From: Mycolicibacterium chubuense
GTDB lineage: Bacteria; Actinomycetota; Actinomycetes; Mycobacteriales; Mycobacteriaceae
DNA length: 33,786 nt
Assembly (NCBI RefSeq): GCF_001044255.1
Contig: NZ_JYNX01000017.1
Coordinates: forward strand, 1 to 33,786
Direction: 5' to 3'
Shown: positions 1-33,786 of the stretch, piece by piece
How positions within the stretch are numbered: position 1 is the first letter of the stretch
How the letters are laid out: each line of letters opens with the position of its first letter
The notes under the pieces: generated by a model
The model's input: only the letters and a program-made list of their open reading frames with translations
What the model was told of the DNA's origin: nothing
Databases searched by the model: none
Translations under genes and position numbers: made by a program

Positions 1-652
1 GCTTGGTCGGACGCTCGCCGCGGGCCGGGGAGCCCTTGGCTTTGGCCGTGCCGGTGCGGCGTTCGGCGGTGCGGCGGCGTCGGGGGGCTTCGTCGACCGC
101 CTGCGCGGCCTCGGCGGCCTCGTCGGCTTTGGTGGCTGTACCGCCGGCCACCAGCGACGAGAGCTTGGCGGACATCCGGCCGCGGGCCTGCCGGCCGGTC
201 GCGGTGGCGTCCTTGCCCGGCGAGGCGCCCAGGTAGCGGCGGGCGATGCCGATCACCAGCACGGCCGCCGAGGTGAAGAACATCAGCGGGAAGCGCTCGA
301 TCAGCGGATAGCCGCAGTTGATCAGGATGTCCTTGATGCCACCGATCTCGCTGCTGTGCATCAGGAAGTACGCGCCGGGCACAATGACGAACAGCAGCAG
401 CGGAGGCTGGATGACCGCGGTGAACAACCCGACGCGCCGCACGGCGAGCACCGCGATGAGGCAGCCCATGACGTAGAACACAGAGAACACGGATGTCAGC
501 GCGCCGCCGCCGGATCCGGCGTCGACGGCGAAGCCGATCGCGCAGCCGACGACCGCGATCAGAACCGCACCCCACCAGGGAACTCCCGGGATGTTGGGAT
601 GTGCGGAGCGGAGTTCGGCCGGTATCGCCGAGCGCGCACGCTGTCCTGACAC
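1..652 (-). CDS. DUF6542-type membrane protein (3' end beyond window)
   Basis: Reading the minus strand from GTG at 652 gives an uninterrupted frame to the window edge (about 217 codons seen). It has a short polar N-terminus, then hydrophobic stretches (about residues 25-45, 52-75, 78-100 and 118-135), then a tail rich in Lys, Arg and Ala that starts near position 200. The order of segments, including the VPWWGAVL start of the first membrane segment and the NCGYPLIERFPLM loop, matches the mycobacterial DUF6542 protein encoded divergently from ychF (the Rv1111c position in M. tuberculosis, from memory). The function is unknown; by architecture it is an inner-membrane protein with a basic cytoplasmic tail. 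The C-terminus is not in the window. GTG 652 was chosen because no better start lies between it and ychF. Confidence 0.82.
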   Translation of the reverse strand, partial: MSGQRARSAIPAELRSAHPNIPGVPWWGAVLIAVVGCAIGFAVDAGSGGGALTSVFSVFYVMGCLIAVLAVRRVGLFTAVIQPPLLLFVIVPGAYFLMHSSEIGGIKDILINCGYPLIERFPLMFFTSAAVLVIGIARRYLGASPGKDATATGRQARGRMSAKLSSLVAGGTATKADEAAEAAQAVDEAPRRRRTAERRTGTAKAKGSPARGERPTK

Positions 653-734
653 ACGTCGACCGTACCGGCTGGGGCAACCTCACGCCGCCAGCGGACGGGG
701 GCGTGCCGACCGCATCTGGCAGACTGTGGACTCC
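653..734. promoter_or_regulatory. Divergent promoter region between DUF6542 gene and ychF
   Basis: This 82-base gap separates two divergent starts, so both promoters must lie here or inside the 5' ends. No clear palindrome or convincing -10/-35 pair could be picked out by eye. Confidence 0.4.
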
Positions 735-1808
735 GTGGGCCTGAATCTGGGAATCGTCGGACTGCCGAATGTGGGCAAGTCGACCTTGTTCAACGCGCTG
801 ACGCGCAACGACGTGCTGGCCGCCAACTACCCGTTCGCGACGATCGAACCGAACGAGGGCGTGGTGGCGCTCCCGGATCCGCGCCTCGACAAGCTGGCCG
901 AGATGTTCGGCTCGGAGAAGACCGTGCCGGCGCCGGTGACGTTCGTCGACATCGCCGGCATCGTCAAGGGCGCGTCCGAGGGGGCCGGGCTGGGCAACAA
1001 GTTCCTGGCCAACATCCGCGAGAGCGATGCGATCTGTCAGGTGGTGCGCGTCTTCGCCGACGACGACGTGGTGCACGTCGACGGGCGGGTCGACCCGAAG
1101 TCCGACATCGAGATCATCGAGACCGAACTCATCCTGGCCGATATGCAGACCCTCGAGCGCGCGCTGCCGCGGCTGGAGAAGGAGGCCCGCACGCACAAAG
1201 ACCGCAAGCCGGTCCACGAGGCGGCGGTCGCGGCGCAGGAGGTGCTCGACAGCGGCAAGACCTTGTTCTCGGCGGGTGTGGACGTGACGTTGCTGCGCGA
1301 GCTGAACCTGATGACGTCCAAACCTTTCCTGTACGTGTTCAATGCCGACGAGTCGGTGCTCACCGATGCGGCGCGCGTCGCGGAGTTGCGCGAGTTGGTG
1401 GCGCCCGCCGACGCGGTGTTCCTCGACGCGAAGATCGAGGCCGAGTTGCAGGAGCTCGACGAGGAGTCGGCGGCCGAACTGCTGGAATCGATCGGGCAGA
1501 CCGAGCGGGGCCTGGATGCGTTGGCGCGGGCCGGTTTTCACACGCTGAAGCTGCAGACGTATCTGACGGCCGGCCCGAAAGAGGCGCGGGCGTGGACGAT
1601 TCACCAGGGCGACACCGCGCCGAAGGCGGCCGGGGTCATCCACTCCGACTTCGAGAAGGGCTTCATCAAGGCCGAGATCGTGTCCTTCGACGACCTGATG
1701 GAGGCCGGCTCGATGGCCGCCGCGAAGGCGGCCGGCAAGGTCCGTATGGAGGGCAAGGACTACGTGATGGCCGACGGCGACGTGGTGGAGTTCCGCTTCA
1801 ACGTGTAG
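735..1808 (+). CDS. ychF: Ribosome-binding ATPase YchF (Obg-family GTPase fold)
   Basis: YchF is a universally conserved P-loop NTPase of the Obg/OLA1 group that binds ribosomes and prefers ATP. The protein starts LGIVGLPNVGKSTLFNAL, giving the G1 loop GLPNVGKST near residues 8-16. A G2-like TIEPNEG follows, then the G3 motif DIAGIVKGASEG and a NADE motif in the G4 position. The C-terminal TGS domain ends EFRFNV, the family's normal end. GTG at 735 gives 357 residues, the usual mycobacterial length; GTG 726 would add three. The gene is divergent from the DUF6542 gene, the usual mycobacterial arrangement. Its last 30 bases recur downstream at 3385-3414, so the 3' end may be an integration site. 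Confidence 0.95.
   Translation: MGLNLGIVGLPNVGKSTLFNALTRNDVLAANYPFATIEPNEGVVALPDPRLDKLAEMFGSEKTVPAPVTFVDIAGIVKGASEGAGLGNKFLANIRESDAICQVVRVFADDDVVHVDGRVDPKSDIEIIETELILADMQTLERALPRLEKEARTHKDRKPVHEAAVAAQEVLDSGKTLFSAGVDVTLLRELNLMTSKPFLYVFNADESVLTDAARVAELRELVAPADAVFLDAKIEAELQELDEESAAELLESIGQTERGLDALARAGFHTLKLQTYLTAGPKEARAWTIHQGDTAPKAAGVIHSDFEKGFIKAEIVSFDDLMEAGSMAAAKAAGKVRMEGKDYVMADGDVVEFRFNV
1779..1808 (+). repeat. att-like repeat copy A (3' end of ychF)
   Basis: These last 30 bases of ychF (GACGTGG...GTGTAG, encoding DVVEFRFNV and stop) are matched at 26 of 30 positions without gaps by 3385-3414. They are matched more loosely, with one inserted base, by 7436-7466. Gene 3' ends are common integration targets because the incoming element can restore the reading frame. 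Confidence 0.5.
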
Positions 1809-1931
1809 GCCTGGACACGTCGTTTCGAGATTGCGGTGAGGGCTGTGAACCCGGGGGAGTTCACGACCACGGACGCGATATCGGCGAAGAACGGCTCAGA
1901 GCAGCGGCGCCACGGGGTGTCGGCTGGTCTA

Positions 1932-2576
1932 ATGAGCAGCATGCCGATCGCGGACCGTGCGCTTGCCGGGCTGGCTCGCCAGCTCGGTGAACCGAGCGGG
2001 TTCGCCGGCCGGATCGTCGGACGGCTCCTCAACCGGGGCAATCGCTCGATCGTCGCCGCCGCGGTCGCCGCGGCCGCGTGCAGGCCGGCTGCCGAAGTCG
2101 CCGACATCGGATTCGGGGGAGGCGTCGGACTCGGCATTCTGCTCGACAGCGACGCCGCAGTCGTACACGGCGTCGAGATGTCGGAGACGATGCTCACCGG
2201 GGCCAAGCGCCGGTTCGCCGACAGCATCGCCCGCGGGCGGTTACGCCTTCATTCCGGTCGGATGGAGAGCTTGCCTCTCGACGATTCCGCACTGGACGCG
2301 ATCATTTCGACGAACACGATCTACTTCGTTCCCGACCTGCTCGCAGCGCTGCGTGAATTCGCGCGTGTCCTTCGCCCGGGCGGGCGCCTGGTTCTCGGGG
2401 TCGGCGATCCGAGTCAGATGTCGAAGATGCCCTTCACTCGTCACGGGTTTCGGCTGCGCCCTGTCGACGAATTGCTGCCGGTCATTCGCGAGGCGGGCTT
2501 CGGCAAGACCGAGGACAGGCGCATCGGTGACGGTGATGGCGCCTTCCATCTTCTGGTGTGCGATCTGCCGGGCTGA
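1932..2576 (+). CDS. Class I SAM-dependent methyltransferase
   Basis: This is a Rossmann-fold methyltransferase of the Methyltransf_11 type; the substrate is not recognisable. Motif I is ADIGFGGGVG (about residues 57-66), the acidic end of strand 2 is GVEMSE, and the motif II/III region reads LDAIISTNTIYFVPDL followed by LRPGGRLVLG. ATG 1932 gives 214 residues and starts MSSMPIADRALAGLARQ. ATG 1941 is possible, and GTG 1836 would give 246 residues but adds an N-terminus unlike a methyltransferase. No strong Shine-Dalgarno sequence decides between them. The gene lies between two copies of the ychF-end repeat, so it may belong to an inserted segment. Confidence 0.8.
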   Translation: MSSMPIADRALAGLARQLGEPSGFAGRIVGRLLNRGNRSIVAAAVAAAACRPAAEVADIGFGGGVGLGILLDSDAAVVHGVEMSETMLTGAKRRFADSIARGRLRLHSGRMESLPLDDSALDAIISTNTIYFVPDLLAALREFARVLRPGGRLVLGVGDPSQMSKMPFTRHGFRLRPVDELLPVIREAGFGKTEDRRIGDGDGAFHLLVCDLPG

Positions 2577-2703
2577 CGTCGCGACTGCCGATCGCCCCAT
2601 GTGCACGGAGAGATGTTCATCGTGGAGTTCCGGTTCCAAGAGCGCCTGGGCAGGGTCGGATTCGCCCACGCGGCGAATGGGATCTCACTGGTAGCCTGAT
2701 CCC

Positions 2704-2943
2704 ATGGAAGCTGTCATCGATTCCGGCGGCCGAATCGTCCTGCCCAAGCAGCTGCGCGACGCACTGGGGCTGACCCCTGGATCAAAGGTGGACGTCTCGG
2801 CATACGGCGGTGGATTGCAGATCACCCCCGGCGGCAGGACTGCTCGGGTCGAGCGAGATGCCAACGGACGTCTGATAGCCCGCGCAGACACTGAAGTCAG
2901 CGACGAGATGATGTTCGCGCTGATCGACTCGGGACGACGTTGA
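2704..2943 (+). CDS. VapB-type antitoxin, AbrB/MazE-like DNA-binding fold
   Basis: This 79-residue protein begins with a swapped-hairpin AbrB domain: IDSGGRIVLPKQLRDALGL followed by GSKVDV and GGLQI. This is the typical operator-binding half of a VapB antitoxin. The C-terminal 35 residues are polar and would wrap the toxin. The stop overlaps the start of the PIN-domain gene (bases 2940-2943), the classic antitoxin-toxin arrangement with translational coupling. The antitoxin-toxin complex would be expected to repress its own promoter in the 127-base gap upstream. A VapBC pair downstream of ychF recalls VapBC32 of M. tuberculosis, but orthology was not tested, so no symbol is given. Confidence 0.87.
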   Translation: MEAVIDSGGRIVLPKQLRDALGLTPGSKVDVSAYGGGLQITPGGRTARVERDANGRLIARADTEVSDEMMFALIDSGRR

Positions 2944-3368
2944 CGGCGGTGTCCGTGACGGCGGTCGACACCAGCGTCGCCGTGCCGCTGGTGATGGCGT
3001 CGCACCGGCACCACGCGATGGTCGCTGCGTGGGCCGAGAGCCGAACACTGGGTCTTTGTGGGCACGCCCTGGCGGAGACGTACTCGGTCCTCACCCGGCT
3101 GCCCGGCGACGCTCGCGTAGCTGCTGCCGATGCGGTGACGTTGATCGATGGGAACTTCGCCGTGTCGTTGCAGCTCGGTGCGCGTGCCTCGCGATCCGCA
3201 CATCGCGAGTTCGCCCGGCGAGGTATCGCGGGAGGTGCGACATACGACGCTTTGGTCGCGTTTGCAGCGCGCGAGCATGGCGTTGCCTTGGCAACGAGGG
3301 ACGGCCGTGCCAGGTCCACCTACGAGGCGTTGGGTGTTGTCACCGAGGTGCTCGCGGCTGGTTCATGA
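2940..3368 (+). CDS. VapC-type PIN-domain ribonuclease toxin
   Basis: PIN-domain toxins are Mg2+-dependent ribonucleases that cleave tRNA or rRNA when freed from VapB. The four acidic residues expected of the active site are present: D10 in AVDTSVA, E46 in LAETYSVL, D103 in ATYDALVA and D121 in TRDGRA (counted from TTG 2940). The length of 142 residues, or 137-139 from the later GTG starts at 2949 or 2955, is normal. TTG 2940 overlaps the antitoxin stop; GTG 2955 (VTAVDTS) is an equally good biological start. No frameshift or loss of key residues is seen, so the toxin looks intact. Confidence 0.87.
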   Translation: MTAVSVTAVDTSVAVPLVMASHRHHAMVAAWAESRTLGLCGHALAETYSVLTRLPGDARVAAADAVTLIDGNFAVSLQLGARASRSAHREFARRGIAGGATYDALVAFAAREHGVALATRDGRARSTYEALGVVTEVLAAGS

Positions 3369-3384
3369 TGTTGTTTGACGCTGG

Positions 3385-3414
3385 GACGTCGTGAGGTTCC
3401 GCTTCTACGTGTAG
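3385..3414 (+). repeat. att-like repeat copy B (displaced ychF 3' end)
   Basis: This 30-base segment matches the end of ychF at 26 of 30 positions without gaps, and still reads DVVRFRFYV-stop in the same frame. The core GTTCCGCTTC plus ACGTGTAG is shared. The bases just upstream (TGATG...GACG) also resemble the ychF sequence before the repeat, suggesting a slightly longer decayed duplicate. It lies about 110 bases from the catalytic tyrosine codon of the dead integrase, a normal integrase-to-att distance. Confidence 0.55.
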
Positions 3415-3439
3415 AGGCCGAGCTCAGCAGCCGTTTGTT

Positions 3440-3880
3440 GGCTGTCCGTCCGTAGGTTTCATCGAGGCCTGAAACAGGCTCGCAGCAGCATTCCGTTCGG
3501 TCGTCAGCGTCAGGCCACAGGTGCGCGTACGTGTTCAGGGTGACGCTCGGTGACGAGTGCGCTGAGTGCTCGGTGAACCGTCACCACGTCGCAGTTCTCG
3601 CTAATGAGTCCAGAGGCGTAGAAGTGCCGGAGATCGTGGAGCACATAGTCAACGCCCGCACCTTTTCGAGCTCCACGCCATAGGTAGCCGACCGAGTTCT
3701 GGTGCAGGGGGTGCTCGCCTTGACCGGGGAACACCCACCGGTCTGGGTTGTTGTCGGGCAGGTGAAGCACTTCGTCTGGCACGTGAACGGTTCGCACTGA
3801 TTCGTACTCGGGAGAGCGGATCTCGATAGCGCCGCCATCGGCCCGCTGAACCTGCCGCTCGCGGCGCGGGAGGCCCGTCG
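3440..3880 (-). pseudogene. Tyrosine recombinase (phage integrase) C-terminal remnant, frameshifted
   Basis: Read leftwards from about 3880, the minus strand encodes the C-terminal half of a phage-type integrase. It runs VQRADGGAIEIRSPEYES, RTVHVPDEVL, HQNSVGYLWR, then the HxxR box VLHDLRHFYASGL, then DVVTVHRAL. At about 3560 one extra base throws the frame. In the next frame the sequence continues SHSSPSVTLNTYAHLWPDADDRT, which carries the catalytic tyrosine (codon at 3529-3527). The N-terminal arm-binding and core domains and the first catalytic arginine are absent; the fragment stops where it meets a resolvase remnant on the other strand near 3865. It is therefore doubly dead. It was probably the integrase of an element using the adjacent ychF-end repeat. 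Confidence 0.85.
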
Positions 3881-4062
3881 GGCGCGCGGGCAGTCTATTG
3901 GACGGCCTAAGGCGCTGGATGCGTCGAAGAGTGCGCTGGCGCAAAGGATGGGCGCGAGCGGAGAATCGGCCGCTACCATCGCGGCGACCCTCGGCGTGAG
4001 CCGAGCAACGGTCTACCGCGTACTGGCCGCTCGCGACGGCGACCAACCGCAACCCGGTGGTG
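3862..4062 (+). pseudogene. Serine recombinase (resolvase/invertase) C-terminal remnant
   Basis: The plus strand reads AAREARRARGQSIGRPKAL, then a polar linker, then AATIAATLGVSRATVYRVLA. This is the hinge and Hin-type helix-turn-helix (HTH_7) that end resolvase/invertase proteins. The catalytic domain with its serine is missing; upstream the plus strand is simply the antisense of the integrase remnant. The two fragments meet near 3865, so a rearrangement fused them. The frame stays open to 4196, but the family-like sequence ends soon after the helix-turn-helix, near 4035-4062. An ATG at 3948 could still express a bare DNA-binding domain of about 35-80 residues, which I consider unlikely to matter. 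Confidence 0.75.
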
Positions 4063-4137
4063 GTCCACCGTGCGCCGTCCACTCGCTACGCGCATTCGGG
4101 CTTTCGGTGTGTGGCCTCAAGCCGCCAAAATGTTCGT

Positions 4138-5502
4138 GTGTCCACAGATCAGCTAGATGTGAAGCGCGAGGCGATGCTGCATTCCCGTGCTGTTGAGGCA
4201 GTGATTTGGGGGATGCCCGTCGTGAACTTCCAACGCATGTTCCAGGCGTTCGTCGAGGCGGTCGGCGGCGGAGCCAACGAAGTCCTCTTCTGGTCGCACC
4301 TGCCCGATTGGCGAAACCAGACGTTGACCCCGAACCCCGACACGATCTACTTCATGCCCTTCTTCGACACAACGAGGGGCCCGGTGGTCGTTGAGATACC
4401 CAGAGCCGACGGAGGGTCGATAACCGGCTCATTGATGGATGCGTGGCAGTGCGCTCTGGAAGATGTCGGCCGCGCGGGTGTCGATCAGGGAAAGGGCGGC
4501 CGCTATCTGATCCTGCCGCCCGACTACTCACAACCCATTCCTGAGGGCTACATCGCGTTGCACTGCGACACATTTCGCGGGTATGGGTTATGCCGTTCGA
4601 ACGTGGTCAGCAGCAGCGCAGACGATGTCGCCGAGGCTGTGGCGTATGGAAAGCAAATCAAGCTGTATCCGCTGAATGAGGCGGACCGACCGCAGGCCAC
4701 GGCTTTTCGTGATGCCGGCGACGTTGTCCTGGACAGCCTAATCCCCTTTGATGCAAGGTTTTTCGACTCGTTGAACACAGCCATCCAGAGCGAGCCGTGG
4801 CTGATCCGGGACAAGGCGATGATTCACCAACTCGCATCCCTGGGCATTGGTAAGGGCCTCACGTTTGACCCAGATGAGCCGACGACCGGGATTCTGACAT
4901 CAGCAGCAGAGGACGCTCGCGTGTTGCTCGATGGCCGGTACGCATCGCTGTTCGCGCCGCCCTATTTCTCTCACACCAGGTGGGCTGTTCCCATACCGGC
5001 GGACGTGATCCATGGACAACAGAGCTTCTACGAGGACGCCGATTGCTACCCGGTCGATGACCGTGCCGTCATGTTCAGCATCGGCTTTTTCAGTGCCAAG
5101 CGGCTAGGCAGTGGTCAGTTCTACCTCATGACGATCACCGACAACAGCGGAGAGCAGATGATGGGAGCCAAGTCGTACCGACTCAGAGTTCCACCCCGCG
5201 CACCGGTGACGTTGTACTGGTCCGCAACCGCTTATGACCGTCGCACGCACGGACTCATACTCGGTATGCCGCGCGCTAGCCGCGCGTCCAATTCCGCTGA
5301 CCTCGAAGCGAACAGCGACGACTCCGTTGATGTCTACTTCGGCCCTCAGCCGCCCGAGGGTAAAGAGCCGAACTGGATACCGACTGACCCCAACAGCCAC
5401 TTCGAAGTCCTCTTCCGCTTCTACGGCCCTACCCAACCCCTGTTCGACAAGACCTGGCAGCTGCCCGACATCGAACCTGTCGAACCTTCACCCACGATAT
5501 GA
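4138..5502 (+). CDS. DUF1254/DUF1214 domain protein
   Basis: A protein of 454 residues with an N-terminal DUF1254 region (about 10-160, with WGMPVVNFQRM, NQTLTPNPDTIYFM and the later YLILPPDY) and a C-terminal DUF1214 region (about 320-445, with FYLMTITDNSG, KSYRLRVP and the typical end FEVLFRFYGP). The biochemical role of the family is not established. No signal peptide is visible, whereas many relatives are exported. GTG 4138 was chosen because residues further upstream (from 4057) read through the resolvase remnant; GTG 4159 is possible. It lies 174 bases before a sulfatase gene in the same direction, a pairing that suggests a joint role in handling a sulfated or aromatic compound. GC content is lower than in neighbouring core genes, fitting transfer. 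Confidence 0.85.
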   Translation: MSTDQLDVKREAMLHSRAVEAVIWGMPVVNFQRMFQAFVEAVGGGANEVLFWSHLPDWRNQTLTPNPDTIYFMPFFDTTRGPVVVEIPRADGGSITGSLMDAWQCALEDVGRAGVDQGKGGRYLILPPDYSQPIPEGYIALHCDTFRGYGLCRSNVVSSSADDVAEAVAYGKQIKLYPLNEADRPQATAFRDAGDVVLDSLIPFDARFFDSLNTAIQSEPWLIRDKAMIHQLASLGIGKGLTFDPDEPTTGILTSAAEDARVLLDGRYASLFAPPYFSHTRWAVPIPADVIHGQQSFYEDADCYPVDDRAVMFSIGFFSAKRLGSGQFYLMTITDNSGEQMMGAKSYRLRVPPRAPVTLYWSATAYDRRTHGLILGMPRASRASNSADLEANSDDSVDVYFGPQPPEGKEPNWIPTDPNSHFEVLFRFYGPTQPLFDKTWQLPDIEPVEPSPTI

Positions 5503-5676
5503 ATTTTGCAGACACCCAACGCAGCCCCGTCCGATGCCCGAGCGTCAACCGGCCACCAGTCGCTCGACCACGCGAAGGCGGCCTCGGAGGTTGAGCCGGG
5601 CAACAGTCTGTCGGGTCATTGCTGCTAGTGCCGTCAACACCTAGCGTGGTCGCGGTCACCATGGTTCAGTGATGTG

Positions 5677-7218
5677 ATGCCTGAACCTAAACCGAATATT
5701 CTGGTGATCTGGGGCGATGACATCGGGATCGCCAATTTGAGTTGCTACAGCCAAGGACTGATGGGCTACCGTACGCCCAACATCGACCGCATAGCCCGCG
5801 AAGGGATGCTGTTCACCGATTCGTACGGTGAGCAAAGCTGCACCGCGGGAAGGGCTGCCTTCATTAGTGGGCAAAGTGTGTACCGGACAGGGATGAGCAA
5901 AGTTGGGGCACCCGGATCGACAATTGGCTGGGCCGCCGAAGATCCCACCATTGCAGAACTACTCAAGCCCCTTGGCTATGCGACTGGGCAGTTCGGCAAG
6001 AATCACTTCGGAGACCTCAACGAGTACCTTCCGACCGTCCACGGATTCGACGAGTTCTTCGGCAACCTCTACCACCTCAACGCCGAGGAAGAGCCGGAGA
6101 ACATCGACTATCCGCACAAGGACAAGTTTCCCCGCCTCTACGACCTTGCCCGTCCACGAGGCGTCATCCATAGTTGGGCGACCGAGGCAGTCTCCACCGA
6201 GCCTGACGACCCCAAATGGGGTCCGGTCGGCAAGCAGCGCATCGACGACACCGGGCCGCTGGACAAGAAGCGCATGGAGACCATCGACGACGAAACAACC
6301 GCAGCCTGTGTCGATTTCATCCAACGACAACACCAGGCGAACACGCCCTTCTTCGTCTGGATGAACATGACCCACATGCATCTCTACACCCATCCCAAGC
6401 CAGAAAGCATTGGGCAAGCGGGACTGTGGCAGTCCGAATACCACGACACCATGATCGACCACGACAAACTCGTCGGCGTCCTGCTGGACACCCTCGACGA
6501 ACTCGGTATCGCCGAGAACACCATCGTCATCTACTCCACCGACAACGGACCGCACGGCAATACCTGGCCCGACGCGGGAACCACGCCATTCCGTAGTGAG
6601 AAAGACACCAACTGGGAAGGCGCATTCCGAGTACCGGAGCTGATCCGCTGGCCCGGCAAAATACTCGCCGGCGTGGTGTCCAATGAGATCGTCCAACACC
6701 ACGACTGGCTCCCCACGTTACTGGCCGCCGCGGGAGAACCCGACATCAGTGACAGGCTCAAGCAGGGTTACCAGGCCGGGGACAAACACTTCAAGGTCCA
6801 CATCGACGGCTTCAATCTGGTGCCATATCTGACAGGTGAGGTCACTACCAGTCCGCGCCGCGGATTCATCTACTTCTCGGATGACGGTGATGTCCTGGGA
6901 CTCCGGTTCGAGAACTGGAAGATCGTGTTCCAGGAACAACGCTGCCCCGGCACACTACAAATCTGGGCCGAACCCTTCGTCCCCCTGCGGCTACCCAAGC
7001 TCTTCAACCTGCGCACCGATCCCTACGAGCGAGCCGACATCACCTCCAACACCTACTACGACTGGATGCTTCGACGCGGCTACCTAGTCATGTACGGCTC
7101 AGCCATCTGCACGCAATTCCTCGAAACGTTCAAGCAGTTCCCGCCACGACACGAGCCAGCCAGCTTCACCATCAACCACGCAGTCGAAAAGCTCCACGCC
7201 TTCCTCGCAAAGGACTGA
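5677..7218 (+). CDS. Type I (formylglycine) sulfatase, arylsulfatase family
   Basis: Sulfatases of this group hydrolyse sulfate esters with a formylglycine made from cysteine. The start NILVIWGDDIG carries the paired Asp metal ligands (residues 14-15). The modification motif is SCTAGR, with Cys55 and Arg59: a C-x-A-x-R variant of the usual C-x-P-x-R. GKNHFGD (Lys108, His110) and TDNGPHGNTWPDAG followed by WEGAFRVPELIRWPG complete the active-site pattern. The 513-residue length is normal. No signal peptide is seen, so it is probably cytoplasmic. ATG 5677 is preferred; GTG 5674 adds one residue. The formylglycine-generating enzyme is not in this window. A hairpin right after the stop may end the transcript. 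Confidence 0.92.
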   Translation: MPEPKPNILVIWGDDIGIANLSCYSQGLMGYRTPNIDRIAREGMLFTDSYGEQSCTAGRAAFISGQSVYRTGMSKVGAPGSTIGWAAEDPTIAELLKPLGYATGQFGKNHFGDLNEYLPTVHGFDEFFGNLYHLNAEEEPENIDYPHKDKFPRLYDLARPRGVIHSWATEAVSTEPDDPKWGPVGKQRIDDTGPLDKKRMETIDDETTAACVDFIQRQHQANTPFFVWMNMTHMHLYTHPKPESIGQAGLWQSEYHDTMIDHDKLVGVLLDTLDELGIAENTIVIYSTDNGPHGNTWPDAGTTPFRSEKDTNWEGAFRVPELIRWPGKILAGVVSNEIVQHHDWLPTLLAAAGEPDISDRLKQGYQAGDKHFKVHIDGFNLVPYLTGEVTTSPRRGFIYFSDDGDVLGLRFENWKIVFQEQRCPGTLQIWAEPFVPLRLPKLFNLRTDPYERADITSNTYYDWMLRRGYLVMYGSAICTQFLETFKQFPPRHEPASFTINHAVEKLHAFLAKD

Positions 7219-7221
7219 CCA

Positions 7222-7257
7222 CTGACCCAGTCCTCCTCCACCAGGTGGGTGGGTCAG
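7222..7257 (+). terminator. Candidate hairpin terminator after the sulfatase gene
   Basis: Four bases after the sulfatase stop, CTGACCCA (7222-7229) pairs perfectly with TGGGTCAG (7250-7257). An inner stem CCACC-A-GGTGG sits inside the loop. There is no T tract, as is common in actinobacterial terminators. Confidence 0.5.
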
Positions 7258-7435
7258 CTCAAGCTGAGCGACCAGGTCTGTCGAGGCCGAATCACACGCA
7301 CGCCACGCGGTGTCGAGATACGCCTGACACGGCCAACGGCTGCGCTCTCTCCGATCGCCGCGTCCGCATCGCCGAGATCGTTCGCGCCACGCTCGAGTAA
7401 CCGATCCATGCCCGCGGCCGGTTGTTCGGACCGGC

Positions 7436-7466
7436 GACGCGGTGGACTTTCCGCTTCGACGTCTGG
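7436..7466 (+). repeat. att-like repeat copy C (weak)
   Basis: About 25 of 30 bases match the ychF 3' end (GACG, GGTGGA, CCGCTTC and ACGT blocks) with one inserted T. It lies in non-coding DNA past the sulfatase gene, where the right end of an island would be expected. The match is weaker than copy B and could be chance. Confidence 0.3.
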
Positions 7467-7584
7467 GCGGGAGAACGTGCAGGTGATTGCCGCGGACTCG
7501 TCGGCCCGGTCACCCCTGCTGTGCCGACGCCCTACCGGACAGAACCTGCCTTCGGACACGGCCCCCGCGACGTAGCATTTTCTG

Positions 7585-8331
7585 GTGAGCTTCGTCGTCC
7601 CGCCGGAGGCCTACGCGCGTTTCATGGGCCGGTATGCCGAGCCCCTCGCGGAGGTGTTCGCGGCGTTTGCCGGCGTCGGAGCCGGCGACAAGGTGCTCGA
7701 CGTGGGCTGTGGGCCGGGCGCGCTGACGGCACACTTGCTCTCGGCGGGAGCCGAGGTCGCGGCGATCGATCCTTCACCACCGTTCGTCGACGCGATCCGT
7801 GTGCGCTTCCCCGGCGTCGACGTGCGTCGAGGTACGGCGGAGGAACTGCCCTATGACAGCGACGCTTTCGACGCGGCCCTGGCGCAATTGGTGGTGCACT
7901 TCATGACGGATCCGGTAGGCGGCGTCAGACAGATGGCGCGCGTGACTCGCGGTGGCGGTGTCGTCGCGGCTTGCGTGTGGGACGGGCCGACCGGTGCACT
8001 CGCACCGTTCTGGGATGCGGTTCACGCGATCGCCCCTGACGTCGAGGATGAAGCGCTGCTGTCCGGGGCGCACAAGGGGCACCTGACTGAGCTGTTCGAA
8101 ACTGCCGGCCTGCGCGATGTGGAGGAAGATTCCCTTGCGGTCGATGTCGTGCATCCGGCGTTCGAGGAGTGGTGGGAGCCGTACACGTTCGGTGTCGGTC
8201 CTGCCGGTGACTACGTCCGGCGACTCGATGACAAGGGTCGCGCCCGTCTCGAGTCAGCGGCTCGCGAACGGCTCGGTGACGGGCCGTTCACTGTCACCGC
8301 TGCCGCCTGGGCCGCCCGCGGAACGGTGTGA
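7585..8331 (+). CDS. Class I SAM-dependent methyltransferase
   Basis: 248 residues. Motif I is VLDVGCGPGALT (residues 37-48), strand 2 ends AAIDPSP, and the post-I region reads GTAEELPYDSDAFDAAL, followed by MARVTRGGGVVAA. This is the Methyltransf_11/UbiE-like layout seen in many actinobacterial small-molecule methyltransferases. The start is GTG 7585 (VSFVVPPEAYARFMGRYAEPLA), the usual N-terminus for the group. The substrate is unknown. The gene converges on the MarR gene; a short stem (CCACC-CGT-GGTGG, 8334-8346) just after its stop may help termination. Higher GC than the sulfatase suggests return to core-type DNA. Confidence 0.85.
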   Translation: MSFVVPPEAYARFMGRYAEPLAEVFAAFAGVGAGDKVLDVGCGPGALTAHLLSAGAEVAAIDPSPPFVDAIRVRFPGVDVRRGTAEELPYDSDAFDAALAQLVVHFMTDPVGGVRQMARVTRGGGVVAACVWDGPTGALAPFWDAVHAIAPDVEDEALLSGAHKGHLTELFETAGLRDVEEDSLAVDVVHPAFEEWWEPYTFGVGPAGDYVRRLDDKGRARLESAARERLGDGPFTVTAAAWAARGTV

Positions 8332-8405
8332 TGCCACCCGTGGTGGGGTTTCGGTTCACACTCTGACCGTCTTGAGGTGATGCCGACGTCGTCAGCGGCC
8401 GGCGC

Positions 8406-8870
8406 CTAGCGTCGCGCGTCGGCAGGCTCCAGCGTGTCCAGCAGTTCCTGCAGGACCGCGCAGGCCGCCTGGAATCTGTCGGCTCCGACGATGTCCGCCC
8501 ATCGGGCCTCGATTTCGGCGACGCGTCCGCCGGCGTCCCGCATCAACTGCTCTCCGCGCGCGGTGAGCACGACAAGCTTTGCGCGGCCGTCGCTGGGGTC
8601 GGCACGACGTGCGAGATATCCGAACGACTCCAGTTCGTTCACCAGTTCCGACGTCGCCGACAGGCTGAGTTGTGCCCGCGCGGCGATCTCGGTCAGCCGA
8701 ACATGTCCGGTCCGAATGGCGCCGAAGACATGCATGTGGGCATCTCGCACGTCTCCGTAACCGCGCTCCGTGCGCGGAGCCGCAAGCTCGGCCCTGAACT
8801 GTCGGAGCAGGCGCACGAGCAGCTGTCCGATCGCTTGCCGCTCGGTGGGGAGATCCCTTGACATGGCCAT
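8406..8870 (-). CDS. MarR-family transcriptional regulator
   Basis: 154 residues from ATG 8870 (ATG 8864 would remove two). The winged helix-turn-helix spans about residues 30-105: HMHVFGAIRTGHVRLTEIA, then LSLSATSELVNELESFGYL as the recognition helix, then the wing RRADPSDGRAKLVVLTARG. The flanking N- and C-terminal helices form the dimer interface. MarR proteins usually repress their own gene and a divergent neighbour and release DNA on binding a small ligand. The neighbour here is an alpha/beta-hydrolase-fold gene, and the 62-base space between contains two overlapping palindromes that fit a MarR dimer. Confidence 0.9.
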   Translation of the reverse strand: MAMSRDLPTERQAIGQLLVRLLRQFRAELAAPRTERGYGDVRDAHMHVFGAIRTGHVRLTEIAARAQLSLSATSELVNELESFGYLARRADPSDGRAKLVVLTARGEQLMRDAGGRVAEIEARWADIVGADRFQAACAVLQELLDTLEPADARR

Positions 8871-8882
8871 AGACGGAGAGAA

Positions 8883-8916
8883 TACTTCGGATTACGAAGC
8901 TTCGGTGTCCGAAGTA
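8883..8916. promoter_or_regulatory. Nested palindromic operator between MarR and hydrolase-fold genes
   Basis: TACTTCGGA (8883-8891) is the exact inverse of TCCGAAGTA (8908-8916). Inside lie the perfect 10-base palindrome CGAAGCTTCG (8895-8904) and the smaller inverted pairs TTCG-GATTA-CGAA and TTCGG-TGT-CCGAA. The arrangement suggests two adjacent MarR dimer sites covering both divergent promoters. Confidence 0.7.
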
Positions 8917-8932
8917 AATTGGGGAGGCTGCC

Positions 8933-9739
8933 ATGTCGATGTCGGTGCCGACTCATGTCGGTCGTCTTCACGTGACCGATTCGGGAAACGGGCCCGTCGC
9001 CGTGTTCTGGCACAGCCTGTTCGTCGATCAGAATTCGTGGCGGCTTGTTCTCCAGGCGCTCGGATCACGGCGTCGGGTGATCGCAGTCGATGCGCCGAAT
9101 CACGGGAGAAGTGAACCGGTCGATCATGACTTCACCGTCGGAGACTGTGCTGTCGCCTCCTGCGAGATTCTCGACCACTTGGGCATCCGAGAACCGGTCG
9201 ACTGGGTTGGCAACGCCCTCGGCGGTCATGTGGGCATCACGTTGGCGGCCACACGACCCGAGCGGGTGAAAAGCCTGGTGACAATCGGAACTCCGGTCGA
9301 ACCTTTCGGTGTGGTGGAGAAATGGACGCGGATCGTGCCGCTGGTTCAGCTGTATCGCGTGTTCGGCCCCAAAGCAGTGGATCGCGTGCTCACCGAAGCG
9401 TTGCTCGGGGCCGACGCCGTTGCAGCGCAACCGGATCAGGCTCAGCTCACCATGGATGCGTTTCGCAACGCAGATCGGCAGGCGATGCTTCGCGCGATGC
9501 GGTGCCTGATGCTTCACCGAGAGTCTCTACGTGACGCGATTGTCGCCGTCACAGCGCCGACTCTGCTGTTGGTCGCGCAGGGCGGCCAGGAGGGCTGGAC
9601 CCCCGGCGAGTCGGCACAAGCGGCGCGCACGATGCGGAATGCGGTGTCCGAGACGCTGCCAGGGGCCGGCAACATCGCACCGCTGCTTCTCGCACCCGTC
9701 CTCCTTGCCGAACGACTGTGCAGATTCTGGGGCATCTAG
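8933..9739 (+). CDS. Alpha/beta-hydrolase-fold protein lacking the usual catalytic residues
   Basis: 268 residues with the full alpha/beta-hydrolase layout: oxyanion-hole-like VFWHSLF (25-30), DAPNHGRS (53-60), nucleophile elbow, cap region and C-terminal histidine loop. The elbow reads GNALGG, so the expected serine is Ala95. The histidine loop reads GAGNIAPLL, placing Asn247 where histidine is normal. The acid loop reads VAQGGQEGWTP without the usual aspartate. By sequence it may be a non-catalytic ligand-binding relative, or may use another mechanism. A good ribosome-binding site, GGGGAGG, lies five bases before ATG 8933. Divergent MarR control through the palindromes upstream is likely. 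Confidence 0.85.
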   Translation: MSMSVPTHVGRLHVTDSGNGPVAVFWHSLFVDQNSWRLVLQALGSRRRVIAVDAPNHGRSEPVDHDFTVGDCAVASCEILDHLGIREPVDWVGNALGGHVGITLAATRPERVKSLVTIGTPVEPFGVVEKWTRIVPLVQLYRVFGPKAVDRVLTEALLGADAVAAQPDQAQLTMDAFRNADRQAMLRAMRCLMLHRESLRDAIVAVTAPTLLLVAQGGQEGWTPGESAQAARTMRNAVSETLPGAGNIAPLLLAPVLLAERLCRFWGI

Positions 9740-9888
9740 CTGTCAACGAGTCTCTCTCTCAACGGCTTTCCTGATGGTGGTCACCGACGACGCCGTTGTG
9801 CAGTCCCGCCACAGGCAAGGGATGTGCTCGAGGTCGGGGGCTCGGCGGAAGCCGCGCACATCCAGCGCCATCGGTGGGAAACTGTCCT

Positions 9889-10662
9889 ATGCCCTCCGAC
9901 AAGTCCCCACTTGTCCTCCTGCATGGGCTTGCCATGACAGGCCGGGCATGGCGCGATGTCGTTCCTCTCGTGTGCGGCCATCACGAGACGTATCTACCTA
10001 CCGCGCCCGGCCACCGTGGCGGCCCGGCGGTGCATCGGCGCCCGGCAACGATGACCGACATGGTCGATGCGGCCGAGCGGTACCTGGACGAGTGTGCCCT
10101 TGATCGCCCCCATCTGGCCGGCAATTCGATGGGCGGATTCGTGGCCATCGAGCTGGCCCGGCGCGGTCGTGCAGCGACGGTATGCGCGTTCTCGCCGGGC
10201 GGATTCTGGACGTCCGGCGACGGCTTCCAGCAGCGCGCGTTCGGCAGACTGCAGCGCGGTGTCGCGCTCGGTCGTTTCACGCGTCCACTCCTGCCCGTGA
10301 TCTACAGGTCCTCGACGTTGCGTCGGATCATCCTGCGCGACGTGGCTTTCCGTGCGGACCGGATCTCAGCGACCCGGGCTCTCGAGTTCATCGACGACGG
10401 AATCGGTTGCGCCGTTCTCGCGGACCTGTGCGCCGCGGAGTGGCTCATCGAATACCTCGAGCCACCGCCTTGCCCCATCACCGTCGTCTGGGGGGAGAAG
10501 GAGACCTTGCTGCCGCCCGGAGTCCTCGACAGGGTCGAACGCATCCCGCAGGCGTCGGTGATCGTCCTACCGGACGTCGGTCACGTCCCCATGGTGGACG
10601 ACCCGCGATTGGTGGCTCGCACGATCCTGGCCCGTACGGGCGCCATCGCGGGCGACGACTGA
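9889..10662 (+). CDS. Alpha/beta hydrolase, catalytic residues intact
   Basis: 257 residues from ATG 9889. LLHGLAMTGRAW near the start forms the HG oxyanion loop, AGNSMGGFVA holds the nucleophile serine, WGEKETLLPP is in the acid position (glutamate rather than aspartate), and DVGHVPMVDDP carries the catalytic histidine. This is the esterase/lipase-like hydrolase pattern; the substrate is not evident. It follows the catalytically changed homolog in the same direction after 149 bases, so a shared transcript is possible but not certain. A long hairpin lies just after its stop, between it and the convergent PaaK-like gene. Confidence 0.85.
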   Translation: MPSDKSPLVLLHGLAMTGRAWRDVVPLVCGHHETYLPTAPGHRGGPAVHRRPATMTDMVDAAERYLDECALDRPHLAGNSMGGFVAIELARRGRAATVCAFSPGGFWTSGDGFQQRAFGRLQRGVALGRFTRPLLPVIYRSSTLRRIILRDVAFRADRISATRALEFIDDGIGCAVLADLCAAEWLIEYLEPPPCPITVVWGEKETLLPPGVLDRVERIPQASVIVLPDVGHVPMVDDPRLVARTILARTGAIAGDD

Positions 10663-10685
10663 TCGCGACTCCGAGGTTTCGTCCT

Positions 10686-10749
10686 TGGCGAGTGTGGGCC
10701 CTGTGCACGCATATCGGGCCGATTGCGTGCACAAGGCCCACAGTCGCCA
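10686..10749. repeat. Long inverted repeat (26-base arms) between convergent genes
   Basis: Arms 10686-10711 and 10724-10749 pair at 24 of 26 positions around a 12-base loop that is itself almost palindromic. Each arm contains GTGGGCC and TGTGCACGC or their inverse. It sits between a gene ending at 10662 and a convergent gene ending at 10776, so it can act as a terminator for both strands. Its size is more like a dispersed REP/MITE-type element than a simple terminator. No second copy was seen in the window. Confidence 0.8.
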
Positions 10750-10775
10750 GAAGTGTGACCGACATCGACAGTCGA

Positions 10776-12173
10776 TCACGGCTGATGATCCTGGATTTCG
10801 GAGAACACCTGCCGGAACTTCCCGCTGCGTGGATGCAGGGTGGGTGGTTCGTCGGATCTCTCCACGGTGACGGTCGTCGCTCCCAGGGCCGACAAGTACT
10901 CGGTCAGGCGTCGAGACAACGACCCCCAGACCGCAGTTTCGTGGTCGGGGTCGATCGCACGCATACGCACGGTGAGCGTCGACGGCGTGCGCTGGATGAG
11001 CTGACAGCGTGCCAATCCCGGCGTCTCCTCGGCGACGGTGGCGATGGCCAACGGAAGGACGCGGACCTCGCCGCCGCTCGGCGCCCGGAAGACGAGGACG
11101 TCATCGGTGCGACCGACGACGTCAATGACCGGGAACAAGCTGCCGCACGGACATGGGTCGCTCATCAGAGCCACCCGGTCGCCCAACTGGTAGCGGATCA
11201 CGGGTTGGATGCGATTGGCCAGATTGGTCACGAGCACGCCATCGGAGAGCCGGCCGGCCGGAACCGGCTGGTTGTGGTCGTCCACGGGTTCGACGATGTA
11301 CCAGTCGCTGTTGACGTGCAGTCGCTGTAGGGAGCATTCGAAGGTCAGACCGACTGCTTCGGACGAACCGTAGTAATTGCTGACCGGGCAGCCGAAGGCG
11401 GTACCGATCAATCGCCGCTGCGCGGCGGACAGTGTCTCGCCGGCGGCGGTGACCATGACGGGGTGGATCGTCAACGAACCCGCTTGCCGTTCCAGTGCCA
11501 GGGTTTCGAGTGCACTCGGGTAACCGGCCACCATGACGGGTGCGAACGCGTTGAGGTCGCGGACAAGTTCGTCGATGGGGGCCAGCGCGGAGAAGAGCCG
11601 CTGCGTCCTGCGGCGGAACCGCATCGTTCGCAGGCGCCGGGCCATCATGACGTTGCCCAGGTAGTGGCCGCCGCTGACCATGACCGCGGCCAGATGAAAA
11701 CGTCCGCGCACGAGCGCCCACAGCTGCCTCGGTGACAGCCGTACCGCGGGCAGGGAACGAACGTAGCCCAGCACGTTGTACACGGTGAGTGCAGACATGT
11801 CGTGCAGCAGGATCGCCGGAATGCCGGTCGCCCCCGATGTCGTGCACACCACGTAGCGACCGAGGAAGTCGCGACCGATGCTGCGCGGATCGGCGAGGAA
11901 GGCCTCGACCTCCGTTCGGGTCACCGACATATCGGTCACCCAATCGTCGAAGTGGGCCATCAGATCGGCCTTGGTGGTCACCGGCAGCTGGCCGATCTCC
12001 GAAATACGTTCGGGCACATCATGGTACAGACGGCCGTAGTAGCGCGAGTGAGTGCGCGCATAACCGGCGATGTCGTCGAGGCGCCGTTGTCGGCGCGCGG
12101 CGACAGCCGCCTGACCCTCCCGGGCCGCCCGGAACGTGTCCCAGAGGGCGGCGGGATAGGTCACCGTCTTCAC
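10776..12173 (-). CDS. PaaK/CapK-like adenylate-forming enzyme (AMP ligase family)
   Basis: 465 residues resembling phenylacetate-CoA ligase and coenzyme F390 synthetase. The phosphate loop is TTSGATGIP (111-119). YYGSSEAVGL is the adenine-binding motif, YQLGDRV the hinge-side Asp motif, and PCPCGSLFP with GRTDD the PaaK-type CxCG segment. The C-terminal lysine lies in RSGKFRQVF (Lys452). Such enzymes activate a carboxylate as an acyl-AMP and often pass it to CoA or another thiol; the acid is unknown here. GTG 12173 overlaps the stop of the upstream DUF523 gene by four bases (GTGA), so the two are translationally coupled. It is the last gene of a three-gene operon. Confidence 0.87.
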   Translation of the reverse strand: MKTVTYPAALWDTFRAAREGQAAVAARRQRRLDDIAGYARTHSRYYGRLYHDVPERISEIGQLPVTTKADLMAHFDDWVTDMSVTRTEVEAFLADPRSIGRDFLGRYVVCTTSGATGIPAILLHDMSALTVYNVLGYVRSLPAVRLSPRQLWALVRGRFHLAAVMVSGGHYLGNVMMARRLRTMRFRRRTQRLFSALAPIDELVRDLNAFAPVMVAGYPSALETLALERQAGSLTIHPVMVTAAGETLSAAQRRLIGTAFGCPVSNYYGSSEAVGLTFECSLQRLHVNSDWYIVEPVDDHNQPVPAGRLSDGVLVTNLANRIQPVIRYQLGDRVALMSDPCPCGSLFPVIDVVGRTDDVLVFRAPSGGEVRVLPLAIATVAEETPGLARCQLIQRTPSTLTVRMRAIDPDHETAVWGSLSRRLTEYLSALGATTVTVERSDEPPTLHPRSGKFRQVFSEIQDHQP

Positions 12174-12874
12174 GGCGGGGACTCGCCCAGAACCCGCCGC
12201 GGCGGTGTGGCGAGCAGGCCTTGATGCCGCCCGCTCAGCTCGGCGGCGAGGTCGTGTTCCCACGCGGGCACGACTTCTCGCCGGCGCCTGAGTTGCGCGT
12301 CGAGCGCTCTGACGAACAGGCCCATGCCCGGGCGGCGGCAGCCCAGTACGGCCCTCTCGTTCATGACCTCTCGAGTCAGCGCTGCCGTGGGGCATGATGC
12401 CAGGACCTCGAGGGCAGCCCGCATGTCGAGGGTGGTGGTCACCCCGCAGGAGGGCGACGCCCCGATGCCGATGACACCGGCGACCGTCATCCCGGAGCGG
12501 TGGTAGTCGGCGACGTCACGGGACACCTGCCGGGCGAGACGGCGGTAGATGACCTTGGTCCACAGCAGAAAAGCCCGTAACAGCAAGGCCCGCACCCGAT
12601 ACAGCGGGCGGCCCTTGGAATCGTGGAGAAGAAGGCTGTGTCGCTTGAGCGCGCCGCCCCAGGCCAGCCGTTCCGGGCAGGGCAGCTGGTGAATGCCGTA
12701 ACCGGAGGCCATCAGTTCGTCGATGGCTTCGGTCACCGCGCCGGACCGGGTGGCTCCGCCGGCGTACCGGGTGTTCTCGTTGAGCAGGCAATGTGACACG
12801 AGAACGACCCGGCGTCCGCGCTCATCGCGTAGCCGGTCCAGAGACAGTCGCGCGGTGTCCCGGGAATCCCGCAC
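12170..12874 (-). CDS. DUF523/TudS-like protein, probable [4Fe-4S] binder
   Basis: 234 residues. Three cysteines stand where the TudS (thiouracil desulfidase, DUF523) cluster ligands are expected: Cys29 in VSHCLLNENTRYAGG, Cys66 in LPCPERLAWGG and Cys143 in GASPSCGVTTT. TudS enzymes bind a [4Fe-4S] cluster with three protein ligands and move sulfur from thiouracils. The middle (about 92-130) is longer and more basic and hydrophobic than in small family members, so the substrate may differ. GTG 12874 starts six bases after the stop codon begins in the upstream small membrane protein gene. The stop overlaps the PaaK-like gene start, so all three genes appear to be one operon. Confidence 0.8.
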   Translation of the reverse strand: MRDSRDTARLSLDRLRDERGRRVVLVSHCLLNENTRYAGGATRSGAVTEAIDELMASGYGIHQLPCPERLAWGGALKRHSLLLHDSKGRPLYRVRALLLRAFLLWTKVIYRRLARQVSRDVADYHRSGMTVAGVIGIGASPSCGVTTTLDMRAALEVLASCPTAALTREVMNERAVLGCRRPGMGLFVRALDAQLRRRREVVPAWEHDLAAELSGRHQGLLATPPRRVLGESPP

Positions 12875-12877
12875 GGC

Positions 12878-13180
12878 TCAGCGGCCGACGAGATGCGGGT
12901 CGTTGGTCCCGGCGGCGGTCGCCGCGCCCTGCGTGACCGCGGAACTAGCCGGACGGTGTTGCAGCGCGGTTGGTTTCGCAAACCAGCCGAGGTATCCGAG
13001 GGTCAGACTGATCGCAGAGTAGACACCGGCCTCGGCCCACATGAACCCCACCCCCCAACGTCGGCCGAGGAAGACCGTCTTCCCGATCATCCCGCGGGAG
13101 GTGAGCACCGCATACAGGGCATGTGCATAAGCCAGTGCGGCGAACGCGCCCGAGAGGAACTTGTACGCTTCGCGCTTCAT
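12878..13180 (-). CDS. Small membrane protein, first gene of TudS-like/PaaK-like operon
   Basis: 100 residues from ATG 13180, preceded by the purine-rich GGGGAAAG, a plausible ribosome-binding site. Two hydrophobic segments, about residues 8-27 (FLSGAFAALAYAHALYAV) and 44-67 (VGFMWAEAGVYSAISLTLG), indicate two membrane spans. The C-terminal 30 residues are polar, rich in Ala, Thr and Ser. No family was recognised. Only three bases separate its stop from the next start, so it is cotranscribed with the DUF523-like and PaaK-like genes. It may localise them or transport their substrate, but that is only a guess. Confidence 0.75.
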   Translation of the reverse strand: MKREAYKFLSGAFAALAYAHALYAVLTSRGMIGKTVFLGRRWGVGFMWAEAGVYSAISLTLGYLGWFAKPTALQHRPASSAVTQGAATAAGTNDPHLVGR

Positions 13181-13293
13181 GCTTTCCCCTTCGCAAAGAC
13201 ACGCGATCTGTGCTCTCACTATCGGGATGCACTCGCACTGATAGCTAGAGCCGTAAGTCCCCCGATGCGCGGCGACCAACCTGGGCGACTACC

Positions 13294-13788
13294 TCAGCGC
13301 GGACTGAGTCGCATGATCGGGATCTGCCGACCCGTCCCGGAGGTCTTCTCGCGGTAGTCGTCGTACCCCGGGTACACCTTCTCGGCCAGCGCGAAGAGGC
13401 GGGCGTACTCGTCGGGGTCGGTGACCTCGGTGGCCGTGAACGGCTCGTCGCCGAACTCGCACTCCGGATGCGCGGTCAGGTTGAAGTACCACGACGGGTG
13501 CCGGCGCTTGCCGTAGTTCGACGCGATCAGGATCACGTCGGATCCGTCGTGGAAGTACGTCAACTGGGTCTGGCGCCGCTGGCCCGACTTCGCGCCGGTC
13601 GACACCAGCGGCGCGTTGATGATCGGCCCCATGTTGACCCGGCCACCCGTCAACCGGAACAGGTAGGGGTCGGTGCGGCGCGCGACGTGCCGTGCGAACA
13701 ACTGCCCGATCGGTGACCGGCCGAACTGCACACCGCGCTGGTAGGAGCGGCCGCGATGGCGGTTCGGGTCGACATAGCGAAGGGGCAT
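13294..13788 (-). CDS. Ddn-type F420(H2)-dependent oxidoreductase (nitroreductase/deazaflavin family)
   Basis: 164 residues. The split-barrel signature of the mycobacterial Ddn/FDOR-A group is present: PLVSTGAKSGQRRQTQL, then VILIASNYGKRRHPSWYFNL, then HPECEF. The segment TGAKSG...R is the F420 phosphate-binding region and PSWYFNL is characteristic of the group. Members reduce quinones or other acceptors with F420H2. The C-terminus PGYDDYREKTSGTGRQIPIMRL is complete. The gene stands 113 bases upstream of the small membrane protein gene in the same direction, so it may be on the same transcript or have its own. The start at ATG 13788 is clear. Confidence 0.9.
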   Translation of the reverse strand: MPLRYVDPNRHRGRSYQRGVQFGRSPIGQLFARHVARRTDPYLFRLTGGRVNMGPIINAPLVSTGAKSGQRRQTQLTYFHDGSDVILIASNYGKRRHPSWYFNLTAHPECEFGDEPFTATEVTDPDEYARLFALAEKVYPGYDDYREKTSGTGRQIPIMRLSPR

Positions 13789-13811
13789 ACCGGCAAGCTA
13801 CCCGAGCCCGC

Positions 13812-14030
13812 TCAGCGGTAACCGCGCCGGCGAGCGCCCACCAGGCGGTGCGCAGAGCGGTGCAACTGGCTGGCCGCCACCAACGCGACCAGTGTGACCG
13901 CCTGGCGGGCCAGAGCTGGCCTCTGGATGCGTTGCTGCCAGGTCGGCGTCCGCCGGTTGGCGCGACGCCCCACGAGGTAGCCCAGCAGCCCGGACGCCGC
14001 CATCAGGGAGATCACCACGACGGCTGCCAT
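13812..14030 (-). CDS. Small membrane-anchored protein
   Basis: 72 residues from ATG 14030. An N-terminal hydrophobic helix (VVVISLMAASGLLGYLVG) is followed by a very basic stretch (RRANRRTPTWQQR), a second moderately hydrophobic segment (AVTLVALVAASQL) and an arginine-rich end. It reads like a real, conserved small actinobacterial protein with the basic side in the cytoplasm. Function unknown. It lies 23 bases upstream of the Ddn-like gene in the same direction and is probably cotranscribed with it. Confidence 0.65.
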   Translation of the reverse strand: MAAVVVISLMAASGLLGYLVGRRANRRTPTWQQRIQRPALARQAVTLVALVAASQLHRSAHRLVGARRRGYR

Positions 14031-14093
14031 GAGGTTCGAGCCTGCCCCACGGGGGTCGCGGTCAGGTCACGAACGCGCCACACCTGAACGGCC

Positions 14094-14125
14094 GATGGCC
14101 GCCTGGATTTCTCCAGACGGCCATC
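14094..14125 (-). terminator. Strong hairpin with GAAA loop after the secreted-protein gene
   Basis: Arms 14094-14107 and 14112-14125 pair over 14 bases. On the minus-strand transcript the single mismatch becomes a G-U wobble and the four-base loop reads GAAA, a GNRA tetraloop. It starts 13 bases after the stop of the gene ending at 14139, the place for an intrinsic terminator. No clear U tract follows. Confidence 0.7.
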
Positions 14126-14138
14126 GACGCGGACGAAC

Positions 14139-14504
14139 TCAGGCGTAGTACCCGATGAACAATCCGTTCCACCAGATACCCCACGAGTTGCTGCCGGGGT
14201 TCCACACCAGCGGCTGCGGGTCGCGGATCCCCAGGTCGAGCCAGTTCACCGGTCGCCACACGGGCGGCAGGCCGATGCGAACCGGGTCATCCCAGTGACC
14301 GGGCGCGGCGAGCGGGCCGGGTCCGAGCTTCACCTGTCCGGGCGGGCCGAACGGGTTGTGGCCCGGCGGGTCGCCAGGCAACCAGATGTCGTCGTTGCCA
14401 TGCCCCGGTTTCGCCTGTGCGATACCGGCGCCGACGCCGACAATGGCCGATCCCAGTGCTGCGGCAGCTACCGCACCTGCTGCGAATCTCTTGAACTGAG
14501 TCAT
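14139..14504 (-). CDS. Small secreted proline/glycine-rich protein
   Basis: 121 residues. MTQFKRF is followed by a hydrophobic alanine/glycine-rich segment and a signal-peptidase site after AQA (about residue 31), leaving a mature protein of about 90 residues. The mature part is rich in Pro, Gly and Trp (PGDPPGHNPFGPPGQ, later NPGSNSWGIWWNGLFIGYY), typical of small mycobacterial exported proteins of unknown function. The ribosome-binding site GAGGAGG stands just before ATG 14504. Upstream (14505-14622) the minus strand holds an AT-rich patch that may contain the promoter. A strong hairpin follows the gene, so it is probably monocistronic. Confidence 0.8.
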   Translation of the reverse strand: MTQFKRFAAGAVAAAALGSAIVGVGAGIAQAKPGHGNDDIWLPGDPPGHNPFGPPGQVKLGPGPLAAPGHWDDPVRIGLPPVWRPVNWLDLGIRDPQPLVWNPGSNSWGIWWNGLFIGYYA

Positions 14505-14622
14505 GAACCCTCCTCAGAGTCGCTGTTCAACGCGCCGGTCGCCATGAATGGTGGCCCCGGCCGGAAACGACCCCCCGTACCGGGTCTCAGAGTAACCACA
14601 AAATAAAGCGACCAAACGCTCC

Positions 14623-15540
14623 CTAGGGTTTAGCGCTCAGCGCCCCGATGCTGTTACCGGTCTTGTTGGTGAACCACATCACAGCGGGGTCCGGACCGGG
14701 CTTGATGTCGAACGGCCCGTCGACGTCGGGCGGTGCGCCGAAGAACTCCCACGACCCCGACTCCGGCTGGTGGCCGACGATGCTGTTGGCGGCGGTGTCG
14801 ACGAACCACACCCGACCGTCCGCCCCGGCACAGACGCCGTCGGGCTCTCGCAGCCGGGGGTCGGTCGCGTGCCGCAGGGTGGCCGCCGGGTCGCGCGCAT
14901 CGAACGACAGCAGCCCGGGGGGGTCCCGGGTGGTGAGCCAGAGCAGGCCGTCGGGAGTCTGTGTCCACGCCCGCGGGATTGCGGGCAGTGCGCCGAGGGT
15001 CGTCACCGCATCCGTGGCCACGTCGAGCGTGCCGAGCGTCCCCGCGGCCGAGTTCACCCACCACACCTTCCCGTCGGTTGTGACGAACAGCGCTGCGGGA
15101 GCGGCGATGTCGGGATCGGCGACGATGTGCAGCGATGCGGCGGGATCGGCCGCGCGGGGATCGAGTGAGCCGATGGCGTCGATGCCGCGCAGCGAGAACC
15201 ACATTCGCCCGTCGGGGCCGGCCTTCAATGCGACGGGGCGGCTGCCGTCGGGCAGCGCGTACATACTGATCGTCGACGAGGGATCCGCCTCGCCCGGATC
15301 GATCGCGCCGAGGGCGTCCGACCCGAGGCTGGTGAACCAGATCCGGCCGTCGGGCCCGGGAAAGATGTTCGCGGGGAATCGGATTGCACCCGGTGCAGCG
15401 GCGAAGAGTTGGACGGTCCCGTGGCGTATCCGGCCCACGCGATCGTCGCCGATGTTGGTGAACCAGACGTCACCGTCGGCGGCGATGATGCCCGACGGCG
15501 CGTTCAGGCCGGGGTCGCGGAGGGCGGTGATCGAGGGCAC
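14623..15540 (-). CDS. Vgb-like seven-bladed beta-propeller (virginiamycin B lyase family fold)
   Basis: 305 residues from GTG 15540. A repeating motif of the form (P/A/T)DG-x-(V/I/L/M)-W(F/L) occurs seven times (ADGDVWFTN, PDGRIWFTS, PDGRMWFSL, TDGKVWWVN, PDGLLWLTT, ADGRVWFVD, DPAVMWFTN), marking seven propeller blades. Vgb lyases open streptogramin B rings using a histidine/glutamate centre that cannot be placed here, so the resistance activity is not claimed; many actinobacterial relatives have other or unknown roles. No signal peptide is seen. It starts 23 bases after the stop of the membrane-anchored protein upstream and is probably cotranscribed with it. Confidence 0.82.
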   Translation of the reverse strand: MPSITALRDPGLNAPSGIIAADGDVWFTNIGDDRVGRIRHGTVQLFAAAPGAIRFPANIFPGPDGRIWFTSLGSDALGAIDPGEADPSSTISMYALPDGSRPVALKAGPDGRMWFSLRGIDAIGSLDPRAADPAASLHIVADPDIAAPAALFVTTDGKVWWVNSAAGTLGTLDVATDAVTTLGALPAIPRAWTQTPDGLLWLTTRDPPGLLSFDARDPAATLRHATDPRLREPDGVCAGADGRVWFVDTAANSIVGHQPESGSWEFFGAPPDVDGPFDIKPGPDPAVMWFTNKTGNSIGALSAKP

Positions 15541-15563
15541 GGCGCAGCGCCAGGACGTCCGGC

Positions 15564-16139
15564 TCAGCCGGCCCGGTGCTCGACCACCGGGTCGCGGCTC
15601 TGCAGGGTCTCCCCGGAGATCACGACGAGTTCGGTGGGGGACAGCCGGTAGGTGGTGCCGTCGTTGCGGGCCTCGAACCCGGCGGGGATCGGTCGCACGT
15701 CGTCGAGTCGCAGCGACGCGCCGTCCTGCAGTCGGACGCCGCGGTAGCTGTAGTCGCCTGCGGCCGTCTCGCACACGACGATCGCGGAGCGCTCGGTGCG
15801 GGCGATGGCGACCGCGCGCTGCGTGGCGTCACAGCGTGCCGCAGAGTCGACGAAGCCTTGGCTGTCCGTGGGCGGTGCGGGGGCCTGCGGCTGCCGTGGC
15901 GCGGGCGCGGGCAGGGGCAGGGGCTTGGGGGCCGTGGTGACCCACTGCGACGCCGTATCGGGTTGCGCGGGAACGGACTGCACCTCGGTCGGCGCGGATG
16001 TGCGTGACTGGAGCAGGGCGAAGACGATGACGAGGGTGCCGACGGAAGCGACGACGATGGACAGCGCCGACAGGCGCGACTTCCGTGTCGGGCCGGTCGG
16101 CGGATCGTGTGCAGGGGCATTGGCGGTGACGGTCGGCAT
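15564..16139 (-). CDS. Single-pass membrane protein with exported C-terminal domain
   Basis: 191 residues from ATG 16139. A polar N-terminus of about 30 residues precedes one membrane segment (LSALSIVVASVGTLVIVFALL, about 32-52). A proline-rich linker follows (PLPLPAPAPRQPQAPAPP), then a compact domain of about 95 residues. That domain contains two cysteines (in AARCDATQ and VVCETA) that could form a disulfide, and the pattern YSYRGVRLQDGASL, as seen in small extracellular domains of actinobacterial proteins. The topology is cytoplasmic N-terminus, outer C-terminus. No specific family was recognised. It is followed after 23 bases by the propeller gene. Confidence 0.75.
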   Translation of the reverse strand: MPTVTANAPAHDPPTGPTRKSRLSALSIVVASVGTLVIVFALLQSRTSAPTEVQSVPAQPDTASQWVTTAPKPLPLPAPAPRQPQAPAPPTDSQGFVDSAARCDATQRAVAIARTERSAIVVCETAAGDYSYRGVRLQDGASLRLDDVRPIPAGFEARNDGTTYRLSPTELVVISGETLQSRDPVVEHRAG

Positions 16140-16235
16140 GCCTGCGCTCCCTCGTTGCACGTGTGCTCGCCACCAGCAAAGCACTGCCGGTGCGGGAAAG
16201 CCGGTATCCGGATCGGCGTTTCGCGCAGCGGTCGG

Positions 16236-16928
16236 CTACGCAATCACCGCGATCTCGTCGCCGAGGCGGTGGCCCGCCGCCAGCGGCAACTCGTCGCCGC
16301 TCCAGAACTTACCGGGATCGAACCAGTTCGCGTGCTTCTCGGTGTGCAGCAGACCCATGTGCTCGTAGGTGATCGCCACGGTCTCGGCGCAGTAGGCCGT
16401 CTCCAGCCCGACCTTCGCCTGCTCGGCCTTGCGCCGCTCGGCTGCTCGGCGAACACGGTTGTGCAGCAATGGGATTCCGCGGGTGAAGTCGCTGACGGTC
16501 GGGACGCGGCCGCGCAGCCATCGGCCGGTCAGGCGGGCCGTGGACGGGAACGGGGTGCCGTCCATACGGGCGATCACTTGCAGCATGCGGTCTTCCTGCT
16601 CGCGGCTGGCGTGGGGGATGAGCTGACGCAGCCAGCAATGCTGACCGTAGGTGTGCACCCAGCGCTCGACAGCCGCGCGCAGATCGTTGAGCTGGACGCC
16701 GCGGTGATGGGTGCCCGTCCACAGGTCGAGCAGCTTGTCGCCGAGTTCGGCGTGCCAGATCAGCGGCGGCAGATCGTCGACGGCGACCGTCATCCCGACG
16801 TGGTTGACCGGGCTGTTGGTCATCGACTGGATCGCCCGGTCGGGTCCGGAGTGGCCGCGGAACAGCCAGATGTCGCCCGTGCGCGTCTCTTCCAGGGCGC
16901 GATCGAGGGACACCGTGCTTGGATTCAT
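16236..16928 (-). CDS. Permuted NlpC/P60-like (YiiX/papain-like) protein
   Basis: 230 residues. The opening TGDIWLFRG and SPVNHVGMTV (His43) and the later LETAYCAETVAITYEHMG (Cys180) give the histidine-before-cysteine order of circularly permuted NlpC/P60 (YiiX/YebB, LRAT-like) proteins. These are thiol hydrolases or acyltransferases acting on amide or ester bonds, often in lipids or peptidoglycan. No signal peptide is visible. The start ATG 16928 lies only 26 bases from the divergent tiny membrane-protein gene. The 96 bases between its stop and the next minus-strand gene hold nothing obvious. The family assignment rests on motif order, not on a search. Confidence 0.7.
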   Translation of the reverse strand: MNPSTVSLDRALEETRTGDIWLFRGHSGPDRAIQSMTNSPVNHVGMTVAVDDLPPLIWHAELGDKLLDLWTGTHHRGVQLNDLRAAVERWVHTYGQHCWLRQLIPHASREQEDRMLQVIARMDGTPFPSTARLTGRWLRGRVPTVSDFTRGIPLLHNRVRRAAERRKAEQAKVGLETAYCAETVAITYEHMGLLHTEKHANWFDPGKFWSGDELPLAAGHRLGDEIAVIA

Positions 16929-16954
16929 GCCCGCAGCTTAGGCAGACTGCAGGC

Positions 16955-17119
16955 ATGCGCGGAATCTGGAAGTGGGTGGGGCTGGCCGGTGTCGCCGGTG
17001 TCGTCGCCGGCGGGGTGCTGGTGGCGCGCGATCAGCGGCGGCGCAACGCCTACACCGCCGACGACATCCGCGCCCGGCTGCACCAGCGCCTGGACGAGGC
17101 GGAGAACCGGCCGGACTAG
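16955..17119 (+). CDS. Tiny single-pass membrane protein (54 aa)
   Basis: Starts [30 protein letters not shown]: one membrane helix ending in a positive cluster, then a short amphipathic, charged tail ([18 protein letters not shown]). It looks like a genuine small mycobacterial protein of unknown function. An upstream in-frame start at 16919 would overlap the divergent NlpC/P60-like gene and is less likely. Its stop shares the CTAG tetranucleotide with the stop of the convergent cyclase gene. Confidence 0.65.
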
Positions 17120-17910
17120 TCCCGTTCCGCCGCCACGGAGTAGAGGGTGTGCGAGCCGGAGAAGCCCTTCAGGTCGGCAACGCGGCCCTGGTCGACGGTG
17201 ATGTCGTCGCACCGGGTGACCGCGTCGCGGACGGCGGAACTGATCAGGATCTCCCCGCCGTCGGCCTGGGCCGCGACCCGCGCGGCCATCGCGACGTTAC
17301 GGCCGAACACGTCGTCGCCGCGCAGCACCGACTTGCCGGTGTGGATACCGATGCGCACTCGGAAGCCATTGCGTTGCTTGGCCATCGACTGCTGAATGTC
17401 GAGTGCGCACCGCACCGCCTGCTCGGGCCGGGCGAACGCCACCATGAAGCCGTCACCCTGACTCTTCACCACATGACCGTGGTGGTGGTCGACGTGACGG
17501 CGGACCGCCTTGTCGTGCTTGCCGATCAACCGCACCCACGCCCGGTCGCCGATGCGTTCGTTGAGCGCGGTGGACCCCTCGATGTCGGAGAACATGATCG
17601 CCAGCCTGCCGTTCGGCGAGAGCCGGGCCAGGTCCGGTCGCTCCACCTCCGCCCAGTCCGCGAGCTCTTCGATCGAGGAGCGCACCGCCGCGCCGAAGCC
17701 GTCGCGGCGCAGGATGTTGGCCGTCTGCCACACCGTCTTGACCGCCCGGGTTCCGCCGGAGACCAGCATCTGCCGGGTGTCGAGGCGGCTGCGCAGTTCG
17801 TCGGCCTCGGCCTCCGCGGCCCGGACCCGCCGCCACATCACGCCGAGCGCGATCGCCTCACCCACGGCGATCGCCGCCAGCGCCACCGCCACGATCTGCA
17901 TCCCGGTCAC
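17116..17910 (-). CDS. Membrane-anchored class III adenylate/guanylate cyclase
   Basis: 264 residues with one N-terminal membrane helix (about 5-25), a coiled linker, and a class III cyclase homology domain (about 103-262). Metal ligands are Asp109 in [10 protein letters not shown] and Asp153 in KSQGDGF. Lys149 in the KSQGD motif is at the purine-specifying position and favours ATP. Asn205 and Arg211 in [12 protein letters not shown] match the transition-state residues. All key residues are present, so it should be active as a homodimer making cAMP. GTG 17910 was used; ATG 17901 is possible. It is divergent from the CrtC-like gene over only 25 bases. Confidence 0.9.
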
Positions 17911-17935
17911 GGCTCCAGTATTGGATGCTGGGGGC

Positions 17936-18874
17936 GTGACGAACGCGAAGGCCCCCTATTACGAGAGCCGGTTCCTGCGCGCCAACGCCGCCGACGGATC
18001 CCGCGCGATCTGGCTGCGGGAGACCCTGCTGCTGCCGACCTCCGGTGAAGCCAGCGCCGACGTCTGGGTGATGGTGTTCGACCCGGCGGGCCACCGCGCG
18101 CACAAGCAGTCCTATCCGGTCGCGGACGCCACCTTCGGCGACGACCCATGGGACGTTCGGATCGGGCCGACCAATCTGGACGACGCGTCGGCCACCGGCA
18201 CGGTGCCCGGGCACGGGTACTGGGAGTTGGCGATCACCCCCGGCGGTCAGGAGCCCGTGCGGGTGCTGTCCGAGCGGGCCTACCGGGCGCGGATCCCGAC
18301 GGCCAAGACCGTGGTGCGCCACCCGCAGGCACGGTTCGACGGCCGCCTCCTGCTCGACGGCGCCGACCTCGACATCGACGGTTGGACGGGCAGCGTGGAT
18401 CACAACTGGGGGACGCGGCACACCCCCGCCTACGCCTACGGCCAGGTGTGCGCCTTCGACGACGCGCCCGACTCGACGCTCGAGATCGTCACCGCGCGGG
18501 CCGCCGTGGGGCCGGTGCTGCTGCCCGGGGTGACCCTGTTCGTGTTCCGGCACGGGGGCGAGGAGTTCGCCGTGCGCAGCATCTCCGGCAGCCTGCAGAC
18601 CCACGGGCGGTACCGCCCGTTCACATGGGCTTTCGGTGGGCGGGTCGGAGAGCAGATGATCGAGGGGGAGATCACGACGGTGCCCGCCGACGTCATCGGC
18701 CTCACCTACACGGACACCCACGGCGGAACCAAGTACTGCTACAACTCCGCCATCGCGCGCTGCCGAATCCAGTTGGCGGGCAAGGGGATCACCCGAACCG
18801 AGCTGACCAGCAGGCAGGCGATGTTCGAGATCCTCACCGACGATCCGCTCGCCGACGTCCCGCTGCTGGCATGA
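17936..18874 (+). CDS. CrtC/AttH-like lipocalin-fold protein
   Basis: 312 residues from GTG 17936 ([17 protein letters not shown]). The segments [19 protein letters not shown], and especially the later [20 protein letters not shown] resemble the carotenoid 1,2-hydratase / AttH / tocopherol-cyclase-like double-lipocalin superfamily, in which the H-NWG motif lies in the first barrel. Members bind or hydrate hydrophobic molecules; the substrate here is unknown. There is no signal peptide. The last 41 bases overlap the end of the convergent permease gene. The neighbours give no pathway. Confidence 0.68.
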
Positions 18875-20279
18875 CGAGGTAGATGCCGACCGCCAGCAGC
18901 GCCGAGCCGACCGTGCTCAGGTCGACGCCGCCCGCGATGTCGGCCAGCGGACCGACGTAGAGCGTGGTGTTGACCGCGAGCACTCCGAACACCGCCCCCG
19001 CCGTCCACGCGGCGACCGCCGGCAGGTTCCAGCCGTGGGTGAACCAGTAGCGCCCCCCGCGCCGGCCGTGGGCGAACGCCTGCAGATCGGTCGGGTCGTA
19101 GTCGGGGGTGCGCAGCGCGCCGACGGCCAGGATCGCCACCCACGGGGTGATGACGGCGTTGAGCGCCACCGTCGCCGCGGTCACCGACTCGACGGCGTCG
19201 AACACGAACACGCCCAGAAACAGCAGGCCGATCGCCACCGTCGCGGTGATCGCCGTGGTGTGGGTGCGTTTCAGTTGCGGCGCAAGCCCTTCGAGGTCCA
19301 GACCGCTGGCGTAGACACACAGCACGCCCTGGCTGAGGCCGCCCAGCACGGAGATCACCACGATGGGCAGGACGTACCAGGCAGGTGCCGCGGTGACCAG
19401 GTCGTGCAGATAGGACTCGGTCGGATCGGCGAACGAAGCGGCGGTGAACGCGCCGAACAGGCTGGGCAGCAGGACGCCGACGAACATGCCCACGCCCAGC
19501 GCCGCGCAGATCCGACCGTTCCCGTAGCGCCGCGCGGAGATCCGGCGGGTGTAGTCCCCGATCGTCGGCCCGTAGGAGATGGGCGCCGCCGCGAACAGCA
19601 CCGCCGACAGTGTCCAGGTGGGCCAGAAGCCGCCCAGCGCGTAGTCGCCGCCGACCGTCGAGGCATCGAACTGCCCCGCGAAGGCGGCCACCCCGAGGAT
19701 CATCAGGACGCCGACGACCGGCACCACGATCTTCTGCATCGCGACGATCGTGGCGTGCCCGTACAGCGCGACCGCCGCCATGAGCACCGCGAGGACCGCG
19801 TAGGACAGCCCCCGGGTGAGCGCGGTCTCCGGGGTGCCGAGGATCCGGTGCGCGGCGGCGACGATCGCGTCGCCACTCGTCCACACCGTGACCGCGGCGA
19901 ACGCCAGCGCGATCAGCAGCGCGATGGCCGACCCGATGAACCGCCCGCGGATGCCGAAGAACGCGCCGGAGGACACCGTCATGTTGGTGCCGGTGCGCGG
20001 GCTGATGACGGCCGTCGGGACGACGGCCAGCGTGCCGAGTGCGGTGCCCACCACCATCGAGGCGACGGTCTGCCAGAACGACAGACCGAACACGATCGCG
20101 AACGCGCCGAACACCACGTTGGTCCACGTGAGGTTGGCGCCGAGGAACACCGCGCCCACGTTGCGGGGCCGCGAGTCGCGCGCCTCCTCGGGCAGGTACT
20201 CGACGCCGGCCGCCTCGACGGCCCCGACGCGGTCTTCTGTGTCGCCGACGACGGCGGGGACGGGCTGGACGGCGGTCAT
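18834..20279 (-). CDS. NCS1-family permease (purine/cytosine/allantoin permease type)
   Basis: 481 residues from ATG 20279, with about 12 hydrophobic segments starting near residue 40 (VGAVFLGANLTWTNVVFGAF). PRTGTNMTVSSGAFFGIRG, AAPISYGPTIGDYTRRIS and LNAVITPWVAIL correspond to conserved NCS1 loops. These carriers use Na+ or H+ to import nucleobases, hydantoins or related nitrogen compounds. The gene is divergent from a TetR regulator with nested palindromes between them, and faces the fused kinase/aminotransferase operon just beyond that regulator. That context suggests it imports the nitrogen compound degraded there. The stop overlaps the convergent CrtC-like gene. Confidence 0.88.
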   Translation of the reverse strand: MTAVQPVPAVVGDTEDRVGAVEAAGVEYLPEEARDSRPRNVGAVFLGANLTWTNVVFGAFAIVFGLSFWQTVASMVVGTALGTLAVVPTAVISPRTGTNMTVSSGAFFGIRGRFIGSAIALLIALAFAAVTVWTSGDAIVAAAHRILGTPETALTRGLSYAVLAVLMAAVALYGHATIVAMQKIVVPVVGVLMILGVAAFAGQFDASTVGGDYALGGFWPTWTLSAVLFAAAPISYGPTIGDYTRRISARRYGNGRICAALGVGMFVGVLLPSLFGAFTAASFADPTESYLHDLVTAAPAWYVLPIVVISVLGGLSQGVLCVYASGLDLEGLAPQLKRTHTTAITATVAIGLLFLGVFVFDAVESVTAATVALNAVITPWVAILAVGALRTPDYDPTDLQAFAHGRRGGRYWFTHGWNLPAVAAWTAGAVFGVLAVNTTLYVGPLADIAGGVDLSTVGSALLAVGIYLVMPAAGRRRADRR

Positions 20280-20290
20280 GGCGGCTCGCT

Positions 20291-20333
20291 TTGTTGAGGG
20301 GTGCATCAATAGTGTTGATGTAGTGTTCAACAA
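20291..20333. promoter_or_regulatory. Nested palindromes, probable TetR operator
   Basis: CATCAA (20304-20309) and TTGATG (20315-20320) form an inner inverted repeat. TTGTTGA (20291-20297) and TCAACAA (20327-20333) form an outer one, almost on the same centre. The site fills the gap between the divergent permease and TetR genes and is AT-rich relative to its surroundings. Confidence 0.65.
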
Positions 20334-20364
20334 GCCCCGCCATCCGTCAAGAGGAGATTGTCCG

Positions 20365-20976
20365 GTGACCCTCCGCGACGCGAAGCGAAAACTCCCCGCC
20401 GAGCGGCGGAGTGAACTGCTGGGCCGGGCCGTCGAGATCGCGCGCGCCGAGGGCCTCTCGGCGGTCACCCTGCGCCGCGTCGCCGCCGACCTGGGTGTCA
20501 CGCCGGGGTTGGTCAGTCACTACTTCTCCGCGGCCGAGCATCTGACGGCAGCCGCGTTCCGCGCCGCGGCGCAGCAGGATCTCGACGCGGCGGGCGCCCG
20601 GGTCGCCGCGCAGACCACCGCGACGGCGAAAATGCAGGCGCTGATCGACTACGTGCTCGATGACGACGGCGACGAGGGCAGCGCCCTGTGGCTGGAGACG
20701 TGGACCCTGACCCGGCGCAATCCCGTCCTCGCCGGCGAAGCCGACGAACTCACCGGCCGGTGGGTGACGCTCCTCGCCGACATCGTCGGCACCGGCATCG
20801 CCGCCGGTGAGTTCACCGTCGCCGACCCCGTCGACGCGGTCGCGCGCCGCCTGCTGACTCTCATCGACGGGCTGGGTTCGCAGAAGGTCGTCCGCTCGGT
20901 ACCCGCAGCCGAGGCCAAGCAGATCGCGCGCACCTACCTGGGATCGGAACTGGCCGGGATCACCAGCCCTCGGTGA
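20365..20976 (+). CDS. TetR-family transcriptional regulator (permease-linked)
   Basis: 203 residues from GTG 20365, with GAGGAG 9-14 bases upstream. The helix-turn-helix lies at about residues 15-60: LLGRAVEIARAEGLSAVTLRRVAADLGVTPGLVSHYFSA, the TetR pattern. The C-terminal part is helical and contains a WLETWTL segment that probably shapes the ligand pocket. It resembles BetI-like regulators of amine-compound uptake and catabolism. It probably represses the divergent permease gene and itself through the palindromes at 20291-20333. Its 3' end overlaps the fused kinase/aminotransferase gene by 17 bases, tail to tail. Confidence 0.88.
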   Translation: MTLRDAKRKLPAERRSELLGRAVEIARAEGLSAVTLRRVAADLGVTPGLVSHYFSAAEHLTAAAFRAAAQQDLDAAGARVAAQTTATAKMQALIDYVLDDDGDEGSALWLETWTLTRRNPVLAGEADELTGRWVTLLADIVGTGIAAGEFTVADPVDAVARRLLTLIDGLGSQKVVRSVPAAEAKQIARTYLGSELAGITSPR

Positions 20977-23911
20977 GCACGCGGTCGAGTGCGTCGACGT
21001 AGAAGTCGGCCCCCTCGACGTCGATGCACAGCGGTGGTTTGGTCTTGAGGATGTTCTGGTGATCGCCGGTCGGCTGGATGATCACGCCGAGGTCGAGCAT
21101 GCGCTCGCAGATCGCCGCCGTCTCGGCCGTCGCGGGCTCCAAGGTCTCGGCGTCGCGGATCATCTCGACACCCAGGTAGAGCCCCACACCGTGCACGGTG
21201 CCGATCAGCGGATGCCGGTCGCGCAGCCCCTCCAGACGCGCCTTCAGATGCGCACCCACGCGGCGGGCGTTGTCCTGCAGTGCCTCTTCGGCCAGCACGT
21301 CCAGCACCGTCATGCCGATCGCGCACGAGAGCGGGCTGCCGCCGGTGGAGGAGAAGAAGTAGCCCTGGCTGGCGAAGCCCTCGGCCACCGCGCGGCTGGT
21401 GATCACCGCTCCCAGCGGATAGCCGTTGCCCACCGATTTGGCCACCGACACGATGTCGGGCACCGCGTCCTGCTGCTGGAAGCCCCAGAACCATTCGCCG
21501 AGGCGGCCGTAACCCACCTGGACCTCGTCGGAGATCGCCAGTCCGCCGCCGGCGCGCACCGCGGCGTACACCTGCTGCAGGTAGCCGTCGGGCAGCGCCA
21601 TCCCGCCGGCGTTGCCGTACACGCTCTCGCAGATGAACCCCGCCGGTGGCCGGCCCTCGGCGATCAGCGCCTCGATCTGGGCGACCGCCTCGCCGGCGTA
21701 GCGGGTCGCCTCGGCGCCGCGGTACTTGCCGCGGAAGCTGTTGGGCGACTCCACGGTGTGCACCCAATCCGGGCGGGTGGCAAGGGCATTCGGATTGTCA
21801 GCGGTCGACGTCGACACGGCGTCGGTACCGTAGGTCCACCCGTGGTAGGCCTCCCGGACCGCGACGACGTCGCGGCGCCCCGTCGCCGCGGTGGCCAACC
21901 GGATCGCCAGATCGCTGGCCTCCGAACCCGAGTTGACCAGGAACACCGTGTCCAACGGGTCGGGGAGCAGGCCGGCCAGCCGCTCGCTGAACTCGACGAC
22001 CGCCTCGTAGTTGAACCGCGAGTTGGTGTTCAGCCTGCGCAGCTGGCGGGCTGCGGCCTCGGCGATCCGGGGATGCGCGTGGCCCAGCACGGTGACGTTG
22101 TTGACCATGTCGAGGTAGCTGCGCCCCGCCGTGGACATCAGGAAGTGGCGGCGGCCGCGTTCGATCTGCGGTGGCCGGCGGTAGTAGAACTCCTGCACCG
22201 GAGCGAAACTCGCATCCCGCCGGGCGAGCAGATCACCGGTGTCGGCACCGCCCTGCAGCGGCGCGAGGCCGAGCAGTGGCCTCGGGTCGCGGACCTGGGC
22301 GAGCCATCCCGGCGCCAGATCCGTACTCACGAACGGCGGCGCATCGGGTGCTCCGAGCGGCCGCACGCTCACCTCGGTGCGGCCGTCGGCGGACGCGAGG
22401 GAGTCCCCGGCGCGGACGCTACCCGACGCCGCAGGGTGTGCTCCGATCAGGTGCAGTTCGAACCCGTTGCCGCGCAGTGTGATCCGATCGGCAGACGTCT
22501 CGACCTCGCCGTCCCACGGCGCGACGAGGGCGGTGGCCCCGGCATCGGGGGCGGTCCACACGCTGATCCCGGTGGCGACGACGTCGGGGCTGTCCTGGCT
22601 CAGCCGTGGTGCGCGGCTCAGTCGCGCCTCCCCGAAGCGGGTGACGGCCAGTGCCGCACCGCCGCGCAGCGCGGCGCGGGCCGCGGTGTCCTCGACATCG
22701 GACCTGAGCACCCCGGCGGTGTCGAACGCGTCGTCGTAGACGTCCGAGGTCGTCGACAGATCCAGCGTGACGACCTGCTCCGGCGGCGCGGCGATCATCG
22801 GAACCGTCACCGGCAGCGGCGTCGTCGTCCGCGAGAAGCCCAGGTCGGCCTTGATCGTCGCGCTCATCACGTCCATCGGCACCGACGTCGCGACCTCGAA
22901 GATCCGGGACTCGGCGTCGGACTGCTCGGTCAGGTAGTCGTTGCCGGGGTCGAGCACGACCTGTTGCGCCCCGCTGACGATCAGCACCGCGGCGCGCAGC
23001 ACGATCATCGGCCACAGCGCGTCGCACTCGGCCTCCGACAGCGGCCGCACCGCGTGAAAGGCACGCGCCGCGGGCAGGATCGATGCCGCAGAGGCGCCGA
23101 CGTGGCCGAGTACCGACGACGCGGTGATCGCCAGTTCGGACACCGCCCAGGTGTGCGACAGGTCGCCGAAGTCGATGATGCCGTCCGGGCGGGGGACGCC
23201 GTCGACCCACGACACCACGATGTTGGCATCGGTCAGATCGATGTGCGCCGCCTGGCGCGGCAGCGAGGCATCGAGCGGTGCGATGCGCGACCAGGCCGCA
23301 TCCGCCGCGGATTCCAGCCGTGCGCGCAGGTCGGCGTCGTCGACGTAACGGGCGAGCCTGTCGACCACCTCTTTGGCGAACCGCAGGTCCCACTGCAGGA
23401 TTCGGTCCAGACCCGGATGGCTGAAGCCTGCCAATGCCCGGCTCACCCGGCCCGAAACGTCGCCCAGTCCCGCGACCACCGAGGGCGTCAGATGCCCGGC
23501 GTCGACGAGCGTGCCGCCGGGCAGGTAACGCAGCAGCCGCACATAGGCGATTCCGTCGACCAATCCTTCGACGGGAGTGCACAATTTGCCGGACGTGTTG
23601 GGCAGCGGAACCGACACCCGTAGCGTCGGTTCGGCGTCGACGATGTGGGCGGTAGCCGCATCCTGGGCGGCCAGCTCGGTCGCCGTGAACGCCGGGTTGG
23701 CGATTTTGAGCACGCCCGCCACGGCGTGATCGTCGTCGCTGCCGGTGCTGATGACGAAGTTCTTGTCCTGCTGGCTGCCCAGCGAGGTGGCCCGCGCGAC
23801 GAGGCCGTAGTGGGTGGCCACGAGTTCCTCGGCCTGCGCTTCGGTGACCTGGGGAGCGGGAAGTTCCTGCTGCTGCAGGAAATTGAAGCCCGCCGTGTCG
23901 TGCGCGCTCAC
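20960..23911 (-). CDS. APH kinase - M23-like - class III aminotransferase/phospho-lyase fusion
   Basis: 983 residues. Domain 1 (about 25-340) is an APH/hydroxylysine-kinase-like phosphotransferase with HIDLTDAN (His223, Asp225, Asn230) and IIDFGD (Asp247, Asp250). Domain 2 (about 455-545) resembles the M23/lipoyl-like beta fold (APWDGEV, FELHLIGAHP) but lacks a convincing set of zinc ligands. Domain 3 (about 575-983) is a class III PLP enzyme with NSGSEA, AYHGWTYG, ISDEVQVGYGR (Asp795), VAKSVGNG (Lys825) and ILKTKPPLC; its motifs resemble the AGXT2L phospho-lyases. A kinase joined to such a lyase suggests phosphorylation of a hydroxylated amine, then elimination of phosphate and ammonia. GTG 23911 overlaps the upstream hydrolase stop (GTGA). 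Confidence 0.87.
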   Translation of the reverse strand: MSAHDTAGFNFLQQQELPAPQVTEAQAEELVATHYGLVARATSLGSQQDKNFVISTGSDDDHAVAGVLKIANPAFTATELAAQDAATAHIVDAEPTLRVSVPLPNTSGKLCTPVEGLVDGIAYVRLLRYLPGGTLVDAGHLTPSVVAGLGDVSGRVSRALAGFSHPGLDRILQWDLRFAKEVVDRLARYVDDADLRARLESAADAAWSRIAPLDASLPRQAAHIDLTDANIVVSWVDGVPRPDGIIDFGDLSHTWAVSELAITASSVLGHVGASAASILPAARAFHAVRPLSEAECDALWPMIVLRAAVLIVSGAQQVVLDPGNDYLTEQSDAESRIFEVATSVPMDVMSATIKADLGFSRTTTPLPVTVPMIAAPPEQVVTLDLSTTSDVYDDAFDTAGVLRSDVEDTAARAALRGGAALAVTRFGEARLSRAPRLSQDSPDVVATGISVWTAPDAGATALVAPWDGEVETSADRITLRGNGFELHLIGAHPAASGSVRAGDSLASADGRTEVSVRPLGAPDAPPFVSTDLAPGWLAQVRDPRPLLGLAPLQGGADTGDLLARRDASFAPVQEFYYRRPPQIERGRRHFLMSTAGRSYLDMVNNVTVLGHAHPRIAEAAARQLRRLNTNSRFNYEAVVEFSERLAGLLPDPLDTVFLVNSGSEASDLAIRLATAATGRRDVVAVREAYHGWTYGTDAVSTSTADNPNALATRPDWVHTVESPNSFRGKYRGAEATRYAGEAVAQIEALIAEGRPPAGFICESVYGNAGGMALPDGYLQQVYAAVRAGGGLAISDEVQVGYGRLGEWFWGFQQQDAVPDIVSVAKSVGNGYPLGAVITSRAVAEGFASQGYFFSSTGGSPLSCAIGMTVLDVLAEEALQDNARRVGAHLKARLEGLRDRHPLIGTVHGVGLYLGVEMIRDAETLEPATAETAAICERMLDLGVIIQPTGDHQNILKTKPPLCIDVEGADFYVDALDRVLTEGW

Positions 23912-24777
23912 GGCCGCAGCACGAACGAGACGACGGCGTCGGAGAACGCGTCGTTGTCGTCGCCGGCGGCGGTGTGCCCCGCCCCGGACAGTTCGACGAA
24001 CTCGGCGCCCGGCACCTTTTCCAGGAAGTCGGCCACAGCCTTCTCGCTCACCACGTCGGACAGTTTCCCCCGGATCAGCAGAATCGGGATCGTCAGCTCG
24101 ATGGCCGCCTGCTCGAGCAGCTCGACCCGGACGAACGGATCGTCGTCGGGCGCGGTCAGGAACGCCGGATCCCAGTGCCAGTACCACCGGCCGTTGCGGT
24201 GCCGGAGGTTCTTCTTCAGGCCCTCGGGATTGCTCGGCCGTCGACGGTGCGGCAGATACGCCGCCACCGCGTCGGCGGCTTCGTCCAGCGAGCCGAACCC
24301 GTGTACGTGGCTGAACATGAAGTCGCGGATGCGCGCGCTGCCGTCCTTCTCGTACCGCGGGACGACGTCGACGAGGACCAGTCGGGTCACGGTGTCGGGG
24401 CCGGCCTCGCGGGCGGCGAGGATGCCGGTCAGCCCGCCCATGCTGGCCCCGATCAGCACGGTCGGGCGGCCGATCTGCTCGAGCACCCGCCGGGTGTCCG
24501 CGCAGAGCGCCTCGACGGTGTACCGGGCGTCGGGGGAGCGGTCGCTGTCCCCGTGACCGCGGCTGTCGAGGGCGACGACGTGCAGCCCGCGGGACGCGAG
24601 CACCTGCCCCGTCTTCTTCCAGGAGAACCGGTTCTGCCCGCCGCCGTGCAGCATCAGCACCGAGGGCTGCGACGAATCGAAGCCGTCGGTCGTGGTCGGG
24701 TGGTTCCATTCGTCGGCGGTCAGGCTGAGTCCGTCGGCGCCGCGGAACGTCGCGATCGTCGAATCGCTGCTGGTCAT
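23908..24777 (-). CDS. Alpha/beta hydrolase coupled to the kinase/aminotransferase fusion
   Basis: 289 residues from ATG 24777; GTG 24783 is also likely, since GAGAGGA stands at better spacing to it. LMLHGGGQNRFSW supplies the oxyanion loop, DSRGHGDSD follows strand 4, and LIGASMGGLTG holds the nucleophile serine. The acid loop is IRGKLSDVVS and the histidine is in GAGHTAAGDDND. The triad is therefore intact, unlike the homolog at 8933. The class includes esterases, amidases and epoxide hydrolases. The four-base overlap with the fusion gene makes it the first gene of a two-gene operon, so it may release the substrate of the fusion protein from an ester or amide. Confidence 0.87.
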   Translation of the reverse strand: MTSSDSTIATFRGADGLSLTADEWNHPTTTDGFDSSQPSVLMLHGGGQNRFSWKKTGQVLASRGLHVVALDSRGHGDSDRSPDARYTVEALCADTRRVLEQIGRPTVLIGASMGGLTGILAAREAGPDTVTRLVLVDVVPRYEKDGSARIRDFMFSHVHGFGSLDEAADAVAAYLPHRRRPSNPEGLKKNLRHRNGRWYWHWDPAFLTAPDDDPFVRVELLEQAAIELTIPILLIRGKLSDVVSEKAVADFLEKVPGAEFVELSGAGHTAAGDDNDAFSDAVVSFVLRP

Positions 24778-24883
24778 GCTCACAGGCGTCCTCTCACTGG
24801 CCCCGGATGTGAGGGTAGGCGAGCACACGAGTTGCGCCGATCTCGGGTCCAGATGGCCGATGATGTCCCTAATATTTTCGTTT
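24778..24883. promoter_or_regulatory. Divergent promoter region, hydrolase operon / TetR regulator
   Basis: This 106-base gap holds both divergent starts. Near the regulator start is an AT-rich patch (AATATTTTCGTTTGTGCAAATT, 24871-24892, of which the last bases enter the regulator gene) with the imperfect inverted pair TTTG/CAAA. No strong palindrome was found. Confidence 0.35.
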
Positions 24884-25489
24884 GTGCAAATTGATGCCGG
24901 CCACGACGACGATCGTCACCGCATCATTGAGGCCGCCTACCGGTGCCTGTCCGAGCCGCACCGGGGCCCGATCCGGATGTCGGTGATCCTGCGGACGGCG
25001 GGCGTGTCCAGCCGGGCGTTCTACCGTCACTTCCGGTCGAAGGACGACCTGTTCCTGGCTCTGCTCCGGCAGGGGGCCGACGACATCGCCGCCCGGGTGG
25101 ACCGGGTCGCCGCCGAGGCCGTCGGCAGTCCGGCCGATCAGCTCGCCGCGTGGATCGGCGAGGTCTTCGATCTGATGGTCGATCCACGGCAACGGATGCA
25201 GATGTCGGTGATCGACTCCGAGGAGGTCCGGACCGCCCAGGGCTACCGGGAGCTGCGCGAGCAGTCGCACGCGGGCCGGGAACGCTCGCTGACCGAGATC
25301 CTGCGACGCGGGCGGGCCGACGGCTCGTTCCCGCTCGCCGACCCTGACCACGACGCGGTCGCGATCAGCGCGCTGGTGAGCCGGATCATGACCAGCGTGA
25401 CGTCCGACGATCTGCAGGCGGTCAAGCAGGCCCAGAGCCGGCTGCTCGACTTCGCGTTGCGCGCGGTGGGAGCGGTCCCACGTGGGTGA
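24884..25489 (+). CDS. TetR-family transcriptional regulator (hydrolase-operon-linked)
   Basis: 201 residues from GTG 24884 (VQIDAGHDDDRHRIIEAAYRCL). The ATG codons at 24860 and 24863 would add a hydrophobic leader (MMSLIFSF) unusual for a TetR protein. The helix-turn-helix is at about residues 12-62: MSVILRTAGVSSRAFYRHFRSKDDLFLALL. The C-terminal region resembles TetR_C domains with a RELREQS and RSLTEILRRG pattern. It is divergent from the hydrolase and kinase/aminotransferase operon and probably controls it. Together with the TetR at 20365 it brackets the putative catabolic genes. The VOC gene follows 72 bases downstream. Confidence 0.85.
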   Translation: MQIDAGHDDDRHRIIEAAYRCLSEPHRGPIRMSVILRTAGVSSRAFYRHFRSKDDLFLALLRQGADDIAARVDRVAAEAVGSPADQLAAWIGEVFDLMVDPRQRMQMSVIDSEEVRTAQGYRELREQSHAGRERSLTEILRRGRADGSFPLADPDHDAVAISALVSRIMTSVTSDDLQAVKQAQSRLLDFALRAVGAVPRG

Positions 25490-25561
25490 GCCTGCCGCGA
25501 TGACTGCTCGCCGGATCGACGGTCTCCATGGGGACAGCAACCCGATCCACAGGAGGCCGCC

Positions 25562-26035
25562 ATGCCCGCCATCACCCCGTCGCTCTGGTTCGACGACGAC
25601 CTCGAGGACGCCCTCGCGTTCTACACCGCCGTGTTCCCCAACTCCTCGATCGAGCGTGTCGACCGCTGCACCGACGCCGGGCCCGGCACACCGGGCGACG
25701 TGCTGGCGGCCTACTTCACCCTTGACGGTCAACGATTCATCGGCATCAACGGGGGCCCGGCGTTCCGGTTCACCGAGGCGGTGTCGTTCACGGTGCACTG
25801 CCGCGATCAGGCTGACGTCGACTTCTACTGGGAGCGACTCGTCGACGGGGGAGAGGAGTCGGCGTGCGGCTGGCTGAAGGACCGGTACGGGCTGAGTTGG
25901 CAGATCGTGCCGGACCGGCTCGTGGAGCTGACCGCCGACCCCGATCCCGCGCGGGCCGGCGCGGCGACGAAAGCGATGCTCCGCATGCGAAAGATCGTCA
26001 TCGCCGAACTCGAGGAGGCGGTGGCAGCTGTGTGA
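25562..26035 (+). CDS. PhnB-like VOC-superfamily protein
   Basis: 157 residues. ITPSLWFDDDLEDALAFYTAVFPNS and the later ISGP-like GINGGPAFRFTEAVSFTVHCRDQADVD, then WLKDRYGLSWQIVP, are the hallmarks of the PhnB/3-demethylubiquinone methyltransferase-like branch of the VOC fold, which has a beta-alpha-beta-beta-beta repeat. Most members are uncharacterised and the name does not imply methyltransferase activity. ATG 25562 is preceded by AGGAGG, an ideal ribosome-binding site. It stands between a TetR gene and the mce operon; a 7-base-pair hairpin follows its stop, so it is probably not part of the mce transcript. Confidence 0.85.
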   Translation: MPAITPSLWFDDDLEDALAFYTAVFPNSSIERVDRCTDAGPGTPGDVLAAYFTLDGQRFIGINGGPAFRFTEAVSFTVHCRDQADVDFYWERLVDGGEESACGWLKDRYGLSWQIVPDRLVELTADPDPARAGAATKAMLRMRKIVIAELEEAVAAV

Positions 26036-26041
26036 AGTGGC

Positions 26042-26061
26042 TTGTCGCCATGCAGCGACAA
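26042..26061 (+). terminator. Small hairpin after the VOC gene
   Basis: TTGTCGC (26042-26048) pairs perfectly with GCGACAA (26055-26061) around a six-base loop, starting seven bases after the stop. It has no T tract. It may stop transcription before the mce operon or be a regulatory site. Confidence 0.4.
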
Positions 26062-26090
26062 CGGTTCGTGTTGCCGTACCACATTTTGGT

Positions 26091-26132
26091 GATATACGGT
26101 CTGCCGGCGTCCTCGCAGATGTACGGTCAGCC
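26091..26132. promoter_or_regulatory. Tandem direct repeats upstream of the mce operon
   Basis: GATATACGGTCTGCC (26091-26105) and GATGTACGGTCAGCC (26118-26132) match at 13 of 15 positions, spaced 27 bases start to start. A possible inverted half-site (TTGCCGTACC, 26071-26080) lies just upstream, and ACCA/TGGT pairs nearby. The site could bind a regulator of the mce operon on one face of the helix. Confidence 0.4.
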
Positions 26133-26202
26133 CACACACAACAGGGGGTTGGTCAGTCGGAGGGCCGTGGCGGTGAACTGCATTCGAGGAAGGACCGGTT
26201 GA

Positions 26203-26970
26203 ATGGTCGCTTCCGATGCTCTCGCCAAGCCTGTACGCGCTTTCGGCGGCTTCTTCTCGATGGCCCTCGACACGTTCGTGGCGCTGTTCCAGCCGCCGTT
26301 CGCGTGGCGTGAGTTCATCGCCCAGTCTTGGTTTGTCGCCCGCGTGTCGATCTTGCCGACGCTGCTGCTGACCATTCCCTACACCGTGCTCCTGACGTTC
26401 ATCACGACGATCCTGCTGACCGAGATCGGCGCCGCTGACTTCTCCGGGACGGGAGCCGCGCTCGGCACGGTCCGCCAGATCGGGCCGATCGTCACCGTGC
26501 TGGTGGTCGCCGGCGCGGGGGCCACCGCGATGTGCGCCGACCTGGGCGCCCGCACCATCCGCGAGGAACTTGACGCGCTGCGGGTGATGGGGATCAATCC
26601 CATTCAGGCTCTTGTGGTTCCCCGCGTGCTGGCCGCGATGGTCGTGTCGCTGGCGCTGTCGGCGACCGTGATCCTCGTCGGTCTGACGGGTGCCTATTTC
26701 TTCGTCGTCTACATCCAGCACGTCTCCCCGGGCGCGTTCGCGGCAGGCCTGACGCTGCTCATCGGCACCACCGACGTCATCATCGCGTTGGCGAAGGCCG
26801 CGTTGTTCGGCCTCTCTGCCGGTCTGATCGCCTGCTACAAAGGCATTTCCGTGCGCGGCGGCCCGGCCGGCGTCGGTAACGCCGTCAACGAGACCGTGGT
26901 GTTCACCTTCATGGCGCTGTTCGCGATCAACATCGTCGCGACGGCCGTAGCGATCAAGATCACGCTATGA
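26203..26970 (+). CDS. YrbEA permease of an Mce lipid importer (MlaE family)
   Basis: 255 residues with about five to six membrane segments. YrbE proteins are the integral-membrane permease subunits of Mce transporters, working with the MceG ATPase to bring lipids or sterols across the inner membrane. The cytoplasmic coupling segment is ADLGARTIREELDALRVMGINP and the C-terminal part holds YKGISVRGGPAGVGNAVNETVV, both family signatures. GAGGAAGGA precedes ATG 26203 by about eight bases. The gene starts the operon; the stop overlaps yrbEB by four bases (ATGA). It differs clearly from the YrbE1A sequence I remember, but the paralog type cannot be fixed here. Confidence 0.93.
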   Translation: MVASDALAKPVRAFGGFFSMALDTFVALFQPPFAWREFIAQSWFVARVSILPTLLLTIPYTVLLTFITTILLTEIGAADFSGTGAALGTVRQIGPIVTVLVVAGAGATAMCADLGARTIREELDALRVMGINPIQALVVPRVLAAMVVSLALSATVILVGLTGAYFFVVYIQHVSPGAFAAGLTLLIGTTDVIIALAKAALFGLSAGLIACYKGISVRGGPAGVGNAVNETVVFTFMALFAINIVATAVAIKITL

Positions 26971-27821
26971 CGGTCTCGCGGCCCCATTCCCAGTTCCCGT
27001 GGCTCAAGGCCCGGTACCAGAGCGTGGCCGGTCCGTGGAACGACATCGGCACGCAGGCTAAGTTCTTCGGCCGCACGCTGCGCTCGGTGGGCTACGTCTT
27101 CACCCACTACAGCGTCGAGCTGATCCGGATCATCGCCCAGATGGGCCTCGGCGCGGGCGCGCTCATCGTCATCGGCGGCACCGTGGCCATCGTCGGATTC
27201 CTGACGGTCACCACCGGCGCGCTGGTTGCGGTGCAGGGGTACAACGACTTCTCCACCATCGGTGTCGAAGCACTGACCGGATTCGTCTCGGCCTACTTCA
27301 ACGTGCGGCTCATCGCGCCCGCCACCACCGCCATCGCGCTGTCGGCGACCATCGGCGCCGGCGCCACCGCGCAGCTCGGCGCCATGCGGATCAACGAGGA
27401 GATCGACGCCCTCGAGGTGATGGGCATCCGCAGTATCGCGTTCCTCGCCTCCAGCAGGGTGATCGCGGGCTTCCTCGTGGTGATCCCGCTGTACTGCGTC
27501 GGTGTGCTGATGGCCTTCTGGGCGGCGCGTTTCGGCACCACCGTGCTCTACGGCCAGTCGACCGGCGTATACGACCACTACTTCAAGACGTTCCTCAACC
27601 CCACCGACCTGATGTGGTCGTTCGGGCAGTGCATCGTGCTGTCGGTGATCATCATGCTCGTGCACACGTACTACGGCTACACCGCGCGCGGCGGGCCGGC
27701 AGGCGTGGGCGAGGCCGTCGGGCGGGCCGTCCGATCCTCGCTGATCATCTCGGCATCCGTGCTGGTGCTGCTCTCCCTGGCCGTCTACGGCCAGTCCGGC
27801 AACTTCAATCTGGCGGGCTGA
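26967..27821 (+). CDS. YrbEB permease of an Mce lipid importer (MlaE family)
   Basis: 284 residues; the second permease subunit, expected to form a heterodimer with YrbEA. After a polar N-terminus of about 40 residues it has the same membrane layout. The coupling segment is AQLGAMRINEEIDALEVMGIRS and the C-terminal signature is YTARGGPAGVGEAVGRAVRSS. ATG 26967 overlaps the yrbEA stop. The stop lies one base before the mceA start, so the genes are translated as a unit. Confidence 0.94.
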   Translation: MTVSRPHSQFPWLKARYQSVAGPWNDIGTQAKFFGRTLRSVGYVFTHYSVELIRIIAQMGLGAGALIVIGGTVAIVGFLTVTTGALVAVQGYNDFSTIGVEALTGFVSAYFNVRLIAPATTAIALSATIGAGATAQLGAMRINEEIDALEVMGIRSIAFLASSRVIAGFLVVIPLYCVGVLMAFWAARFGTTVLYGQSTGVYDHYFKTFLNPTDLMWSFGQCIVLSVIIMLVHTYYGYTARGGPAGVGEAVGRAVRSSLIISASVLVLLSLAVYGQSGNFNLAG

Positions 27822-27822
27822 C

Positions 27823-29271
27823 ATGGACACTCACGACGAAGGACTGCACCCGGCGTGGTACACGCTGATCCTGCTCCTGCTGATCGCGGTCGCCCTGTGG
27901 CTGACGTTCGCACTGTTCTTCGGCACCTTCAAGTCACATGAGACGGTGACGCTGACCTCTGACCGCGCCGGTCTGGTGATGGAGACGAACTCGAAGGTCA
28001 AGCTGCGCGGCGTGCAGGTCGGGCGGGTCTCCGCGATCGAGGGCGGCAGCGAGCCGGTGGCTCTCAAGCTCGAGATCGACAAGGACAAGATCGACCACAT
28101 CCCGGGCAACGTCGAAGCCCAGATCCGGGCGACCACGGTGTTCGGCGCCAAGTACGTCGACCTGGTCTATCCCTCCGATCCGAAGGGGCAGTTGCAGGCC
28201 GGCCAGGTGATCCGGTCGCGCAACGTCACCGTCGAGGCGAACACGGTGTTCCAGAACGTGGTCGCCCTCATCGACCGCGTCGACGTCGCGAAGCTCAACA
28301 GCACGCTGTCCGCGCTCGCCGACGGGGTCCGGGGTCTGGGCCCGCAGATCGGAGAGGCCACCACCGCCGCGAATCAGGTTCTGCTGCAGCTTAATCCGCG
28401 CAGCGACACGATCGCCGAGGACTGGCGCACGCTGAAGCGCTTTAACGACACCTACAGCGCCGCGGCGGGGGACATCGTCACCACACTCGACGCGCTGAGC
28501 ACCACCAGCACGACGATCTCCGACCGGGCGACGCAGCTGGACACGTTGCTGATGTCGACGATCGGCTTGTCCAACAGCGGGATCAGCCTGTTGGCGCCGA
28601 ATCAGGCCAACCTGATCAAGGGCATCAACGTCCTGCGGCCCACCACCGACCTGCTGTACAAGTACAGCCCGGAGTACACCTGCCTGCTGACCGGCGCCAA
28701 GACGCTGCTCGACACCGGTGGCTACGAGGGGCCGGGCGGCAACGGCCGCACCCTCGTGCTCGACGTCGGGCTGTCGCTCGGCGACGACCCGTACCACTAC
28801 CCGGACAATCTGCCGGTCATCGGCGCCAAGGGTGGGCCCGGCGGTAAGCCCTCGTGCGGCTCGCTGCCCGATGTCGCCAAGAACTGGCCGGTGCGAAACC
28901 TGGTGACCAACACCGGGTGGGGCACCGGTATCGACTGGCGGCCCAATCCGGGCATCGGGTTCCCGGCCTGGGCCAATTACCTGCCGACCACCCGCGCCGT
29001 GCCCGAACCGCCCAGCATTCGCAACCTGTTCGGCGGACCGGCCCCCGGGCCCATTCCGTATCCGGGCGCCCCCGCCTACGGTGCGGACCTCTACGCCCCC
29101 GACGGCTCCCCGCTGTGGCCGGGGCTGCCCCCGGCCCCGCCTCCGGGCGCGCCGCGGGAGCCGGGACCCACGCCGGGCTCCGAACCCTTCATCGTCGCCA
29201 ACCCGGCGCAGATGCAGCCGACCCCGCTGCCGCCGGTTCCGCTTCCGCGCGAGGCTGCGCCGTCCCCATGA
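27823..29271 (+). CDS. MceA-type substrate-binding subunit
   Basis: 482 residues. A membrane anchor (about 13-33, LILLLLIAVALWLTFALFF) precedes the MCE/MlaD domain (about 38-118: ETVTLTSDRAGLVMETNSKV, KLRGVQVGRVSAIEGG, VFGAKYVDLVYP). A long helical region follows (120-320), of the type that builds the periplasmic tunnel. The C-terminal 150 residues contain cysteines in SPEYTCLL and GKPSCGSLPD and a long proline-rich tail (GPAPGPIPYPGAPAYG). It is the first of the six Mce proteins (A-F). The 34-base gap to mceB is the only real gap in the operon. Confidence 0.92.
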   Translation: MDTHDEGLHPAWYTLILLLLIAVALWLTFALFFGTFKSHETVTLTSDRAGLVMETNSKVKLRGVQVGRVSAIEGGSEPVALKLEIDKDKIDHIPGNVEAQIRATTVFGAKYVDLVYPSDPKGQLQAGQVIRSRNVTVEANTVFQNVVALIDRVDVAKLNSTLSALADGVRGLGPQIGEATTAANQVLLQLNPRSDTIAEDWRTLKRFNDTYSAAAGDIVTTLDALSTTSTTISDRATQLDTLLMSTIGLSNSGISLLAPNQANLIKGINVLRPTTDLLYKYSPEYTCLLTGAKTLLDTGGYEGPGGNGRTLVLDVGLSLGDDPYHYPDNLPVIGAKGGPGGKPSCGSLPDVAKNWPVRNLVTNTGWGTGIDWRPNPGIGFPAWANYLPTTRAVPEPPSIRNLFGGPAPGPIPYPGAPAYGADLYAPDGSPLWPGLPPAPPPGAPREPGPTPGSEPFIVANPAQMQPTPLPPVPLPREAAPSP

Positions 29272-29305
29272 CCACCATCGACTCAGCACGGAAAGGTGAC
29301 CTGCG

Positions 29306-30346
29306 ATGCCAGGCCTGACGACCTCGATACGGCATGACGCGTGGCGTCTCGCCGTGTTCCTGGTCGTGTGCCTGCTCGGTGTGTTCGGGTTGTTCGCCGT
29401 CTTCGGGCAGATGCGCTTCGGGGAGAAGACACACACCTACCGGGCCGAGTTCACCAACGTGAGTGGACTCGAGAACGGCGATTTCGTCCGGATCGCCGGT
29501 GTCGAAGTGGGCAAGGTCGAAAAGGTTGCCATTCAACCGGATACGACGGCACTCGTGGAGTTCAGTGCGGACGACACGGTGGTGCTCACCGAGGGCAGCA
29601 GGGCGGTGATCCGCTACGACGACCTGATCGGTGGGCGGTTCCTCGCGTTGGAGGAGGGCGCCGGGAGCACCGCGACGCTGAAGCCGGGCGGCACCATCCC
29701 GATGGCCCGCACCGCGCCGGCGCTGGACCTCGACGCGCTGATCGGTGGCTTCCGGCCGCTGTTCCGGGCGCTGGACCCCGACCAGGTCAATGCGCTGTCG
29801 GGGCAACTGATTTCGGCGCTGCAGGGACAGGGCGGGACGATCAACTCGTTCCTGGCCCAGACCGCGGCGCTGACCAGCACGCTGGCCGACCGGGATCAGC
29901 TGATCGGGCAGGTCGTCACCAACCTCAACGTGGTGCTGGGTTCGCTGGGCGACCAGAGCGACCAGCTCGGCAAGGCGGTCGACGGGCTGTCCGGACTGGT
30001 GGAGACCCTCAAGGACCGCAGGCAGGACATCAGCAGCGGGCTCGCCTACACCAACGCGGCGGCGTCGAGCATCGAGGACCTGCTGGCGCAGTCGCGTGAG
30101 CCCTTCACCAAGACGGTCAAGGAAACCGACCGCGCGTCCGCCATCGTGGTGGCCGACAAGGATTACTTCGACAACCTGCTGAACACACTGCCCGACGCGT
30201 ACCAGGCGCTGGCGCGCCAGGGCATCTACGGCGACTTCTTCAGCTTCTACCTGTGCGACATCGTGCTCAAACTCAACGGCAAAGGTGGCCAACCCGTGTA
30301 CGTCAAGGTGGCCGGCCAGTCGACGGGGAGGTGTGCGCCGCGGTGA
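29306..30346 (+). CDS. MceB-type subunit
   Basis: 346 residues, the usual MceB length and without a proline-rich tail. The anchor is at about 13-35 (LAVFLVVCLLGVFGLFAVF). The MCE domain (about 40-120) reads YRAEFTNVSGLENGDFVRIAGVEVGKV and VIRYDDLIGGRFLALEEG. A long helical region follows. The C-terminus FFSFYLCDIVLKL...TGRCAPR carries the two conserved MceB cysteines, presumably disulfide-linked outside the membrane. GAAAGGTG precedes ATG 29306. The stop overlaps the mceC GTG start (GTGA). Confidence 0.93.
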   Translation: MPGLTTSIRHDAWRLAVFLVVCLLGVFGLFAVFGQMRFGEKTHTYRAEFTNVSGLENGDFVRIAGVEVGKVEKVAIQPDTTALVEFSADDTVVLTEGSRAVIRYDDLIGGRFLALEEGAGSTATLKPGGTIPMARTAPALDLDALIGGFRPLFRALDPDQVNALSGQLISALQGQGGTINSFLAQTAALTSTLADRDQLIGQVVTNLNVVLGSLGDQSDQLGKAVDGLSGLVETLKDRRQDISSGLAYTNAAASSIEDLLAQSREPFTKTVKETDRASAIVVADKDYFDNLLNTLPDAYQALARQGIYGDFFSFYLCDIVLKLNGKGGQPVYVKVAGQSTGRCAPR

Positions 30347-31698
30347 GGTCCTTCAGTGAACGCAATCAGCTGGTCATCGGCACGATCGGGCTGCTGGTGA
30401 CCATCGGCATCGTGGTCGGCTCGCTGAACTACGACCGGCTGCCGTTCTTCCAGGGCCGCGAGTACTCGGCCCTGTTCGCCGACGCCGGCGGCCTCACCAC
30501 CGGTCAGGACGTGCTCGTGTCGGGCTTCAAGGTGGGCACCGTCAAGTCCATCGATCTGGACAACTCGCGCGCCCGGATCACGTTCACTGTCGCCAAGGAC
30601 ATCCGGCTCGGTGACCGCACCGAGGCGGCGATCAAGACCAAGGGGCTCCTGGGCACCAAACTGCTCGAGATCACCTCGCGGGGCGACGGCCAGCTGAACA
30701 CCCAGATTCCGTTGGACCGCACCACGTCTCCGTATCAGCTGCCCGACGCGCTGGGGGATCTGGCGTCGACGATCAGCGGCCTGAACACCGACCAGTTGTC
30801 GGAGTCGCTGCGGGTGCTGTCGGCCACGTTCGCCGACACCCCGCCGCAGTTGCGCGTGGCGATCGACGGCGTCGCGCGGTTCTCCCAGACCCTCGACGAA
30901 CGCGACGCCCAGCTGCGCGGCCTGCTCGGCAACGCCAACAAGGCGACGACGGTGCTGGCCGAGCGCAGCAACCAGATCGTCGGCCTGGTCAACAACAGCA
31001 ACGCGCTGCTGGCCGAACTGCAGAATCAGAGTGCGGCGCTGGATCAGATCTCCGGCAACATCTCGGCGCTCAGCGACCAGCTGCTCGGGTTCATCAACGA
31101 CAACCGCGCGACGCTCAGGCCTGCGCTGGACAAGCTCAACGGCGTGCTGACGATGATCGACAACCGCAAGGAGCGCCTGCAGAAGTCGCTGCACCTGCTG
31201 CAGCAGTACTCGATGTCGCTGGGGGAGTCGGTGTCCTCGGGCCCGTTCTTCAAGACCTATGTGGCGAACCTGCTGCCCGGCCAGTTCGTGCAGCCGTTCG
31301 TCGACGCCGCGTTCTCCGACCTCGGCCTCGATCCGAACGTGCTGCTGCCGTCGGAGCGGACCGACCCGCAGGTCGGTCAGCCGGGGACCCCGGCGCTGCC
31401 GGTGCCGTTCCCGCGCACCGGGCAGGGCGGCGAGCCGCGGCTGACCATTCCGGATGCCATCACCGGCAATCCGGGCGATCAGGGCTGCGGCCCGCCGGGG
31501 CTGCCGCTGCCCGGACCCACCGGCTGCTATCCGTACCGCGAGCCGCCGCCGGCGCCGCCCCCGGGCGGTCCGCCGCCCGGGCCGCCCGCCGAGGCGCCGC
31601 CGAACCTGCAGTCGGTTCCCGGACCCACCCCGCTGCCGCAGGTGGTGCCCGCGCCCGGTGAAGCCCCGCCCGTCGCACCCACGGAGGGAGGCCAATGA
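30343..31698 (+). CDS. MceC-type subunit
   Basis: 451 residues from GTG 30343, which overlaps the mceB stop. The anchor is at about 8-28 (LVIGTIGLLVTIGIVVGSL), the MCE domain at about 38-118 (SALFADAGGLTTGQDVLVSGFKVGTV, IKTKGLLGTKLLEI), and a helical barrel region rich in Gln, Asn and Leu runs to about 320. The C-terminal 100 residues are proline-rich (PPPAPPPGGPPPGPP) with paired cysteines around GCGPPG and GCYPYRE, typical of MceC. It is joined to mceD by an ATGA overlap. Confidence 0.93.
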   Translation: MRSFSERNQLVIGTIGLLVTIGIVVGSLNYDRLPFFQGREYSALFADAGGLTTGQDVLVSGFKVGTVKSIDLDNSRARITFTVAKDIRLGDRTEAAIKTKGLLGTKLLEITSRGDGQLNTQIPLDRTTSPYQLPDALGDLASTISGLNTDQLSESLRVLSATFADTPPQLRVAIDGVARFSQTLDERDAQLRGLLGNANKATTVLAERSNQIVGLVNNSNALLAELQNQSAALDQISGNISALSDQLLGFINDNRATLRPALDKLNGVLTMIDNRKERLQKSLHLLQQYSMSLGESVSSGPFFKTYVANLLPGQFVQPFVDAAFSDLGLDPNVLLPSERTDPQVGQPGTPALPVPFPRTGQGGEPRLTIPDAITGNPGDQGCGPPGLPLPGPTGCYPYREPPPAPPPGGPPPGPPAEAPPNLQSVPGPTPLPQVVPAPGEAPPVAPTEGGQ

Positions 31699-33053
31699 CG
31701 CGAGTCCCGCGCTACCTCCTCATCGCCGCGCTGGTGGTCATCCTGGCCGGCGGTGTGGTGGTGCTGCTGCGCAACACCGACCGGGTCAACCGCACCCACG
31801 TCACCGCGTACTTCGAGAACACCAACGGCATCTACGCCGGCGACTACGTCAGCATCGTCGGAGTGCCCGTCGGCAGGATCGAATCCATTGAGCCGCAACC
31901 GGAGTCGGTCAAGGTCACCTTCTGGTACGACAGCAAGTACAAGGTGCCGGCCGACGTCAAGGCCGCGATCCTGTCCCCGACGCTGGTGACCGCGCGCAAC
32001 ATTCAGCTCACCCCCGCCTACACCGATGGACCCGTGCTGGGCAACGACGCGGTGATCCCGCGGGAACGCACCGCGGTACCGGTCGAATGGGATCAGGTTC
32101 GCGAGCAACTGGCGAAGCTGGCCGACAGCCTGCAGCCCACCGAGCCGGGCGGCGTCAGCCCGCTGGGCTCGGCGATCAACACCACTGCGGACAACCTGCG
32201 GGGCCAGGGCGCCAACATCCGCGACGCCGTCATCAAGCTCTCCCAGGCGATTTCGGCACTCGGTGATCACAGCACCGACCTGTTCTCCACGGTCAAGAAT
32301 CTGGCGATCCTGGTCTCGGCGCTGCAGGACAGCACCGACGTGATGCGTCAGCTCAACCAGAACCTCGCGAGCGTGACGAACCTGCTGGCCGACGATCCCG
32401 ACGAGGTCGCCAACGCCGTGCGCGATCTCGACAACGTGGTCGGCGAGGTCCAGACATTCGTGGCCGACAACCGCGAAGCGCTGGGCACCACATCGGACAA
32501 GTTGGCCGGGGTGACCCAGGCGCTCAACGACAGCCTCGGAGACCTCAAGCAGTTCCTGCACGTCGGACCGAACACGTTGCAGAACTACGTGAACATCTGG
32601 CAGCCCGCCCAGGGCGCCGTCAGCAGTGTGCCGATGATCAACAACTTCTCCGATCCGATCTCGTTCCTGTGCGGCGCCATTCAGGCGGCCTCCCGCCTGG
32701 GCGCCGAGGAGTCGGCCAAGTTGTGCGTCCAGTACCTGGCGCCGATCATCAAGAACCGCCAGTACAACTTCCTGCCGGTGGCGCAGAACGTCTTCGTCGG
32801 CGCCAGTACCCGGCCCAACGAACTCACCTACAGCGAGGACTGGCTGCGGCCCGATTACGTTCCGCCGCAAGGTGCTTCGGCCCCGCCACCCCCGGCCTCG
32901 GGTCCGGGGCCCGGCCCCGGGCCGGCGCCGGCGCAGGCCGCGCCACTGCCGCCGTCGATGGGTCCCCTGCTGCCCGCCGAGGCGGTGCCCACGACGCCCA
33001 ATCCGGCTGACGGGCTGCAGGGCCTGATGGTGCCCCCGGGAGGGAAGCCATGA
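31695..33053 (+). CDS. MceD-type subunit
   Basis: 452 residues. The anchor is at about 7-26 (LLIAALVVILAGGVVVLL), the MCE domain at about 33-110 (VTAYFENTNGIYAGDYVSIVGVPVGRI, AAILSPTLVTARNIQL), then a long helical region. Cysteines in SFLCGAIQ and KLCVQYLAP precede a proline/glycine-rich tail (SGPGPGPGPAPAQ). ATG 31695 overlaps the mceC stop. The stop overlaps the mceE ATG, so the chain of coupled genes continues. Confidence 0.93.
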   Translation: MTRVPRYLLIAALVVILAGGVVVLLRNTDRVNRTHVTAYFENTNGIYAGDYVSIVGVPVGRIESIEPQPESVKVTFWYDSKYKVPADVKAAILSPTLVTARNIQLTPAYTDGPVLGNDAVIPRERTAVPVEWDQVREQLAKLADSLQPTEPGGVSPLGSAINTTADNLRGQGANIRDAVIKLSQAISALGDHSTDLFSTVKNLAILVSALQDSTDVMRQLNQNLASVTNLLADDPDEVANAVRDLDNVVGEVQTFVADNREALGTTSDKLAGVTQALNDSLGDLKQFLHVGPNTLQNYVNIWQPAQGAVSSVPMINNFSDPISFLCGAIQAASRLGAEESAKLCVQYLAPIIKNRQYNFLPVAQNVFVGASTRPNELTYSEDWLRPDYVPPQGASAPPPPASGPGPGPGPAPAQAAPLPPSMGPLLPAEAVPTTPNPADGLQGLMVPPGGKP

Positions 33054-33786
33054 GGCGCGCGGTGCGCGGCGTGACCGTCGCGGTCGTGTCGGTCGGGCTG
33101 CTGTCCGGCTGCGCGGGTTGGCGAGGGCTGAACACGATTCCGTTGCCCGGCGTCGAGGGCGGCGGGCCGGGGGCGTTCACCATCGAGGCGCAGATGCCGG
33201 ACGTCAACGCGATCGAGCCGAACTCGCGCGTGCGCGTCGGGGACGTCAACGTCGGCCACGTCCGCAAGATCGAGCGTCAGGGCTGGCATGCGCTGGTGAC
33301 GATGGAGCTCAACGGCAACGTCGTGCTGCCCGCGAACGCGACGGCCACCCTGGGGCAGACCAGCCTGCTGGGGTCGCAGCACATCGAGCTCGCGCCGCCC
33401 ACCGACGTGGCCCCCGCGGGCCGACTGCATGACGGCTCGCTGATCCCGCTGTCGTCGTCGGGGTCGTTCCCCACCACCGAGCAGGCGCTGTCGGCAGTGG
33501 CGATGCTGCTCAACGGCGGCGGTATCGGCGACATCCAGGACATCACCGAGGCGCTCAGCGTCGCGTTCGCCGGCCGTGAAGGCGACCTGCGCAGCCTCAT
33601 CGAGCAGCTCGACCTCGCGATCGGTTACCTCGACGACCAGAAGCAGGACATCATCGCCGCGACGGAGAGCCTGAACAACCTGGTCGGTCAGTTCGCCGAC
33701 CAGAAGCCCGTCGTGGACAAGGCGCTCAGGACGATCCCCGATGCGCTCTCGGTGCTCAAGGACCAGCGCAAGAACCTGGCCGAGGC
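33050..33786 (+). CDS. MceE-type lipoprotein (3' end beyond window)
   Basis: The first 245 codons are present. The N-terminus MRRAVRGVTVAVVSVGLLSGC is a lipoprotein signal with lipobox LLSGC (Cys21), the mark of the MceE (LprK-like) subunit. The MCE domain (about 43-120) reads IEAQMPDVNAIEPNSRVRVGDVNVGHV and ATLGQTSLLGSQHIELAPP. The helical region then begins and is cut by the window end. ATG 33050 overlaps the mceD stop. An mceF gene is expected just beyond the window. Confidence 0.93.
   Translation, partial: MRRAVRGVTVAVVSVGLLSGCAGWRGLNTIPLPGVEGGGPGAFTIEAQMPDVNAIEPNSRVRVGDVNVGHVRKIERQGWHALVTMELNGNVVLPANATATLGQTSLLGSQHIELAPPTDVAPAGRLHDGSLIPLSSSGSFPTTEQALSAVAMLLNGGGIGDIQDITEALSVAFAGREGDLRSLIEQLDLAIGYLDDQKQDIIAATESLNNLVGQFADQKPVVDKALRTIPDALSVLKDQRKNLAE

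Follow-up and report, generated by a model that had tools for sequence, protein, structure and literature searches.

Genes and repeated sites behind ychF in the window

The window, the whole stretch of 33,786 nucleotides of Mycolicibacterium chubuense DNA that was analysed, carries ychF on the plus strand at positions 726 to 1808, as located by gene calling and tblastn. The gene ends in FNV-stop, and we propose its 3' end as the attB. Further along this strand, Pfam identified a methyltransferase gene (unit 1, 1941 to 2576), a MazE-type antitoxin gene with a PIN toxin gene (unit 2, 2704 to 3368; 2704 to 2943 and 2940 to 3368, respectively), a DUF1254/DUF1214 gene with a sulfatase gene (unit 3, 4213 to 7218; 4213 to 5502 and 5674 to 7218, respectively) and a second methyltransferase gene (unit 4, 7585 to 8331). 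The family labels DUF1801 and, for one family, PIN are putative. A preliminary description of this DNA had proposed accessory genes of partly lower GC content here, and both points held: the GC content is 58 to 60% across approximately 4.5 to 7.25 kb, including unit 3, versus 62 to 70% over most of the rest of the first 12 kb.

A broken tyrosine-integrase remnant (3510 to 3850, minus strand) and a resolvase-type helix-turn-helix fragment (3861 to 4060, plus strand; PF02796, 2.4e-10) lie between units 2 and 3. A homologue of positions 9871 to 10669 (plus strand) forms the first unit after ychF in another locus, L049 (+22 to +820), and no site was seen in the sequence inspected at the end of this last shared segment (10670). 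The conserved backbone past the variable region, at 13294 to 16308, is 87.7% identical to L049 over the stretch. A tRNA gene as the integration target was rejected, since ARAGORN found none in the window.

In L038 a relative of unit 1 follows ychF, and L049 has one at +1084; both homologies end at window position 2622. Unit 2 has a counterpart in a homologous segment of L055 (+1752 to +2431), and in L133 the first unit has a DUF1254/DUF1214 gene as its only called gene. Segments homologous to unit 4 in L035, L038, L049 and L054 all stop at the gene end.

The end of ychF (site A, 1767 to 1808) is repeated in site B (3367 to 3414), both on the plus strand. Positions 1779 to 1808 and 3385 to 3414 are identical at 26 of 30 bases without gaps, and the similarity ends at both edges of the repeat. 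The second-best ungapped match to A in the whole window, on either strand, reached 20 of 30, in agreement with the repeat described previously. Sites were scored in bits with a 26-base motif made from 107 FNV-type ychF ends. The best scores in the window were 47.8 for A, 24.4 for B, 13.2 for site D (at 8341) and 9.0 for site A' (at 2620), and the chance level, given by a minus-strand match, was 10.4. Judged by sequence alone, B thus stands out, unlike A' and D.

Site C (7418 to 7466, plus strand, centre 7442) is a decayed copy, in which positions 7436 to 7466 align to the ychF end with one base inserted; because of this base the ungapped motif score is low (-3.6). With A as the query, the gapped score was 18; no shuffle reached this value, either among 2,000 of the 366-base surroundings or among 300 of the 5.8-kb interval (best shuffle, 15), so that this copy, listed in the preliminary description as well, exceeds shuffled sequence. 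With B as the query, the score of 14 occurred in shuffles at frequencies of 0.004 (surroundings) and 0.04 (interval).

Two further weak copies on the plus strand were absent from the previous list, namely, A' (2606 to 2646, centre 2622), at the junction of unit 1 and the unit 2 VapBC pair, and D (8331 to 8366, centre 8343). Sites A', C and D are decayed or weak and by motif score alone are inseparable from chance in the window. Besides the score, A' coincides with a homology boundary, C has the gapped shuffle test and D has its position only.

Survey of ychF loci

The survey covered 136 loci, which are a non-random sample. Loci L032 to L051 were chosen for having several strict copies and L212 to L231 for a missing FNV pattern or a displaced end; L052 to L071 and L102 to L181 were taken among the matches listed, a few of them chosen for odd copies. 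At a threshold of at least 18 bits, 116 loci contained 65 copies of the ychF end downstream on the same strand and none in reverse orientation, upstream or in shuffled sequence. This count leaves out five loci without ychF (L067, L071, L108, L175 and L178), and the genomes were re-examined over a longer stretch. An earlier, smaller run at 12 bits gave 58 downstream copies versus 1 reverse, 1 upstream and 0 shuffled. Inner sites scoring 15 bits or more were present in 18 of the 77 usable loci of L102 to L181 and in 6 of the 18 usable loci of L052 to L071. The ychF-end repeat is real and far more general than the preliminary description had it.

The homology between close relatives ended at the ychF stop codon (-30 to +15) in 123 of 137 pairs, which are not independent because they were drawn from 71 loci. 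The gene after ychF belonged to the same family in 14 of the 137 close pairs, compared with 403 of 541 backbone neighbours, and among the closest pairs in 8 of 23, compared with 58 of 77. Variable DNA behind ychF had been predicted in the preliminary description and was found, rather than conserved synteny. L229 and L231 form a before-and-after pair, in which L231 has 868 bp extra with a relative of unit 4 as the sole gene called. The boundaries of 302 shared segments lay close to a core (80 bases or less) more frequently than random places did (starts, 45% versus 24%; ends, 34% versus 19%), which is supportive but loose. An age gradient along the array was dropped, as no fall of site quality with distance from ychF was found (rho, -0.10; P = 0.39).

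The copies of the ychF end are separated mostly by one- or two-gene units, with a median spacing of 809 bp, and the same units occur in different genomes at different positions in the array. Some unit genes were more alike than the ychF genes of their hosts, in 110 of 1,485 pairs for a glyoxalase, 34 of 325 for an Arr-type gene and 12 of 45 for methyltransferase 1. For comparison, this was the case for backbone genes in 26 of 6,105, 8 of 3,486 and 0 of 406 pairs. No excess identity was seen in a 120-aa family (0/435), a RibD-like family (0/66) or a SnoaL-like family (0/36). Several units were evidently transferred horizontally.

Half-sites and serine integrases

In 28 loci the DNA of ychF reads into an alternative tail. 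The core was kept, with AACGT placed 5 bp further out, in 21 of them. An FNV end was also found downstream of the alternative tail in 16 of the 28, and no FNV copy was found in the other 12. The downstream FNV end lay just 467 to 1,563 bp away, without a large serine integrase (LSI), in 11 of the 28 loci, and in 8 of these 11 the interval from ychF to the FNV end contained a single called gene. In the four RelBE units examined, the toxin stop codon lies 9 bp from the site centre. The FNV end, with two B-type arms (B/B'), stands at ychF itself in the window and in most arrays.

The site is proposed to be centred on GT in GACGTG-GT-GGAGTTCCG, with an outer motif, AACGTS, that would lie at offset 13 from the centre in B arms and at offset 18 in P arms. 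Of 78 inner sites, a count that excludes one overlapping site of L228, 17 have the P motif at offset 18 of the left arm and 56 the B' motif at offset 13 of the right arm; the P motif occupied that position in 6 of 2,000 randomly chosen places and in none of the 133 left arms at ychF. The outer motif is thus 5 bp closer to the centre in attB than in attP, and on the left it is exact in only 17 of the 78 inner sites. This offset test superseded a weak left-arm test with the strict motif, in which 79 sites fitted best at shift 0 in 27 cases, at shift 5 in 20 and at other shifts in 32; with a score threshold, 9 were left at shift 0 and none at shift 5. A displacement of this size between the outer motifs of attP and attB has been published for serine integrases (PMC3783163).

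In the window, site A has its proposed centre at 1785 to 1786 and AACGTG at offset 13, consistent with an attB (B/B'). Site B, around its centre at 3391, has the P motif AACATC at offset 18 on the left (P of approximately 0.0004 for a random 6-mer) and TACGTG at offset 13 on the right, and this arrangement (P/B') fits an attR. Site C is attR-like, with a weak P-like AACCGG at offset 18 (P of approximately 0.02), and offset 15 scores better. The P-like motif of A' is at offset 4, not 18, and the window sequence has none at offset 18 of site D.

The FNV end was displaced 3.7 to 17 kb downstream in five genomes, and four of these inserts carry an adjoining LSI. These four inserts are prophage-like, with the LSI beside the displaced ychF end, and the two LSIs scanned by Pfam both have PF00239 (Resolvase) and PF07508 (Recombinase). 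No LSI was found within 131 of the 136 ychF loci. Among the matches listed, 14 of 17 near-complete LSI homologues sharing 47% identity or more are preceded by the core, at a distance of 29 to 60 bp; the exceptions are L235 and L238, without a site, and L242, at a contig edge. The core was not found beside LSI homologues of less than 47% identity. Of 12 viral matches, two (contigs L262 and L263) have a symmetric attP, with paired P arms around the core, adjoining the integrase gene, and one has an attR-like site. From these positions and half-sites, the enzyme of the ychF-end sites is likely a large serine integrase.

Explanations of the arrays and related systems

It is quite probable that the ychF 3' end is the attB of an LSI family in Mycobacteriaceae, and probably in other actinomycetes, and that units without an integrase use it too, presumably in trans. 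LSI-bearing prophages would enter the ychF end, and small, mostly one- or two-gene units without an integrase would do likewise, presumably served by an LSI that a resident or visiting phage provides. Insertion would supply ychF with a P' arm and thereby swap its last codons, from FNV-stop to, for example, FGTTSTSKSKA-stop or HG-stop, and the old FNV end would be displaced downstream as attR. Successive insertions would build gene arrays with ychF-end copies as separators, a serine-integrase counterpart of integron cassettes. As part of this explanation, the window is best read as an array in decay, in the order ychF (A), methyltransferase, A', VapBC, B, DUF1254 and sulfatase, C, methyltransferase and D. 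The island attachment site suggested in the preliminary description stands in that the ychF 3' end appears to act as an attachment site with varying accessory DNA behind it; the single island is replaced by a series of units.

Several observations count against the LSI model, including the 131 of 136 loci in which no LSI was found, the close LSI homologues L235 and L238 and those of lower identity without the site, the 12 alternative-tail loci without an FNV copy, the site quality that does not fall along the arrays, the exact P motif in just 17 of 78 left arms and the unit families without excess identity. In addition, the B/B' form stands at ychF in most arrays, whereas one integration should leave B/P', and both L231 and A' of the window suggest insertion into a P'-type end. 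To our knowledge, serine integrases do not normally insert into such an end. A form of integron-like gene capture by a serine integrase in actinomycetes may account for this, and we advance it tentatively, as a little short of an even case. The ychF 3' end would be the fixed site, and one-gene circles, in which the gene end can double as a P arm, would be inserted in trans by LSI phages or satellites. A 5-bp change would turn the used P' into a B'-like target and restore FNV, and ychF may in this way keep or regain its FNV end in most arrays. Such a system would have evolved independently of integrons.

Alternatively, the small units could be leftovers of LSI prophages or satellites that inserted repeatedly at ychF and were reduced to a cargo gene and att ends. 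The full prophage-like inserts at the same site, an LSI fragment that remains beside site +4812 in L045 and the clear decay of the window units favour leftovers, but the presence of the same units at different array positions in different genomes, the exactly one gene in 8 of the 11 short alternative-tail units and the 9 bp between toxin stop and site centre in the four RelBE units examined do not. We consider leftovers a possible, though rather doubtful, origin of the units.

The preliminary description favoured an island at ychF whose tyrosine integrase survives as the window remnant. The remnant adjoining copy B is real though poor, scoring 26.4 bits against PF00589 (cut-off, 27.1) over profile positions 89 to 154 of 172, with a TYAHLW motif, read by eye in another frame, approximately 110 bases from B. 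Relatives of it were found in 18 of 118 genomes, among them G069 and G066; a fragment lies approximately 17 kb from ychF in G039 and a weak match approximately 2.4 kb from it in G045, but in G017 (a 416-aa frame) and G081 the relatives are on contigs other than that of ychF. In seven genomes of the genus (six with arrays and that of the window), PF00589 gave 66 matches, of which only the window remnant lies inside an array; G225 has two downstream of ychF, at distances of approximately 9 and 11 kb. No tyrosine recombinase was found inside the arrays of the six genomes other than that of the window, and instead of the tyrosine integrase expected at the repeated site in related genomes, a serine integrase with matching half-sites adjoins it. 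A tyrosine integrase was therefore rejected as the enzyme, the island is very unlikely, and the dead integrase of the window is, from its sequence and distribution, probably a bystander.

Homologous recombination or tandem duplication of the ychF end, without a site-specific enzyme, would be consistent with the few copies that reach further into ychF, e.g., at +5627 in L047. The typical identity of approximately 25 bases, the single breakpoint of homology, the P/B half-site geometry and the adjoining LSIs make it highly improbable. A genuine integron-like system, run by a tyrosine integrase encoded elsewhere in the genome and using hairpin sites of the attC type, would suit arrays of mostly one- or two-gene units and gene types typical of integron cassettes, but it is scarcely credible given the adjoining serine integrases and a complementarity at the copies no different from random (mean, 9.9 versus 9.6). 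The attC hairpin was rejected on the latter ground, and the inverted arm seen by eye is read as the paired P arms of an attP.

The system resembles the phage LSIs of Bxb1, phiRv1 and A118/LI in the Resolvase and Recombinase domains, the integrase gene beside attP and the 5-bp shift. It differs in that the target is the ychF 3' end, the core common to attP and attB is approximately 11 bp or more, the gene end is rewritten rather than disrupted and many integrase-less units appear to use the site. As in integrons, mostly one- or two-gene units mobile between genomes are stacked behind a fixed site, with a recombination site after each, but there is no hairpin attC, no tyrosine integrase in the arrays of the other six genomes examined (a remnant in the window), and the fixed site is in a housekeeping gene.

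The staphylococcal cassette chromosome (SCC) uses serine recombinases that target the 3' end of rlmH and has direct repeats at the junctions of stacked elements; its units are large and usually carry ccr genes. A serine recombinase, a housekeeping-gene 3' end and junction repeats are thus common to both, but the gene here is ychF and the median spacing of the units is 809 bp. CIMEs are integrase-less, att-flanked elements stacked by accretion and are mainly described as relics of tyrosine-integrase conjugative elements. The integrase-less elements between attL and attR in the 11 short alternative-tail loci are similar, but mostly have one gene and serine-type sites. The attB-8 prophage of M. 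abscessus likewise changes the end of a host protein gene by replacing its last codons, but that gene is MAB_2979 and the enzyme a tyrosine integrase (PMC8092301). A pneumococcal prophage between dnaN and ychF also adjoins ychF, but upstream, in its promoter region, at an unrelated 14-bp site (PMC6375853). No description of serine-integrase arrays at ychF was found in the literature searched, with supplementary tables, which may hold attB lists with ychF, outside its scope.

The DNA behind a nearly universal gene is likely a hot spot for the gain of genes throughout the genus, and probably beyond it, for which the likely enzyme can now be named and attB and attP given. A capture site at ychF would explain the toxin-antitoxin, glyoxalase and resistance-type genes (Arr, APH) behind mycobacterial ychF, and the ychF end as an apparent landing site would explain why the DNA behind the gene differs from species to species. 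The array would be integron-like and operate without a tyrosine recombinase or hairpin sites, and it makes the spread of integrase-less single genes and the building of arrays by serine integrases testable.

Copies of the ychF end and the insertion point

The preliminary description had proposed that the end of ychF (726-1808, plus strand) is repeated downstream. The copy at ychF itself (A, 1779-1808) and copy B (3385-3414) were identical at 26 of 30 positions, and the second-best ungapped match to A in the entire window reached 20 of 30. Copy C, which has one inserted base, scored 18 with A as the query; in 300 shuffles of the 5.8-kb interval no score was as high. Querying with B gave a weaker result (score 14, frequency 0.04). 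A motif built from 107 ychF ends of the FNV type (the usual C-terminal codons plus stop, the proposed attB) gave 47.8 bits for A, 24.4 for B, 13.2 for D (8341) and 9.0 for A' (2620), with 10.4 bits for the strongest minus-strand match. Copy B is firm and copy C fair, while A' and D need other support.

The strict ychF-end pattern matched in 255 of the 297 genomes of the genus, and 43 genomes carried two to four copies, on a single strand within each genome. When 116 ychF loci were oriented by tblastn, 65 matches of at least 18 bits were detected downstream on the same strand, from 43 loci. None reached this threshold on the reverse strand of these loci, in 285 kb upstream of ychF or after second-order shuffling of the 1.58 Mb. 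Two copies on one strand were present in 17 of 230 genomes from other genera of the family (8 genera), 0.6 to 4 kb apart among the matches listed. A class-wide survey of 246 genomes added G538, G637, G663 and G696 from other families, with copies within 0.35 to 6.1 kb, and G691 with two copies; the two copies in G595, G609 and G720 were of another kind or were split between contigs. In G454 and its relatives in the family survey, ychF ends in FKFNV, with AAG or AAA in the second copy too, as if the repeat followed the host's own ychF sequence.

Variable DNA had been predicted after ychF, with conserved synteny as the opposing outcome. In 137 pairs from 71 loci (ychF at least 90% identical), homology broke between -30 and +15 bases from the ychF stop in 123. 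Neighbouring genes were also compared, since intergenic DNA diverges anyway: the first gene belonged to the same family in only 14 of the 137 pairs, and the right-hand neighbour of nine backbone families was the same in 403 of 541. For pairs of at least 94%, the values were 8/23 after ychF versus 58/77 for the backbone. Beyond the variable stretch, a gene conserved in 111 of 136 loci started between +592 and +12,438 behind ychF. Loci L229 and L231 (ychF 96.4% identical) form a natural before-and-after pair, in which L231 carries an additional 868 bp containing a gene related to the window's second methyltransferase, followed by a repeat of the former ychF tail. The homology breaks and changing neighbours mark the ychF 3' end as an insertion point.

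Large serine integrases and half-site geometry

The ychF end was searched for in 47 genomes, of which 42 had no strict FNV match and 5 a displaced copy, and located in 44. A different tail with an unchanged core was found in 28 of the 30 ends read. These alternative tails occurred in 28 of 136 loci, with AACGT 5 bp further out in 21. In five genomes the FNV end lay 3.7 to 17 kb downstream. A look for intact integrases beside a ychF-end duplicate had been suggested. Four of these five inserts were prophage-like, with a large serine integrase (LSI) adjoining the displaced end; the fifth (L214) had no LSI. A profile of the four LSIs recovered 29 loci from the genome collection. The ychF core lay 29 to 60 bp upstream of the match start in 14 of 17 near-complete homologues of at least 47% identity. 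Two of the 14 (L233 and L236) are apparently the same records as G213 and G035 and so not independent of the four; L240 and L241 are two copies on one record. Close homologues L235 and L238 lacked the site, and L242 was at a contig edge. Outside the 17 were L252 (a 64% fragment) and 11 more distant homologues without the site. LSIs were present at 5 of the 136 loci, in L045 as a fragment next to site +4812. Locus L045 (G225) also has two adjacent tyrosine recombinases (PF00589 matches) about +9.2 to +11.7 kb behind ychF, which look like a separate element of transposon type.

Among 12 viral LSI matches, inverted arms flanked the core in L262 and L263 (GTTTATCG...CGATAAAC and GCCTATCG...CGATAGGC), an arrangement that, judged from sequence, is a putative attP. 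L261 had an attR-like site, and nine distant matches had no site. The P motif stood 18 from the central GT on both sides in L262 and L263; of 105 FNV ychF ends, 100 had theirs at offset 13 on the right. This is the 5-bp attP/attB motif shift already described for serine integrases in sections of PMC3783163. At inner sites, downstream of ychF, the left arm had the P motif at offset 18 in 17 of 78 cases, compared with 6 of 2000 random places, and in 14 of 74 when RelBE units were removed because their toxin codons coincide with the motif; on the right, the B' motif was at offset 13 in 56 of 78. Copy B of the window, with AACATC at 18 and TACGTG at 13, fits a predicted attR.

In the RelBE units of L042, L043, L059 and L032, the last toxin codons, RRDVYR-stop (RRDLYR in L032), overlap the P-arm motif, and the stop is 9 bp from the site centre. 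Two tandem cores about 23 to 30 bp apart were seen at L041 (+636/+660), L228 (+518/+548), L045 (+643), L049 (+1006) and L053 (+1433) and at the ychF ends of L059, L063, L104 and L144, looking like sites left behind by an empty or lost unit. At +5627 of L047 (G181) a longer ychF 3' piece is repeated, with at least about 40 bases more than the usual 25-base copies.

Content and origin of the units

Neighbouring sites lay a median of 809 bp apart over 75 intervals; of 72 intervals, 53 held one or two called genes. Where a plus-strand gene ended within 300 bases (49 of 76 sites), the median distance to the site centre was 32 bases. Families that recurred behind ychF were glyoxalase (55 loci), Arr-type (26), a Phd/YefM antitoxin paired with a RelE-like toxin (19), a family that we take to be DUF1801-like (16), two methyltransferase families (found in 14 and 10 loci) and, in 12 loci, a RibD/DHFR-like protein. 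The array position of recurrent families differed between genomes. Species pairs in which the unit gene exceeded ychF in identity served as a transfer test, giving 110/1485 for glyoxalase, 34/325 for Arr-type, 9/171 for RelB, 23/120 and 24/45 for DUF1801-like and 12/45 and 3/91 for the methyltransferases; backbone genes gave 26/6105, 8/3486 and 0/406. Three families had no excess (120-aa 0/435, RibD-like 0/66, SnoaL-like 0/36). The single gene of the first unit of L047 (+8 to +953) matches the abortive-infection family AbiTii (PF18864), so phage defence genes may use the ychF site.

In the window, the accessory genes named in the preliminary description were all recovered by Pfam (two methyltransferases, MazE plus PIN, DUF1254/DUF1214 and sulfatase), the tyrosine-integrase remnant as a match below the cut-off; a resolvase HTH fragment was found as well. 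Relatives of unit 1 occur in L038 and L049, with homology ending at A'; the VapBC pair has one in L055, and those of unit 4 are found in L035, L038, L049 and L054. Positions 9871-10669 correspond to the unit that directly follows ychF in L049. The stretch from D to the backbone contains a MarR-type regulator (Pfam) and several genes on the minus strand (8406-8870, 10776-13180).

In 11 of the 28 alternative-tail loci, the FNV end was just 467 to 1563 bp downstream, with no LSI; 12 of the 28 had no FNV copy within the stretch read. Eight of the 11 short units held a single called gene, for example a glyoxalase in the 518-bp unit of L228 and a SnoaL-like gene in the 467-bp unit of L160; two genes were called in L176, three in L223 and none in L049. 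An LSI acting in trans on a minimal circle would leave such units. Mobile one-gene units seem a likelier account of them than remnants of decayed prophages. Not everything fits such insertion, the scarcity of LSIs and the 12 loci with no FNV copy included. Most arrays have the FNV end at ychF itself, versus the P' tail expected from one insertion. Behind several FNV-ended ychF genes comes P'-like sequence that lacks the 5 bp, hence ychF may regain its FNV end by a short deletion, or else by recombination with a strain carrying no insert. In L231 and at window copy A', insertion seems to have gone into a P'-type end. Site quality showed no gradient.

Attachment by LSIs is a known kind of system, and so is the stacking of elements that lack an integrase, as in SCC and CIME. 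A full-text literature search (supplementary tables aside) returned neither an actinomycete ychF attachment site nor a serine-integrase cassette array, and neither appears in the sections covered of the mycobacterial prophage surveys PMC10654092 and PMC8092301. The pneumococcal prophage described in part of PMC6375853 sits on the upstream side of ychF, which differs from insertion behind it. The combination of known parts and its breadth appear to be new.
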